Assembly: GCA_022360445.1 (NCBI GenBank)
Contig: JAKSCV010000055.1
Coordinates: forward strand, 1 to 64,000
Source of the DNA: Gammaproteobacteria bacterium
Lineage (GTDB): Bacteria; Pseudomonadota; Gammaproteobacteria; UBA5861
Direction of reading: 5' to 3'
Length of the DNA: 64,000 nucleotides
In this document: positions 1-64,000 of the stretch, piece after piece
Position numbering within the stretch: position 1 is the first letter of the stretch
Layout of the letters: each line of letters opens with the position of its first letter
Translations under genes and position numbers: made by a program
The notes under the pieces: generated by a model
Databases searched by the model: none
The model's input: only the letters and a program-made list of their open reading frames with translations
What the model was told of the DNA's origin: nothing

Positions 1-1
1 A

Positions 2-601
2 AGCCTAATTATCGTACCGACGGATACGCCGGGCATTGAGCGCGAGCGGCTGGACACCCTGGGCGTTCGCTCATCGGCAACGACCCGGATCTACTTCGAC
101 AACGTCCGAGTACCGCAACGCCACCGGGTGGGCGAAGAAGGCATGGGCTTTATCTACCAGATGGAGCAGTTTCAGGAGGAACGCCTGTACAGCAGTGCCC
201 GCCCACTCCTGTATTTTGAAAACATCATACAAGAGACGATCGACTACGCCCGTCAGCGGATAATTTTTGGTCAGCCGCTGCTGGAAAAGCAGGTTGTTAA
301 ATTCAAACTCGCCGAGCTTAAAACAAAAGTGGAAGGCGTCCGTTCCCTGCTCTACCGGGCTGTACATACGTACATTCAGGGTGAAGATGTCACCTTACTG
401 ACGTCCATGGCCAAATATCAAATGGGACAACTGGCAATCGAACTCCCCTCTGCGCTAATGCAGTATTGGGGAGGTCAGGGTTATCTGAATGAGACCCGGG
501 TCAGCCAAGTCTATCGAGATGCACGTCTCGGCGCGATTGCCGGAGGCGCCAGTGAGGTCATGTTGCAAGTGATCGCGAAAGAAATGGGCATGGGCAAATA
601 G
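2..601 (+). CDS. Acyl-CoA dehydrogenase, C-terminal part (truncated by window edge)
   Basis: The reading frame is open from the first bases to a TAG at 599-601, so this is the last 199 residues of a longer flavoenzyme of about 380-400 residues. The fragment has the middle beta domain, with a stretch reading LDTLGVRSSATTRIYFDNVRVP, followed by the all-helical C-terminal domain carrying the FAD-contact region (QYWGGQGYL) and a typical ending (IAGGASEVMLQVIAKEMG). The family oxidises an acyl-CoA to the 2-enoyl-CoA and passes electrons to ETF. A hydratase and a biotin carboxylase follow in the same direction. That order matches atuD-atuE-atuF of acyclic terpene catabolism better than liuABCD, because no carboxyltransferase gene lies between. 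Substrate is inferred, not shown. Confidence 0.93.
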   Translation, partial: SLIIVPTDTPGIERERLDTLGVRSSATTRIYFDNVRVPQRHRVGEEGMGFIYQMEQFQEERLYSSARPLLYFENIIQETIDYARQRIIFGQPLLEKQVVKFKLAELKTKVEGVRSLLYRAVHTYIQGEDVTLLTSMAKYQMGQLAIELPSALMQYWGGQGYLNETRVSQVYRDARLGAIAGGASEVMLQVIAKEMGMGK

Positions 602-634
602 GGGTTAAAGAATAAACATTCCAGGAGTTAAAAC

Positions 635-1456
635 ATGTCATCGTTACCTCAGTGCGAAGCGCTGCTGTTGAAAAAAGAGGCGGGGCGCTTGTATGTGACC
701 TTTAACCGTCCAGAACGTCGCAATGCTATTAACAATCAAATGGCGCAGGAAATTGCCGAATTGGTAAGCTATCTTGAGCAAGACAGCACCATTCGTGTGG
801 TGATTCTTCGTGGCGCAGGCGGCAACTTTTGTGCCGGTGGGGATATTAAGGAACGCAAAACGCTTTCAGACAATGCGGCACCAGGAACGGATCCTGCTTA
901 TGACCGCAACTACCGATCGGGCATGATGTTTGTGCGCATGAGCCGCATCCCGCAGACGCTCGTTGCCGTCGTTGAAGGGGCGGCGATGGGGGGCGGATTT
1001 GGCTATGCCTGCCTTGCGGATATCACCATCATGCACCAGGAAGCACGTTTGGGCATGCCGGAAACAACGTTGGGGATTGCCCCGGCACAAATTTCACCTT
1101 ATGTGGTCAAACGCATTGGTAAATCAGAGGCGCTGCACATGGCCCTAACCGCGCGGCGAATCAACGGTGAAGAAGCGCACCGGCTGGGTATTTCCCATTA
1201 CCTCTGTGCGGATGATCAAACGCTGGAAGAAACCATTGAAACCGTCGTCAGCAATGTTGAAAAATGTGGCCCGATCGCCAATGCGGTTACCAAAGAAATC
1301 ATCAGCAAAGTTGGAACACTCGCTGATGAAGACATGGTCAAATTTGCCGCGCAGAAGTTTGCGGAAATGAACGGGAGCGAAGAAGGCAAAGAAGGTCATG
1401 CCGCTTTTGTGGAAAAACGCCAGCCCGTCTGGCCGTCATTGGAGAAAAAAGTTTGA
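635..1456 (+). CDS. Enoyl-CoA hydratase/isomerase family protein (AtuE/LiuC-like)
   Basis: A 273-residue crotonase-fold protein. The N-terminal oxyanion-hole motif is FCAGGDIKERK, the second is GAAMGGGFGYACLADI, and PETTLGIAPAQISPYVVKRIG follows, where the catalytic Glu normally sits. The ATG at 635 is preceded by AGGAG at 622-626. The gene sits 33 bp after the acyl-CoA dehydrogenase and overlaps the next gene by four bases, so the three are one operon. In known pathways this position is filled by isohexenylglutaconyl-CoA hydratase (AtuE) or methylglutaconyl-CoA hydratase (LiuC). The neighbour order favours AtuE, but the sequence alone does not settle the substrate. Confidence 0.92.
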   Translation: MSSLPQCEALLLKKEAGRLYVTFNRPERRNAINNQMAQEIAELVSYLEQDSTIRVVILRGAGGNFCAGGDIKERKTLSDNAAPGTDPAYDRNYRSGMMFVRMSRIPQTLVAVVEGAAMGGGFGYACLADITIMHQEARLGMPETTLGIAPAQISPYVVKRIGKSEALHMALTARRINGEEAHRLGISHYLCADDQTLEETIETVVSNVEKCGPIANAVTKEIISKVGTLADEDMVKFAAQKFAEMNGSEEGKEGHAAFVEKRQPVWPSLEKKV

Positions 1457-3408
1457 GTGCCTTTTCTAAAGTACTGATTGCTAATCGGGGTGAAATAGCG
1501 GTCAGAGTCATCCGTGCTGCCCAGGCTCAAGGTTATCAAACCGTGGCTGTTTACAGCGAAGCAGATCGTCATGCGCCTCATGTCGAGTTGGCTGATGAAG
1601 CCGTTTGTATTGGCCCTGCCCCGGTCGGTGAATCTTATTTATTGAGTGACAACATTCTTGATGCTGCCAGATTAACAGGGGCGGATGCCGTGCATCCAGG
1701 CTACGGATTTCTCTCGGAAAATGCCGATTTTTCCCAGGCGTGTGAAACAGCCGGTATTGTCTTCATTGGTCCAAGTGCCAGAGCCATTGATTTGATGGGG
1801 AACAAGCGGGCAGCCAAAGACTTGATGATGGATGCTGGAGTGCCCTGCCTGCCCGGCTACAACAGCAGTGATCAGGACGAGGCATTGTTGGTCGAAGAAG
1901 CACAGCGTATTGGCGTTCCCCTTATGGTCAAGGCGGCGGCCGGGGGCGGTGGACGAGGTTTGCGGCTGGTTGATAATCTTGATCAGGTTGGAGAGGCTAT
2001 TCGTACCGCACGCTCGGAAGCTGAAAGTGCTTTTGGGTCAGGTGAATTAATCCTTGAACGCGCTGTGCTCAATGGTCGGCATGTTGAAATCCAGGTTTTT
2101 GCTGATCAGCATGGCAATGTCATTCATTTGGGCGAGCGGGATTGCTCGGTTCAACGCCGGCACCAGAAGATTATCGAAGAGTCACCCTCGCCAGCCGTCG
2201 ATGGTGTGATCCGTGAAAAGATGGGGCAGTCAGCGGTTGCTGCGGCACGTGCAATTGATTATGTCGGCGCGGGTACTGTCGAGTTTTTGTTGGATGAAGA
2301 TGGTGAATTCTATTTCCTCGAAATGAATACCCGCTTGCAAGTCGAACACCCCGTCACCGAAATGGTCACAGGGCTTGACTTAGTCAACTTGCAATTACTG
2401 GTTGCAGCCGGTAGTCCATTACCCCTGAGTCAGGAAGCCGTTCGTTTCCAGGGGCATGCAATCGAAGTCCGGCTGTATGCTGAAGATGCGTACGATAACT
2501 TCATGCCCCAAACTGGCCGCATGCTTTCCTGGCGAGCACCCAGCGGTGAAGGCGTGCGAGTCGACAGTGGTATTCAAAGTGGATTGGATGTGTCGCATTA
2601 TTATGACCCTATGCTGGCAAAAATCATCACCTGGGGGAGTCATCGTGAGGAAGCCCGGCGGCGCATGCTCAGAGCCCTAGTCCAAACGGAAGCATTGGGG
2701 CTCATAACCAACAAGGGTTTTTTAATGGACATCTTAAAACACCCTGTCTTTATTTCAGGGGAGGCGACGACTCAGTTTATCGGCCGTCATATTGAGCCCC
2801 AAAAAACCGAGAAAAAGACTTCCAGCCGCGCGTTGGCTTTGGCTGCTGTGCTGATTTCTGACCAGGCAGCAGAGACGGCAGATCGGGGCTGGCGCAGTAC
2901 TGGCGCTTTGAATTGGCCGATCAAACTGAGCTGTCATGACCAAGATATTGCTGTGAGCCTCGTGCAGAAAGGAACCGCGTATGAGGCTAGTTTTGATGAT
3001 GAAACGTTGTCTGTACAAATTGAGGGCCTTCAAGGAACAACTGTGTCCTACCTTTGTGGTGGTGTGTTGCGCAAAGCTGCCTATATTTTTGCGGATGGGG
3101 GCCTGCTTTATCTGGATGATGGAGAAGGCACTGTGCCATATCAGGAAGTGTCACTATCCAAAGCCGCAGAAGAACCGGAAGTGCCTGCCGATGTGTTGTC
3201 ACCCATGAACGGTAAAGTCGTGGAAATTCGGGTTAAAGCCGGAGACCAGATAGAAAAGGGTCAGGTCGTTGTTATTTTAGAGGCCATGAAAATCCAACAC
3301 GAATTGCGTGCTGGTAAAACCGGTTCCGTGGTGCAGGTTCTGGTTCAGGAAGGTGAACAAGTCGCGTCAAAACGTTTGATGGTGGAGGTCGAAGAAGAGG
3401 CTTCGTGA
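1453..3408 (+). CDS. Biotin-dependent acyl-CoA carboxylase alpha subunit (biotin carboxylase + BCCP)
   Basis: A 651-residue protein with the biotin carboxylase N-domain ([15 protein letters not shown]), an ATP-grasp region with the Gly-rich loop [12 protein letters not shown], the metal/ATP residues in [16 protein letters not shown], and a C-terminal biotinyl domain. The EAMKIQ motif places the biotinylated lysine at residue 613. It carboxylates biotin with ATP and bicarbonate; a separate beta subunit (not in the window) transfers CO2 to the acyl-CoA. Translation probably starts at TTG 1453, inside a TTGA overlap with the hydratase stop. By order it may be AtuF (geranyl-CoA carboxylase alpha); LiuD (methylcrotonyl-CoA carboxylase alpha) is the alternative. 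No HMG-CoA lyase follows, which argues against liu. Confidence 0.93.
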
Positions 3409-3413
3409 CAGAG

Positions 3414-3453
3414 GCTCCCGGGAAGACCACCTCTATTTGTGTTACCCGGGAGC
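3414..3453. terminator. Hairpin between convergent genes
   Basis: A perfect 9-bp inverted repeat, GCTCCCGGG at 3414-3422 and CCCGGGAGC at 3445-3453, separated by a 22-base loop. It lies between the stop of the carboxylase gene and the stop of fpr on the opposite strand, and is followed by a modest T-rich run on the plus strand. It may terminate from both sides; the long loop and weak T tract keep this uncertain. Confidence 0.55.
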
Positions 3454-3471
3454 AGCCTTTCTTAAGAGCCT

Positions 3472-4257
3472 TTAATGCTTTTGGATTTTTTCAACGAAAG
3501 CTCGCTCGGTGACGAAGTGTCCCTGTTTACCGCCTCGTGCTTCCGTGAATCCCCAGCCTTTGAGCAGTTGGGCGAGCTCCTGTGTCATAGCCGGGCTTCC
3601 GCAAATCATGAACCGGTCATTATCCAGCGTTGGTTTTGGCAGGGCAATGTCTGCAAAGAGGCGCCCGTCTTGCATCAAATGTGTGATACGGCCTTGATGA
3701 ACAAAGGGTTCCCGTGTAACCGTTGGGTAGTAAATCAGTTTCTCACGAGCCAGGTTCCCTAAAAACGCATCGTTGGGCAAGGTTTCAGTGATGGTCTTTT
3801 GATAAGCCAGTTCTGAAATAAACCGGCAACCGTGCACAAGGATCACTTTCTCGTATTGTTCGTACAGCTCAACATCTTTAATTAAGCTGAGAAAGGGAGC
3901 CAGCCCGGTACCTGTGCTCAGAAGGTACAGGTTTTTTCCCGGCAACAGGCGGTCCAGAATGAGTGTTCCCAGCGCTTTTTTGCCCAGAATGAGTTCTTCA
4001 CCAGGTTTCACATTTTGTAAGCGGGAGGTTAAGGGCCCATTGGGGACTTTGATGCTGAAAAACTCTAGTTCATCATCGTAGTTTGCACTGGCGATACTGT
4101 AAGCACGCAGCAGTGGCCGCCCTTCACTCTCCAGCCCGATCATTGTGAATTGACCACTTTTAAATCGAAAAGATGGGTCTCGTGTCGTCTTAAAACTGAA
4201 CAAACGGTCATTCCAATGATGGACTTCTGTAATACGCTCTTTGATTAATTCACTCAT
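3472..4257 (-). CDS. fpr: Ferredoxin--NADP+ reductase
   Basis: A 261-residue FAD enzyme. The FAD-binding signature RAYSIAS and the NADP-binding LLSTGTGLAPFLSL are visible, and the C-terminal half holds MICGSPAMTQEL. It exchanges electrons between NADPH and ferredoxin or flavodoxin and supports Fe-S biogenesis and oxidative-stress defence. I chose the ATG at 4257 (MSELIKERITEVHHWND) over an upstream TTG at 4266 because it matches the usual N-terminus of bacterial Fpr. A LysR gene is divergently transcribed 96 bp away, the same layout as fpr-finR in Pseudomonas, which suggests control by that regulator. Confidence 0.95.
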   Translation of the reverse strand: MSELIKERITEVHHWNDRLFSFKTTRDPSFRFKSGQFTMIGLESEGRPLLRAYSIASANYDDELEFFSIKVPNGPLTSRLQNVKPGEELILGKKALGTLILDRLLPGKNLYLLSTGTGLAPFLSLIKDVELYEQYEKVILVHGCRFISELAYQKTITETLPNDAFLGNLAREKLIYYPTVTREPFVHQGRITHLMQDGRLFADIALPKPTLDNDRFMICGSPAMTQELAQLLKGWGFTEARGGKQGHFVTERAFVEKIQKH

Positions 4258-4353
4258 GTCATTCAATTTCGGTTAAAACGGCTATTAATTTAGCGTAAAC
4301 TTTTAAACCTGAAAAACTGTTTAAATTGATATGTTTTATCGGAAATTCAGATA

Positions 4354-5232
4354 ATGAAATATTCCTTACGTCAGCTTGAGGTTTTCCGTGCGGTTGCTCA
4401 TTCGGAAAATATCACCCAAGCCGCCGAGCGGCTTAACATGTCGCAGTCAGCCGCCAGTGGGGCTTTACGCGAACTGGAAACACGGTTTGACCTCCAGCTG
4501 TTTGATCGCATCGGTAAGCGCCTCAAATTAAATGAGCTGGGTCAGGTCTTGAAACCTCAAGTGCATGCGCTGCTTGAACATGCCAGTGACGTAGAGCGCC
4601 TGTTCAGTCAGCATAATCAAGCCGGTACTCTTAAAGTAGGGGCAACATTGACAATAGGCAACTATCTGGCGATCAATATTATGCCCCGCTACATGCAGGC
4701 TAACCCGGGTGCGAAGGTGGCTTTGGATGTGGCAAATACCGAAAATATTGCTGCAAAAGTCAGCAATTTTGAACTGGATATCGGTTTGATTGAAGGCGAA
4801 ATTCAAAACTCTTTGCTGGACATTATTCCTTGGCAAAATGACGAGCTCATACCTTTTTGCTCCCCGGAAAACCCACTGGCTAAAAAGCAGACACTCACTG
4901 AGAAGGATATTCTTGAATCGCCCTGGATCGTTCGGGAAAAGGGTTCTGGTACGCGACAAACATTCGACTGGGCCATGCACGGTCTGTTGCCCAATATCAA
5001 TATTATGATGGAGTTGCAGCATACCGAGGGGATTAAGCGCGCTGTTGAAGCGAATTTAGGCCTTGGATGCCTTTCCCAGATTGCATTGGTTGATGCCTTC
5101 AAACGTGGCAGCTTAGTGCCATTAAAAATACCCGACCGTGATTTTTCACGAGGTTTCTATTTAATTGTCCACCAGCAGAAGTACCGAAGCCCGGGTATTG
5201 AGCGTTGGATGGCGATGTGTTTGCAACACTAA
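4354..5232 (+). CDS. LysR-family transcriptional regulator (FinR-like)
   Basis: A 292-residue LysR regulator. Residues 1-60 form the winged HTH (LRQLEVFRAVAHSENITQAAERLNMSQSAAS), followed by the linker helix and a two-lobe LysR substrate domain (VGATLTIGNYLAINIMPRYM onward). It is divergent from fpr across an AT-rich intergenic region that would hold both promoters and operators. In Pseudomonas the regulator in this position, FinR, activates fpr under superoxide or sulfite stress. That role is inferred here from position and overall similarity. Other LysR proteins of the same branch (YeiE/CbbR-like) are possible. Confidence 0.9.
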   Translation: MKYSLRQLEVFRAVAHSENITQAAERLNMSQSAASGALRELETRFDLQLFDRIGKRLKLNELGQVLKPQVHALLEHASDVERLFSQHNQAGTLKVGATLTIGNYLAINIMPRYMQANPGAKVALDVANTENIAAKVSNFELDIGLIEGEIQNSLLDIIPWQNDELIPFCSPENPLAKKQTLTEKDILESPWIVREKGSGTRQTFDWAMHGLLPNINIMMELQHTEGIKRAVEANLGLGCLSQIALVDAFKRGSLVPLKIPDRDFSRGFYLIVHQQKYRSPGIERWMAMCLQH

Positions 5233-5403
5233 TGATTATAACGGTATATCACTTGGTGCTTGTGCACAGCTTTGCGGCTGGTTACATTAGGTAATGGATG
5301 AACCCTTATACTTTAAAGTGTGGAGTTACAGCACTTTTGATAAAATGCAAAACTATTTTTTAAAGTATGCCCTCAAGGTGTGCGGGAGACCGGGATAGGC
5401 AGG

Positions 5404-6663
5404 ATGAATATTGTTGATCAGAAATTTGCAGCGCTTGAGTACGACTTATTTGTCGAAAAGTCTCTGGATCGTGTGACGCCGGAAAGAGAGAAAGAACTGA
5501 CGGACCTGATTCGGAAATACAATGATCGCCTGTCACGCCGGGAAGTTTACAGTCGTCTTGCCGCGTTGAAAAAAGAAGCGCAGAATCCCTCGACTTACCA
5601 TGAATTTGCTTACTATGCGAAGTCATATGGAATCTTTGGGATCAAACGCTACCGTTCATCAACAGGAGAAAAAATCTACCGCTTGCCTGTTCTGAGCTTT
5701 AACATGAACGACTGGCGAGATCATTTCACGAACACTTATCTGATTGTTGGCAAAGAACTCACCTTGATTGATTGTGGTACGGTGCTTTCAGAGCAATATA
5801 TGCATAAATGTTTTGAGGTGGTCAGTCACTACTTTGGTGAAAATATCAGTGTGGCGGACTTGGACAATGTCATCATCACCCATGCACATATAGACCACTA
5901 CGGCGGTCTATCCTTTTTACGTGAGCAAATGAAGCCGAATGGGCGCATATTTGCCCACGAAGATGATGCTGAGACCATTGAAGATGTACCGGGTGCCTTA
6001 AGAAAAACCCAGACAGTTATTAAAGACTTTCTTCATTCGGCTGGGATACAGGCCGATAATCTTGAAGAAATGCTGGATATGTACATGAGTAGCAAAAAAA
6101 CCATGAAGGGGTGCCCGGTTACTGATCGCTTGACCGATGGTATGGAGATCATCGATGGGTATAAGATCCTTCATGTTCCTGGCCATTGCTCAGGTCAGAT
6201 CAATATCATTGTGGGAGATGTGATTTTTCTCGGAGATCAAGTCCTCATGGACATCACGCCACACCAGTTCCCCAGTTTTTACATGAAAGGCATGGGGCTT
6301 GTACACTACATTACCTCCCTGCTCAAAGTGGCTGCTGTAACTAAAAATATCCGGCTCGGGCTGGCGTCTCATAACCATGAAGTGCTGGATGTGAGTGGTC
6401 GGGCTATGGAAATTATCGATGCGCACCACGAGCGGATGGCGGATATCATGTCTATTCTCGATGAGCCGAAAACACTCAATCAAATTACCACAGAATATTT
6501 CCAGCAGATTGAGGGTAAAATCGTCAGCGGATATGACAGTATTTTGGCACTGGAAGAAATCCTGGCTCACTTGGAATACTTGGAAAAGGCGATGAACTGT
6601 GTCACGCCCATAGCAAGTAATGACCCTGATGACCCTGTTCTGCATTATCAACGCAGTTATTGA
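5404..6663 (+). CDS. Metallo-beta-lactamase-fold hydrolase
   Basis: A protein of about 419 residues with the MBL zinc motif THAHIDHYGG near residues 159-168, a downstream metal His in HVPGHCSGQ, and an Asp ligand in IFLGDQVLMD. Before the core there are about 110 residues of charged helices, and the C-terminus has a helical extension typical of MBL-fold hydrolases with an added winged-helix segment. The exact substrate is unknown; glyoxalase-II-like or thioester hydrolysis is typical of this group. The start is uncertain: ATG 5404 or an in-frame GTG at 5380, neither with a convincing Shine-Dalgarno. It is convergent with rsmE, with only 11 bp between the stops. Confidence 0.85.
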   Translation: MNIVDQKFAALEYDLFVEKSLDRVTPEREKELTDLIRKYNDRLSRREVYSRLAALKKEAQNPSTYHEFAYYAKSYGIFGIKRYRSSTGEKIYRLPVLSFNMNDWRDHFTNTYLIVGKELTLIDCGTVLSEQYMHKCFEVVSHYFGENISVADLDNVIITHAHIDHYGGLSFLREQMKPNGRIFAHEDDAETIEDVPGALRKTQTVIKDFLHSAGIQADNLEEMLDMYMSSKKTMKGCPVTDRLTDGMEIIDGYKILHVPGHCSGQINIIVGDVIFLGDQVLMDITPHQFPSFYMKGMGLVHYITSLLKVAAVTKNIRLGLASHNHEVLDVSGRAMEIIDAHHERMADIMSILDEPKTLNQITTEYFQQIEGKIVSGYDSILALEEILAHLEYLEKAMNCVTPIASNDPDDPVLHYQRSY

Positions 6664-6674
6664 TAACGCCGCTG

Positions 6675-7412
6675 TTATCCAAGGTCTCCAAACCGGCTTT
6701 GCAAGACGCTGATGGCAGCGAGCGCTGCCGTTTCTGTTCGCAAAATCCGGGGACCCATTCGGATGGGTGTAAATTGGTGAGATACTGCCTTTTCAATTTC
6801 ATCATCGGACAAGCCCCCCTCCGGGCCAATCAACAGTTCTACAGTGAGGCCTTTTTCCAAGGGAAATGCACTGATCGACAGGCTTGCCGTGGGTGAGAGC
6901 ACCAGCCGGGTCTGTGATTCGGTCAAAGCGTCACTCAAATAATCCACTAGCGTTAATGGCTCCTTCAGTGTGGGTACGCGGTTGCGCCCACTTTGTTCAC
7001 ATGCGCTGATGATAATGGCTTGCCAGTGGTCCATGCGGTTCTTTCGACGTTTCGCATCCAGCTTTACAACGGTGCGCTCGGTTAATACAGGCTGAATGCA
7101 GTGAACACCCAACTCCACGCTTTTCTGCAAAGTAAAATCCATCCGCTCGCCTCGGGAAATAGCCTGGACAAGCGTAATGTTTAATGGCGACTCGGGTGAG
7201 AGGGCACTGATTCCAGTGATTAAGGCAGAGGCGCTTCGAGGGCCAACCGAGAGTGTCGCCGGGTAGTCAGCGCCATCTCCATTGAACAGTGTGATGGCTT
7301 GGCCCGTGCGTAATCGCAAAACCTGGACGGTATGGCGATAGGCGTTCTTATCGAGGGTCACTTCCATGCCAGAGTGGAGAGGCCGGGCTAAAAAAACGCG
7401 CGCTATCCGCAT
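6675..7412 (-). CDS. rsmE: 16S rRNA (uracil-1498-N3)-methyltransferase
   Basis: RsmE methylates N3 of U1498 in 16S rRNA using S-adenosylmethionine. The 245-residue protein has the N-terminal PUA-like part (RIARVFLARPL) and a C-terminal SPOUT knot with LLIGPEGGLSDDE and the closing MGPRILRTETAAL motif. I start at ATG 7412 (MRIARVFL); the open frame runs upstream to GTG 7475 but that 21-residue extension looks unstructured and family members begin at this point. It is a single gene between a convergent MBL gene and divergent cobO. Confidence 0.95.
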   Translation of the reverse strand: MRIARVFLARPLHSGMEVTLDKNAYRHTVQVLRLRTGQAITLFNGDGADYPATLSVGPRSASALITGISALSPESPLNITLVQAISRGERMDFTLQKSVELGVHCIQPVLTERTVVKLDAKRRKNRMDHWQAIIISACEQSGRNRVPTLKEPLTLVDYLSDALTESQTRLVLSPTASLSISAFPLEKGLTVELLIGPEGGLSDDEIEKAVSHQFTPIRMGPRILRTETAALAAISVLQSRFGDLG

Positions 7413-7555
7413 GATGATTTTATGCTTGGGTTCATTGGGCTGAGTTTCGGTTGTGCGGCTTGATAGGGCTACCACGGATCGTCATAGGTGGTTAATTTTA
7501 ACATGCGGCTTAATCATGTCAGAATAACGAAACACCGAATTGAGAGAAATTACGA

Positions 7556-8158
7556 ATGTCAGACATGAATGAATCTCACAAACTCAAAGCGCAAAAGCGC
7601 AATGAAGGGTATGAAAAAAAACAAGCCAAGGCGACACAAACCAAAGGCTTGTTGATCATCAACACGGGTGCGGGTAAAGGGAAATCAACGGCAGCTTTCG
7701 GCATGGTGCTGCGGGCCATTGGCCATGGTATGAGGGTAGGTATCGTACAGTTTATCAAAGGTGCGATGGATACAGCCGAGCGAGATGTGCTCAGCCAGTT
7801 TGAGCAGGTTGAATTCCATGCGATCGGCGATGGGTTTACCTGGAAAACCCAGGATCGGGAAAAGGACGTTGCCACCGCACAAAGCGCGTGGCAAGTCGCC
7901 AAAAGCCTGATTGAAAACCCTGATATTGATATGGTCGTGCTCGATGAGCTTAACATTGTTTTAAAGTATGATTACTTGGACATTCAGGATGTGCTTGCCA
8001 CTTTCCTGGCGCGCCACCCCATGCAACATGTCATCGTGACCGGTCGCCATGCCAGAGATGAATTGATCGAGGTTGCTGACTTGGTTTCCGAAATCCGGCC
8101 AATCAAACACCCGTTTAAAAGCCAGCGTGTGATGGCTCAAAAGGGCATAGAGTTTTAA
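7556..8158 (+). CDS. cobO: Cob(I)yrinic acid a,c-diamide adenosyltransferase
   Basis: A 200-residue CobO/BtuR/CobA family enzyme. The P-loop NTGAGKGKSTAAF lies near residues 36-48, followed by VQFIKGA and a Walker-B-like VVLDELN. It transfers the adenosyl group from ATP to Co(I) corrinoids to make adenosylcobalamin. The N-terminus is rich in Lys, Glu and Gln as usual. No other cobalamin genes are nearby, so it may act in salvage. ATG 7556 is used; an in-frame ATG at 7565 is possible. Confidence 0.94.
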   Translation: MSDMNESHKLKAQKRNEGYEKKQAKATQTKGLLIINTGAGKGKSTAAFGMVLRAIGHGMRVGIVQFIKGAMDTAERDVLSQFEQVEFHAIGDGFTWKTQDREKDVATAQSAWQVAKSLIENPDIDMVVLDELNIVLKYDYLDIQDVLATFLARHPMQHVIVTGRHARDELIEVADLVSEIRPIKHPFKSQRVMAQKGIEF

Positions 8159-8209
8159 CCGGGCATATAAAATAAACAGTGAATGACCCAAAACATCAGG
8201 AGGAAAATG

Positions 8210-8845
8210 ATGAAACTTTACGATTACCCCCCAGCGCCAAACCCACGTCGGATCAATATCTTCGTGGCAGAGAAAGGTATTGAAATTCCAAGAGAAACCG
8301 TCGACCTAGGTAAACAGGAACAGTTGACCGATACCTACCGAAGTAAAAATCCCGCCTGTGATGTTCCCATGTTGGAGCTGGATGATGGAACCTGCATCAG
8401 CCAGATTCGGGGTATTGCACGGTACCTGGAAGAAGCCTACCCTCAAACGCCTCTACTTGGTCAAACACCTACAGAAAAAGGGCGGGTTGAAATGTGGGAT
8501 CACTTGGCGTTTATGAATGGAATGCTCGCCATTGCAGAAGTACTTCGCAACACATCCAAAGGGTTTATTAATCGTGCGATGGTTGGTCCGCATGATTATC
8601 CGCAATCACCTGAATTGGCGGAGCGCGGAAAAGCGCGTATCGCGCATTTTTTTGAAGATTTTGATCAACAATTGGCAAAGCATGATTACATTGCCGGTGA
8701 TTTCTATTCGATGGCTGATATTACAACATTAGTCACGTGTGACTTTGCCCGCTGGATTAAAGTGAACATTCCAGAAAGCTGCACCCATCTCTTGGCATGG
8801 CACGAAAAGGTTTCTGCACGGCCGGCAGTGAAGGCTAACCCTTAG
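8210..8845 (+). CDS. Glutathione S-transferase family protein
   Basis: A 211-residue GST with a thioredoxin-like N-domain (MKLYDYPPAPNPRRINIFVAEKGIE) and an all-helical C-domain ending in the conserved DFYSMADITTL N-cap motif. The start is set by AGGAGG at 8198-8203, which gives 3 nt to ATG 8207 and 6 nt to ATG 8210; the open frame begins further up at 8183 but has no such site. The first helix has Pro-Asn-Pro rather than an obvious catalytic Ser or Tyr, so the mechanism is unclear. Its 3' end overlaps the 3' end of hrpA by 11 bp. Confidence 0.9.
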   Translation: MKLYDYPPAPNPRRINIFVAEKGIEIPRETVDLGKQEQLTDTYRSKNPACDVPMLELDDGTCISQIRGIARYLEEAYPQTPLLGQTPTEKGRVEMWDHLAFMNGMLAIAEVLRNTSKGFINRAMVGPHDYPQSPELAERGKARIAHFFEDFDQQLAKHDYIAGDFYSMADITTLVTCDFARWIKVNIPESCTHLLAWHEKVSARPAVKANP

Positions 8846-11800
8846 CTTTGGCGAGGTCCCGAATTTTTTTCTCGATCCGCTTATGGGAAACCTTGATGGT
8901 TGTGCCAATGGACTGAGCAAAAACAGAAATGCGCAGCTCTTCGATCATCCAGTGCAGCTCTTGTGCCCCGTCCGGTGGGTTTTCTTTGGCCAGCAGCTGT
9001 TTACAGGTATCCCACAGGGGCAAAAGCTCGGCACGCCTCTGGCGGTCCCGGTCCGGCGCTTTGTCGAGGGCACCCAAACGCATATCAATGGCTTTTAAAT
9101 ATAACGGTATGCGGGAATACCAGTTGGCCGGTGTTTTGGTGGCCACATTTGGGTAAATAAGGTGATTGATTTGATCTTTAATATCAGAAACGGCTTCTAT
9201 CCAGGATAAAGGCAAGTTGCCGGAGATACGTTGGGACAGCGTGCGGTGAGTTTCCAGGATCGCGTCTGTCGTGTCGCAGAGGTGGTTAACTGTGAGAGTT
9301 AACGCAGGCAACTGGGCTTGTACGATACCATAGAAACTTTCACGTGTTCTCGGTGTGTCGAACGGATCAATAAACGTTTGATCGATCGCTGCGTTGATCA
9401 AGTCGTCACGGAGTATGTCTGTACCGCCAAATGGCGCGAAACGAAGACCCATACGATCCATGCCCGGCATATTCCGGCGCAGATATTTAATTTCTTTTTG
9501 GCAGGTTTTCTTGATCAGTTCCCGAAGACCAATGTGCATTGCTTGATGGGCATTGGATTCTGTCGCAAAAACACGCAGTGCGATATGCCCTTTTTCTGCA
9601 TTCAGCGCGGGGTAACCTTGCATTTTGACACCTGCGTTTTCCAATTCGACCACAACGGGCAGGTCACCAAAATTCCAGTCCGTGATGTTTTCCTGCTCAA
9701 GCGCATTGGCCGGTGTGGCTGATAAGTGGGTCTCAACCTGATCAAGATATCGATCCTTAAGCGTTTTCAGATCACGCCCTGTGGCAAGCGTATGACCTTG
9801 GGCATCCGTGAGTCGAAAGCGCATTTTTAAGTGAGGCGGCAAGGCTTGGGGGTTCCATTCAGAAAGAGAGACAGAAACGCCAGCGATACGTTGCAGTACT
9901 TCGCTCAGTTGGCTTAAAAAGTGAGTGTCGGCAGTCTCCAATTGTTGAAGACACGTGCGTACGACATCAGGAACCGGTACGAAATGTCGGCGCAGAGACT
10001 TGGGCAGTGCTTTAATGAGTGCAGTGATTTTTTCTTCTAACAGGCCGGGCACCAACCACTCACACTGGTGCTCTGAAACCCGATTGAGCAAGGTGATCGG
10101 AACAGTGAGTGTGACGCCATCCTCATTTGCGCCGGGTTTAAAGCAGTAACTGAGTGGGAGTGTGATTGATGCAAACTCCATCTCATCCGGGTAGGCGTCT
10201 TTATTAACCTCATCCGCCTCGCGGAGCATTAAGGTATCTTGTGTAAAAAAAAGCCCTCTGGAGTGCTTGGCTTCAAACGTTTGACACCACTGTTCAAACG
10301 TGGGACCGGTATAAATACCGGCGGGAATCCGCTCGTTGTAAAAGTGAAAAAGATCTTCTGGTTCAACCAGAATGTCGCGCCGCCGTGACTTTTCCTCCAG
10401 CTTGAAGACTTCATCCACCTGCTTTTGGTTATGGTGATAAAAAGCGGCCTTAGTCTCATAGTGGCCTTCGACCAGCGCTTGACGGATAAAAATTTCCCGC
10501 GCCTCAGCGGGGTTAATTGGGCCGTAATTGACGCGCTTCTTTGGGTTGATAATCAATCCGTAGAGCGATGACTTTTCGTAAGCACCGACCTGAGCGCGCT
10601 TTTTTTGCCATTGTGGCGAGAAATAACTGCGGGTCAGCAAGTGACCGGCCAGCTTTTCTACCCATTCGGGCTGAATTTTGGCGATTTGGTGCGCGTAGAG
10701 CCGGGTGGTTTCGATCACTTCTCCGGCAACAAACCATTTAGGCGCCATTTTAAATAAGCCAGAGCCCGGAAAGATATGCAGCTTCCGGTTGCGTGTACCT
10801 AAGTACTCGTGTGCTTGATTTTTAACGGCAACGTTGCTCAATAAACCTGCCAGCAACGCTCGGTGGATATTGTCCGGTGCTGCCGATTTTTCATTGAGCC
10901 GGTATCCCAATGTTTTGAGCTGCGAGAGTAACTGCTGGCGCACATCACTCCATTCTCTCAGGCGCAAATGCGATAAAAAGCGTTCACGGCACATTTTGCG
11001 TAACTGGTTTTTGGACAGACGTTTCGATTGGACGGTATAAAATGCCCAGAGGTTGATGTAACTGATGAAATCGGATTGTTCGTGCTGAAATTCGCGATGT
11101 CGTTCGTCTGCAGCTTGGCGGAACTCGATTGGCCTCTCTCGCGGGTCTTGGACAGAAAGTCCACTGACAATTGTCAAAACATCATCCAGGCAACCTTCCC
11201 GGTCAGCCTCAATCAACATGCGGGCAAACCGGGGGTCGATGGGGAGTTTGGCCATCAGCCGCCCGGTTTTGCTCAAAGTGCGCTGCTCATTGACAGCGTT
11301 CAATTCGTGCAAAAGCCGATACCCGTCGGTAATGAGCCGTGGGTCAGGGGTTTCTACAAAAGGAAAGTCTTCAATATGACCGATACGCATGGCTTCCATT
11401 TGCAGAATGACGGAAGCAAGGTTGGTACGCAGGATCTCGGGCTCAGTAAATTTTGCTTGCGCCAGGTGGTCGTCTTCTGCGTAGAGACGAATGCAAATGC
11501 CAGGTGCTTCCCGTCCACAACGCCCTGCTCGCTGGTTTGCGGAAGCCTGGGATATACGTTCAACAGGCAGTCGTTGCACTTTGCTACGCAAGCTGTAACG
11601 GGAAATGCGGGCTAAGCCGCTATCGACCACGTAGCGAATGCCAGGAACGGTCAGCGAGGTTTCTGCCACATTCGTGGCCAGGACGATTCGCCGTTGGGTC
11701 TGGGGGGTGAAAATGCGTTGTTGTTCGGCATGAGAAAGGCGGGCAAACAGGGGCAACAGCAACGTGCCCCGCAAACGCGGTGAGTGTGTGATTTGTTTTC

Positions 11801-12725
11801 TCAGCGCATCGGCTGTTTCGTGAATCTGTCGCTCACCCGGCAAAAAAACCAGAATATCTCCTGGCCCTTCAGCAGCCAGGTCTTCACAGGCTTCAACGAT
11901 CGCGCTTTGCAGATCGTTTTCTGTGTCGCTCTCTGGGCTTTCGGAGGGCGGACGGTAATGCATCGTAACAGGATAGCTGCGCCCTTCTGCCCGAATAATG
12001 GGAGCATTGTCAAAGTGGCGGGAGAAGCGTTCCGGATCAATGGTGGCGGAGGTGATGATGAGCTTGAGATCGGGACGTTTGGGCAGCAATTGTTTAAGAT
12101 AGCCTAACAGAAAGTCGATATTCAAGCTGCGCTCATGGGCCTCGTCAATAATGAGTGTGTCATATTGATTCAAGTAAGGGTCGGATTGTATTTCTGCCAA
12201 CAGGATGCCATCTGTCATCAGCTTGATGTAGGTTTGAGGGCTGAGTTTGTCAGAAAACCGGACTTTGTAGCCAACACTGTTGCCTAAATCGTCGTTGAGT
12301 TCACTGGCAATTCGGCTGGCGACGGAGCGTGCTGCAATCCGACGAGGCTGGGTGTGGCCGATCATGCCGTGAGTGCCCCGCTCCAATTCCAGGCACATTT
12401 TGGGTAGTTGAGTTGTTTTGCCGGAGCCTGTTTCTCCGCAGATGATGGTGACAGGATGCTTGTCTATTGCGGCAAGGATGTTGGCACGGGCCTCGACAAC
12501 AGGGAGGGTGTCTGGGTAGTCCGGTTTGGGCAAGTGCGCACGTCGGAAGGCGACTTTTTCTCGCGACTGTTCAATATCAGTCAACAGGCTCTGGTGTGCC
12601 TTTTCGATGGTGGCTGCTGTCTGTTGTCGCCGCTTGAGCTTCCGTAGTCGATTCCGGAGTTTGTGCTGGTCAACTATGAGACACTGGCTGATAGATTGAT
12701 GATGATGTTTTACATCCAGATGCAT
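8835..12725 (-). CDS. hrpA: ATP-dependent RNA helicase HrpA
   Basis: A 1296-residue DEAH-box helicase, matching the about 1300 residues usual for HrpA. Walker A GETGSGKTT is at about 97-105, DEAH at 194-197, then SATID and the helicase motif VI region (QRAGRCGREAPG). These are followed by the HA2/OB region and the long C-terminal domain specific to HrpA. The N-terminus is Lys/Arg/His-rich. E. coli HrpA acts in mRNA processing and in rescuing collided ribosomes. The gene stands alone, tail to tail with the GST gene. Confidence 0.97.
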   Translation of the reverse strand: MHLDVKHHHQSISQCLIVDQHKLRNRLRKLKRRQQTAATIEKAHQSLLTDIEQSREKVAFRRAHLPKPDYPDTLPVVEARANILAAIDKHPVTIICGETGSGKTTQLPKMCLELERGTHGMIGHTQPRRIAARSVASRIASELNDDLGNSVGYKVRFSDKLSPQTYIKLMTDGILLAEIQSDPYLNQYDTLIIDEAHERSLNIDFLLGYLKQLLPKRPDLKLIITSATIDPERFSRHFDNAPIIRAEGRSYPVTMHYRPPSESPESDTENDLQSAIVEACEDLAAEGPGDILVFLPGERQIHETADALRKQITHSPRLRGTLLLPLFARLSHAEQQRIFTPQTQRRIVLATNVAETSLTVPGIRYVVDSGLARISRYSLRSKVQRLPVERISQASANQRAGRCGREAPGICIRLYAEDDHLAQAKFTEPEILRTNLASVILQMEAMRIGHIEDFPFVETPDPRLITDGYRLLHELNAVNEQRTLSKTGRLMAKLPIDPRFARMLIEADREGCLDDVLTIVSGLSVQDPRERPIEFRQAADERHREFQHEQSDFISYINLWAFYTVQSKRLSKNQLRKMCRERFLSHLRLREWSDVRQQLLSQLKTLGYRLNEKSAAPDNIHRALLAGLLSNVAVKNQAHEYLGTRNRKLHIFPGSGLFKMAPKWFVAGEVIETTRLYAHQIAKIQPEWVEKLAGHLLTRSYFSPQWQKKRAQVGAYEKSSLYGLIINPKKRVNYGPINPAEAREIFIRQALVEGHYETKAAFYHHNQKQVDEVFKLEEKSRRRDILVEPEDLFHFYNERIPAGIYTGPTFEQWCQTFEAKHSRGLFFTQDTLMLREADEVNKDAYPDEMEFASITLPLSYCFKPGANEDGVTLTVPITLLNRVSEHQCEWLVPGLLEEKITALIKALPKSLRRHFVPVPDVVRTCLQQLETADTHFLSQLSEVLQRIAGVSVSLSEWNPQALPPHLKMRFRLTDAQGHTLATGRDLKTLKDRYLDQVETHLSATPANALEQENITDWNFGDLPVVVELENAGVKMQGYPALNAEKGHIALRVFATESNAHQAMHIGLRELIKKTCQKEIKYLRRNMPGMDRMGLRFAPFGGTDILRDDLINAAIDQTFIDPFDTPRTRESFYGIVQAQLPALTLTVNHLCDTTDAILETHRTLSQRISGNLPLSWIEAVSDIKDQINHLIYPNVATKTPANWYSRIPLYLKAIDMRLGALDKAPDRDRQRRAELLPLWDTCKQLLAKENPPDGAQELHWMIEELRISVFAQSIGTTIKVSHKRIEKKIRDLAKAKG

Positions 12726-12747
12726 GGGTCACCGGGTGGAATCGCTT

Positions 12748-13674
12748 TCAAGTTTGGACATTGGTTTTTGTAGGTGTCGCTCGCATTGTCACGAGAATAC
12801 CGCTGCCAATGGCAATAATGCCAAGCGCGTGATAGGTATGAAAGTGTTCGTCTAGAAAAAGAACGGCCAAAATACTCGCAAAGACAGGAATAAGATGCAC
12901 ATAGACCGCACTTTTAGCCGGGCCCAGTATGGCAACACCCGTATTGAAACAAATGAACCCGGCCAATGATGCAAAAACAGCTGTGTAAGCAATACTGAGC
13001 ACCGTGGTCGTGTTGAGATCAATGGTTCGGCCGCCAACGGAGCTTTCCCACAGGTATAGAGGGAGCAGGCACAGTGCGGTTAAGGCGGAAGCCCAGGTCA
13101 GTAAAGTCAGCGATGACAGGGAGTCAGGTTTGCGTTTAAGTACAACGGTGTAGACGGTCCAGGAGCAAGCGCCCACCAGCATGAGCAGATCACCGGATCG
13201 AAAATCCAACGCGACCAGGGTACCGGGTTGACCGCGTGTAACGAGAAAAACAAGCCCGAGAAATGACAGGAAAATACCCAACATCTCGTACGAAGAAATA
13301 GGTGTTTTCAATAACAACCGTGCCAGCAAGGGCACCAGTAAAGGCGAGACAGCCACAATGAGCGCGACATTGATCGCTGTTGTTGAATTAAGTGCTGAAT
13401 ACTGAAGGCTATGAAAGATGGCCATTCCAGTTAAAGAAAGTGTTGCAACCAGGCGCCATTCTTGACACACAATAAGAAATTGGGCCGATAACCTTTTGTG
13501 ATTGTAAAGCATGAGTATGCAGGCCACGGTTGTCCAGCGCCAGAAGCTGAGCCCGATTGGGGGCACATCGACAGCCACAGCCCGTCCAAGCACAATGTTC
13601 CCGCCCCAGCATAGGGAGGCCAATACAAGTAGCCCACTGGCATGAGCTGGAAAAGATATGTTCATAGTGTTCAT
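12748..13674 (-). CDS. EamA/DMT-superfamily transporter
   Basis: A 308-residue inner-membrane protein with ten predicted hydrophobic segments arranged as two EamA repeats. The first begins ASGLLVLASLCWGGNIVLG and the second ASALTALCLLP...; the Gly/Trp-rich SLCWGGN motif is typical. Family members export amino acids or other small metabolites; the substrate is unknown. It is 22 bp upstream of hrpA on the same strand in the other order of transcription (DMT then hrpA), so they may be cotranscribed. An internal ATG at 13665 is an alternative start. Confidence 0.88.
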   Translation of the reverse strand: MNTMNISFPAHASGLLVLASLCWGGNIVLGRAVAVDVPPIGLSFWRWTTVACILMLYNHKRLSAQFLIVCQEWRLVATLSLTGMAIFHSLQYSALNSTTAINVALIVAVSPLLVPLLARLLLKTPISSYEMLGIFLSFLGLVFLVTRGQPGTLVALDFRSGDLLMLVGACSWTVYTVVLKRKPDSLSSLTLLTWASALTALCLLPLYLWESSVGGRTIDLNTTTVLSIAYTAVFASLAGFICFNTGVAILGPAKSAVYVHLIPVFASILAVLFLDEHFHTYHALGIIAIGSGILVTMRATPTKTNVQT

Positions 13675-13735
13675 TCTGAGATAACCTTAAAAAGTATCGC
13701 ACAGCCCACTGTATTTTCGAAGGGAGAGGACGGCT

Positions 13736-14833
13736 ATGAGACATTGCTTGCTATGTGTATGTGCGGCATTCACCTTTTTTGGGATATTTTCTTCGTGTAC
13801 GGCGAAGACAAAGTCAATTGAGCTGCCCCCGGGTTTTCACCTCAGTGTTTTTACTGATGAGGTTGAGGGTGCCAGGCAAATGGCACTGGGTGACCAAGGC
13901 ACCGTGTTTGTTGGTACACGAAGTCGAGACGTTGTCTATGCGGTGCGTGAAGGTCCATCAAACTCAGCTCCCCAGGTGTCGGTTATTGCTCGTGGGCTGA
14001 ATATGCCCAGTGGTGTGGCCTATAAAGACGGTGCCTTGTATGTTGCCGCCGTCAACCAGATTCTACGCTACGATGACATTGAGGCGCACTTGGACAGCCC
14101 ACCCAAGCCCGTTGTGATTACCGACCAATTGCCAAAGGATACCCACCATGGCTGGAAGTATATCCGTTTCGGTCCTGACGGTTTTCTTTATGTGCCCGTC
14201 GGGATGCCTTGTAATATTTGCCGACCCGAAGACCCACGGTATGGCAGCATTTTAAAAATGGATGTGAAGACCGGTGAGACAGAGATATTTGCCCACGGTG
14301 TGAGAAACAGCGTGGGATTCGATTGGCACCCGCGCACAAAAACACTTTGGTTTACGGATAACGGTCAGGACTGGCTGGGAGATGATTTGCCACCGGAAGA
14401 GCTCAATCACGCGCCTGAATCCGGACTGCATTTTGGTTTTCCCTTTGTTTATGGTCAAAACATCCCAAACTCGGAATATGCAAAGTCAGATATAAAAGAA
14501 GGGTTCATTCCCCCCGCTTTTCAAATGCAGGCGCATACCGCACCTTTAGGGCTGTTTTTTTACACGGGAGCTCAGTTTCCAGAGAAATATCAGCAGGCAC
14601 TTTTTATCGCGCAGCATGGCTCGTGGAACCGTTCCAGCAAAGTAGGGTATCAAATCAGGGTGGTGTGGCCAGAGAATGCGTTAAACATCCAAAGTGAGGT
14701 GTTTGCCAAGGGCTGGCTGGTGGATCAGCGAGCAACAGGTCGCCCAGTGGCTTTCCTGCAAATGGGGGATGGGTCTTTACTGTTATCTGACGATCACGCC
14801 GGGACGATTTACCGCATTAGTTATTCAAAATAA
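13736..14833 (+). CDS. PQQ-dependent sugar dehydrogenase-like protein (sorbosone dehydrogenase family), exported
   Basis: A 365-residue six-bladed beta-propeller of the GSDH/L-sorbosone dehydrogenase family. It has an N-terminal hydrophobic signal segment ending near FSSC, a weak candidate lipobox. Characteristic stretches are DTHHGWKYIRFGPDGFLYVPVG, FAHGVRNSVGFDWHP, LWFTDNGQDWLGDD and AQHGSWNRS. SD-like GGGAGAGGA lies just before ATG 13736. Family members use PQQ to oxidise sugar aldehydes in the periplasm, but many homologues have no tested substrate. No PQQ biosynthesis genes are in the window. Confidence 0.88.
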   Translation: MRHCLLCVCAAFTFFGIFSSCTAKTKSIELPPGFHLSVFTDEVEGARQMALGDQGTVFVGTRSRDVVYAVREGPSNSAPQVSVIARGLNMPSGVAYKDGALYVAAVNQILRYDDIEAHLDSPPKPVVITDQLPKDTHHGWKYIRFGPDGFLYVPVGMPCNICRPEDPRYGSILKMDVKTGETEIFAHGVRNSVGFDWHPRTKTLWFTDNGQDWLGDDLPPEELNHAPESGLHFGFPFVYGQNIPNSEYAKSDIKEGFIPPAFQMQAHTAPLGLFFYTGAQFPEKYQQALFIAQHGSWNRSSKVGYQIRVVWPENALNIQSEVFAKGWLVDQRATGRPVAFLQMGDGSLLLSDDHAGTIYRISYSK

Positions 14834-15406
14834 TCGCGAGACTCGCTGGCGGAGTTCAGGAATGACCTCCTGCTCAAACCACGGGTTCTTTTTTAACCAT
14901 AGCCGGTTACGCGGTGATGGGTGTGGGAGTGGGAAAAACCCGGCTCGGCAACTGGCCCAGTGGCGTACGCGTTCCGTGAGTGTCTTATAGTGGTCATCCA
15001 GGTAATATCGCTGAGCATATTGCCCGATCAGCAGAGTCAACTGAATATTTGGCATCGCATTCAACAGTGGGGCATGCCACTGTTGGGCGCATTCTTTGCG
15101 GGGTGGCAAGTCACCAGATTTGCCTTTTCCGGGATAACAAAAACCCATCGGAACGATTGCAATTTGATTTGTGTCATAAAAAATATCAGGGCTAATTTTT
15201 AGCCATGTCCGAAGCTGGTTACCGCTAGGGTCGTTCCAGGGGATACCGGTTTGATGCACCTTGGTGCCAGGTGCTTGACCGATAATCAGTAGTTTTGCGG
15301 TTGGTGATGCGCGAAGTACAGGGCGGGGGCCAAGCGGCAAGGTGGCCACACAGGTTTGGCAGGTTCTGATTTCAGTCAGTAGATTTTGAAGGTGTTCCGA
15401 TGACAT
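14825..15406 (-). CDS. Uracil-DNA glycosylase superfamily protein
   Basis: A 193-residue protein with the UDG-superfamily pattern: LLIIGQAPGTKVHQTGIPWNDPSG near residue 40 (motif 1 with the flexible loop) and FFPLPHPSPRN near residue 157 (motif 2, HPSPRN). Two N-terminal cysteines (CQTCVA) are present, but not the full four-Cys set of family 4 Fe-S enzymes. It probably removes a damaged or mis-incorporated base, or is a diverged member. It follows sucD on the same strand after a 48-bp gap that holds a hairpin. Confidence 0.82.
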   Translation of the reverse strand: MSSEHLQNLLTEIRTCQTCVATLPLGPRPVLRASPTAKLLIIGQAPGTKVHQTGIPWNDPSGNQLRTWLKISPDIFYDTNQIAIVPMGFCYPGKGKSGDLPPRKECAQQWHAPLLNAMPNIQLTLLIGQYAQRYYLDDHYKTLTERVRHWASCRAGFFPLPHPSPRNRLWLKKNPWFEQEVIPELRQRVSRLF

Positions 15407-15412
15407 GAGTAA

Positions 15413-15437
15413 GCCGCGGGCGAGTTCACTCCGCGGC
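15413..15437 (-). terminator. GC hairpin downstream of sucD
   Basis: GCCGCGG at 15413-15419 and CCGCGGC at 15431-15437 form a 7-bp all-GC stem with an 11-base loop, placed between the stop of sucD and the start of the uracil-DNA glycosylase gene. There is no clear T run after it, so it may act as a weak terminator or 3'-end stabiliser for the suc mRNA. Confidence 0.45.
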
Positions 15438-15454
15438 CTGTCCTTAAGGGTCGC

Positions 15455-16327
15455 TTACCAGCCGGTGATTTCACCTAAGCGTTTGCTTAAGTCGGCAGGT
15501 GAGTCAACAGTCGCAACGCCTGCAGCTTGCAGTGCGGCAAATTTTTCAGCGGCGGTTCCTTTGCCTCCGGAAATAATGGCACCCGCGTGGCCCATGCGCT
15601 TTCCTTTAGGTGCTGTGACACCTGCAATATAGGAAACGACCGGCTTGCTAACATTGTCTTTGATAAATTCTGCGGCTTCTTCTTCTGCGGTGCCGCCGAT
15701 TTCACCGACCATGATGATCGCTTCAGTCTGCGGGTCTTTTTCGAACAAAGCTAAAGCATCGATAAAATTGGTTCCTGGAATAGGGTCTCCACCAATACCA
15801 ATACAGGTGCTTTGTCCGTAACCGGCATCTGTCGTTTGCTTAACGGCTTCATAAGTCAAAGTACCTGAGCGGGAGACAATGCCGACTTTCCCCGGTTTGT
15901 GGATGTAGCCCGGCATAATGCCGATCTTGCATTCACCGGGTGTGATGATGCCAGGGCAGTTTGGACCAATTAAACGGGCACCACAATCGTCCACAATCAT
16001 TTTGGCTTCAAGCATGTCCAGTACAGGAATATGTTCGGTGATGCAGACAATAATTTTGATACCGGCATTTGCGGCCTCAATAATGGAATCTTTGCAGAAA
16101 GGTGCGGGGACATAAATCACGCTCGCATCAGCATCGGTTTCAGTAATAGCTTCTTTGACGGTATTGAAAACGGGGAGCCCTAAGTGCTTTTGACCACCTT
16201 TCCCTGGCGTAATGCCCCCCACCATTTTGGTGCCATATTCGATAGCCTGCTCTGAGTGGAATGTGCCCTGCTTTCCAGTGAAGCCCTGGCAAATGACTTT
16301 TGTTTCTTTGTTGATCAGTACACTCAT
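15455..16327 (-). CDS. sucD: Succinyl-CoA synthetase (ADP-forming) alpha subunit
   Basis: A 290-residue subunit with the CoA-binding Rossmann domain ([22 protein letters not shown]) and a ligase domain with the phospho-histidine region [16 protein letters not shown] (His near residue 247). With SucC it converts succinyl-CoA to succinate with formation of ATP in the TCA cycle. It is the last gene of the sucA-sucB-lpd-sucC-sucD operon and begins 1 bp after sucC ends. Confidence 0.98.
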
Positions 16328-16328
16328 T

Positions 16329-17492
16329 TTATTCTCCTACGGCCTCGACGATTTTTTTGGCTGCATCAGTCAGGCTACTGGGGGCGATGATGTTTAGGTC
16401 GCTCTCGTTTAAAATTTTCGAACCGAGATCCGCATTGTTACCTTCAAGCCGGACGACAATCGGTATTTCAATGCCAACCTCTTGTACAGCGGCGATGATG
16501 CCTTCCGCAATTAAGTCACACCGCACAATGCCACCGAAGATATTGACCAAGATGCCTTTGACCTTGTCATCGGACAGAATAATTTTCAGTGCTTCCGCAA
16601 CACGTTCTTTGGTTGTCCCCCCCCCGACATCGAGGAAGTTGGCCGGCTTGCCGCCATGCAGTTTGATTAAGTCCATGGTTGCCATTGCCAAGCCGGCACC
16701 GTTGACCATGCAGCCAATGTTGCCGTCCAGAGAGATGTAGTTGAGATCCCATTTAGAGGCTTCCAGCTCGCGTTCATCTTCCTGGGAGGTGTCGCGTAAC
16801 TCGAGCAGATCTGAGTGCCGATAAAGCGCATTGTCATCAATGTTGATTTTGCCGTCCAAACACATCAGGTCGCCCTTTTCTGTGATGATCAGGGGGTTGA
16901 TTTCAACCAGTGACAAATCCTTTTCCTGAACAAGCTTGCCCAAGCCTGTCAGCAGTTTTGTAAACTGCTTGACTTGGTCGGGGTTAAGGCCCAGGCCAAA
17001 CCCCAATTCACGGCATTGATAAGGCATCACTCCGACTAAGGGGTCAATACTGGCTTTCAGAATTTTTTCGGGCGTTTCTTCGGCAACCTTCTCAATTTCC
17101 ATGCCACCTTCTGTGGAGGCCATGATGACAACACGTTGCTGCAGTCTATCCAAAACGGCACCCAGATAGAGTTCGTTAGCGATCTGGGATGTTTCTTCAA
17201 CCAAAACCACATTAACGGGCTGGCCTGCTGCATCTGTTTGATAGGTTACAAGATTGGTTCCGAGGAGGCTCTCAGCAAAAGATTTTGCTTCACTTGAGGT
17301 ATCAACCAGTTTAACACCACCGGCCTTGCCGCGGCCCCCGGCATGCACTTGAGCTTTAACGACGGTTTTTGGGGTACTTAAACTTTCGGCAGCAGCTTTT
17401 GCTTCATCACCTGTCGCGGCTATTTTCCCATTGGGAACAGGGAGGCCATAGCTTCTGAATAAGTCTTTTGCTTGATATTCATGAAGATTCAT
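16329..17492 (-). CDS. sucC: Succinyl-CoA synthetase beta subunit
   Basis: A 387-residue ATP-grasp protein, the usual length. [20 protein letters not shown] opens it, [17 protein letters not shown] is the nucleotide-binding Gly loop, and [16 protein letters not shown] lies in the C-terminal CoA-ligase domain. It is separated from lpd by a 123-bp gap containing a compact hairpin, so sucCD may be partly uncoupled from sucAB-lpd. Confidence 0.98.
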
Positions 17493-17522
17493 AATGAGTG
17501 CTCTCTTCTTTTGTTAATTTAA

Positions 17523-17539
17523 GCGCCAGCCTCTGGCGC
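17523..17539 (-). promoter_or_regulatory. Compact hairpin in the lpd-sucC intergenic region
   Basis: GCGCCAG at 17523-17529 and CTGGCGC at 17533-17539 form a perfect 7-bp stem with a 3-base loop in the leader of sucC. The run on the minus strand after it is AT-rich but is not a clean T tract. It may be a processing site, attenuator or partial terminator between lpd and sucC. Confidence 0.45.
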
Positions 17540-17615
17540 GTGGGGGTCCTTAAATGACAGGGGCATTATATAAGAGGGCCTGTCAATAAAAATATAAAAA
17601 CATAGGTTTTCTCAA

Positions 17616-19052
17616 TTACTTTCGTTTTTTGTTAACAATATGGATGGCCCGGCCATCAGCCCCAAGTGCGGCTTCATGAAAGGCTTCAGACAGTGTTGGG
17701 TGTGCAAAAACAGTGCTGGCGATGTCTTCGCTGGTACCTTCAAATTCAAGTGCCATAACGGCCTGGCCTATGATCTCCGAGCTTTGCGGACCAATAATAT
17801 GCACACCGAGGATGCGGTCTGTCTGTTTGTTAATCAGTACTTTAACCATGCCGTTTGCATCGTTCATGGCCCGCGCACGGCCACTGGCGGCAAAGGGGAA
17901 AACCCCCGCATTGTAATCTTCGCCGGAGGCTTTCAACTCTTCTTCGGTTTTTCCTACCCAGGAAATTTCGGGGTGTGTGTAGATAACAGAAGGGATTGCA
18001 TCGTAGTTCACGTGTGCGTGATTACCGGCAATGCGCTCGGCCACCACGATGCCTTCTTCTGAGCCTTTATGAGCCAACATGGGGCCGCGTACAACATCAC
18101 CAATGGCATAAACCCCTGGAAGGTTGGTTTCGCAGTTGTCATCGACATGGATAAAGCCCCCTTCATCGATTAATAAATCGGTCTCAGGTGCCGCAATGTT
18201 TTCTGAGCAAGGTCGGCGCCCAACACAAACAATCAGACGATCAACGGATAAGGTGTGTTCGCCTTCTGGGTCTGAATAGGTGAGGTTGACCACACCTTTT
18301 TCGACGATTGATGAGGTAACGCGCGCACTTAAACGGATGTCCAGCCCTTGGCTGGAAAATTGTCTGAGGGCTTCTTTGCCAATTTCCTGGTCTACCATCG
18401 GCAGAAAAATATCCTGCGCTTCCAACAGTGTCACTTCTGAGCCTAAGCGGCGCCATACTGTGCCGAGTTCCAAGCCAATCACACCAGCGCCAATAATGCC
18501 CAGCCGTTTGGGTGCGCTATCCCAGTCCAGCGCTCCGCTGGAGTTTACAATGACGTCATCGGTCAGTGGTGCAGAAGGTATTTCCACGGGAGAGGACCCG
18601 GTCGCGAAAATGATATTTTCACTCTGGTAGGTTTTGGTTTTTCCTTTATGATCAGTGACTTCAACCTGTTTTTCCGGCAGCAGGCGACCGCGACCTTTCA
18701 GCCAAGTGACTTTATTGGCTTTTAACAGCTGTTCAACACCCGAACTCATAGAAGCCACAATTTTGTCTTTGCGAGTAACCATGGCAGCCACATCAACGGT
18801 TACTTCATTAACCGAGATGCCGTGGACTTTGCTGCTTTTTACAATATTTTCATAAGCCTCTGTGCTTTCCAGTAACGCTTTTGAAGGGATGCAACCCACA
18901 TTTGCGCAAGTGCCACCTAGTACCGGTTTACCTTGTTTACCGATAAAGTCGTCAACCAGGGCGGTATTCATGCCGAGCTGTGCACAGCGGATGGCCGCAA
19001 CGTAGCCTGCTGGGCCACCACCAATCACTATCACGTTGTATTCATTTGCCAT
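17616..19052 (-). CDS. lpdA: Dihydrolipoyl dehydrogenase (E3)
   Basis: A 478-residue FAD disulfide reductase. The FAD motif is VIGGGPAGYVAAI, the redox-active cysteines are C49 and C54 in GGTCANVGCIPSK, the NAD fold is IGAGVIGLELG, and the C-terminal dimer interface holds HAHPTLSEAFHEA with the catalytic His-Glu pair. It reoxidises the lipoamide of E2. Its place between sucB and sucC, as in Pseudomonas (lpdG), points to service of the 2-oxoglutarate dehydrogenase complex. Confidence 0.98.
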   Translation of the reverse strand: MANEYNVIVIGGGPAGYVAAIRCAQLGMNTALVDDFIGKQGKPVLGGTCANVGCIPSKALLESTEAYENIVKSSKVHGISVNEVTVDVAAMVTRKDKIVASMSSGVEQLLKANKVTWLKGRGRLLPEKQVEVTDHKGKTKTYQSENIIFATGSSPVEIPSAPLTDDVIVNSSGALDWDSAPKRLGIIGAGVIGLELGTVWRRLGSEVTLLEAQDIFLPMVDQEIGKEALRQFSSQGLDIRLSARVTSSIVEKGVVNLTYSDPEGEHTLSVDRLIVCVGRRPCSENIAAPETDLLIDEGGFIHVDDNCETNLPGVYAIGDVVRGPMLAHKGSEEGIVVAERIAGNHAHVNYDAIPSVIYTHPEISWVGKTEEELKASGEDYNAGVFPFAASGRARAMNDANGMVKVLINKQTDRILGVHIIGPQSSEIIGQAVMALEFEGTSEDIASTVFAHPTLSEAFHEAALGADGRAIHIVNKKRK

Positions 19053-19076
19053 GTTATTAATTCCTTTGGGGGGGCT

Positions 19077-20336
19077 TTAAATGTCCAGCATGATTTTCGC
19101 CGGATCTTCAACCAACTCTTTGATTGTTTTTAGAAACGTCACAGCACCTTTGCCGTCTATGATACGGTGGTCGTACGATAAGGCAAGGTACATCATGGGA
19201 CGGATTGTAATCTCGCCATCAATGACAACGGGTCGGTCCTGGATGGTATGCATGCCCAAGATTGCACTCTGAGGTGGGTTCAAGATCGGCGTTGAGAGCA
19301 ATGATCCAAAAACACCCCCGTTGGAAATAGTGAATGTTCCCCCTGTCATATCCTCAATACTCAGTTTGCCGTCGCGCGCTTTGGCGCCGTAGTCACCTAC
19401 TTGCCGCTCGATTTCTGCTAATGACATCAATTCCGCGTTCCGCAAGATGGGAACGACAAGGCCACGATCGGAGGAAACTGCAACCCCGATATCACAGAAC
19501 CCATGGTAGACAACATCGTTGTCGTCAAGGGAGGCATTGACGTCGGGGAAACGTTTCAGTGCCTCTGCACTGGCTTTGACAAACATGGACATAAATCCCA
19601 GCCGAACGCCGTGTTTTTCTTCAAAAGATTTTTTGTAATTTTTGCGCATATCCATCAAGGGCTTCATGTCAACTTCATTGAAGGTTGTCAACATGGCCGT
19701 GCTTTGTTGCGCATAAAGCAGGCGCTCTGCAATTCGGGCACGCAATCGTGTCATGGGGACACGGCGAGAAGGGCGTTCTTCATCCGCTAACGGTACGGAA
19801 CCTGCCGTGGGCGGTGCCAGTTTGATTGGAGCAGACTCTTCCTTTGCTTTCGTTTCGCGTTTGCTTTCTGTTTGAGGTTTATCTGTTTTTTGTGCTTGCG
19901 ACGCCTCGTGATTGAGCACATCTTCTTTGATGATGCGCCCACTTTTACCGGTACCCACAATGGTGCTTGCATCAAGCCCTTTTTCAGCAATAAGCCGGCG
20001 AACAGCCGGGCTGGTCTGAGGGTTTGACTTTGTTTCGCTTTCGGCTGTTTCAGCCTCTTTTGCTTGGGGCTTTTCAGTAACCGATGATGCAACGCTTGCA
20101 CCTTCTGCGATCACTCCCAGAACCTGATCAGCGACAACAGTAGCGCCTTCATCTTCCATAATCGTTTTCAGTACACCGGAAACCGGTGCAGGAACCTCAA
20201 GCACCACTTTATCTGTTTCGATGTCAACGAGGACTTCATCGCGCTCAACGGCATCACCTGCCTTTTTATGCCATGTTAAAACCTGCGCATCAGCAACCGA
20301 CTCTGGCAGGGCGGGTACTTTGATTTCTACACTCAT
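19077..20336 (-). CDS. sucB: Dihydrolipoamide succinyltransferase (E2 of 2-oxoglutarate dehydrogenase)
   Basis: A 419-residue E2 with one N-terminal lipoyl domain (lipoyl Lys43 in ETDKVVLEV), a flexible Ala/Glu/Lys-rich linker at about 95-200, a peripheral subunit-binding domain ([22 protein letters not shown]), and the catalytic acyltransferase domain ending in [12 protein letters not shown], where the His and Asp are catalytic. It moves the succinyl group from E1 to CoA. The gene is 8 bp from sucA and 24 bp from lpd. Confidence 0.98.
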
Positions 20337-20344
20337 TTTGTGTC

Positions 20345-23218
20345 CTATTTATTTTTGGATGGGGGGTTGAATTTAAAGCCTGACTCGCCAAGTGGCTGCC
20401 GTAGACCAAAGGCTTCTTCAACCAATGCTTCTTGCTCTTTCAGGTGAATGTTGTGTTGACCAACAGCAGGCGAGGCTGATGCCGCACGTCCGGCATATTG
20501 CAGATTTTTGTGCCCACTGTGCTTCATCGTGTGTTCAATTCGGTGTCGAGTTGAACGCCAAGCGCCTTGATTACGCGGTTCTTCTTGACACCAAACAATG
20601 GTGTCCGCATTTTTATAGCGTAAAAATACGTTATAAAGCTCTTCATAAGGGAAAGGATAAAGTTGCTCAATACGCACGATGGCCGCATTGTTAAATTCTC
20701 CCTCGCGTCGTTTTTGAAGAAGATCGTAGTAGACCTTTCCGCTGCAGAGAATCAGGCGATCAACGCTCTCGGGTGCAATGTCTTCCACTTCATCAATAAC
20801 ATTCTGAAAGGTGCCTTCTGCGAGTTCCTCCAGCGTGGAGACTGCCAGCTTATGGCGGAGCAGGCTTTTAGGCGTCATGACTACCATGGGTTTGCGTAAA
20901 GGCCGCAACATTTGCCGCCTGATCATGTGATAGGCTTGGGCTGGTGTTGAAGGCACCAGAACCTGCATATTGTCATCAGCACACAGCTGCAGGAACCGCT
21001 CCAAGCGTGCGGATGAATGTTCTGGGCCTTGGCCCTCATAACCGTGAGGTAAGAATAAGGATAAGCCACAGACTCGCCCCCATTTGACTTCCGCCGAGCT
21101 GATAAATTGGTCAATGACAACTTGGGCGCCGTTGGCAAAATCACCAAATTGGGCCTCCCAAATAACAAGCGTTTTAGGGTCGGTTGTTGCATAGCCATAC
21201 TCAAAGGCCATGACAGCCTCCTCAGAGAGTAATGAGTCGATCACGAGGAAGTTGGCTTGGTCCTCTGCCAGATTTCTCAGAGGGATATATGCACTGCCAT
21301 CCTTTTGATTATGTAGAACAGCATGGCGATGAAAAAATGTCCCACGACCGGCATCCTGGCCCGAGAGGCGAACGCCGTACCCATCTGTGACCAGAGTGGC
21401 GTAGCCCATGAGCTCTCCAAAACCCCAGTCAATGGGTAAGGCCCCTGCGGCCATTTTTCTTCGGTCGTCAATAATTTTGGCCACCCTGGGGTGCAGGTCA
21501 AGCCCATCGGGCAGGTGGGACATCCGGGCACCCAGTTCTTGAATCGTCTGTATAGGAACGGCCGCCGGGTAAGGCGTTAACCAGTCACTTTTCAGGTAGG
21601 GGCTCCAGTCCACTGTAAATTCATTGCTATGAGTTTCATCTTCAATCACGCCCGGTGCAACACAGTGGCCGGCATCCAGCTCGTCACGAAAATATTTAAC
21701 AAGGTCATCCGCATCACTCTTCCCAATGACCTGCTCTTCGACCAGTTTTTGAGCATAAAGTTGGCGGGTAGTGGGTAGGGCTTTGATGTGCTTGTACATC
21801 ATTGGCTGAGTGGCCGAGGGTTCATCGGCCTCATTGTGCCCGTGGCGGCGGTAGCAGCACATGTCAATGATGACGTCTCTTTGGAACTGTATTCTGAAGT
21901 CAAGCGCAAGCTGAGTGACAAAACGAACAGCCTCAGGGTCATCACCGTTGACGTGGAAAATGGGCGTATTGATCATTTTTGCCACGTCAGTGCAATAGAG
22001 TGTTGAGCGTGAGTCCTTGATATTACTAGTGGTGAACCCGATCTGGTTGTTGACAATAATATGTACAGTGCCTTTGGTCGAAAACCCGCGGGAGTCCGAC
22101 ATGCTGAAGGTTTCCATGACGACGCCCTGCCCGGCAAATGCTGCATCACCATGAATTGAAATAGGCAGCACCTGGCTACCATCCTTATCCTGGTGACGGT
22201 CCTGACGACAGCGTGCGGAGCCTAAAGCCACTGGCGAGACAATCTCCAAATGAGATGGATTAAATGACAAAATGGCATGCATAGAGCCGCTTTCTGTTGC
22301 AATATCCGACGAAAATCCCTGATGGTATTTTACGTCACCGGAGACAATGTCAGACTGGTGTTTGCCTTCAAACTCGGAAAATAAATCGGAAGGCTTTTTC
22401 CCAAAGATATTGATCAGCACATTCAATCGACCCCGGTGAGCCATACACATCATCAACTCTTTGACACCTGCCTGACCACTGCGCTTGACAATTTCATCAA
22501 GAATGACAATCAGGCCTTCACCGCCCTCCAGTGAGAACCGCTTTTGTCCCACGTATTTGGAGTGTAAATACCGTTCGATGCCTTCTGCTGCTGTTAGCCT
22601 ATGAAGAATGTTTTTCTTCGCATCCGGCTCCAGCGTGGGCGCGGAGCATACACTCTCCATGCGTTGCTGCAACCACTCTTTCTGAGTTGTGCTGGAAATA
22701 TGTGTAAACTCGATACCTACTGAACTGCTGTAGGTCTTTTTGAGAATATCCACGATCTCCTTGAGTGTTGCCTGCTCTGGGCCGCTTAAGGAACCGGTCT
22801 GGAAAGTGGTTTCCATATCTGCGAGCGTTAACCCGTACTCTTGTAGCTCAAGTTCCCTGACTTCACCCAGATCCAGCCGGCCTAACGGGTCAATCTTGGC
22901 GGCTTGGTGACCGCGCGTCCGGTAAGCATTGATTAAGCGGGATACCCCTACTTGCTTACGTTCATGCTCAAATGAAGCATCAGCCACCGGGCCTTTTCTG
23001 CGAGTACCTTGCTGGTGAGCGAGCTGGTAAAAATACTGTTTAATTTCAGCGTGAGGGATATCAATCGCCTTACCATCCACAATCGGCAGCGTCTCAAAAT
23101 AAGCACGCCACTTTTCTGGGACTAAGTTAGGGTCTCTTAAATAAGTCTCATACAGCTCTTCCAGGTAAGCGCTGTTACCGCCATCGAGTAATGACGTACT
23201 GAGCATTTCTTTCATCAT
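20345..23218 (-). CDS. sucA: 2-oxoglutarate dehydrogenase E1 component
   Basis: A 957-residue thiamine-diphosphate enzyme. The N-terminal E2-binding region ([22 protein letters not shown]), the active-site AHRGRLNVL, the ThDP-binding [11 protein letters not shown]...NNQIGFTT region and a transketolase-like C-terminal half are all present. It decarboxylates 2-oxoglutarate and succinylates the lipoyl arm of SucB. It is the first gene of the operon, reading leftward. In many gammaproteobacteria sdhCDAB lies directly upstream; here an HD-domain gene and non-coding DNA lie there instead. An adjacent ATG at 23215 is an equally possible start. Confidence 0.98.
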
Positions 23219-23850
23219 GGCTTAATTAGATCCTCTATGAGCTGTATGGCGGGTATAAAAAGTTTGAAGTGCTGTGTGGCACAAACTTACTCTACCGGGC
23301 TTATTGGCCGTATCTACGTTAGTGACGGATTTCGTTAGAGCAAGTTCCATTTCAATCGTTATTGCTTATCCATGCTTACAAAATACGTTGGATTGGGCCA
23401 AACAGTCAGAGTTTGAGAGTCTTGGCACCAAACCCAAGTATAGTTAAAAAAAATAATGAGTGGAGTAAATGCTAATAATCAGCAAGTTACCGTTAAATTC
23501 TACCGGATTTTGTTGGCATAAAAAATCCAAACGTGAGGGCGCGGCACTTTTTTTGAAAAATTACAATTGTTCGGTTATCAGACCTGTTTTGAAATCTGTT
23601 ACAGACGAGTATAGGCCCAATGAGAAAGGTACTTAACAAGCATTTTTAAAGCATAAGTGTGAATGGGTCCAAAGCCACCTTCCGAATGCCAGAACTTCTT
23701 GGGGCGAACAAATTTCTGGCTGATTGCCTGGCGATGAAGCGCCTAAAGAACCACCGTTGATTGAACATAGCCGCAATAGGTGTTAAACCTGACCATAGAA
23801 AGAAGGGCGTGATCAAGAAAACAGTATCGGCTGTTAGGAGGAGGCAATAC
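23219..23850. other. Non-coding stretch upstream of sucA, with an unexplained open segment
   Basis: This 632-bp AT-rich region must hold the sucA promoter (minus strand) and that of the HD-domain gene (plus strand). I see no convincing gene. One segment, 23599-23745, is open without a start codon on the minus strand (47 codons, including KFVRPKKFWHSEGGFGP), and the same DNA is also open on the plus strand as a 33-codon tail (NGSKATFRMPELLGANKF). This may be a gene fragment or a dispersed repeat. I do not recognise either reading. Confidence 0.5.
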
Positions 23851-24435
23851 TTGACCGATAAAATTTCAGCAATATCCGATTTTTTGATTCAGTTAGATGC
23901 CTTAAAATCGGTGAATCGCCGTACCTACATCAATGGTGGGGAAAGGGTAGAAAACTCAGCAGAACACTCATGGCACCTTGCCATGGCATGCTGGGCTTTT
24001 GCCGAGCAACTGCCAGAAGATTACGATGTTACAAAACTCATCAAACTTGCATTAATCCATGATCTCGGCGAAATCGGTGCGGGAGATACCTTTCTTTACA
24101 GCAAGCATAGAGACAGCGCTCATATTCAAGAGCGTGAAAGCGTAAAACAAACGGCCTCGCACCCGGGTAATCCCATTGGAGACATCGTTGAACTTTGGGA
24201 AGAACAAGAAATGGGCGAGAGTAAAGAAGCAAAACTGCTCAAAGTGATCGACCGCTTATTACCCTTTCTCCATAATATCACCAGCGAAGGCCGAGCATGG
24301 CGGGATAACGGCATACATAAGCACCAAGTACTAAAAATGCACCGGTTTATAGAGCGTGAAAGTTCAGAAATCTACGAATGGTTTATCGCAAAGCTTGAAT
24401 ATGCAGTTGAACGAGGCTGGCTTAATACCCTCTAA
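23851..24435 (+). CDS. HD-domain phosphohydrolase (YfbR/HDDC2-like)
   Basis: A 194-residue HD-domain protein: first metal His in NSAEHSWHLA (His39), the HD pair in LALIHDLGEIGAGD (His70-Asp71) and a later Asp in LLKVIDRLLPF. The pattern matches the 5'-deoxynucleotidase YfbR/HDDC2 group, so a nucleotidase role is likely but unproven. The start is TTG 23851, preceded by a strong GGAGGAGG at 23837-23844 with 6 nt spacing; the longer frame from 23761 has no such signal and adds a basic, unstructured tail. The gene lies just left of the element remnant. Confidence 0.85.
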   Translation: MTDKISAISDFLIQLDALKSVNRRTYINGGERVENSAEHSWHLAMACWAFAEQLPEDYDVTKLIKLALIHDLGEIGAGDTFLYSKHRDSAHIQERESVKQTASHPGNPIGDIVELWEEQEMGESKEAKLLKVIDRLLPFLHNITSEGRAWRDNGIHKHQVLKMHRFIERESSEIYEWFIAKLEYAVERGWLNTL

Positions 24436-24511
24436 CCCGCTGATTCATTACATGCCTGTCGCGCCCGTTTGCTCGACTGAGAGCAAGGTAAACCCTGGAC
24501 TAAAAATGGAT

Positions 24512-24552
24512 GCGCCCGGAGAGCTTTGTACCCCCGTCTAACGGGTTCGAAG
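24512..24552 (+). repeat. Degenerate tRNA-Arg 3' fragment (probable att remnant)
   Basis: This matches 25698-25738 of the intact tRNA-Arg(TCG) in the same orientation with no gaps: 12/12 bases in GCGCCCGGAGAG, 13/20 in the middle, and 9/9 in GGTTCGAAG, 34/41 overall by hand alignment. The similarity ends abruptly after GGTTCGAAG. It is the expected distal attachment-site copy left when an element inserts into a tRNA 3' end. Confidence 0.7.
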
Positions 24553-25071
24553 AGCTGAAAGTTACACTTCAATATGCAGTTAATTTAAGTTGAATTCACT
24601 TGCCCTTGCCAATTAATAACGTGTCACTTCACGTTTAATCGTTGAGTGAGCATTAAACCAAAGAACACGACTTAGCATAACGCCATAAATGGCACGGCCA
24701 TGTGTTTTTTTGTACCCACTTCACCCAAAAAACACCGTAAAACGGGCTAATATGTCGGGCATAATTTCGCCTACAGGTCTTGAGCGACACGCGTGTTTTA
24801 AAATTTTCGAATAACCTGGTTTTCCTGAATCGTTCGGGCCTTAAACTGCGGTTAGTCCGTCTAAGATAAAAGAGAGTGTTTGGTTCGTTGCAAGCTGATT
24901 AATACCTGCGACGTTGCTGATGGACGCAAGCCTTATTGATTTTCCTTCGCCAGGGTCAACTAGAACCTGGTCTTGTTCAAGCGGATCAACCCCCAGTACA
25001 CCGTAGCCTGGATTGCCGTTCACAAGGATGTTTTAAATCAGGTGCGGTCAGGTGCTCATGGTGTTGGTACG

Positions 25072-25263
25072 TTTGCCTGCGCTTTCGCCTAATGGACGCG
25101 ATTAGCGAGAGTCGCTTGCTTCCCGCTCGGAAGTAGCTCCTCTCTCCTCGTCAGTCAGTTCGAATTCGTCCGCTAATGTGTCCACCACATTACGAATACG
25201 GACTTCCCCTGCTTCAGAGCACTTGAGAACTGGCCTCATTAAAGTTTGCTAGTCAGGTATCAC
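25072..25263 (-). pseudogene. mrr restriction endonuclease, N-terminal fragment
   Basis: Read leftward from GTG 25263, the translation is VIPD-stop-QTLMRPVLKCSEAGEVRI, continuing RNVVDTLADEFELTDEER. This is the Mrr N-terminal winged-helix domain (family pattern IPDYQxLMxPxL...ADEFxLTxEER). After a one-base insertion near 25138 the frame resumes as ELLPSGKQATLANRVH, then a TAG at 25089-25091 stands where Trp is usual. So there are three lesions: Tyr to stop at codon 5, a +1 frameshift, and Trp to stop. The catalytic nuclease domain is absent. An AAGGAA ribosome site precedes the old start. Mrr cleaves modified DNA. Confidence 0.75.
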
Positions 25264-25274
25264 GACAATTCCTT

Positions 25275-25481
25275 TCAGTCTTGGTTTGCGTTTTTTTGTT
25301 CTTCGATCCATTGGTCAATATCTTCACGCTTGAAGCGCCAGCTCCCCCTGGCCTTGAAGCCCGGCAATTTGCCTGCTGCGGCCAGCTTGTAGACTGTTCT
25401 TTTCGGCGAGCTTAACACATTGGTCAACCCCAGCTCGAAAAGCAGATTACGCAGTAAAAAGGTCTTCTGTGTGCTCGTTTG
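25275..25481 (-). pseudogene. Excisionase-family helix-turn-helix fragment
   Basis: The frame between stops at 25484 and 25275 encodes a C-terminal MerR/excisionase-type HTH: SSPKRTVYKLAAAGKLPGFK followed by ARGSWRFKREDIDQWIEEQ. This matches the small DNA-binding proteins found in integrated elements and restriction modules. There is no ATG; TTG 25427 would give 50 residues, lacking the usual N-terminal LLTxxEVAxLL in a good form. It lies just upstream of the mrr fragment on the same strand, with 12 bp between its stop and the mrr start, so the two were probably one operon. It may be intact but short, or 5'-truncated. Confidence 0.65.
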
Positions 25482-25513
25482 TTAAGAGGTGTTGATGAGC
25501 GTTTTGAACCGCG

Positions 25514-25693
25514 ATGGATTTTCTCTCAAACCCGCACGAACTCTGGGCTTCAGAGCGTATTGAAGACCGTCATGCAGTGATGAAACTCACTTTGCCGACA
25601 GATTAGCGTATGTGCGTGGAGAAGGTTTTCGAACCCCCGAAACTACCTTACCTTTCAAAGCGTTAGGTGGCTTTTGCGGGGGTGAAAACAAAA
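25514..25693 (+). pseudogene. Serine recombinase, C-terminal fragment
   Basis: From 25514 the plus strand reads MDFLSNPHELWASERIEDRH then AVMKLT, after which a one-base deletion near 25590 shifts the frame and it continues as FADRLAYVRGEGFRTPETTL then PFKALGG. This is the typical C-terminus of large-serine-type phage/island recombinases (family pattern NPxxLWxSGxxExRRxVLKLxFADRLxYxRxEGFRTPxxxLPFK). It runs up to the tRNA-Arg 3' end. The catalytic N-terminal resolvase domain is missing, so the gene is dead. The assignment rests on recalled family patterns. Confidence 0.68.
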
Positions 25694-25770
25694 TGGCGCG
25701 CCCGGAGAGATTCGAACTCCCGACCAACTGGTTCGAAGCCAGTTACTCTATCCAGCTGAGCTACGGGCGC
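25694..25770 (-). tRNA. tRNA-Arg(TCG)
   Basis: A 77-nt cloverleaf on the minus strand. The acceptor stem GCGCCCG pairs with CGGGCGC, the discriminator is G, and CCA is encoded. The anticodon stem CTGG/CCAG encloses the loop CTTCGAA, giving anticodon TCG (Arg). The T-loop is TTCGAAT. Its 3' end is the inferred attachment site of the decayed element to its left. It is probably cotranscribed downstream of tRNA-Arg(CCG). Confidence 0.95.
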
Positions 25771-25799
25771 TTTGATTGGGTCTTTTGTTTATTTTGAGC

Positions 25800-25876
25800 T
25801 GGCCCGCCCGAGAGGATTCGAACCTCTGACCTCCGCCTCCGGAGGGCGGCGCTCTATCCAGCTGAGCCACGGGCGG
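25800..25876 (-). tRNA. tRNA-Arg(CCG)
   Basis: A 77-nt cloverleaf on the minus strand. The acceptor CCGCCCG pairs with CGGGCGG, the discriminator is G, and CCA is encoded. The anticodon stem CCGCC/GGCGG with loop CTCCGGA gives anticodon CCG (Arg). The T-arm AGAGGTTCGAATCCTCT is intact. It lies 29 bp upstream of tRNA-Arg(TCG) in the direction of transcription. Confidence 0.95.
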
Positions 25877-25969
25877 TCATCACTGGACAGGACATCATAC
25901 CCTTGTCTTGTGTTAGCGTCCAATTCTACAGGGTGCGACCGATTAAGTCCCAAGCTTTATTCATTGGCT

Positions 25970-27892
<1,923 letters not shown>

Positions 27893-27918
27893 TCACTGCA
27901 TATAGGGTGTGTATTGCA

Positions 27919-27948
27919 ATTGTACTGATAATGCGAACGGTATGTCAG
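27919..27948 (-). promoter_or_regulatory. Candidate sigma-70 promoter of thiC
   Basis: On the minus strand a -35-like CTGACA (27943-27948) and a -10-like TACAAT (27919-27924) are separated by 18 bp, about 35 bp before the thiC ATG at 27883. Such a short leader leaves little room for a riboswitch. Confidence 0.45.
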
Positions 27949-28311
27949 TACTCGATGGTTTTGAGAGAAGTTTTGAAAAAAGCAAGTCATAAGCGGGGCT
28001 TCACAAAACGATGCATCACGTTAGTGTGTCATCATCTGACTTTTTTAAGTTAACGCGTATCACCAAAAAGCTATAGTGAACGGGTGCTTAATGCAAGCTT
28101 TCTGGGAGATCAGAACATTTTGATAAATTGTAAGGCGCAAGAAAGCGAATTCTTAGTAGAATGAGTCGGGTGAGAAATTGTTTTGTTATCCTTGATCACT
28201 ATCTTGAAACAAGGCATCAGAGCTAAAAATGATAGCTTACTATCAATCTATATATTATTATTTACTGATATTCCTCCAATAAACTCACGACCCAGGCTGG
28301 ATAAAAATACG
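27949..28311. other. Intergenic region between thiC and the TolC-family gene
   Basis: 363 bp without a supported gene. The only open frame is the upstream extension of the TolC-family gene from 28183, which lacks a signal-peptide-like start. I looked for the TPP-box sequences on both strands and found none. The divergent promoters of the two flanking genes must lie here. Confidence 0.6.
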
Positions 28312-29610
28312 ATGAAAAATATGCTTAAGCCCATCTTTACAAGCCTTCTCTACTGCTCAGCTGTTTTGGCGTTTCCGGCTTTTGGTGAAGATTTAATCGA
28401 TATCTACAAGCAAGCGCTGACCAACGATCCAACATATCAGGCGGCGCGCTATGATCATATGGCGGTTTTGGAGCTCCGCCCGCAGGCAAAGGCGACTTTG
28501 CGCCCTCAGGTTGATCTGTCGGCCAATGCGGCCTGGAATGAAATAGAAGACGACAAGATGAGTGTGTTTGACAGTCAGGGCTATTCCTTAACCTTGACAC
28601 AAGCGCTCTACAATCAGCCTGCTTTTGCCGCAGTGAATCAGGTCGACTTAACCATTGCCCAATCGGAGGCGGCTCTGGAAAGTGCGCTAAATAGCTTAAT
28701 GCTGCGCTCATCAGAGGCGTACTTTAATATTATTTCTGCCCACGATGAGCTCGAATTTGCCGTGTCGGAGCTGAACGCTATTGAGCGCCAGCTGGAACAG
28801 GCGGAAAAGCGTTTTGAAGTGGGTTTAAGCGCGGTGACGGATGTGAAAGAGGCGCAAGCGCGCTACGACCTGGCCGTTGCCCAGAAAATTGCAGCCACGA
28901 ACCAGTTGGCACAAGCGGAAGAAGCTTTAAAAACACTCACCAATCAAGACTACCAAACATTAAGCCCTCTCAAAGAGGATATGAGCTTTTTGCCGCCTAA
29001 CCCTGAGGACATCAATTATTGGGTCACATTGGCTGAAAAAAACAACCGCCGGTACCTTTCTGCCCAGTACGCGACGCAGTCAGCAGAGGAAGAAATCAAA
29101 CTGCAAAAGGGCTTTCACTACCCGGCGCTCAACCTGGTTGGTAGCCACAGCGATACACAAAGTGATAATCCATTGGTTGAGAGTCGCAGAACAGCGCTGA
29201 TGCTTCAACTTGATGTAGAGTTGTATTCCGGTGGTTCAACCTCATCAAAAGTACGCGAAGCAGAAGCTAAGTTGATGTCCGCACAACGTAATCAGGAATT
29301 ACAGCGTCGCTTGGTACTGCAACAAACACGCAATGCCTATTTAGGCGTGATTGCGGATATCAGCCGGGTTAAAGCATTAAAACAGGCGCTTATTTCCACA
29401 CAGGCTGGAGCGGATGCAACCCAGGCAGGGTTTGATGTTGGTACGCGGACTGCTGTTGAGGTCCTGGTTGCACTACGTGAAACATTCCGGGCGCAAGCGG
29501 ACTATTCCAAAGCACGTTATGCCTACATTCTTAACTCATTACGATTGAAAGAGGGGGCGGGTTCATTGACGGCGGCCGACCTCGAAGAAATCAACACCTG
29601 GCTCCAATAG
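28312..29610 (+). CDS. TolC-family outer-membrane efflux protein
   Basis: A 432-residue outer-membrane channel subunit. The signal peptide is MKNMLKPIFTSLLYCSAVLA followed by FPAFGE, then DLIDIYKQALTNDPTYQAAR, the classic TolC opening. Two repeats of coiled-coil/beta elements follow, with the paired signatures RFEVGLSAVTDVKEAQARYD and DVGTRTAVEVLVALRETF. It forms a trimeric tunnel for type I secretion or RND/MFS efflux. No inner-membrane pump is adjacent, so it is probably the general TolC. I chose ATG 28312 because it starts the signal peptide; the frame extends upstream to 28183. Confidence 0.94.
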   Translation: MKNMLKPIFTSLLYCSAVLAFPAFGEDLIDIYKQALTNDPTYQAARYDHMAVLELRPQAKATLRPQVDLSANAAWNEIEDDKMSVFDSQGYSLTLTQALYNQPAFAAVNQVDLTIAQSEAALESALNSLMLRSSEAYFNIISAHDELEFAVSELNAIERQLEQAEKRFEVGLSAVTDVKEAQARYDLAVAQKIAATNQLAQAEEALKTLTNQDYQTLSPLKEDMSFLPPNPEDINYWVTLAEKNNRRYLSAQYATQSAEEEIKLQKGFHYPALNLVGSHSDTQSDNPLVESRRTALMLQLDVELYSGGSTSSKVREAEAKLMSAQRNQELQRRLVLQQTRNAYLGVIADISRVKALKQALISTQAGADATQAGFDVGTRTAVEVLVALRETFRAQADYSKARYAYILNSLRLKEGAGSLTAADLEEINTWLQ

Positions 29611-29629
29611 GCGACCGGATAAAACAGAC

Positions 29630-30187
29630 ATGCGCTTGTGCAATGCCGCCCAATCTGTGCTCATTGTGGTTGATGTACAGGCCGGCTTACTCCCAGCAAT
29701 GACAGTCGCCGCCGGTGAGCAGCTGGTTCAAAATAGCATCAAGCTGCTTAAAGTGGCGGATTTGCTGGATATTCCCACACTGGTCACTGAACAGTACCCC
29801 CAAGGTCTTGGGCACACCGTGGCAGAGCTGCAAGCGCATTATCCCGAGCCTTCCCGAGTTGTGGAAAAGCGTACTTTCTCGGCCCTTCAGTGTGAGTCAT
29901 TCAAAGACTTGTTTGACTACGCGGGTCGAAAGCAGGTGATTGTCTGCGGCATGGAGGCCCATGTTTGTGTGTTACAGACCGTTATGGGTTTTTTGGACCT
30001 CGGTATACAGCCGTTTGTGATGAGTGATGCTATCTGCTCCCGTCTTGAGAACCACAAGCAAAATGCCCTTGAACGCATGGCTGCTGCCGGAGGTGTTATC
30101 AGTAATGTGGAATCCACTTTGTTTGAATGGATAGCGGATTCACGACACCCGAAGTTCCGGCAAATACTCGCCGACATCATTCGTTAA
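29630..30187 (+). CDS. Isochorismatase-like cysteine hydrolase (YcaC-type)
   Basis: A 185-residue isochorismatase-fold hydrolase. The catalytic triad candidates are the Asp in LIVVDVQAG, the Lys in VEKRTFSA and the Cys in VCGMEAHVCVLQT. The cis-peptide region precedes the Cys as usual. Family members cleave amides or vinyl ethers; the substrate is unknown. It begins 19 bp after the TolC-family gene and ends 15 bp before the LpxL-like gene, so it may belong to an envelope operon by position only. Confidence 0.88.
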   Translation: MRLCNAAQSVLIVVDVQAGLLPAMTVAAGEQLVQNSIKLLKVADLLDIPTLVTEQYPQGLGHTVAELQAHYPEPSRVVEKRTFSALQCESFKDLFDYAGRKQVIVCGMEAHVCVLQTVMGFLDLGIQPFVMSDAICSRLENHKQNALERMAAAGGVISNVESTLFEWIADSRHPKFRQILADIIR

Positions 30188-30202
30188 TCAACCGGAGGTT
30201 GA

Positions 30203-31117
30203 ATGGACACACCGCTAAGGCTCAGCGAATACCTGGCTCCCCGGTACTGGCCAACCTGGTTACTGCTGGGCATTTTACGTGCATTAGCCTTTCTGCCCTT
30301 CAGTGCGCAAATGCGCATTGGCAGAGCCTTGGGTACACTACTTTATCATTTGGTACCTGTTCGGCGGCATGTGGCCTCAGTTAATATCCGCTTGTGCTTT
30401 TCTGAACTGACCGCCTCGGAGCAGAAAAAGCTGCTGCGACAGCATTACCAGTCACTGGGGATGAGTGTGATGGAAACGGCCGCACTTTGGTTTACCCCCG
30501 TTGAAAAATTGCTGTCCCGGGTAACATTCATCGGGCTGGAGCATGTCAAAAAAGCCCAGGAAACGGGACAAGGTGTGCTGGTTGTTCAAGCGCATTTTAC
30601 GACTATGGAGTTTCTGGGTAACCTACTGGCCACTCAGTTGCCGATTGCAGCAACCTATGATGAACCCAATAATGCCTTTTACCGAGCGCTGCTGAATAAT
30701 CGCCGGGGCCGCTTTGTGGACGATATTATCAGCCACCGGGATGTGCGAAAAATTGTAAAACGCTTATTATCGGGAAAAGTCACACAATATTCACCGGATC
30801 AGGCGGCGCATAAAAGCCGGGCTGTGGTGGTTGATTATTTTGGCCGGTCAACGCTGACCACAACAGCGACTTCACGTTTAGCGCATGCAGGTAAAGCCCT
30901 GGTTATCCCTTACGCACCCAGGCGTAACAAAGATAATCTCACCTACGAGGTTGAGTTTTATCCGCCACTGGATCACTTCCCAACAGAAGACCTAAAAGCC
31001 GATACCCAGCGTATTAACCATATTTTTGAAGGGCATATTCGCCAAGTCCCTGAGCAATACCTGTGGGTGCACAAGCGATTCAAAAAGAGCGTTAAGAACG
31101 CCACTAACCCTTACTGA
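30203..31117 (+). CDS. Lipid A biosynthesis lauroyl acyltransferase (LpxL/HtrB family)
   Basis: A 304-residue inner-membrane acyltransferase. The HX4E catalytic motif is His131/Glu136 in VVQAHFTTMEFLG, an N-terminal hydrophobic segment anchors it, and YSPDQAAHKSR corresponds to the conserved xPDQxxG-like block. It adds a secondary acyl chain to Kdo2-lipid IVA. GGAGG precedes ATG 30203. The stop overlaps the start of waaA in an ATGA, linking late lipid A acylation with Kdo transfer. Confidence 0.93.
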   Translation: MDTPLRLSEYLAPRYWPTWLLLGILRALAFLPFSAQMRIGRALGTLLYHLVPVRRHVASVNIRLCFSELTASEQKKLLRQHYQSLGMSVMETAALWFTPVEKLLSRVTFIGLEHVKKAQETGQGVLVVQAHFTTMEFLGNLLATQLPIAATYDEPNNAFYRALLNNRRGRFVDDIISHRDVRKIVKRLLSGKVTQYSPDQAAHKSRAVVVDYFGRSTLTTTATSRLAHAGKALVIPYAPRRNKDNLTYEVEFYPPLDHFPTEDLKADTQRINHIFEGHIRQVPEQYLWVHKRFKKSVKNATNPY

Positions 31118-32403
31118 TGATGGTTAAGGCCTTACTCGCCAAATGGCGTTACCGGGCAACGCTCATGGTGCTTTTCCCTGTTATTGTGGGTTATACCGTG
31201 TGGCGCGCTTTCAAGGACGGCGGGAGAACATATGCGCTTCAACGCTTTGCACTGGGAATACAGTCGCTTGCTCGACCGCTTTGGTTTCACTGTGCTTCAG
31301 TTGGGGAAGTGAATGCTGTGTTGCCCTTGCTCAAATTGCTGCAAAAGCAACACCCAGCACAAACTGTTTTGGTGACGACTAATACGCCGACAGGGCGTGA
31401 TACCTTTATAAAGCAGGCCCCTTCAAACGCACAGCACCTCTATTTACCGTTGGATTACACGTTTGCTGTGCGTCGGTTTTTAAAGCGAATACAGCCATCT
31501 GCATTGATTGTCGTCGAGACAGAACTTTGGCCACATCTTTTTCTGAGCTGCTTTTCAAAGCAGATCCCGGTTGTCATCATTAATGGCCGGCTGAGTCAGC
31601 GGACGCTGGCCGCTCAAAATTGGCTGAAGCAGCTGTACCGTCTTTCCCTGCAGGAAGTCACCGCCGTTCTAGCGCGGTCTGAGGACGATAGGCAGCATTT
31701 TATGACTTTGGGTGCGCCGGCTGCACGAATCAAAATGCTGGGCAACATCAAATTTTCTGGCCAGCCATTGGCGTCGGAGGAAAAGCCAGCCCGGCTTATC
31801 GAGCAGCCTTATGTGTTGGTGGCGTCAACCCATCAAGATGAAGAGATGCAGTTTGCCCAGTGCTGGAAAACGCATCAAAACAAGAAGTCTTGCCAAAAAC
31901 GGTTGCTTGTTGTGGTGCCCCGGCATCCGGAGCGAGGCCCTGCAATTCGTAGTCAGCTTGCTGCGACGGGCATCACCGTGCAATGCCGGAGTGAGAGTCG
32001 GGTTGTTAATGTGGGTACAAGGCTTTACATTGCGGATACTTTGGGCGAGCTGAAAACGCTGATGCAGCATGCGGATCTTGTCGTCATGGGTGGTTCATTT
32101 ATTCCACACGGTGGGCAGAATTTATTGGAGCCTGCGACTTTCGGTCAAGCGATAATCGTTGGACCCTTTATGGACAACTTTGCTGAGGAAACCGCCAGCC
32201 TGCTGGCGCACAAAGCTATTTTACAAGCCCATAGTGTTGAGGAAGCATGCGGACAGATTGAGACATTACTGAGCCATCCAAAAACCGGTCAACAATTGGG
32301 TGTGGCTGCTCAACGCTTCATGAAAGTGCGTCGCCACATTGCCCAGCAGTATTTGGATGAATTGGCGCAGCGGCTCTCAAGTGTGGGCGTAACCTTCCAG
32401 TAG
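31117..32403 (+). CDS. waaA: 3-deoxy-D-manno-octulosonic acid (Kdo) transferase
   Basis: A 428-residue GT30 glycosyltransferase. An N-terminal membrane segment is followed by WFHCASVGEVNAVLPLL, the acceptor-side domain with its catalytic Glu (GEV), and later by VVMGGSFIPHGGQNLLEPA, the CMP-Kdo-binding C-domain. It adds Kdo to lipid IVA. It overlaps the acyltransferase by one base and ends 27 bp inside the convergent Kdo kinase gene. Confidence 0.96.
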   Translation: MMVKALLAKWRYRATLMVLFPVIVGYTVWRAFKDGGRTYALQRFALGIQSLARPLWFHCASVGEVNAVLPLLKLLQKQHPAQTVLVTTNTPTGRDTFIKQAPSNAQHLYLPLDYTFAVRRFLKRIQPSALIVVETELWPHLFLSCFSKQIPVVIINGRLSQRTLAAQNWLKQLYRLSLQEVTAVLARSEDDRQHFMTLGAPAARIKMLGNIKFSGQPLASEEKPARLIEQPYVLVASTHQDEEMQFAQCWKTHQNKKSCQKRLLVVVPRHPERGPAIRSQLAATGITVQCRSESRVVNVGTRLYIADTLGELKTLMQHADLVVMGGSFIPHGGQNLLEPATFGQAIIVGPFMDNFAEETASLLAHKAILQAHSVEEACGQIETLLSHPKTGQQLGVAAQRFMKVRRHIAQQYLDELAQRLSSVGVTFQ

Positions 32404-33093
32404 TGCGGTCCAGAATGAGGGTAGATTTTTACGTGATGAAGCAGACCAAACTTTCTGCAATGAACGGTGCAGACGGGATAAATTCTGTTGTTTCCAGTAA
32501 CGGCCCTTGCGAAGGGTGCCGCGGTCAAAATCAATCAGGAAAACACGGTCAGCTTCGTCGATGAGAATATTGTTGGCATTTAAGTCGGCATGAAAAATTT
32601 GGTGATCATGAAACTGGCGAATCGTGGTGCCTACTTTGTGCCACAGTGGCCGAGGTAAGGAACCTGCTATGAAGCGTTCAGCCAGGGTGTGTGTGCCCGG
32701 CAGATGCCGAGTGATTAAGTCCGCTTGATACATCAGCCCGGAACGCCTCACATGCGCTGCAAATGGCTGAGGGCAAGGCAGCTGCCACGCAGACGCCGTG
32801 GCGAGCAGACGCCATTCGTGCCAGGCTCGGGTGTTTTGCAGGCCGCTCCAGAGGTACAGGTCTTTATTGACTTTAGCGGGCAAGCCCCCTCGCCGGTAGT
32901 GGCGCAGTACATAATTTTGATCTTGCCAGTGAAAGGCCCATGCTGAACCACGGCCCTGCATGTTCGTGCTTATCAGGCAGTTTTGTTCAGATAAAAACGT
33001 GGGTGAAAAAAGCGACGGAGTAAACGTCTCTTGGTGGTTTTCGTCAAAAATAAAGTAGTCTGCACCTTCATGGCGCTCACATACGTTGATCAA
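32377..33093 (-). CDS. kdkA: 3-deoxy-D-manno-octulosonic acid kinase (KdkA)
   Basis: A 238-residue kinase-fold protein of the InaA/WaaP group. The catalytic loop is IFHADLNANNILID and the metal-binding loop is VFLIDFDRG; YVLRHYRRGG holds the ATP-site lysine/arginine region. It phosphorylates the single Kdo of LPS with ATP, as in Haemophilus and Vibrio. The start appears to be TTG 33093. Its 3' end overlaps the 3' end of waaA on the opposite strand. Confidence 0.92.
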   Translation of the reverse strand: MINVCERHEGADYFIFDENHQETFTPSLFSPTFLSEQNCLISTNMQGRGSAWAFHWQDQNYVLRHYRRGGLPAKVNKDLYLWSGLQNTRAWHEWRLLATASAWQLPCPQPFAAHVRRSGLMYQADLITRHLPGTHTLAERFIAGSLPRPLWHKVGTTIRQFHDHQIFHADLNANNILIDEADRVFLIDFDRGTLRKGRYWKQQNLSRLHRSLQKVWSASSRKNLPSFWTALLEGYAHT

Positions 33094-33143
33094 AAGCCGG
33101 CTGGGCTCCCCGCAGTTAAAATAGGCTGATAGAATACCGGATC

Positions 33144-34196
33144 ATGTCTCACCCGCCTAGCAAAGCCCCTCATTCTATTTGCCTGCTGCGCCTTTCCGCG
33201 TTGGGCGATGTCATGCACATGGTGCCGATTGTACGCACTTTGCAAGCAGCGTGGCCCGACTGCCAGATAACCTGGGTGATTGGCAAGCTGGAAGCCGAAC
33301 TGGTCAAAAATCTGGAGGGCGTCCGGCTGGTTGTGTTCGATAAATCCCAGGGTTGGAGAGCCTACCTTGGCCTGAGGCGCGCACTCAAAGGTGAGCATTT
33401 TGATTTTTTGCTGCATATGCAGGCTGCACTGCGCGCCAGCCTGGTGCGCCTGATGATTCACTCTGATCTCTGTTTAGGGTTCGACCGGGCAAGGGGTAAA
33501 GATCTGCAATGGCTGTTTACCAATCAACAGATCCCGGCGCATCCGGGTCAGCATGTCTTGGACAGTTTTTTTTCTTTTTTGGAGTCGTTGGGGGTTCAAG
33601 ACAAACAGCTCCGGTGGGATCTTCCCATTGATCCAGCGGCTCAAATGTATGCGAAAAATCAGCTGGGAGATCAACGCACATTGATCATCAACCCGGCGGC
33701 CAGTTTTACTTACCGCAACTGGTTTGCCGATCGTTATGCCGCGGTGGCGGATTACGCCTTTACTCGGTATGGGTTGAAAGCGGTCTTAACAGGCGGCGCT
33801 ACAGAGATCGAAAAACATCTCGGTCGGGACATTGAGGCCGCTACGAGTTACCCGGTCACGAACCTGATTGGGGCAACTTCCTTGCAGGAGTTGCTGGCGC
33901 TGATTTTTCAGGCTGACCTTGTGATTGCGCCGGATACCGGGCCTGCTCACATGGCGACAGCGGTGGGCACGCCGGTCATAGGTCTTTACGCAACAACTAA
34001 CCCATTGCGTGCGGCACCTTATTTGAATCAACGAGATGTTGCCAGTGCCTATGAAACAGCAGTTCTTAATGCTTATGGAAAGCCTTCTGATCAGCTGTCG
34101 TGGGGAACGCGCGTGCGTGATCAGCAAGCGATGAAGCTGATCACGGTGGAGCAGGTTAAGCAACAGTTGGACGCTGTCATGGCTCGGTTAAGTTAA
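33144..34196 (+). CDS. LPS heptosyltransferase (GT9 family, WaaC/RfaF-like)
   Basis: A 350-residue GT9 glycosyltransferase: ICLLRLSALGDVMHMVPIVR at the N-terminus with the base Asp, INPAASFTYRNWFADRYAAV in the centre, and the sugar-nucleotide site VIAPDTGPAHMATAVGTPVIGLY. It adds heptose to the LPS inner core. The SALGD motif and its position next to the Kdo kinase favour heptosyltransferase I (Hep onto Kdo). It is divergent from kdkA, 50 bp apart. Confidence 0.9.
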   Translation: MSHPPSKAPHSICLLRLSALGDVMHMVPIVRTLQAAWPDCQITWVIGKLEAELVKNLEGVRLVVFDKSQGWRAYLGLRRALKGEHFDFLLHMQAALRASLVRLMIHSDLCLGFDRARGKDLQWLFTNQQIPAHPGQHVLDSFFSFLESLGVQDKQLRWDLPIDPAAQMYAKNQLGDQRTLIINPAASFTYRNWFADRYAAVADYAFTRYGLKAVLTGGATEIEKHLGRDIEAATSYPVTNLIGATSLQELLALIFQADLVIAPDTGPAHMATAVGTPVIGLYATTNPLRAAPYLNQRDVASAYETAVLNAYGKPSDQLSWGTRVRDQQAMKLITVEQVKQQLDAVMARLS

Positions 34197-34313
34197 CTGA
34201 GCTTTAATCAGCGGAGTCAATAAAGTCTTCCACACTGTCTTTATTCCAAGCGGTCGTTCGCTTGATCGGCACAGCAGCAAGCGCTTTCGTTTGCAATCGG
34301 AGCATTGTAAAGT

Positions 34314-35270
34314 ATGCGTGCAAGAATTCACCAAAGGACAGGTCGCCATACCTTGGATACACGCACCCCAAAATTTGATCGGGGCTCACTCTGGGATCGA
34401 TTAACACATGTCAGCTCGCAGGCCGAAAACCAGCGCGTGCTTCATCACATCGCCACGGAAACCGTGTTAGTTGAGGATCAGGATATTCAATATGTGGTGC
34501 GTGTTTTGCGACATTTGCGCAAAAAAATTGAAGCGGGTATTGAGCAGCGCAAAAAGACCGAAGCAAGTGGACAGTACCACAATCCTTTCCTGCCTTATGA
34601 AGAGGCCTTGTACGTTGCCGATGTGACCGATTCACACTTGGTCATTCTGAATAAGTTTCCTGTCCTCGATCATCATACCCTGCTGATTACGCGGGCATTC
34701 GAAGAGCAACAATCGTTACTGACCGAAGCCGATTTTACGGCCCTGTGGGCGTGCATGGCGGAGTATGATGCGCTGGCTTTTTACAATGGCGGTCGCGAAG
34801 CGGGTTCCAGTCAACGCCATAAACATCTGCAAATGATCCCTTTACCGCTGCATCCGGATGGCCCTCGCTTGCCGATTGAACCGGCCTTAAACCGCGCCCA
34901 TTTCAGGGGTAAGATCGGTGTTGTGCCAGGCTTCCCTTTTGTGCACGCGGTCGCCAGGGTCAACCCCGATTGGCTGGATACGCCTGAAAAGTCCGGCCCG
35001 TTGTGTAATCACATTTATCAGGACATGTTGCTCCAAGTCGGAATGGGCGACACGAGCGGAGTTATCGTGCCCCCGTACAATTTTATTGCCACGCGAGAAT
35101 GGATGCTGCTGTTACCCCGGTCGGTTAGTAATTACAAGCAAATCTATATCAACTCGCTTGGCTTTGCGGGCGCTTTGTTGGTCAAAGACGAAGAGCACCT
35201 TGACCAGTTGTGCAAAACCAGGCCCAGTAATGTTTTGCGGCGTGTATCGATTCCTGCCAACAAGCAATGA
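34314..35270 (+). CDS. ATP adenylyltransferase / diadenosine polyphosphate phosphorylase-like protein
   Basis: A protein of about 318 residues in the HIT superfamily, APA1/2 type. The catalytic His triad is HxHxQ in SSQRHKHLQMIPLP (His169, His171), preceded by the substrate-binding VADVTDSHLVILNKFPVLDHHTLLITR. Family members phosphorolyse Ap4A to ADP and ATP. The ATG at 34314 gives a basic N-terminal extension; TTG 34353 is an alternative close to the usual start. Its stop overlaps the ABC ATPase start as ATGA, an unusual link between an alarmone enzyme and an amino-acid transporter. Confidence 0.86.
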   Translation: MRARIHQRTGRHTLDTRTPKFDRGSLWDRLTHVSSQAENQRVLHHIATETVLVEDQDIQYVVRVLRHLRKKIEAGIEQRKKTEASGQYHNPFLPYEEALYVADVTDSHLVILNKFPVLDHHTLLITRAFEEQQSLLTEADFTALWACMAEYDALAFYNGGREAGSSQRHKHLQMIPLPLHPDGPRLPIEPALNRAHFRGKIGVVPGFPFVHAVARVNPDWLDTPEKSGPLCNHIYQDMLLQVGMGDTSGVIVPPYNFIATREWMLLLPRSVSNYKQIYINSLGFAGALLVKDEEHLDQLCKTRPSNVLRRVSIPANKQ

Positions 35271-36031
35271 CAGCGACTCTTGCTCTGCACAACGTCCGCA
35301 AGCGTTTTGATGATGTTGAGGTTCTCAAAGGCATTTCTTTGACAGCGCACCGGGGTGATGTTATTTCATTGATTGGGTCCAGTGGTTCAGGGAAGTCAAC
35401 GCTACTGCGTTGTATGAACTTGTTAGACATTCCCGACGCAGGGGATATTGACTTAAGTGGTGAGCGCATCAATCTGCGGCAAAGCCGGGACGGTAAGCGG
35501 GTACCTGTCGATCAAAAACAGATTGACCGTGCGCGTACACGGATGGGTATGGTCTTCCAAAGTTTTAACTTATGGGACCATATGACATTACTGGAAAACG
35601 TTATGGAAGCACCGGTGCATGTGTTGAAACAAGCGAAGCGTGATGCGCGCGAGAAGGCACAGACGTTGCTGGCGAAAGTGGGTTTACCGGATGCAGCGCA
35701 TCGCTACCCGGCCCAACTGTCAGGCGGGCAACAGCAACGGGTAGCGATCGCACGGGCGCTTGCTGTCGAGCCGGAGATTTTACTGTTTGACGAGCCGACG
35801 TCTGCATTGGACCCTGAATTAGCTAGTAGCGTGCTGCTTGTCATTCAGGAGTTGGCTGAGGAAGGCAGGACTATGTTATTGGCCACTCATGAAATGGGTT
35901 TTGCCAAAGAGGTTTCGTCTGAAGTTGTTTTTCTACATCAGGGAAAAATCGAGGAGCAAGGTATACCGGAGCAGGTTTTTGATGACCCTGTTTCTCAGCG
36001 TTGCCATACCTTTCTACAAGCCGCCCGATAA
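35267..36031 (+). CDS. Amino-acid ABC transporter ATP-binding protein (HisP/AotP-like)
   Basis: A 254-residue ABC ATPase: Walker [10 protein letters not shown] (37-45), Q-loop [13 protein letters not shown], signature LSGGQQQR and Walker [13 protein letters not shown]. The DSG insert [10 protein letters not shown] is typical of the HisP/AotP branch for basic amino acids. It powers the permeases encoded at 36882-38267 with the binding protein at 36063. Confidence 0.95.
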
Positions 36032-36062
36032 TAAACGTTTTAACCCCCCATAGGAGAGTTCA

Positions 36063-36836
36063 GTGAAAACCATCATAAATGCCACATTGCTTATAACCGG
36101 TCTTTTCATATTCAGCGTCAGTGCCGCTGAGATGAAAACCTTGCGTTTAGGAACAGAGGGTGCCTATGCACCGTTCAATTCCGTCAACAAGGAGGGTGAA
36201 CTCGTTGGATTTGATATCGAAATCGGAAAGGCCCTATGCGCTGAAATGAAGGTTAAATGTGAATGGGTGACCTCCGATTGGGATGGTTTAATCCCTGCTT
36301 TGTTGGCAAAGAAGTTTGATGCAATTGTTGCGTCCATGTCGATCACCGAGGAGCGTAAGCAAAAAATAGCGTTCACGAGTAAATATTACACCACGCCTGG
36401 CCGTTTCGTGCGTATGAAAGGGGATACGGTTGAGGCAAATAAAGAGAGTCTGAAGGGCAAAGTCATTGGGGTTCAAGGTGGGACAATCTCTGAAAACTTC
36501 GTTCGAGGTGAGTTTGGTGAAGTCGTGGATATTAAAGTGTACGGAACGCAGGATGAAGCCAATCTGGATTTTATGGCTGGCCGAGTGGATGTCGTCTTTG
36601 CGGACTCCGTAGTGCTCGTTGACTTTTTAAAGTCTAAAAGTGGTCAACAAGCCGAACTCTTTGGGCCGAGTTTTACCGAGGCAAAGTATTTTGGAGAGGG
36701 GATCGGTATTGGTTTACGCAAAAATGATCAGGCACTCCTAGAGACTTTTAATCAAGCCATTGACGCAATCCGTGCAAACGGCACCTACCAAAAGATCAAT
36801 GCAAAATACTTTGACTTCGACCTTTTCGGCGAATGA
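36063..36836 (+). CDS. Periplasmic basic amino-acid binding protein (HisJ/ArgT/AotJ-like)
   Basis: A 257-residue binding protein with a cleaved signal peptide (TLLITGLFIFSVSAAE). The mature protein begins KTLRLGTEGAYAPFNS and holds LVGFDIEIGKALCAEMKVKC, the lysine/arginine/histidine-type binding region, and EERKQKIAFTSKYY. Translation starts at GTG 36063 after TAGGAGAG. It captures basic amino acids in the periplasm and delivers them to the two permeases. Confidence 0.93.
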   Translation: MKTIINATLLITGLFIFSVSAAEMKTLRLGTEGAYAPFNSVNKEGELVGFDIEIGKALCAEMKVKCEWVTSDWDGLIPALLAKKFDAIVASMSITEERKQKIAFTSKYYTTPGRFVRMKGDTVEANKESLKGKVIGVQGGTISENFVRGEFGEVVDIKVYGTQDEANLDFMAGRVDVVFADSVVLVDFLKSKSGQQAELFGPSFTEAKYFGEGIGIGLRKNDQALLETFNQAIDAIRANGTYQKINAKYFDFDLFGE

Positions 36837-36881
36837 CATATCAACACTGGGAGACGGCCTCCCGAGCATTGATAGTCATTT

Positions 36882-37571
36882 ATGTTTGACTTGCAGGGTT
36901 ATGGCCCCTCGCTCTTAGCTGGGGCTTCCATGACCATTGCCGTTGGTTTAAGTGCAATGGTTATGGCCTGCATCCTTGGTTTGGTAGGTGCTTGGGCCAA
37001 GCTCTCAGCGTCGTATGCCGCCAGAGCTATTGCGGGCGTATACACAACGGTGATTCGGGGAACTCCCGAATTGATTTTACTGTTACTGCTTTACTATGGT
37101 GTGCCCACGCTGGTACAAGATCTGGCGAGCTTGACTGGCTATGAAATCATTTTGAACTTTAACCCCTTTTTGGCCGGGGCCGTGACCTTGGGGTTAATTT
37201 ACGGGGCCTTTGCAACCGAAGTCTTCCGAGGTGCCTTTGAGGCCATACCGCGCGGACAGGCAGAAGCCGCCCAGGCACTTGGAATGAGCCGTTTCAGGGT
37301 CGTGGTTCATATCACTTTACCGCAAGCTATGCGTATTGCGTTGCCGGGTTTGGGCAATGTCTGGATGGTCCTGATTAAGGCAACAGCCCTGGTTTCCATC
37401 ATTCAGCTGGATGAGGTGATGCGAAAAGCAAAAATTGCCGCGGGCGCGACGCATCAGCCCTTCACTTTCTATTTATTGGCTTCTTTTATTTTTCTAGGCA
37501 TCACACTAATTTCTAGCCTGGTGCAAAGACAATTGGAAAAGAAAGCCCATCGTGGCGTGGGACAAACTTAG
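36882..37571 (+). CDS. Amino-acid ABC transporter permease (HisQ/AotQ-like)
   Basis: A 229-residue inner-membrane permease with five hydrophobic segments and the EAA loop EAAQALGMSRFRVVVHITLPQ that contacts the ATPase. The segment GTPELILLLLLYYGVPT is typical of His/Arg/Orn permeases. It is 45 bp after the binding-protein gene and 3 bp before the second permease gene. Confidence 0.93.
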   Translation: MFDLQGYGPSLLAGASMTIAVGLSAMVMACILGLVGAWAKLSASYAARAIAGVYTTVIRGTPELILLLLLYYGVPTLVQDLASLTGYEIILNFNPFLAGAVTLGLIYGAFATEVFRGAFEAIPRGQAEAAQALGMSRFRVVVHITLPQAMRIALPGLGNVWMVLIKATALVSIIQLDEVMRKAKIAAGATHQPFTFYLLASFIFLGITLISSLVQRQLEKKAHRGVGQT

Positions 37572-37574
37572 GCC

Positions 37575-38267
37575 ATGAGTATCACCACCATCATAGAATA
37601 TTTTCCGCAGATGTTGGATGGAGCCTGGCTTTCTCTTCAGATTACCGGCTTAAGTCTTTTTTTAGGTTTTTTATTGGCCATTCCTATCAGCTTGATGCGG
37701 CTATCACATCTGGCTGCTTTAAGATTGCCTGCACAGTTGTACATGTTTTATTTCAGGGGAACGCCGCTATTAGTACAGCTGTTTCTTATTTATTATGGGA
37801 GCGGACAGTTTCGACACGAGCTTGCGCAACTTGGATTATGGACATTTTTTCGTGACGCGTGGTTTTGTGCTGTATTCGCTTTAACGTTAAACGCTTGTGC
37901 GTATACCGCCGAAATTTTTCGTGGTGCGATTTTATCGGTACCCAAAGGTGACATCCAGGCCGGAAAGGCATTTGGCATGTCGGGGTTGTTGCTGTTTCGC
38001 CGGATCATTTTTCCAAAAGCCCTTCGAATTGCGCTGCCCTCTTATGGAAATGAAGTGATTTTTTTGTTACAGGCGAGTTCTTTGGTCAGCATTATTACGC
38101 TCATGGATTTAACGGGTGTCGCAAGCCGCTTGGTTGCAAAAACGTTTGCTGTTTATGAGATTTATATTCTAACAGCAGTCATTTATATCGCTATAACGTA
38201 TATGTTTGTAGTCATATTTAAACTTTTTGAACGTATGCTTAACCAGCATTTGCGAACTGATTCTTAA
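37575..38267 (+). CDS. Amino-acid ABC transporter permease (HisM/AotM-like)
   Basis: A 230-residue inner-membrane permease paired with the preceding one. It has five hydrophobic segments, FRGTPLLVQLFLIYYG near residue 60, and the EAA loop AGKAFGMSGLLLFRRIIFPKA. It ends the operon and is followed by a terminator at 38281. Confidence 0.93.
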   Translation: MSITTIIEYFPQMLDGAWLSLQITGLSLFLGFLLAIPISLMRLSHLAALRLPAQLYMFYFRGTPLLVQLFLIYYGSGQFRHELAQLGLWTFFRDAWFCAVFALTLNACAYTAEIFRGAILSVPKGDIQAGKAFGMSGLLLFRRIIFPKALRIALPSYGNEVIFLLQASSLVSIITLMDLTGVASRLVAKTFAVYEIYILTAVIYIAITYMFVVIFKLFERMLNQHLRTDS

Positions 38268-38280
38268 AACACCAAGGCTA

Positions 38281-38319
38281 GGCTTGAGAGGGCCCTCAGG
38301 CCATTCTATTATTTTTTTT
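38281..38319 (+). terminator. Terminator after the amino-acid ABC operon
   Basis: GGCTTGAG (38281-38288) pairs with CTCAGGCC (38295-38302), an 8-bp stem with one G-U pair and a 6-base loop. A run of nine T residues ends the site at 38319, eight bases after the stem. This is a good rho-independent terminator. Confidence 0.75.
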
Positions 38320-38387
38320 AATAAAAAGAATAAATATTGCAAGGAGATCAACAGGTATTACTTAATTGCCGGCATCAGGATGTATTT

Positions 38388-38915
38388 ATGAATGAAAAGA
38401 CGGAAGCAATAACAGCTACTTTTTTACAGACTCTCCGTGAGCTCAGCGAATCACGTAAAACCGGTACAGCAATGGGTTCCACGAATGAGAATCGGTTTTT
38501 TAGGTTGCGCATGCAGCAAGGCCTCATTACACATTTCGTCTATGGACGAGAATATGGTGTAGACGCAGCGGAGCGGTTCACTTTTTCTAAAACAGTTCGT
38601 TTTTCATTTTCTGATGATTTGGATGTTCCCTTTCCTTCGAAGTCGGCAGTGGGTACTTACGACCGTCTGGAACTGATCGAAATTCTTCACTTAAGCCTGC
38701 CCAGCTCGGATCAAGCTCAAGAAATGCCGGAAAAAGCGGAAAAGACTGTCACCTATCGCGGTCAAAAAAAGCAGGTTCAGTCTGCTTATGTGGCGGAGTC
38801 CGCCGCAAATAAACCTCATGTTTATCGTGGTCAAGGGGGCAGTGGTAAAACCATTAACACTGTGGATTTGGTCGAACGAATCCGCCGGAAAAAGCGACAA
38901 TTGCTGGGTGAGTAA
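38388..38915 (+). CDS. Hypothetical protein with C-terminal YRG motifs
   Basis: A 175-residue protein of unknown function. ATG 38388 follows AGGA at 38377; the longer frame from 38337 (TTG) lacks support. The N-terminal 90 residues look like a small alpha/beta domain (FLQTLRELSESRKTGTAMGS, FRLRMQQGLITHFVYGREYG), possibly of the DUF4388 type. The C-terminus is low-complexity with two YRGQ motifs (VTYRGQKKQ and HVYRGQGGSGK), resembling DUF4278-type YRG repeats, and a basic tail. No signal peptide or membrane segment. The two domain names are tentative. Confidence 0.72.
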   Translation: MNEKTEAITATFLQTLRELSESRKTGTAMGSTNENRFFRLRMQQGLITHFVYGREYGVDAAERFTFSKTVRFSFSDDLDVPFPSKSAVGTYDRLELIEILHLSLPSSDQAQEMPEKAEKTVTYRGQKKQVQSAYVAESAANKPHVYRGQGGSGKTINTVDLVERIRRKKRQLLGE

Positions 38916-39045
38916 TGTCTCTTTTGGCCTGGGCGGCCTGTAACTTAAATCTACACTGTTTTTTCGTGCCCTGAAGCGTGTCGTTATAAGGCGCAAAGTG
39001 AAGGCAGTAGCCTGAGTCCTCGGCGAGCTTTTCCCTATTGACTTC

Positions 39046-39801
39046 CTAAAGTCGTTTGTTTTGGGCTGCTTCAAACCGCCCGGATAACCAGTAGCCGATA
39101 TCAGCAATTTCTTCTGGACATACTTCGTGGCCCATGATGTATTCGTGCCATTCAAGTGGGTTAGTGAGGCGCTCAAGCGTCTCTTTTGAACGATAAGCAT
39201 GGCGAATATTAATCATTTCATCATGGCGGCCATGGGCGAGGAAAATCGACACTTTTTTGTTGGCGCGGTGAGCCGTTGATTGCACGCGCTCGGGACCCGG
39301 AAGGTAAGTCGAAATTGCCAATATACCCAGCAGCGTTTCCGGGTAACGGAGCGCGGTATGCAAGGTGACGGCTCCTCCTTGAGAGAAGCCGGCTAAGACA
39401 ATTCGGTCTGTGGGAATGCCGCGTTCGTTTTCTTGTTGAATCAGCTGGTGTACATGGTCTTGTGCGGGAGAGAAAACCGCATCATCCGTGCTTCGGTTTT
39501 CCAGGTCCAGTGAGCTGATATCATACCAAGCCCGCATAGGAAAGCCGTTATTAATGGTAATTGGTCTAACTGGTGCATGAGGGAATATGAAGCGTACGCC
39601 GGCTGTGTGTAAACCCAAGTGAGGGACAATCGGGGTGAAGTCGTGGCCATCAGCCCCCAGACCGTGTAACCAAATAACGGAAAAATCTATGTTTTCCTGA
39701 GTTTCGAGTTCGACACATTCCAATTGAACATTGCTCACAAAAGGGACCCCCTGTTTGATTTGATGCTTGGCAAGCGATTTATCCGATGACGGTATACGCA
39801 T
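39046..39801 (-). CDS. Carboxylesterase / acyl-protein thioesterase-like alpha/beta hydrolase
   Basis: A protein of about 251 residues of the phospholipase/carboxylesterase (Abhydrolase_2) family. The oxyanion HGLGADGHDF leads, the nucleophile elbow is GFSQGG (Ser140), and the later acid and base are in AHGRHDEMI and YIMGHEVCPEE. These enzymes hydrolyse short-chain esters or thioesters. The 25-residue N-terminus before the core is longer than usual, so the true start may be downstream. It is divergent from lptM, with only 50 bp between. Confidence 0.88.
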   Translation of the reverse strand: MRIPSSDKSLAKHQIKQGVPFVSNVQLECVELETQENIDFSVIWLHGLGADGHDFTPIVPHLGLHTAGVRFIFPHAPVRPITINNGFPMRAWYDISSLDLENRSTDDAVFSPAQDHVHQLIQQENERGIPTDRIVLAGFSQGGAVTLHTALRYPETLLGILAISTYLPGPERVQSTAHRANKKVSIFLAHGRHDEMINIRHAYRSKETLERLTNPLEWHEYIMGHEVCPEEIADIGYWLSGRFEAAQNKRL

Positions 39802-39851
39802 TTGAACGCATTCGGCGCTATACTGTCACGCTTTATTTTGGGACTCGTAGC

Positions 39852-40028
39852 ATGCGTAAACGGCACTTCCGCCTTCCTACCGCTGTTCTGTGCAGCTTGC
39901 CCCTGCTGTTAATGGCAGCTTGTGGGCAGAAAGGGGACTTGTATTTCCCTCCCCAAAATGAACAGGTCCAAGACGGCCCAACCGTGAAGAAAAACCAATC
40001 AACCACCGAAAAAGGCGTTAAAGAATGA
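39852..40028 (+). CDS. lptM: LPS translocon maturation chaperone LptM (YifL family lipoprotein)
   Basis: A 58-residue lipoprotein: a signal peptide with lipobox LMAACGQKG, the conserved GQKGDLYFP core that assists maturation of the LptDE translocon, and a disordered Lys/Thr-rich tail. I start at ATG 39852 (MRKRHFRLP); the frame extends to 39786 but that would precede the signal peptide by 22 residues. It overlaps the lysA start by four bases (ATGA), the lppL-lysA pairing seen across gammaproteobacteria. Confidence 0.9.
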   Translation: MRKRHFRLPTAVLCSLPLLLMAACGQKGDLYFPPQNEQVQDGPTVKKNQSTTEKGVKE

Positions 40029-41269
40029 GTGTTTTTGAGTATCGTCACAATAGACTTCATGCGGAAGGTGTGGCGTGTGACGCATTGGTCGAACAGTTTG
40101 GTAGCCCCCTGTTTGTTTACTCCCGGCAGGCGATTGAAACAGCTTGGAAAAAGTTTGACCAAGCCTTAAATGGTCGGCCACACCAGGTCTGTTACGCAGT
40201 TAAAGCGAACTCAAACCTTGCGGTACTGAATGTACTGGCATCACTCGGATCGGGTTTTGATATCGTCTCTGTAGGGGAGTTAGAGCGGGTGCTTAAGGCA
40301 GGTGGAGAGCCGAAAAAGGTTGTCTTTTCCGGTTTAGGCAAACGTGCTGATGAAATCCGCCGTGCACTTGAAGTAGGCATCCGCTGTTTCAATGTGGAGT
40401 CCATGGCAGAGTTGGAGCGAATCAATGATGTTGCCCGTGAATCGGGCAAAGTGGCAGCCATTTCGATTCGCGTTAATCCGGATGTCAACCCCAAAACACA
40501 CCCTTACATCTCAACGGGGCTAAAGGAAAACAAATTTGGTATTGCGTTTGAAACAGCGCGCGAAGCCTACCGAAAAGCCGCTTCATTACCTCACTTGAAG
40601 ATTACCGGTATTGATTGCCATATCGGTTCGCAGTTGACCGATATCGCACCCTACATTGACGCGCTTACGCGCTTATTGGTGCTTGTTGATCAATTGGAAG
40701 AAGATGGCATTTCCCTGCAGCATATTGACCTGGGGGGCGGGCAAGGCATTCGGTATAAAGACGAAACCCCGATCAACTTAACCGAGTGGGCAGCGCAGGT
40801 ATTTGCCGTATTAGAAGATCGAGATGTGGAGCTTATTGTAGAGCCCGGCCGGTCCATTGTTGGCAATGCAGGCATCTTGCTGACACGGGTGGAATTACTC
40901 AAATATTCTTCGCACAAAAATTTCGCAGTGGTTGATGCGGCGATGAATGACCTTATCCGGCCCTCATTATATACCGCGTGGCAAGGCATTGACCCTGTGC
41001 ATCTGCGCGAAGGCCAGGCAGTGCGCTACGATGTGGTGGGCCCTATTTGTGAGTCTGGCGACTTTTTGGGTAAAGACCGCGACTTGGTTTTGGCGACGGA
41101 TGATGTCCTGGCTATCCGTTCAGCAGGTGCTTATGGATTTGTGATGGCATCGAACTACAACTCGAGACCACGGGCTGCGGAGGTGTTGGTTGATGGGGCT
41201 AAAGCACATCTTGCCAGGCGTCGGGAGATGATTGAGGAGTTAATGGCGCAAGAGTGTCTGATTGATTAA
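40025..41269 (+). CDS. lysA: Diaminopimelate decarboxylase
   Basis: A 414-residue fold-III PLP enzyme that converts meso-diaminopimelate to lysine. The PLP lysine is K60 in YAVKANSNL, HIGSQLTD and the phosphate loop LGGGQGIRY are present, EPGRSIVG follows, and the partner Cys lies in GPICESGDFLG. Usually dapF follows lysA in this position in Pseudomonas; here a convergent plsC-type gene follows instead. Confidence 0.97.
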   Translation: MSVFEYRHNRLHAEGVACDALVEQFGSPLFVYSRQAIETAWKKFDQALNGRPHQVCYAVKANSNLAVLNVLASLGSGFDIVSVGELERVLKAGGEPKKVVFSGLGKRADEIRRALEVGIRCFNVESMAELERINDVARESGKVAAISIRVNPDVNPKTHPYISTGLKENKFGIAFETAREAYRKAASLPHLKITGIDCHIGSQLTDIAPYIDALTRLLVLVDQLEEDGISLQHIDLGGGQGIRYKDETPINLTEWAAQVFAVLEDRDVELIVEPGRSIVGNAGILLTRVELLKYSSHKNFAVVDAAMNDLIRPSLYTAWQGIDPVHLREGQAVRYDVVGPICESGDFLGKDRDLVLATDDVLAIRSAGAYGFVMASNYNSRPRAAEVLVDGAKAHLARRREMIEELMAQECLID

Positions 41270-41307
41270 ATCAGGGACAAAGCAATGCCAGTTCAATGGC
41301 TCAGTTA

Positions 41308-42051
41308 TCATAGTGTGTCAAGCTCGGTCATTTGTGTTTCAATCCAGGACTGAGTCAGCGCGTTGATTCTATCAATGCTTCGCTCTGTTGTATCAATGGG
41401 TAGTCCAACTCGAACAGTGATGGTGCCTGGCAGTTTGATATAGCTGTGCTTGGGCCAATATTGGCCTGCATTATGGGCGATGGGAACAACTGGCACGTTT
41501 AATGATTTTGCAAGAGTGGCCCCGCCTTTTTTGTATTCATGGGTTGAGCCAGGAGCAGTACGGGTGCCTTCCGGGAAAATAGTGATGTAGAGTTGGTTTT
41601 CAACACATTTTTTTCCTTGCGCCAATATATGATTTAACGCTTTTTTGCCGGTGCTGCGATCAATTGAGATAAAGTGCAATGGGGCAATCGCCCAGCCGAA
41701 AATGGGAAGCCAGGTGAGTTCCCGTTTCAATACATAAACCGTAGGTGCAAATTCCAGAAAAATAGAAAACGTTTCCCAGGTTGACTGGTGTTTTGCGAGA
41801 ATCACACAAGGTGTCTCGGGTAGGTGCTCTCGGCCTTCGACACGGTAATCTAAACCGCATGTCCACTTTAACCAGGCTAAGACCGATTTGTTCCATTGCC
41901 TGGCAATTTGAAAACGGCGCTTGAGAGGAAAAAGTAAGGAGAACCACATGGGGACTAAAAAAAGACAGATCAGCAGCGTTGCGCCTAGCCAAAAAGCAGT
42001 TGACCCAATGAACTGCTGAAGGTAGCGCCAAAGCCCTAACTGCTTATACAT
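41308..42051 (-). CDS. 1-acyl-sn-glycerol-3-phosphate acyltransferase (PlsC family)
   Basis: A 247-residue membrane acyltransferase with the HX4E motif at His88/Glu93 in LAKHQSTWETF, a later FPEGTRTAPG motif, and an N-terminal membrane helix. It makes phosphatidic acid or a related lipid. It starts 8 bp inside gmhB, so the two are translationally coupled. The order glyQ-glyS-gmhB-plsC equals the block beside dnaA-gyrB in Pseudomonas. Confidence 0.93.
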   Translation of the reverse strand: MYKQLGLWRYLQQFIGSTAFWLGATLLICLFLVPMWFSLLFPLKRRFQIARQWNKSVLAWLKWTCGLDYRVEGREHLPETPCVILAKHQSTWETFSIFLEFAPTVYVLKRELTWLPIFGWAIAPLHFISIDRSTGKKALNHILAQGKKCVENQLYITIFPEGTRTAPGSTHEYKKGGATLAKSLNVPVVPIAHNAGQYWPKHSYIKLPGTITVRVGLPIDTTERSIDRINALTQSWIETQMTELDTL

Positions 42052-42598
42052 GGCTACCTATCCAGGCACTCGCAAATTCAGCGAGATCTTTATAAACCGG
42101 TATGTTTTCATCATGCAGGCTTTTGGGCAGACCTTTGTCCAGCGTATGTTGGCCTTTTCCAGTTCGAACAAGCACAGGTGATGCTTCTGCCGCCATTGCT
42201 GCCTGTAAATCGCGCGCAGCATCGCCCACGCAGGGTACGTTTGTGAGTGAGTGATTCAGGCGTTGCGCGATTTCAAGCAACATTCCTGGCTTGGGTTTAC
42301 GACAGCGACATATTGATTTAGGTCCATGTGGACAGTAAAAAACGGCATCAATAAACCCACCAACATGGGCAAGTGCATCATGCATTTTTACGTGGATGGC
42401 ATGGAGCATTTCAATATCGAAATAGCCGCGTGCAATGCCGGATTGATTGGTTGCAACAACAACGTGGTAGCCTGCGCGATTCAATTGTGCGATCGCCTCC
42501 AGGCTGCCTTCAATAGGGTGCCATTCATCCGGTGACTTGATAAAATCAGCAGAGTCCTTGTTAATGACGCCGTCTCTGTCCAGAATAACCAGCTTCAT
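42044..42598 (-). CDS. gmhB: D-glycero-beta-D-manno-heptose-1,7-bisphosphate 7-phosphatase
   Basis: A 184-residue HAD phosphatase. The nucleophile is the first Asp of LDRDGVINKDS, VATNQSGIARG is HAD motif II, and the zinc-binding Cys/His loop is CPHGPKSICRCRKPKPGM. It removes the 7-phosphate in ADP-heptose synthesis for the LPS core. It is 4 bp downstream of glyS and overlaps plsC. Confidence 0.96.
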   Translation of the reverse strand: MKLVILDRDGVINKDSADFIKSPDEWHPIEGSLEAIAQLNRAGYHVVVATNQSGIARGYFDIEMLHAIHVKMHDALAHVGGFIDAVFYCPHGPKSICRCRKPKPGMLLEIAQRLNHSLTNVPCVGDAARDLQAAMAAEASPVLVRTGKGQHTLDKGLPKSLHDENIPVYKDLAEFASAWIGSHV

Positions 42599-42602
42599 AT
42601 CG

Positions 42603-44678
42603 CTACTCAGCCGGTAACAATGACAAATCGGCCACGGTTGAAAATAAGTCCCTCAAGCGAGTTAACAAGGCAATTCGATTGCTTTTCAGCTGCTGGTCGT
42701 CAGTCATCACCATGACCGAATCAAAAAAATGATCCACGGGATGTTTAAGCTGTGCAAGGATTTGCAAGCCTTCTGTATAGCGCCCTTCCTGGAAGCCGGG
42801 CTGCACCGTGGTGCTGAAGGTCTCGATTTGTTCGTAAAGTGCTTTTTCTGCGGGTTCGATTAAGTTGTCGAGATTCACCGACTGAATCTGTTCGCCTTCA
42901 ACTTTTTTCAGAATATTGCTGATACGCTTGTTGGCAGCAGCAAGGCTTTGCGCTTCGGGTAGCTCCGAAAAGTGCTTCACTGCTTTGATGCGCTCGTCAA
43001 AATCCAATGGGTTCGTCACGCCCAGTGCATGAACCGCCTCGAATAACTGGGGACTATAACCCTGTTCATTGTAGTAACCTCGCAACCTCTCCATCATGAA
43101 GTCCAATACGTCATTGACAGCGCCCGAGCTCTTTAATTTGGTTGAGAGTCCGTCGGCAGCCAATTGAAGCATTGCGGCTAAATCAATAGACAGCCTTTTT
43201 TCAATCAGTATGCGTAGAACACCCAGTGCAGATCGACGAAGACCGTACGGGTCACTGTTACCACTGGGTTTTTGGCCAATAGCAAATATTCCTACCAGTG
43301 TGTCAGTTTTATCAGCCAGAGCTAAGGCTTGCCCGCATGCGCTCGTGGGAAGTTGATCACCTGCGAAGCGGGGCATGTATTGTTCATCCAGCGCTTTGGC
43401 AACTTCGGAGTCTTCGCCTTCCAATGTGGCATAGTATTTACCCATTGTGCCTTGTAGAGATGCAAACTCTCCGACCATTTCGGTTACTAAATCGCATTTA
43501 CTGAGTTGAGCGGCTCTTTCAGCTTTGTCCTGATCGCCGTGCAGATAACCGGCAAGTGCCGATGACAGCAACGCGATGCGCTGGACTTTCTCGTAAACAG
43601 TGCCTAGTTTGTTCTGGAAGATCACTCGTTTAAGGGCGCTCTGGCGGGACAAGAGCGGATGCTTTTGGTCCTGTTTCCAAAAGAATGAGGCGTCGGCCAA
43701 CCTGGGGCGAACCACACGTTCGTTGCCTTTTCGCACAATATCAGGGTCCAGACTTTCTATGTTTGAAATAGTAATGAAGTGAGGCATCAGCGTCTGGTTT
43801 TGATCGACGAGTGGGAAGTATTTCTGATTATCCTGCATCGTTGTAATCAAGGCTTCCGCAGGAATATCCAAAAACTCAGGCTCAAATCCGCCCGTTATGG
43901 CGACGGGCCATTCGACCAAGGCGGTGACTTCGTCAAGCAAGTCATCATTCAGAATGGGTCGGGCATTCAGCCGATCAGCTTCTCTTTGGACCATGGTTTC
44001 GATGAGGGCCTTGCGCTGTTCAAAGTCGGCGATGACATGACCGCTTTCACGCAACAGAGACTCATAGCGATCAGCGCGATCCAGTGGCAGTGGATCGGGT
44101 GCATGAAAGCGATGGCCAAAGGTAAAGTGGCTGGCTTCTAAGCCCAGAATAGTCAGCGCAACAGGGTCGCTCCCGAATACGATGGTAACCCAATGAACAG
44201 GCCGGACGAACTCATGGTCACTATCGCCCCAGCGCATGCGTTTGGGGATCGGCAAGTCGGCTAATGCTTTTTCAACAATGGGTTTCAGGCAGTCTGTTGT
44301 GGGACGGCCCTCTTCTGTGCGGGTATGGACCAGCCATTCGCCTTTGCTGGTTTTAAAGCGTCCGAGCTGGTCGACTTCAACACCGCAGGAGCGGGCAAAG
44401 CCGGTTGCTGCCTTGCTCGGATTCCCTTCGTTGTCGTAGGCTGCTTGGATGGATGGCCCGCGTTGTGTGACGTGCTGATCAGTTTGTTGAAGAGGCACAT
44501 CACCCAGGAGCACGGCAAGTCGCCTGGGTGCAGCAAAGTACTCGTATGAAGTGGGTTCAAGCCGAGCTTTTTTGAGCCCACTGTCAATGCCTTCTGCGAA
44601 CGCTTCGGCCAGCGATTTTAGCGCCTTTGGCGGTAGTTCTTCGGTGCCGATTTCGATAAGCAAGCTGCGTGTTTCCAT
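42603..44678 (-). CDS. glyS: Glycine--tRNA ligase beta subunit
   Basis: A 691-residue subunit of the bacterial alpha2beta2 glycyl-tRNA synthetase. It begins ETRSLLIEIGTEELPPKALK, has the body with VEWPVAITGGFEPEFLDIP and the C-terminal anticodon-binding region. The glyQ stop and glyS start overlap by one base (TAATG), a standard coupling. Confidence 0.97.
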   Translation of the reverse strand: METRSLLIEIGTEELPPKALKSLAEAFAEGIDSGLKKARLEPTSYEYFAAPRRLAVLLGDVPLQQTDQHVTQRGPSIQAAYDNEGNPSKAATGFARSCGVEVDQLGRFKTSKGEWLVHTRTEEGRPTTDCLKPIVEKALADLPIPKRMRWGDSDHEFVRPVHWVTIVFGSDPVALTILGLEASHFTFGHRFHAPDPLPLDRADRYESLLRESGHVIADFEQRKALIETMVQREADRLNARPILNDDLLDEVTALVEWPVAITGGFEPEFLDIPAEALITTMQDNQKYFPLVDQNQTLMPHFITISNIESLDPDIVRKGNERVVRPRLADASFFWKQDQKHPLLSRQSALKRVIFQNKLGTVYEKVQRIALLSSALAGYLHGDQDKAERAAQLSKCDLVTEMVGEFASLQGTMGKYYATLEGEDSEVAKALDEQYMPRFAGDQLPTSACGQALALADKTDTLVGIFAIGQKPSGNSDPYGLRRSALGVLRILIEKRLSIDLAAMLQLAADGLSTKLKSSGAVNDVLDFMMERLRGYYNEQGYSPQLFEAVHALGVTNPLDFDERIKAVKHFSELPEAQSLAAANKRISNILKKVEGEQIQSVNLDNLIEPAEKALYEQIETFSTTVQPGFQEGRYTEGLQILAQLKHPVDHFFDSVMVMTDDQQLKSNRIALLTRLRDLFSTVADLSLLPAE

Positions 44679-45604
44679 TAGTGGTTTCCTTCTTTTCGGC
44701 TTGCTTTGAGCAGAGGGAAAGCCATTTTCTCTCGGCTTTGATAGTAAGCGGTGGCAGCATTTTTAGCCTGCTCCCGGATGCGCAGGATATAGCCCTGCCG
44801 TTCAGTGACTGAAATGGCATGTCGGGCGTCAAGCAGATTGAAAGTGTGCGAGGCTTTGAGCACTTGTTCGTAGGCGGGTATAGCCAGTTCCAATTCGGCC
44901 AATCGAGCGGCTTCTTGTTCAGCGGTACTGAATTGTTGAAAGAGTGATTCAATATCCGCGTGCTCGTAATTATAAGCCGATTGCTCTTGCTCGTTTTGTA
45001 GGTAAAGGTCGCCATAGCGAATCTCGCCATGCTCACCCCGCGACCAGACCAGGTCATAAATGCTCTCTACAGATTGTATATACATGGCAAGCCGTTCAAT
45101 TCCGTAGGTGATTTCACCGGTGACCGGCTTGCAATTAAAGCCTCCCGCCTGTTGAAAGTAGGTGAACTGTGTGACTTCCATGCCATTGAGCCAGACTTCC
45201 CAGCCCAGTCCCCAAGCACCGAGTGTGGGTGACTCCCAGTTATCTTCAACGAAACGGATGTCGTGAACCAGTGGGTCAAAGCCGAGCAGTGAGAGGGAGT
45301 CGAGGTAAAGATCCTGGATATTTAACGGAGAAGGTTTTAGCGCAACTTGGTATTGATAGTAGCGTTGCAACCGGTTTGGGTTTTCTCCATAGCGGCCGTC
45401 TGTTGGACGCCGGGATGCTTGTACGTAAGCGGCGTGCCAAGGTTCGGGGCCGATCGCTCTGAGAAAGGTCGCAGGGTGAAAAGTTCCGGCGCCAACCTCC
45501 ATATCGTAAGGCTGCTGGATGACACAACCTTTGTCTGCCCAATAGCTGTTTAAGGCAGCGATCATGCCCTGAAATGTCGAAACATCATGCTGTAATTGGC
45601 CCAC
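44678..45604 (-). CDS. glyQ: Glycine--tRNA ligase alpha subunit
   Basis: A 308-residue class II synthetase catalytic subunit: [20 protein letters not shown] at the N-terminus, the motif 2 region [20 protein letters not shown], and [21 protein letters not shown]. It activates glycine and charges tRNA-Gly together with GlyS. Confidence 0.98.
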
Positions 45605-45817
45605 CGGTTTTAGCTCTCCAGTTCAAGTCTGTCTAAAAGTTTTCCAGTATAGCGAGCTAATTGAGTGGGTGCACTATCCGGGCTGAACGGTCTTAAGGTT
45701 TTTCATCTGCGGCAGATACAAAGGTAAAGCACGAGCAAGAGAATGTGCTGCATATTGATCCTCGGCGCTAGTAGAGGTCGCATTAGCAAAATAATAAGAG
45801 GTATTAGGCGTTTACAT

Positions 45818-46399
45818 ATGAAAGTATCTGATTTTGATATGAAAACCGTGGAGCGATGGACAGATACAGTAAGAGAAGCACAGGATGTGAACCGGGATAA
45901 CCTTGATGAAACAACCGAGAGCTATTTGGTCTTTATGATGATGCGTTTTGATCATCTGCTTAGGGATGGGCGCTGGTTGCGTGAGGCGGCAGTCCGCTTG
46001 GCGTCTCCCGACCAGGCAGGGTATTCAGGCACGCAAATGCGCGATGTCGGTGACTATTGTTTGCTCATCTGTAGCTTTGTTCCAGTGAGGGAGCATGTTC
46101 AAGTGTCAAAGGCCCATGACTATGTCCAGCTAGGACGTGGTGCTTACTGGCAATTAGCGACCTCGAATACTGGGTCTGTCAGAAAGCTGTTCACGGGTTT
46201 GTGTGATAATTTTTGCCAGCATGTGCGTTTATTGCAGACCGTTCAGGAGAATGAAGGTTTGGGACGGCTGTCTCCGTTAGAAAGCCATGCCTGGTGGCAA
46301 AAAACGGGCAGCTCCCAAGCGTATCAACAAGTGCGCGCCTATACGGCTGGGGAGCCCATTTTTCCCCCAGATCATCAAAACAACACTCCCCATCACTAA
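45818..46399 (+). CDS. Hypothetical protein
   Basis: A 193-residue soluble protein that I do not recognise. It is acidic to neutral, helix-rich, and includes ESYLVFMMMRFDHLLRDGRW and RMRDVGDYCLLICSFVP-like stretches; two Cys pairs are scattered without a motif. ATG 45818 fits best, with AGAGG at 45797 and the frame continuing upstream to 45743 as an unlikely basic extension. It lies between divergent glyQ and the PP-loop gene; no function is suggested. Confidence 0.7.
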   Translation: MKVSDFDMKTVERWTDTVREAQDVNRDNLDETTESYLVFMMMRFDHLLRDGRWLREAAVRLASPDQAGYSGTQMRDVGDYCLLICSFVPVREHVQVSKAHDYVQLGRGAYWQLATSNTGSVRKLFTGLCDNFCQHVRLLQTVQENEGLGRLSPLESHAWWQKTGSSQAYQQVRAYTAGEPIFPPDHQNNTPHH

Positions 46400-46538
46400 C
46401 ATCACAAATAAAAATATATTGCCTTCCTGCGCCGTCCGCGCCCTTGGTATCGTTCAGCGCAATTCCTGTTAAAATGGCCATCCGTATTGCCTGAGCCCAG
46501 GCATGTGATTGTCGTTTACCCAATATTGATAGAGTGGA

Positions 46539-47588
46539 ATGAAAAAACAACCCAAAGCAGTTTCTTTGATTTCTGGCGGTCTGGACTCCATGCTGGCAAC
46601 CAAGCTGATTCTTGATCAAGGGGTGCATGTAGAAGGCATCAATTTCTTTACAGGCTTTTGTGTTGAAGGGCATACCCATGCCATTCGGCAAAAAGACAAA
46701 GATAAAAAGAAACGAAACAACGCGTTATGGGTGGCGGAACAGCTGGGAATAAAACTCCATATTATTGATGTAGTTGAGCCATATAAAGAGGTGCTTATTA
46801 ACCCTAAGCATGGTTACGGGGCTCATTTAAACCCCTGCCTTGACTGTAAAGTATTTATGGTGCGCCAAGCCTATGAGTGGATCCATAAACATGACTTTGA
46901 CTTTATCATTACGGGTGAAGTGGTCGGCCAACGGCCAATGTCTCAGCGCAAGCAAGTCATGCCCGTTGTAGCCAAAGAGTCCGGTGCAGAAACCCTGCTT
47001 GTCAGGCCCCTGTCTGCCAAGAATCTTCCCATGACAAAACCCGAAGTAGAAGGTTGGATTGATCGAGAAAAACTCCACGGAATTTCGGGCCGCACTCGAA
47101 AACCCCAAATAGCCCTCGCGCAACAATACGGGATGGATGATTTTGCTCAACCGGCCGGTGGCTGTTGTTTTTTGACTGATCGTAGTTATTCAAAAAAACT
47201 CGGTGACCTTTGGGGGCATCGGGGTCACAAAGATTATGAGCTTGATGACATCATGTTATTAAAAGTGGGTAGGCACTTGCGTCCAAAAGCCAACTTCAAA
47301 ATGATCATCGGGCGGGAAGAAGGTGAAAATAACTTTATGGAGGGTTACAAACGTGAGTTCACACATATGAAGACGGTGAGTCATGTAGGGCCGCTGGCAT
47401 TAGTAGACGGCACATTGGAAGCCGGTGATGCCCATCTGGCCGCCCGTATCCTGGCTCGTTTTAGTCAAGGTAAGGAAGAAAAGCGAGTAGATGTTGTTTT
47501 GCACCACAAAGACATGGCTGCTGAAGGTAAAGTCATCTCTGTTGAGCCGATGAGGGAGCAGGATGTTCGCAAAGACTGGTATGTTTAG
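46539..47588 (+). CDS. PP-loop ATPase, MnmA/ThiI-like sulfurtransferase-type protein
   Basis: A 349-residue protein with the PP-loop SGGLDS at residues 12-17. Candidate catalytic cysteines are C100 and C103 (NPCLDC) and C209/C210 (PAGGCCFLTD), giving the paired-cysteine layout of tRNA thiouridylases. The C-terminal third (LLKVGRHLRPKANFKMIIGR) may bind RNA; NFACT-R-like folds occur in this family. It is not MnmA itself, which has a different Cys pattern. The next gene, 8 bp on, is a TusA-like sulfur carrier, suggesting sulfur relay to a nucleotide or tRNA. The substrate is unknown. Confidence 0.82.
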   Translation: MKKQPKAVSLISGGLDSMLATKLILDQGVHVEGINFFTGFCVEGHTHAIRQKDKDKKKRNNALWVAEQLGIKLHIIDVVEPYKEVLINPKHGYGAHLNPCLDCKVFMVRQAYEWIHKHDFDFIITGEVVGQRPMSQRKQVMPVVAKESGAETLLVRPLSAKNLPMTKPEVEGWIDREKLHGISGRTRKPQIALAQQYGMDDFAQPAGGCCFLTDRSYSKKLGDLWGHRGHKDYELDDIMLLKVGRHLRPKANFKMIIGREEGENNFMEGYKREFTHMKTVSHVGPLALVDGTLEAGDAHLAARILARFSQGKEEKRVDVVLHHKDMAAEGKVISVEPMREQDVRKDWYV

Positions 47589-47596
47589 GGTGCGCA

Positions 47597-47815
47597 ATGA
47601 GAGAGATTGATGCGCGTAGGCTTCTTTGTCCCATGCCCGTTATTCGATTGCAAGAGGCGGCCTGCCAAGTGCCGCCAGGCGAAAAAATTAAAATGATTTG
47701 TACTGACCCGGGTGTGATGAGCGATATACCTGCATGGTGTAAAGTTCATGGTCACAGGGTTGTACAGGCGGAAGAAACCCATGGTGAGTATCACCTCGTC
47801 ATCCTGTTGCAATGA
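47597..47815 (+). CDS. TusA/SirA-family sulfur carrier
   Basis: A 72-residue TusA-fold protein with the signature Cys11 in RLLCPMPVIRL, which carries a persulfide in this family. It follows the PP-loop gene by 8 bp in the same operon and so is a likely sulfur donor to it. Its small size and single domain fit the family. The C-terminal half (MSDIPAWCKVHGHRVVQ) is normal, including a second cysteine often seen there. Confidence 0.9.
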   Translation: MREIDARRLLCPMPVIRLQEAACQVPPGEKIKMICTDPGVMSDIPAWCKVHGHRVVQAEETHGEYHLVILLQ

Positions 47816-47846
47816 AGCTCTATTTGGGTGCGCTTGAGTTTAATGA

Positions 47847-47861
47847 GCACCAAAATGGTGC
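47847..47861 (+). promoter_or_regulatory. NtrC (NRI) binding site
   Basis: GCACCA-AAA-TGGTGC is a perfect 6-3-6 palindrome matching the NtrC consensus TGCACCANNNTGGTGCA at all inner positions. Its centre, 47854, lies about 106 bp upstream of the expected sigma-54 start. That is the classic enhancer position at glnA in enterics. Confidence 0.85.
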
Positions 47862-47933
47862 GATCCGAGTTTGAGTGCCTGGGTGATGCCTTTTCTTTTC
47901 AATGCGTTATAAGGTTTCTATAGGTGGCACATT

Positions 47934-47949
47934 AAGTGCTTTGAGGTTC
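47934..47949 (+). promoter_or_regulatory. Sigma-54 promoter of glnA
   Basis: TGGCAC-N5-GTGCT at 47934-47949 has the -24 GG (47935-47936) and -12 GC (47947-47948) separated by exactly 10 bp. It differs from the consensus TGGCACN5TTGCW at one base. With the upstream NtrC site it makes a nitrogen-starvation-responsive promoter for glnA, activated by the NtrC encoded at 51435-52835. The leader from about 47960 to 48088 is long. Confidence 0.82.
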
Positions 47950-48088
47950 AAGAGCCGTTTGTATATAGCTTGAATTGGGGCGGGATATCCTGTATCTAAC
48001 ATAAGCCGTTAGCTTGGCTGACTCATTGTAGAGAGTCACGGGCTCCCTGCAAACACAAAAACCATGTATTTTTAATTAAGGAGGCTGT

Positions 48089-49498
48089 ATGTCTGCGAGT
48101 GACGTGATAAAGCAACTCAGAGATGAAGACGTCAAATTTGTTGATTTTCGATTTACGGATACCAAGGGAAAGGAGCAGCATGTCACTGTTCCGGCTTCGG
48201 AAGTGAGTGAAAGTACTTTTGAAGATGGAAAAATGTTTGACGGCTCATCCATTGCTGGGTGGAAAGGCATTAATGCCTCAGACATGATCTTGATGCCTCA
48301 GGCAGAAACAGCGGTTATGGATCCTTTTTTTGATGACATAACGATGAATGTCCGCTGCGATGTTATCGAGCCAGATACCATGCAAGGGTATGATCGTGAC
48401 CCTCGAAGTATTGCAAAACGTGCTGAAGCCTATATGGCATCTTCCGGTATTGCAGATACAGCCTACTTTGGACCAGAACCCGAGTTCTTTGTTTTTGACG
48501 ATGTCCGCTGGGGCGATGAGATGAGCGGCAGCTTTTTCAAAGTTGACTCGGATGAAGCCGCTTGGAATGCAGCAAAAATTTTTGAAACCAGTAACGTCGG
48601 CCACCGTCCAAGGGTGAAAGGTGGTTATTTTCCTGTGCCGCCAGTAGATTCACTCCAAGATGTGCGTTCGGCGATGGTGACTGTCATGGCCGAAATGGGC
48701 TTGGTGCCGGAGGTGCATCACCACGAAGTGGGTACCGCAGGCCAATGTGAGATTGGCATACGTTTTAATACCTTGGTACAAAAAGCTGACGAAGTTCAAA
48801 TTTTGAAGTACGTGGTGCACAACGTAGCCCACTCCTACGGAAAAACAGCGACGTTTATGCCTAAGCCTTTAGTTGGTGATAATGGTAATGGTATGCATGT
48901 TCATCAGTCTCTTTCAAAAGGTGGCGAGAACCTGTTTTCCGGTGACTTGTATGGTGGTTTATCACAAACAGCGTTGTACTACATCGGTGGTATTATCAAG
49001 CATGCGAAAGCTATTAATGCATTCAGCAATGCGTCAACCAACTCTTATAAGCGCTTAGTACCTGGCTTTGAAGCACCTGTGATGCTTGCATATTCGGCAC
49101 GTAACCGGTCAGCTTCTGTGCGGATTCCTTATGAGTCGAATCCGAAAGGGCGACGTATTGAAGTCCGTTTCCCTGATCCAACGGGTAACCCCTATTTTAC
49201 TTTTACGGCTTTGTTGATGGCGGGTCTTGACGGGATTAAAAACAAAATTGATCCAGGCGAAGCCATGGATAAAGACCTTTACGACCTGCCGCCTGAAGAA
49301 GAAGCCCAAATTCCACAGGTAGCATTTTCTTTCGATCAGGCGTTGGAAGCACTTGATAGTGACCGAGAGTTTCTGAAAGCTGGTAATGTTTTCAGTGACG
49401 ACACCATTGATGCTTACATTGGTCTGAAGATGGAAGAAGTAACGCGCTTGCGTATGGCCACGCATCCTGTTGAATACGATATGTATTACAGTGTTTAA
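48089..49498 (+). CDS. glnA: Glutamine synthetase type I
   Basis: A 469-residue GS-I. The substrate loop with [33 protein letters not shown], the beta-grasp/catalytic domain [17 protein letters not shown] and NRSASVRIP are intact. The adenylylation Tyr lies in [11 protein letters not shown]. It forms glutamine from glutamate, ammonia and ATP. AAGGAGG precedes ATG 48089. A sigma-54/NtrC promoter precedes it and a strong terminator follows. Confidence 0.98.
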
Positions 49499-49532
49499 TA
49501 TTCAATAAATACGCAATAACAAGGCAAACTGG

Positions 49533-49566
49533 AGCGCCTCTTAAGTTTTTAAGGGGCGCTTTTTTT
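49533..49566 (+). terminator. Terminator after glnA
   Basis: AGCGCCTCTTAA at 49533-49544 pairs with TTAAGGGGCGCT at 49549-49560 (12 bp, one G-U) around a 4-base loop, and seven T residues follow. It is a strong rho-independent terminator separating glnA from the DUF4124-ntrBC genes. Confidence 0.9.
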
Positions 49567-49608
49567 GTGTCGCCTTGCGCTTGAAGTATCTTTTGTTACT
49601 CTTACAGG

Positions 49609-50172
49609 ATGCGTTTTCTTTTACTAATCCTCTTTTTAACACTGCCCCCTTTGTCTAACGCGGATATTTTCCGGGAGAGAAATGCTGATGGAGGTGTCTC
49701 TTTTACGGATGTTCCAAAGCGCGACAGTGCTGAAAAAGTTCAACAAGCGCCCTTGAATACAATGGAGAGCGGGGTGGTTGTTGGTGGGAGAAAAACAACA
49801 GAAGAAAAAAAGAAAGAGTCGCTTGAGAAGGATATTGAACTTAACCTGATAGAGCCGCGCCATAATCAAGTGATATGGGATAATACGGGGCGTGTCAATA
49901 TTCTTTTAGAGGTCGTGTCAGGCGGAGTGTTGCCGCCTAACTCTTCAGTACAGATCTATCTTGATCAAAAACTTGTGTATCAAGGGGGCAAGAGATCTGT
50001 GGTACTGGAAAACATTGCACGTGGCACGCACACGCTCGTTGTTAAATTGCTTTCGTTTTCACCAGCGGGTGAGGATCAGTATGTATCCGACCCCCCCCAA
50101 ATTACTTTCCATGTTAAGCGTCACAGCGCCATTCCGGCGCACGAGAGTCTTCGTTACCCGGTCGTAGACTAA
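49609..50172 (+). CDS. DUF4124-type exported protein
   Basis: A 187-residue protein with a signal peptide (MRFLLLILFLTLPPLSNA) followed by the DUF4124 pattern DIFRERNADGGVSFTDVPKR, a charged linker and a beta-rich C-domain (VNILLEVVSGGVLPPNSSVQ). Its place between glnA and ntrB is common in gammaproteobacteria, but no function in nitrogen control is known. It probably acts in the periplasm. Confidence 0.85.
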   Translation: MRFLLLILFLTLPPLSNADIFRERNADGGVSFTDVPKRDSAEKVQQAPLNTMESGVVVGGRKTTEEKKKESLEKDIELNLIEPRHNQVIWDNTGRVNILLEVVSGGVLPPNSSVQIYLDQKLVYQGGKRSVVLENIARGTHTLVVKLLSFSPAGEDQYVSDPPQITFHVKRHSAIPAHESLRYPVVD

Positions 50173-50359
50173 TGCCAGGCTTGTTTTTGATGCACTAATG
50201 TAGTGCTTTCATTGGGTTTAGATAGCCTCATTATTTTTTAAGCTTGTTGGGTGTATTATTTCTCCCAAATAAATTCCAATCTTTACAATAACTTAATGTT
50301 GATTTTTCTTTTTTTGAGTTGACTGTTAATGTTGGTTTATTTTTTGCAAATGAAAATAC

Positions 50360-51442
50360 ATGAAGCAAAACAAAGCGTCAAAATCGTGCATTGAAGGAAA
50401 AATACTCGACAATATTGCAACTTCTATTGTTGTTGTTAATGATGTCTTTCTTATTCAAGAGCTCAATGCTGCCGCAGAAATTTTATTCTCAACCAGCATA
50501 AAGAAAGTGCAGAGCACTTGCTTTTTTGACTTGGTGAGTCTCTCGAGCATTGTGATCGAGCAGATACAAAAGTCACTTGAATTAGACCGTCCCTACACGA
50601 GCAGGGAAACCATCTTATCAGTGGTAGGTAAACAAACGCATACTGTCGATATCAGTGTGACGCCACTGGTTGCAGACAGTCAAAACCGGTACCTAATCAT
50701 TGAATTGACAGAGGTGGACAGACACATACGTATTGCGCGTGAAGAAGCATTGCTTCGTCAGCAGACGACAACCAGCAACATTATTCGCGGCCTTGCACAT
50801 GAAATCAAAAACCCCTTAGGCGGTTTGCGGGGTGCGGCACAATTATTGGAACGAGAGCTTCCAAGCGATGAGTTGAAGGAATATACCCGTATCATCATTG
50901 GTGAGGCGGATCGATTACAAAGCCTGATCAATCGAATGACTGGGCCTGTGAGTCGGCCGAATCTTGCAATGGTTAACATTCATGAAATTCTGCAATATGT
51001 CCGGCAACTGCTGATGGCCGAAGATAGTGGTCATGTTGAATTCAAAACCGATTATGACCCCAGTATTCCTTTAATTTACGTGGACCGTGACTGGATGGTC
51101 CAAGCGATATTGAATATTGCAGGTAATGCACTTCAAGCTGTCAATGATGAAGGTAGCATTTCTTTTGTGACCCGCATTATGCGTAATTTTACGATCGGCT
51201 CGGAAATATACCGGCTCGTTTTGCGCATACAGGTCATTGATGATGGCCCGGGGATTAGTCAAGAAATGCTTGGCACGGTTTTTTACCCGATGATTACAGG
51301 GAAAGAAGGCGGAACAGGATTAGGTCTTTCTATAGCGCAGACTTTAATCAGTCAGCAGAAGGGCTTGATTGAATGTACCAGTGAACCGGGTAGGACGGTT
51401 TTTACAGTATTAATACCAATTAGGAACGGTGATGATGAGTGA
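50360..51442 (+). CDS. glnL: Nitrogen regulation sensor histidine kinase NtrB
   Basis: A 360-residue soluble kinase: an N-terminal PAS domain (residues 15-130), the phospho-acceptor His147 in GLAHEIKNPLGG, and the ATPase domain with the N-box NIAGNALQAV, G1 box VIDDGPGI and G2 box GGTGLGLSIAQ. It phosphorylates or dephosphorylates NtrC under control of PII. Its 3' end overlaps ntrC, so the pair is one operon, with a 187-bp gap after DUF4124. Confidence 0.96.
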   Translation: MKQNKASKSCIEGKILDNIATSIVVVNDVFLIQELNAAAEILFSTSIKKVQSTCFFDLVSLSSIVIEQIQKSLELDRPYTSRETILSVVGKQTHTVDISVTPLVADSQNRYLIIELTEVDRHIRIAREEALLRQQTTTSNIIRGLAHEIKNPLGGLRGAAQLLERELPSDELKEYTRIIIGEADRLQSLINRMTGPVSRPNLAMVNIHEILQYVRQLLMAEDSGHVEFKTDYDPSIPLIYVDRDWMVQAILNIAGNALQAVNDEGSISFVTRIMRNFTIGSEIYRLVLRIQVIDDGPGISQEMLGTVFYPMITGKEGGTGLGLSIAQTLISQQKGLIECTSEPGRTVFTVLIPIRNGDDE

Positions 51443-52835
51443 AAATGTATGGGTGATTGATGATGATCAATCAATAAGGTGGGTGCTGGAAAGAGCCTAC
51501 CAGCAGGAAGGGATGCAGGTAACAAGCTTTTCGTCGGCTGACTCCGCGCTAAGGGCGTTACACAATACAAAAGTACACCCAGATGCTATTGTCAGTGATA
51601 TACGCATGCCGGGATTGGATGGTCTGGATTTTCTAAAACAAATACACCAAGGCTTTCCGGATACACCGGTTATCATCATGACGGCACACTCTGACCTGGA
51701 CAGCGCAGTGGCGGCCTATGAAGGAGGGGCATTTGAGTACTTACCGAAACCTTTTGACGTGGATGAAGCTATTGACCTGACCAAACGGGCTTGTCATGCC
51801 AGCAAAGAGTCCAGTGGTGCTCAGGGTGATATCCGCCAGGTCGGTGAGGATTATGACATCATCGGTAATGCCCCAGCGATGCAGGAGGTTTTTCGTGCGA
51901 TTGGGCGTCTCTCACGATCTAATATCACCGTAATGATTAACGGCGAGTCAGGCACAGGAAAAGAGCTGATTGCCCGTGCATTGCACCGCCATAGTCCCCG
52001 GGCAGATGCCCCTTTTATCGCGCTGAATATGGCAGCGATTCCACACGAGTTAATGGAATCGGAGCTTTTTGGACATGAAAAGGGCGCTTTTACTGGGGCA
52101 CATACTCAGCGCCAGGGGCGTTTTGAGCAAGCTGATACAGGAACCTTGTTTTTAGATGAAATTGGCGACATGCCCTCAGAGCTGCAAACGCGGTTATTAC
52201 GGGTGCTGGCGGATGGGCAATTCTATCGAGTGGGTGGCCATGTTCCCATCAAAGTTGATGTACGTATCATTGCTGCCACACATCAGAATTTAGAGCAATT
52301 GGTTACAGAAAGGCGGTTTCGGGAAGACTTGTTTCATCGTTTGAATGTCATACGTGTACATGTGCCTTCTCTTCGAGAGCGTCGTGAAGACATCCCCGTT
52401 TTGTTGAGACACTTTCTAGCAACCGCCGCTTCTGAGCTGCAGGTAACACCCAAGAAAACCACTAAATCAGTTGAAGAATATCTCCAGCGCCTAAATTGGC
52501 CCGGCAACGTTCGCCAGTTACAAAATGTGGCGCGTTGGCTCACGGTGATGGCCAGTGGTAGTGAAATTCTAATGGAAGATCTCCCTGAAGATTTGAAAAA
52601 TACAACGGAGGAACCGGAAGGCAACCATTGGGAAAACGAGTTACAACGTTGGGTTGATAACGCTTTACACCGAGGCGAAAAAGACCTGCTTTCTCAAATC
52701 GTTCCGACATTTGAGAAAATACTGATTGAAAGTGCTTTGAGGAAGACCGGTAACCGGCGTCAGGACGCGGCAAAGTTATTGGGTTGGGGCAGGAATACGC
52801 TCACACGCAAGATTAAAGAGCTGGATATTGACTGA
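51435..52835 (+). CDS. glnG: Nitrogen regulation response regulator NtrC
   Basis: A 466-residue sigma-54 activator. The receiver carries Asp55 (IVSDIRMPG), the AAA+ domain has Walker A GESGTGKE, the GAFTGA loop and the Walker B region LFLDEIGD, and the C-terminal Fis-type HTH is LRKTGNRRQDAAKLLGWGRNTLTRKI. GGAACGG lies about 6 nt before ATG 51435; ATG 51432 and GTG 51429 are close alternatives. It binds the site at 47847 and activates the glnA sigma-54 promoter. Confidence 0.96.
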   Translation: MSENVWVIDDDQSIRWVLERAYQQEGMQVTSFSSADSALRALHNTKVHPDAIVSDIRMPGLDGLDFLKQIHQGFPDTPVIIMTAHSDLDSAVAAYEGGAFEYLPKPFDVDEAIDLTKRACHASKESSGAQGDIRQVGEDYDIIGNAPAMQEVFRAIGRLSRSNITVMINGESGTGKELIARALHRHSPRADAPFIALNMAAIPHELMESELFGHEKGAFTGAHTQRQGRFEQADTGTLFLDEIGDMPSELQTRLLRVLADGQFYRVGGHVPIKVDVRIIAATHQNLEQLVTERRFREDLFHRLNVIRVHVPSLRERREDIPVLLRHFLATAASELQVTPKKTTKSVEEYLQRLNWPGNVRQLQNVARWLTVMASGSEILMEDLPEDLKNTTEEPEGNHWENELQRWVDNALHRGEKDLLSQIVPTFEKILIESALRKTGNRRQDAAKLLGWGRNTLTRKIKELDID

Positions 52836-52871
52836 AATACTCAAAAACCAAAGTGGCCAGTAGATTCTGGA

Positions 52872-53747
52872 CTATTTAATATGTTCTAGGATGCCCTCAA
52901 GTTCATCTAGGTTACTATATTTCACTTCCAACTTTCCTCCGCCTGTCCGTTTATGAGTAATTGCAACAGGGGCGCCCAAGGTTTCAGCAAGGCGATGTTC
53001 CAGTGAGGCAATATCCGGATCCCGCCGTGGTTTGTCTTCCTCCGCCCGAGGTGTTGAGCGCTGGTCTGTTAGTTGTTGATTAACCAAAGTTTCGGCTGCT
53101 CTGACCGTCATTCCTTTGGCTGTTATCGCTTTAGCCGCGGTGATTTGGTCATTGCCTTTTAGTGCCAGCAAGGCGCGGGCATGTCCCATCTCCAATTCCC
53201 CGTGGTCGAGCATTTTTTTGACGTCGGGGTGAAGTTCAAGCAGGCGTAACAGGTTGCTGACAGCGGCTCGTGAGCGCCCGATGAGTTCGGCGATTTGCTG
53301 GTGTGTCAAGTCGAAGTGCTCTTGTAGACGTGAAAGGGCATTGGCTTCTTCCAGTGCAGTCAAATCCTCCCGTTGGATGTTTTCCACCAGTGAGATGGCA
53401 GCAGCAGAGCGTTCATCCAGTTCACGAACAACCGCCGGAATTTCATGGAGCCCGGCGATCTGGGCTGCCCGCCAGCGGCGCTCTCCGGCAACAATTTCAA
53501 AACCTTGATCGGATTCTCGCACGACAATCGGCTGGACAACTCCTTGCTTGGCAATGGAGTCCGCAAGTTCTTGCAATGCTTCAGTATCAAACTTAACCCG
53601 TGGCTGGTGTTTGCCTCGATGCACGGTATCAACCGCAAGGCTTTTAAGTCCTTCTGTAGAAGCGGAACCACTGACGACCTCTGCAACAATCTCGTCGCCA
53701 CCAAGTAGTGCACCTAAGCCGCGGCCTAAACCTCGCTGTTTTGCCAT
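52872..53747 (-). CDS. parB: Chromosome partitioning protein ParB
   Basis: A 291-residue ParB/Spo0J. The N-terminal RGLGRGLGALLGGDE ParA-interaction motif leads, then the CTP-binding/ParB domain (QPRVKFDTEALQELADSIA, VAGERRWRAA), the HTH (LTHQQIAELIGRSRAAVSNLLRL) and a C-terminal dimerisation domain. It loads at parS sites and slides as a CTP clamp. It is 9 bp downstream of parA. I could not find a parS (TGTTTCACGTGAAACA-like) site nearby by eye. Confidence 0.96.
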   Translation of the reverse strand: MAKQRGLGRGLGALLGGDEIVAEVVSGSASTEGLKSLAVDTVHRGKHQPRVKFDTEALQELADSIAKQGVVQPIVVRESDQGFEIVAGERRWRAAQIAGLHEIPAVVRELDERSAAAISLVENIQREDLTALEEANALSRLQEHFDLTHQQIAELIGRSRAAVSNLLRLLELHPDVKKMLDHGELEMGHARALLALKGNDQITAAKAITAKGMTVRAAETLVNQQLTDQRSTPRAEEDKPRRDPDIASLEHRLAETLGAPVAITHKRTGGGKLEVKYSNLDELEGILEHIK

Positions 53748-53756
53748 ATCGTTTCT

Positions 53757-54545
53757 CTAAGTTGATTCTTCTCTTTGCCGTCGGTCATTCCGGCGGAGCA
53801 GTTCGCCCGCTAGCGCGAGATAAGCTTTTGCTCCTTTTGAATAGGGGTCATAATACATGATCGGTTTGCCAAAACCAGGTGCTTCGGCAAGTCGAACATT
53901 TCTGGGCACCACGGTCCTATAAAGTTTTTCACCAAAGTGCTCAACCAGTTGGGCCGAAACATCCTGGCTGAGGCGGTTTCTTGGGTCATACATGGTTCTT
54001 AGGACGCCCTCAATAACCAGTGTTTTGTTGATTGTGCTTTGAATGTCACGGATCGTCTTTATGAGTGCCGACAGCCCTTCCAGTGCATAGTATTCGCATT
54101 GCATGGGGATAATCACGCCATGGGCAGCAACCAGTGCATTCAGCGTGAGCACATTCAAGGCCGGTGGGCAGTCGATTAAAACGAAGTCGTACTGATCTAA
54201 AATGGGACGCAAGGATTCAAGCAAGCGGCGTTCGCGACGAGATTCCCCCAGTAGTTTGACTTCAGCAGCTGTCAGGTCACCATGCCCAGGCAAGAGATCA
54301 TAGCCGGCTTCACTCGTTGGCAGGATAACGTCTGCTGCTGTCACCTGTTGGGTGAGCCACTCAAACCCAGAGTACTGGAGTGAGTTTTTGTCAATACCGC
54401 TGCCCATAGTGGCATTGCCTTGAGGATCCAAATCGATCAGCAGTACTTTTTTGCGCGTTGCAGCCAGTGAAGCGCTTAAGTTGATGGAGGTAGTGGTTTT
54501 CCCCACGCCCCCTTTTTGGTTGGTTATTGTCAGTATTCTACCCAT
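53757..54545 (-). CDS. parA: Chromosome partitioning ATPase ParA
   Basis: A 262-residue deviant-Walker ATPase: TNQKGGVGKTTTSINLSASL carries the signature Lys, IDLDPQGNATMG the Walker A' Asp, and DFVLIDCPPALN the Walker B. It positions ParB-parS complexes during origin segregation. It lies between rsmG and parB, the normal order mnmG-rsmG-parA-parB. Confidence 0.97.
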   Translation of the reverse strand: MGRILTITNQKGGVGKTTTSINLSASLAATRKKVLLIDLDPQGNATMGSGIDKNSLQYSGFEWLTQQVTAADVILPTSEAGYDLLPGHGDLTAAEVKLLGESRRERRLLESLRPILDQYDFVLIDCPPALNVLTLNALVAAHGVIIPMQCEYYALEGLSALIKTIRDIQSTINKTLVIEGVLRTMYDPRNRLSQDVSAQLVEHFGEKLYRTVVPRNVRLAEAPGFGKPIMYYDPYSKGAKAYLALAGELLRRNDRRQREEST

Positions 54546-54572
54546 GCCGAGAATGCTCTTTTCATCTTGTGT

Positions 54573-55217
54573 TTAGTGTAAGCTTGTTTGGATCTCGATT
54601 GCATGCCTTTCGCCAATTCGGGCCGGTACTTTGAGCGAGTGGCTGGTGCACATGAATTCAGGATTCAATGCGTTCATCTCCGCTTCAGGCCGGTTACCTT
54701 TCATTGCCAACCAACGGCCGTCTTTTTTACATAAATGCTGTGTGCTTGTCACAAAGCCGGCTAATGAGGCATAAGCCCGTGAGACGATTAAATCATAGGG
54801 GTACGGGGGTTGAAATTGTTCCACTCTCGAACAGACGACCTGAACGTTCGTGAGTGACAGTTTTCCTACAATATGAATAATAAAGCGCGTTTTTTTATGG
54901 TTGCTGTCTAACAGGGTGAAGTGAGTAGCCGGTAATGCCAGCGCGAGGGGAATGCCAGGCAGCCCTGCGCCTGTGCCTACATCCAGAACGTACCGGCGGC
55001 TTTTTACCCGCTCGGCGATCGAAAGACTGTCCAGTATATGCTTGTAGATCATGTCGTCCGGGTTGCGGATGGCGGTCAGATTGTAAACTTTATTCCAGCG
55101 TATGAGTTCTTCAATAAACAGCAGCAGACGATCTGTTGGTGCCTGCAGTGTCGATAGCCCCATCGCCTCTAAGCCGGAGGTGAGAATGGACTGAAATTCA
55201 CCGGAGTTTTTGATCAT
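54573..55217 (-). CDS. rsmG: 16S rRNA (guanine-527-N7)-methyltransferase
   Basis: A 214-residue Rossmann methyltransferase with VLDVGTGAGLPGIPLA (SAM motif I) and the N-terminal cap NLTAIRNPDDMIYKHILDSL. It makes m7G527 in 16S rRNA; loss gives low-level streptomycin resistance in E. coli. It starts at the last base of mnmG and is followed by parA after 27 bp. Confidence 0.96.
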   Translation of the reverse strand: MIKNSGEFQSILTSGLEAMGLSTLQAPTDRLLLFIEELIRWNKVYNLTAIRNPDDMIYKHILDSLSIAERVKSRRYVLDVGTGAGLPGIPLALALPATHFTLLDSNHKKTRFIIHIVGKLSLTNVQVVCSRVEQFQPPYPYDLIVSRAYASLAGFVTSTQHLCKKDGRWLAMKGNRPEAEMNALNPEFMCTSHSLKVPARIGERHAIEIQTSLH

Positions 55218-57109
55218 TAAGCCCGACGTTTTTGGGAAAGTTGCCCGGACTTTTTCAGATAAACAAGCAAGAGGGATACAGCCGCTGGTGTCACCCCGGG
55301 TATGCGCGAGGCTTGTCCGACGGTTTCAGGTCGGAACTCCGCCAGCTTTTGCTTGACTTCACTGGATAAACCGGTGACGCAAGTGTAGTCAATATCAATC
55401 GGAAGGCGGGTTTCCTGGTGTTTATTTTGTCGGGCAATTTCATCACTTTGCCTGGCCACGTAACCTGCATATTTGGCTTGTATTTCTACTTGTTCATGGA
55501 CAGTTGAATTTCCGTCCAGTTCAAGACCAATGGCAGACAGTAAAGGTGTTAAGGTGACTTCAGGCCGACGCAGCAAATCGCTGGCCCGATATTCGCGTGC
55601 CAGGGGCTGAGAAAAGTATTGTTGGTAAGCTGTGCTTTCAGCTGTGCCAGGTCTGATCCACGTATCTTTCAGGCGTTGCTTTGCACGTTCAATCTGCTCT
55701 TGTTTTTGACAAAAATACTGCCAACGTTCATCGTCAACAAGTCCTAATCGGCGCCCGGTTTCCGTTAACCGAAGATCGGCATTGTCTTCTCTTAAGAGTA
55801 AACGATACTCTGCCCGGCTTGTGAACATCCGGTAGGGTTCCTGGGTGCCACAGGTAATGAGGTCGTCAACCAGTACACCCATGTAGGCTTCATCGCGACG
55901 AGGCGACCAGGGCGCTTCATTTCGAACCCGGAGCGCGGCATTTAAACCAGCCAACAGGCCTTGTGCTCCGGCTTCTTCGTAACCGGTTGTGCCATTGATC
56001 TGGCCTGCGAAAAATAAATTTTTCAGGCTCTTTGTCTCCAGGGATGCTTTGAGTCCCCTAGGGTCAAAGTAATCGTATTCGATAGCGTATCCAGGGCGTG
56101 TAATCTGTGCGCTTTCAAAGCCTTTTATCGAGCGCACAAACGCGTATTGCACGTCAAAAGGCAGGCTGGTTGAAATGCCATTAGGGTAAATTTCATGAGT
56201 GTGTAAGCCTTCTGGCTCAATGAAGATTTGGTGAGAGGGCTTGTCTGCAAATCGCACGATCTTATCTTCAATAGAGGGGCAGTAGCGGGGACCAACACCT
56301 TCGATCACGCCTGAATACATGGGGGAACGAGATAGTCCGCCACGAATAATGTCATGTGTTTCTTCTGTGGTGTGAGTAATGGAGCAGTTGACCTGCTGTG
56401 GGTGGTCGGCTATCGAGCCCATGAAGGAAAAGACAGGGCGTGGCGTATCACCCGGTTGTATTTCCAGCTCTGTATAGTTAATGCTGCGCCCGTCAATCCG
56501 GGGGGGGGTTCCCGTTTTTAAACGATCCACATTGAGCGGTAATTCGCGCAGCCGCTCAGCAAGTGTCGTCGATGGAGGGTCCCCTGCCCGCCCACCGCTG
56601 TGGTTGGATTTGCCGACATGAATACGTCCATTTAAAAAGGTCCCGGCTGTGAGTACGACAGATTTGGCTTGGATTTTGAGCCCCATCTGAGTAATGACAC
56701 CAACGACTTGTTCGCCTTCAAGTATCAGGTCATCGGCGGCTTGTTGAAAGAGACTCAAGTGTGGCTGGTTTTCCAGGAAGTGCCGAATGGCTTGCTTGTA
56801 GAGTTGCCGGTCTGCCTGGGAGCGAGTGGCGCGAACAGCGGGACCCTTGCTGGCATTGAGGCGGCGCAGGTGTATGCCTGCCTGATCGGCTGCTTTTGCC
56901 ATCACACCACCCAAGGCGTCAATTTCTTTGACCAGGTGTCCTTTGCCAATTCCCCCAATAGCGGGATTGCAGCTCATCTGCCCCAGTGTCTCGATACTGT
57001 GCGTGAGCAAAAGTGTCTCAGCGCCCATACGGGCTGAGGCCAGTGCGGCCTCCGTTCCCGCATGTCCACCACCGATGACAATGACATCGTATGCTTTTGG
57101 ATAATTCAT
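55217..57109 (-). CDS. mnmG: tRNA uridine-34 carboxymethylaminomethyl-modifying enzyme MnmG
   Basis: A 630-residue FAD protein. The FAD motif [19 protein letters not shown] is at the N-terminus, [22 protein letters not shown] and the Cys-containing region [18 protein letters not shown] follow, and the C-terminal helical domain is intact. With MnmE it installs cmnm5 at U34 of several tRNAs. mnmE is not in the window. The gene is divergent from fxsA. Confidence 0.98.
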
Positions 57110-57314
57110 AAGAGTTATTGTCTCATAAACTTTTTTGACATGTCAGGATTAGGCTGCTTTTGTTGGCAGGAGTAACCGGTTTGTCTGCGACTTAACTAGA
57201 AGCTCCTTAACAATTTCTTAATGTTGATATCCGGTGATTCGGCCATACGTTAGTAAAGAGTCATTGCGGAACCGAAATGGTTTTACTCAATATCGCTTAA
57301 GAGTACGTCACTTA

Positions 57315-57785
57315 ATGCCCTATATTTTACTTTGCTTTATTTTAGTGCCGATTATCGAAATTTATGTGTTGGTTTCTGTCGGCACGGAAATCGGTGCATT
57401 TAATACAATTTTGGCCGTTATTATAACGGCTGTGATTGGCACGGTATTACTTCGTCAGCAAGGAGTGCAAACGCTTGCAAAGGTTCAGCGCTCTATGCAA
57501 CGGGGCATTCCTCCGGCTGTTGAGTTACTGGAGGGCGCCTTGTTGCTTATTGGCGGAGTGTTGTTGTTGACCCCAGGATTTATTACGGATCTACTCGGAT
57601 TTTCTTTTTTGATCCCTCAAAGCCGCCACTTTTTAGCAGCTCGGGTGTTAAAAAACGTCGTACTGACAGCGCATTCTGACCGAAGCAATCCAGTGCGAGG
57701 CCCTCAAGATAAAACAAGGGGTCATATTATCGAGGGTGAATATCGACAAGAACAAGAAGATGAGCCCTCTCAGGACAAAGATTAA
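57315..57785 (+). CDS. FxsA family membrane protein
   Basis: A 156-residue inner-membrane protein with three to four hydrophobic segments (ILLCFILVPIIEIYVLVSVG; AFNTILAVIITAVIGTVLL; GALLLIGGVLLLTPGFITDLL). In E. coli, FxsA overproduction relieves F-plasmid exclusion of phage T7; its native role is unclear. I start at ATG 57315, giving MPYILLCF; the frame continues upstream to 57234 as a basic tail without a ribosome site. It commonly sits just upstream of groESL in gammaproteobacteria, as here. Confidence 0.9.
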   Translation: MPYILLCFILVPIIEIYVLVSVGTEIGAFNTILAVIITAVIGTVLLRQQGVQTLAKVQRSMQRGIPPAVELLEGALLLIGGVLLLTPGFITDLLGFSFLIPQSRHFLAARVLKNVVLTAHSDRSNPVRGPQDKTRGHIIEGEYRQEQEDEPSQDKD

Positions 57786-57805
57786 AGAAAACTGACCAAG
57801 AGGTC

Positions 57806-57833
57806 TTGATTTTCGTATTCAAGGCCCTATTAT
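57806..57833 (+). promoter_or_regulatory. groESL promoter, with sigma-70 and sigma-32 features
   Basis: TTGATT (57806-57811) and TATTAT (57828-57833) are separated by 16 bp, a reasonable sigma-70 pair. The same bases also fit a sigma-32-like pattern, with CTTGAT for the -35 and GCCCTATTA near the -10 (family CTTGAAA-N11-16-CCCCATNT). Both readings place the start just inside the CIRCE element. Confidence 0.6.
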
Positions 57834-57859
57834 TAGCACTCACTTAAGGAGAGTGCTAA
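57833..57859 (+). promoter_or_regulatory. CIRCE operator (HrcA binding site)
   Basis: TTAGCACTC (57833-57841), nine bases of spacer (57842-57850), GAGTGCTAA (57851-57859): a perfect match to the CIRCE consensus. It overlaps the groESL -10/start region and lies about 66 bp upstream of the groES ATG. HrcA should repress groESL here; the hrcA gene itself is not in the window. Confidence 0.95.
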
Positions 57860-57924
57860 TTAAGCCTCCGAAAGAATAAATTCAAGTGTCGATAAACCCT
57901 AATTTTCTACAGGAGAACACCTCA

Positions 57925-58212
57925 ATGAAAATTCGTCCTTTACATGATCGCTTGGTAGTAAAGCGTATGGAAGAAGAGCGAACGACTGCTGGCGGGATTG
58001 TCATCCCTGACTCTGCAACTGAAAAACCGAGCCGTGGCGAAGTGGTTGCTGTTGGTAATGGGAAAGTGACAGAAAGCGGCGATGTACGTCCACTCGACGT
58101 GAAGGTTGGAGACCTCGTGCTGTTCGGCAAATATGCGGGCACTGAAGTTAAAATTAATGACGAAGAACTGCTTGTCATGCGTGAAGACGACATCATGGGT
58201 GTCATTGAATAA
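57925..58212 (+). CDS. groES: Co-chaperonin GroES
   Basis: A 95-residue Cpn10. It begins [20 protein letters not shown], the mobile loop is [20 protein letters not shown], and it ends [17 protein letters not shown]-like. The start ATG 57925 follows AGGAG at 57911-57915. It forms the heptameric lid on GroEL. The next gene, groEL, starts 69 bp downstream. Confidence 0.98.
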
Positions 58213-58254
58213 GCGCTGCTGTTAAAACCATACATACCATCTCCTGGTTTTTAG

Positions 58255-59934
<1,680 letters not shown>

Positions 59935-59952
59935 GCCGTTCTGGTGTCTGTA

Positions 59953-59985
59953 AAAAGCCCGGCAGTTGAATGCCGGGCTTTTTTT
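59953..59985 (+). terminator. Terminator after groESL
   Basis: AAAAGCCCGGCA (59953-59964) pairs with TGCCGGGCTTTT (59971-59982) around a 6-base loop, followed by more T residues. It ends the groESL operon. Confidence 0.93.
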
Positions 59986-60053
59986 CGTCTATCTGAACGT
60001 GTCGATAAATTGATACACTCGCCAACGGTCAAATAGATTTGGGTTGTATTACT

Positions 60054-61628
60054 ATGTATTCGACAGCAAGCATACGCTTAGCCAAAATAATACGTGAAAG
60101 AGTAGAGTGTAGCTTGCAAGAAACCCAGATTGGGTTGGAAAAAGAAAGTTTGCGTGTCTCGCCTGACGGTCATATTGCACAAACCGATCATCCGAGCTTA
60201 CTTGGGTCAGCACTGACTCATCCCAATATCACAACAGATTACTCAGAAGCGTTACTAGAGTTCGTGACGCCACCGTTTGCCTCCGTTAATAGCGCACTGA
60301 AGTGTCTGAATGAGCTGCAGACATTTGTTTATCAGAAACTGGAGAATGAGTTTCTTTGGGCGACAAGCATGCCTTGCGTCATTGGAGGGGAGCAGAGCAT
60401 CCGAATTGCAGAATATGGCTCATCTAATATTGGTCGCATGAAGAATGTGTACCGCCGGGGACTTGGCCATCGGTATGGTAAAACTATGCAGGTCATTGCT
60501 GGCGTACATTTCAATTACTCTTACCCAGATTCTTTTTGGATGCATTATCAAGAAGCTTTGGAAAGCCAAATTACCTTAGCTGACTTTAAGAATGAGCACT
60601 ATTTCGCCTTAACGCGGAACTTACTTCGTTTTAGTTGGCTCATTTCCTATCTTTTTGGCGCTTCTCCCGCCGTTTGTAAATCCTTTTTTGGGGGAGAGGA
60701 AACCAATTTAAAAGAGTATGATCAACAGACTTATTATGAACCGTATGCGACATCTCTTAGAGTGGCAGACATTGGTTACCAAAATAACTTAGAGGAAGAC
60801 GCTGGTCTTTACGTTGATTACAGCAGCCTGGAAACTTATGTCTCGACATTGAAATATGGCATAGAAACACCTCACTCTGCGTATGAGGCAATTGGTGTAA
60901 AAAAAGACGGTCAATGGCAGCAATTGAACGCGAATATACTGCAGATCGAAAATGAGTATTACAGTGCTGTTCGCCCCAAGCCTCTTTTGAACGGTAATCA
61001 AAAACCAACAAGTGCACTGAGAGAGCGAGGAACTCAATATATTGAACTTCGATTGCTTGATGTGAATGCTTTTGATCCGCTTGGTATTAATGAAGCCCAA
61101 TTATACTTCCTGGAGGGGTTTATACTTTTTTGCTTACTGCACGAAAGTCCCCAAATCCAACGAGATGAATACAAAGCGTTAAAATATAATCAAAACCTTG
61201 CTGCACGTAGTGGTCGAGATCCGGATACATATCTGTGGCGTCAGGGCCAGAAAATAAAATTGAGGGATTGGGCTTATGAGCTTTGCCAGGTAATGGAGGG
61301 CTTTTTTGAACTACTCGATGTGGCAGATGCCAGCAACAACTATACGCAAGCACTTAAAATGCAGACAGAAGCCGTCCTGGACGCGAATCTTACGCCGTCA
61401 GCACGTATGCTGGCCTGTATGAAAGAAAATGGCGAAGGTTTTTATGAGTTCGCTTTACGCATGTCTCAAAAGCACCAACGCTACTTTCAGGCGCAAGCGC
61501 TCTCGGATTTACACCGGCAACAATTGGTGGACCAAGTGCAATATTCACTGGAAAAACAGCAAGCAATTGAGACAGCTGATAAAATAAGCTTCGAACAGTT
61601 TTTGGATAACTATTTCAAACAACCTTGA
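60054..61628 (+). CDS. gshA: Glutamate--cysteine ligase
   Basis: A 524-residue type 1 (proteobacterial) gamma-glutamylcysteine synthetase: GLEKESLRVSPDG, the second motif ITTDYSEALLEFVTPP, and VIAGVHFNYSYPDSFW are present. It carries out the first step of glutathione synthesis. I take ATG 60054 (MYSTASIRLAKII) rather than TTG 60039. It follows the groEL terminator and has its own start; gshB is not in the window. A glutathione-dependent GST gene lies elsewhere in the window at 8210. Confidence 0.95.
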   Translation: MYSTASIRLAKIIRERVECSLQETQIGLEKESLRVSPDGHIAQTDHPSLLGSALTHPNITTDYSEALLEFVTPPFASVNSALKCLNELQTFVYQKLENEFLWATSMPCVIGGEQSIRIAEYGSSNIGRMKNVYRRGLGHRYGKTMQVIAGVHFNYSYPDSFWMHYQEALESQITLADFKNEHYFALTRNLLRFSWLISYLFGASPAVCKSFFGGEETNLKEYDQQTYYEPYATSLRVADIGYQNNLEEDAGLYVDYSSLETYVSTLKYGIETPHSAYEAIGVKKDGQWQQLNANILQIENEYYSAVRPKPLLNGNQKPTSALRERGTQYIELRLLDVNAFDPLGINEAQLYFLEGFILFCLLHESPQIQRDEYKALKYNQNLAARSGRDPDTYLWRQGQKIKLRDWAYELCQVMEGFFELLDVADASNNYTQALKMQTEAVLDANLTPSARMLACMKENGEGFYEFALRMSQKHQRYFQAQALSDLHRQQLVDQVQYSLEKQQAIETADKISFEQFLDNYFKQP

Positions 61629-61719
61629 ACAAACTTCATGTTTTCAGGCGTATGAATAAATTACTATGCCGTTAAAATAAAACAAAGTTCGTATAAGGAG
61701 TTTACGGCATTAGATTACT

Positions 61720-62610
61720 ATGCATGATAAAATAGTTTTTTTTCACTATTACAAAATACTTGGCGTTAAGCCTGGCTCAACTCCTGAAGAAATCCGTGCT
61801 GCCTTCCGTAAAAAAGCAAAGCTTTGGCATCCGGACAGGCTGCCGGAAGGCTCTCCTGCTCAGTCTTCAGAGCGCTTCAAAGATGCGAACAAAGCTTTTC
61901 AGGAAATTGATAAATACTATAAGCGTTTTGGGGAAATGCCCTTAACGTCTTTTGATAGCCCTGCGTCTGTAAAACGGCAAACTACTGATTATTCCCCTCC
62001 CCCTGTTGATCCTTCTCCTACTGTTCGGTCGCGCCAAACGTATCATCACCGCTCAGCCGTCAAAAAAAATAAAAGCATTCCTGTATCTAAGCCCAAGAAA
62101 CGTAGCAAGCTGTTGTTGGCAATTGTTTTGGGTGTTATGGCCTATATGATGTATACGCTTTTTATCAGCAGTGATTCTGTGTCGGAAGAGGGTACTGAAA
62201 TAAGCGCAACAGAGAGTACCGCAATTGTTCGGTCACCTCCCCCTTTTACGTTTGATTCGACCATGGGCGAAGTGCTGGACGCGCAAGGCAAACCGGATCG
62301 GGTTGAACATAATGTGTGGTTTTACGGGAAATCCAAAGTGGCGTTCAATAAGCTTGGTCGAGTGAAGTTTTGGCTGGAGCGTGGAACGCCGTTAAATTAT
62401 TACCACCGCGCCAGTGTTGTAGATTCGTATAAACTGGGCTCTATTGCCGTTGGCTCATCGGAAGAAGAGGTGATTCGCCTTCAGGGGGCTCCGATGCACA
62501 TTACAGATGAAGGGATATGGATCTATGGTTCATCGCGTATTTTATTCAGAAACGGCCATGTGATTGCTTGGGAAAACTCCACATTTAACCCTCTGAACGT
62601 TAAGGAATAG
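61720..62610 (+). CDS. Membrane-anchored J-domain protein with a duplicated C-terminal motif
   Basis: A 296-residue protein. Residues 10-70 are a J domain with HPD at 37-39 (KLWHPDR). A Pro/Ser-rich linker follows to about 125, then one membrane helix (131-149), and a C-terminal part with two related motifs: about 181-222 (LDAQGKPDRVEHNVWFYGKS) and 247-286 (RLQGAPMHITDEGIWIYGSS). The pattern GxPxxxxxxxWxYGxSxxxF occurs twice. The J domain should sit in the cytoplasm and stimulate DnaK; the C-terminus is predicted outside. ATG 61720 is 19 bp after AAGGAG, an unusually long gap. Function unknown. Confidence 0.85.
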   Translation: MHDKIVFFHYYKILGVKPGSTPEEIRAAFRKKAKLWHPDRLPEGSPAQSSERFKDANKAFQEIDKYYKRFGEMPLTSFDSPASVKRQTTDYSPPPVDPSPTVRSRQTYHHRSAVKKNKSIPVSKPKKRSKLLLAIVLGVMAYMMYTLFISSDSVSEEGTEISATESTAIVRSPPPFTFDSTMGEVLDAQGKPDRVEHNVWFYGKSKVAFNKLGRVKFWLERGTPLNYYHRASVVDSYKLGSIAVGSSEEEVIRLQGAPMHITDEGIWIYGSSRILFRNGHVIAWENSTFNPLNVKE

Positions 62611-62621
62611 TGCGAACAACT

Positions 62622-63959
62622 CTAATCAAAAAAATAATCGATACCAGTATTTTTTTTGTTTTGCAGTTGCCTTGCGAGTTTGGAGGTAAACTCTTTATAA
62701 AACTGGAGTTGGACCTCGTCAGGAATTGAGTCGAAGAGTTCATTGTCAACCCGGCAAACGGTAACATCATTCAGTGCTTCAGCAGACTCAGGGCTTTCAC
62801 AGGGGTGGATAAAGCTTGCTTCTCCAAAACTATCGCCTATGGAGAGCACCTCAACAAAGGCGCCGGCGCGGCGAATGCACACTTCCCCCATAGCGATAAT
62901 ATACAGATGTTCATTCAGGTGACCTTCCTGCAGGATCGTTTCACCACATTGATAGGTGATGGCTGGGCTGTGTTGCGTGAGTTGTGTGATATCTGTTTCA
63001 TTCAAGTAACGAAAGTGGTCCATCTCGGCCGAGCTTTCTTTGGCCTTTTGTGGATTATTCTGTTGCTTTATTTTATAAAGCGCTTTTTTCAATTCTGCTG
63101 CAAACTGCGCCGCTGAACGATATCGAGCCTCTGGGTCTTTCTGCAGTGCTTTGGAAATGATCGTGGATACAAAGTCTGGAATATCAGGGCTGATCTGTTG
63201 CAGTGAGGGAACCGGGTCTTTGACAATTTTCTGGAACAGTTCTTTGATTGATTCACCTTTGAAGAGCTGCTTTCCGGTCAACATTTCAAACAACACAGTG
63301 GCCAGCGAGTACAAATCACTGGTAATGCCAATTTGCACCCCTAAAATTTGTTCAGGCGACATATAATTGGGTGTTCCGAGTGAAGGGCCTTTTTTGCGAA
63401 AGTTTTGTTTTTGTGTACTGACGGCTATCCCAAAATCTAACAATTTAACGTTGTGATCTGGGGTAATCATAATATTAGACGGCTTGATATCCCGGTGTAT
63501 GATCCGCTGTTGGTGGGAATACTCAAGCGCAGAGCAGCAATCGATAATAATTTGCAGTGCCTTATCAATGGGTAATAGCACCCCGCCTTTACAGTGCTTT
63601 TTGAGCGAATGCCCCTCGATGAATTCCATGACAAGATAATTCAGGCTTCCTTGTTCACCAGCGTCATAAACGTCGACGATATTATCGTGTTTTAGTTTTG
63701 ATGCTGCGCGCGCTTCAGTCAGAAACGCTCGTTGCATTGCCAAGAGCTTTTTACCGTCTTTCACCTTTGCAGGATCTTCAGAGGGAGAGATTTTAATGGC
63801 AACCTCGCGAGCGATGACCGGGTCGTACCCCTTGTGCACAACACCACAGGTCCCTCTACCGAGACATTCGAGTAACTCATATTTACCGAGCTTGTCTGGC
63901 ACATTGATATTCATCGGCTTGGTTTGCCGGAAACTGTCAATTTTTTGGACTTCTTTCAT
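62622..63959 (-). CDS. Ser/Thr protein kinase with C-terminal cyclic-nucleotide-binding domain
   Basis: A 445-residue protein. Residues 27-295 are a Hanks-type kinase: the Gly loop GRGTCGVV (34-41), Lys56 in VAIK, HRDIKPSN at 145-152, DFG at 165-167, and GTPNYMSPEQ as the activation segment. Residues about 325-430 form a cNMP-binding/Crp-like domain (ILQEGHLNEHLYIIAMGEVCIRR, GDSFGEASFI). No membrane helix is seen. It is probably a cytoplasmic kinase regulated by a cyclic nucleotide; neither ligand nor target is known. The kinase and the J-domain gene are convergent, 11 bp apart. Confidence 0.9.
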   Translation of the reverse strand: MKEVQKIDSFRQTKPMNINVPDKLGKYELLECLGRGTCGVVHKGYDPVIAREVAIKISPSEDPAKVKDGKKLLAMQRAFLTEARAASKLKHDNIVDVYDAGEQGSLNYLVMEFIEGHSLKKHCKGGVLLPIDKALQIIIDCCSALEYSHQQRIIHRDIKPSNIMITPDHNVKLLDFGIAVSTQKQNFRKKGPSLGTPNYMSPEQILGVQIGITSDLYSLATVLFEMLTGKQLFKGESIKELFQKIVKDPVPSLQQISPDIPDFVSTIISKALQKDPEARYRSAAQFAAELKKALYKIKQQNNPQKAKESSAEMDHFRYLNETDITQLTQHSPAITYQCGETILQEGHLNEHLYIIAMGEVCIRRAGAFVEVLSIGDSFGEASFIHPCESPESAEALNDVTVCRVDNELFDSIPDEVQLQFYKEFTSKLARQLQNKKNTGIDYFFD

Positions 63960-64000
63960 GCGTTTTCAATTGTTTAGCGCAAAGCCAAATTATCGCAACA

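What the first reader, a model, noticed from the sequence alone, without database searches (positions are those of the whole stretch)
24512..24552. Ungapped 41-bp tRNA-Arg fragment copy as fossil att site
By hand alignment with 25698-25738 it is 34/41 identical, with exact blocks of 12 and 9 bases at the ends and the mismatches concentrated between. Identity stops sharply at the anticodon region. The spacing between blocks is the same (20 bases) in both copies.
Basis: seen in the sequence. Interest (0 to 1): 0.55.

Follow-up and report, generated by a model that had tools for sequence, protein, structure and literature searches.

The report
Decayed tRNA-Arg half, island scar
A short, worn copy of the second half of a nearby tRNA-Arg gene most likely marks where a mobile DNA island once inserted into that tRNA; this is an ordinary kind of scar, here an old one at a spot that seems to have been reused.

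Summary
In detail: 24512-24552 matches 25698-25738 at 34 of 41 bases, ungapped. Its local score is 47, against a maximum of 30 in 2000 dinucleotide shuffles. With one inserted base the copy runs from the CCA complement (24507) to 24552, the 5' edge of the anticodon loop. Homology into the tRNA 5' half is not significant (171 of 2000 shuffles as good).

The fossil att reading is supported. Exact 46-bp repeats with the same boundary flank inserts at tRNA-Arg and tRNA-Thr genes in L043, L057 and L109; L109 encodes a tyrosine integrase.

The 1.1 kb between scar and tRNA is wreckage: the end of a serine recombinase gene (82% to an intact one beside another tRNA-Arg of this genome) and pieces of an HTH/Mrr gene pair. 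The sister species keeps a more worn scar, and different DNA abuts its tRNA. The scar therefore predates the split.

Such scars are known. The less ordinary lead is the recombinase family: 15 of 20 loci have an intact tRNA 3' end at one fixed distance.

The parts
24507..24552 (-). Decayed 3' half of tRNA-Arg(TCG), from the anticodon loop to CCA: fossil att site
   Evidence: 34/41 identity of 24512-24552 to 25698-25738; TGG at 24507-24509; boundary equal to that of exact 46-bp repeats in relatives
25694..25770 (-). Intact tRNA-Arg(TCG), the target gene
   Evidence: ARAGORN; Rfam RF00005 67.5 bits
24553..24751 (.). DNA next to the scar on the tRNA side, shared with the sister species; presumed relic of the old island's inner end
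   Evidence: Alignable to G001 C31 (164 of 193 aligned columns identical); its origin is inference
24752..25080 (.). Stretch of unknown origin, not aligned to the sister species
   Evidence: The match to G001 C31 stops at 24751, 47 bases before that contig ends; the 63-aa open frame 24841-25032 has no relative in 26 other genomes and no Pfam or NCBIfam match; the frame 24921-25136 has one Pfam match below its cut-off (Transp_Tc5_C, 19.4 against 27.4 bits)
25081..25413 (-). Remnant of an HTH_17 gene and the start of an Mrr-type restriction gene
   Evidence: 87% to own-genome contig C69, where both genes are open; HTH_17 E 1.4e-12 in window:25275-25481
25414..25693 (+). Remnant of the 3' end of a serine recombinase gene abutting the tRNA 3' end
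   Evidence: 82% DNA identity to the C24 recombinase over 25414-25670; protein match 25490-25597 with 3 TGA inside; flush junction with TGG as in relatives
23761..24435 (+). HD-domain gene, the presumed chromosomal flank beyond the scar
   Evidence: HD_3 E 1e-34; shared with G001; 9 of 274 class genomes, this one and G001 included, have a match

Best explanation
The fragment is the displaced 3' half of tRNA-Arg(TCG), left by an island that integrated by crossover in the anticodon loop. The island's attP carried its own tRNA 3' half, which rebuilt the gene at one junction. The original 3' half, with its old downstream flank (the HD gene), was pushed to the far end. This happened before the split from the sister species. 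Freed from selection, the displaced half decayed. Later the rebuilt tRNA was used again: in this genome by an element of a serine recombinase family that abuts tRNA 3' ends, and in the sister species by other DNA. Deletions then shrank this genome's load to 1.1 kb. Shown: homology, orientation, boundary, presence in the sister species, recombinase debris, and different DNA at the tRNA end in the two species. Inferred: that the first integrase was a tyrosine recombinase, the order of events, and the deletions.
For: Homology far beyond chance. The 26 bases beyond the first 20 nt of the tRNA end still match 20/26 (binomial P about 2e-7 at p = 0.27), so the copy is not just the 19-20 nt acceptor end. 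Best cognate within the genome: tRNA-Arg(TCG) 34/41, Arg(ACG) 29, Arg(CCG) 23. The boundary equals that of exact 46-bp repeats at Arg and Thr tRNAs (L043, L057, L109); L109 has a Phage_integrase gene inside (E 2.5e-39). In L050 a 45-nt tRNA 3' half lies at the recombinase end, followed by genes that I read as prophage (no family search) and no intact tRNA within the 10 kb held. Islander lists 2083 islands with anticodon-centred sites (PMC4383910, passages). The sister species has the scar in worse state: 33 of 43 aligned columns identical, against 164 of 193 in the adjoining stretch and 542 of 587 in the HD gene, while 25691-25800 is 100% identical.
Against: No tyrosine integrase remnant was recognised in the 1.1 kb. 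No empty site was found: G001 is occupied and its contig ends there, and of 8 HD-gene loci in other genera the 5 that I scanned (1.5 kb each side) have no tRNA. The only recombinase debris is of the serine kind and sits at the tRNA. If a serine element came second, a further acceptor-end fragment would be expected between 24553 and 25690; none was seen (best other 20-mer in 23301-25691 is 12/20), so it must have been deleted. An Islander-type filter would reject the site: the interval is under 2 kb and holds no intact integrase. The cognate test does not point to this genome alone: Arg(TCG) of other families scores up to 34/41 (7 genes, mean 33.1) and one Arg(ACG) 32.
Confidence: 0.75

Rival explanations
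1. One event only: the serine recombinase element itself made the scar. Its attP carried 45 nt of tRNA, its recombinase end now abuts the tRNA, and the fragment is its far end.
For: It is parsimonious: recombinase debris at the tRNA and a tRNA half at the other end. In L043, L050 and L057 a 45-nt tRNA half lies flush with a recombinase of this family.
Against: For 8 of 8 family members searched 38-40 kb beyond the first 10 kb (L044 60 kb and L053 40 kb more) no 46-bp far-end repeat was found; 1 of 8 (L041) has a 19-bp one. The other 12 loci were not searched further out. The closest described system, DsiB of Dehalococcoides, makes 20-bp repeats in the T loop (PMC3146451, passages). G001 has the scar but no recombinase match (a search without a positive control). 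In L043 and L057 the halves lie between recombinase and tRNA and fit a later insertion.
Confidence: 0.15
2. A decayed duplicate of the whole tRNA-Arg gene whose 5' half has eroded beyond recognition.
For: A weak, gapped resemblance to the tRNA 5' half further out.
Against: That resemblance is not significant (171 of 2000 shuffles as good). Chance erosion would not favour a stop exactly at the anticodon-loop edge, the boundary of the 46-bp repeats.
Confidence: 0.07
3. Chance or convergent resemblance.
For: The middle of the alignment has 7 mismatches in 20.
Against: 0 of 2000 shuffles reach the score; the copy is also partly kept in the sister species.
Confidence: 0.01

Closest known systems
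Genomic island in a tRNA gene with displaced tDNA fragment (Islander signature, anticodon-loop site 'A'; PMC4383910, passages read)
   Same: tRNA, interval and displaced 3' fragment in the same orientation; boundary at the anticodon loop
   Different: Fragment decayed (34/41), interval only 1.1 kb, no intact integrase; a relic rather than an island
ssrA islands of Dehalococcoides with CcrB-like serine recombinase DsiB (PMC3146451, passages read)
   Same: Serine recombinase gene whose 3' end runs over the att site and into a structural RNA gene at its 3' end; tandem reuse of one site
   Different: Here tRNA-Arg, only a broken C-terminal piece; 20-bp T-loop repeats there against a 46-nt anticodon-loop scar here
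tRNA gene fragments from phage integration (PMC9897764, passages read)
   Same: Partial tRNA copies as att remnants, described there as expected to be pervasive
   Different: That paper concerns fragments mis-annotated as tRNA genes; ARAGORN and Rfam do not call this one

Membership tests
tRNA-gene island scar (displaced tDNA fragment) | Fragment cognate to the neighbouring intact tRNA | tested here: met
   34/41 to Arg(TCG), 29 to Arg(ACG), 23 to Arg(CCG) of the same genome
tRNA-gene island scar (displaced tDNA fragment) | 3' fragment, downstream, same orientation as the tRNA | tested here: met
tRNA-gene island scar (displaced tDNA fragment) | Fragment ends at a known crossover sublocation | tested here: met
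   Ends at the 5' edge of the anticodon loop, as do 46-bp repeats in L043, L057, L109
tRNA-gene island scar (displaced tDNA fragment) | Integrase gene in the interval | tested here: not met
   Only a broken C-terminal piece of a serine recombinase with 3 TGA
tRNA-gene island scar (displaced tDNA fragment) | Interval of 2-200 kb (Islander filter) | tested here: not met
   1.14 kb (24553-25693); it therefore counts as a relic, not an island
tRNA-gene island scar (displaced tDNA fragment) | Empty site in a relative | tested here: inconclusive
   The only same-genus genome held is also occupied and its contig ends there; 5 of the 8 HD-gene loci in other genera were scanned and none has a tRNA beside it
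CcrB/DsiB-like tRNA-end serine recombinase (debris at the tRNA) | Resolvase and recombinase zinc-ribbon domains | tested here: met
   For the intact relative on C24: PF00239 and PF13408; the window piece itself is too short
CcrB/DsiB-like tRNA-end serine recombinase (debris at the tRNA) | NCBIfam cut-off for CcrB | tested here: not met
   77.4 bits against a cut-off of 900: a distant relative, not CcrB
CcrB/DsiB-like tRNA-end serine recombinase (debris at the tRNA) | Gene 3' end at a fixed distance from an RNA gene's 3' end | tested here: met
   Of 20 loci: 15 intact tRNA at +68, 3 tRNA half at +68, 1 (L059) neither, 1 (L052) not evaluable because the match stops at residue 315; the window has the same junction

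The most novel reading that the evidence does not exclude
The site records successive use of one tRNA gene by two unrelated integrase chemistries. One is an anticodon-loop (tyrosine-type) island that left the scar. The other is a CcrB/DsiB-like serine recombinase family that is specialised on the 3' ends of many different tRNA genes (Arg, Ser, Leu, Ala) and whose reading frame runs on into the tRNA. Islander (2014) stated that serine integrases were not known to target tRNA genes.
Probability: 0.6. Interest if true: 0.5.

Novelty: new member of a known kind. Interest (0 to 1): 0.22.

Why it matters
By itself the scar is an ordinary trace of island integration. It shows a displaced tRNA half decaying while the tRNA gene stays identical between two species, and it led to a serine recombinase family that appears to target tRNA 3' ends, which could be tested directly.

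Tried and rejected
Chance resemblance: rejected by shuffles. A covariance model of tRNA does not see the copy. The scar as an acceptor-end-only repeat (19-20 nt class seen at L017, L021, L111, L112 among 91 tRNA contexts, which also shows one 28-nt case, L010): rejected, because 20 of the 26 bases beyond that length also match. I first took the 20-bp copies in G071 as far ends of its serine element. One search shows them in a repeated context (two of them 174 bp apart), so I do not count them; they resemble the tyrT/RtT repeats of E. coli only from recall (search 80 listed nothing on this that I opened). Far-end repeats of the serine elements: 0 of 8 loci with 46 bp, 1 of 8 (L041) with 19 bp. 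Empty-site comparison in Thiodiazotropha (20 genomes; 8 relatives' stretches fetched) and Devosia relatives (21 genomes; 5 relatives' stretches fetched and 1 locus compared): no relative's flank gave a clear match to the far side of the element in G060 (about 110 kb searched) or G065 (about 90 kb searched) (one 166-base match of L109 inside L114 at 73% was not followed); L106 matched G071 about 650 bases beyond its outermost 20-bp copy. Plasmid and phage collections: no recombinase relative at or above 60% identity (76 plasmid records and 202 phage records, all below). The HD gene as a synteny marker: matches are rare and none of the five loci scanned lies beside a tRNA. In the tally identical contexts were merged, which hid L109; it is counted.

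Full report
What is there. The window carries two tRNA-Arg genes on the minus strand, anticodon TCG at 25694-25770 and CCG at 25800-25876 (Rfam agrees). The 41 bases at 24512-24552 match the 3' half of the first at 34/41 without gaps, with exact blocks of 12 and 9 bases. The match scores 47 locally; 0 of 2000 dinucleotide shuffles of the interval reach it (maximum 30). The next best 41-mer in the window after the two tRNA genes is 23/41. Read on the minus strand, the copy begins with the seven bases of the anticodon loop, runs through the variable region, T arm and acceptor strand, and ends in CCA at 24509-24507, with one inserted base before the CCA. Towards the tRNA 5' half the resemblance ends: 171 of 2000 shuffles do as well. 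Rfam's tRNA model does not report the copy.

What lies between scar and gene. A search of the own genome shows that 25081-25413 is 87% identical to contig C69. There an HTH gene and an Mrr-type restriction gene are open beside a MmeI-type methylase. It also shows that 25414-25670 is 82% identical to the 3' end of a 545-aa serine recombinase gene on contig C24 (Resolvase plus zinc ribbon). That gene runs convergently into a tRNA-Arg(ACG). In the window the recombinase piece has 3 TGA stops, and the two pieces meet abruptly at 25413/25414, as a deletion would leave them. In the 24752-25080 stretch no relative was found for the one minus-strand frame searched in genomes.

The sister species. One same-genus genome is held (G001). 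It is collinear from 14242 to 24751 on its contig C31, including the scar, and from 25691 to 35662 on its contig C34, including the tRNAs. On C31 the contig ends 47 bases after the match. On C34 different DNA begins within a few bases of the CCA end; it carries a TetR-like gene (my reading), an Mrr_cat gene and a MUG113/T5orf172 gene. The scar matches between species at 33 of 43 aligned columns with 4 gap columns. The stretch inside it matches at 164 of 193 and the HD gene at 542 of 587, while 25691-25800 is identical. So the scar predates the split, is not under the constraint that holds the tRNA, and what abuts the tRNA differs between the two species.

Why a crossover scar and why of the anticodon type. 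Exact 46-bp repeats that run from one base past CCA to the 5' edge of the anticodon loop flank inserts in L043 (tRNA-Arg ACG, 3.1 kb), L057 (tRNA-Thr, 1.5 kb) and L109 (tRNA-Arg, 4.9 kb). L109 holds a tyrosine integrase. In L043 and L057 I recognised no integrase in the insert (ORF lists; Pfam on three of the proteins). In L050 a 45-nt 3' half, from its loop sequence I judge tRNA-Lys, lies at the recombinase end, followed by DNA that I read as prophage (no family search). The window scar ends at exactly this base. A shorter class of repeats, 19-20 nt to the T loop, also exists, but the window copy is homologous well beyond it (20 of the next 26 bases). Islander counts 2083 anticodon-centred and 1836 T-region islands (PMC4383910, passages). 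I infer a tyrosine-type integrase for the scar; none was recognised in the window interval.

The serine recombinase family. Of 20 loci found with the C24 protein in genome contigs, 15 have an intact tRNA 3' end exactly 68 nt after the last matched codon (one, L053, after correcting for a match that stops 5 residues early). The tRNAs are Arg(TCG), Arg(ACG), Arg(CCG), Ser(GGA), Ser(TGA), Leu(GAG), Leu(TAG), Leu(CAA) and Ala(GGC). Three (L043, L050, L057) have a tRNA 3' half there. L059 has neither, and L052 could not be judged because its match stops at residue 315. The window junction has the same form. The Islander paper states that serine integrases were not known to target tRNA genes. The nearest described case in the passages I read is DsiB, a CcrB-like recombinase whose gene always overlaps the att site in ssrA, with 20-bp repeats (PMC3146451). 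Literature searches listed no paper that I recognised from its title and abstract start as describing such a tRNA family. Searches showed 15 of 28, 15 of 17 and 12 of 19 papers, and I opened only PMC3146451, PMC4383910 and PMC12884075 of those listed (passages), so this is weak evidence of absence. Far ends of these elements remain unmapped: of 8 loci searched only L041 shows a 19-bp repeat. That this family integrates at tRNA ends is therefore strong inference, not shown.

Judgement. The scar is an ordinary, decayed member of a known class. The rival that a single serine element made everything cannot be excluded (0.15).

Noticed in passing
L040-L059; L003 1350-2987; window 25414-25693: A serine recombinase family whose gene 3' end lies 68 nt from the 3' end of diverse tRNA genes in 15 of 20 loci; in C24 and several relatives the frame runs on into the tRNA.
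   Followed up: partly
L017, L021, L111, L112; L072 4607-4625; L126 16590-16783: Repeats of the last 19-20 nt of tRNA genes (one base past CCA to the T loop) a few hundred bases downstream of the gene or further out; in G071 two copies lie 174 bp apart.
   Followed up: partly
window 24841-25032, minus strand: 63-aa open frame inside the wreckage with no match in 26 other genomes, Pfam or NCBIfam.
   Followed up: yes
window 23761-24435: HD-domain (HD_3/YfbR-like) gene, rare in the class (9 of 274 genomes, this one and G001 included), so itself perhaps acquired.
   Followed up: partly
L037 8376-16417: Own-genome defence-like cluster: Mrr and MmeI-type methylase and a helicase-like gene (my reading); its HTH/Mrr start is the family of the window remnant.
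   Followed up: no
L105-L112 and L144, L153-L157: tRNA ends with differing neighbours. Thiodiazotropha relatives: of 8 flanks compared with each other only L105/L108 and, in part, L111/L112 share DNA well beyond the tRNA. Devosia relatives: none of 6 flanks matches G065 on the element side of the tRNA (not compared with each other).
   Followed up: partly
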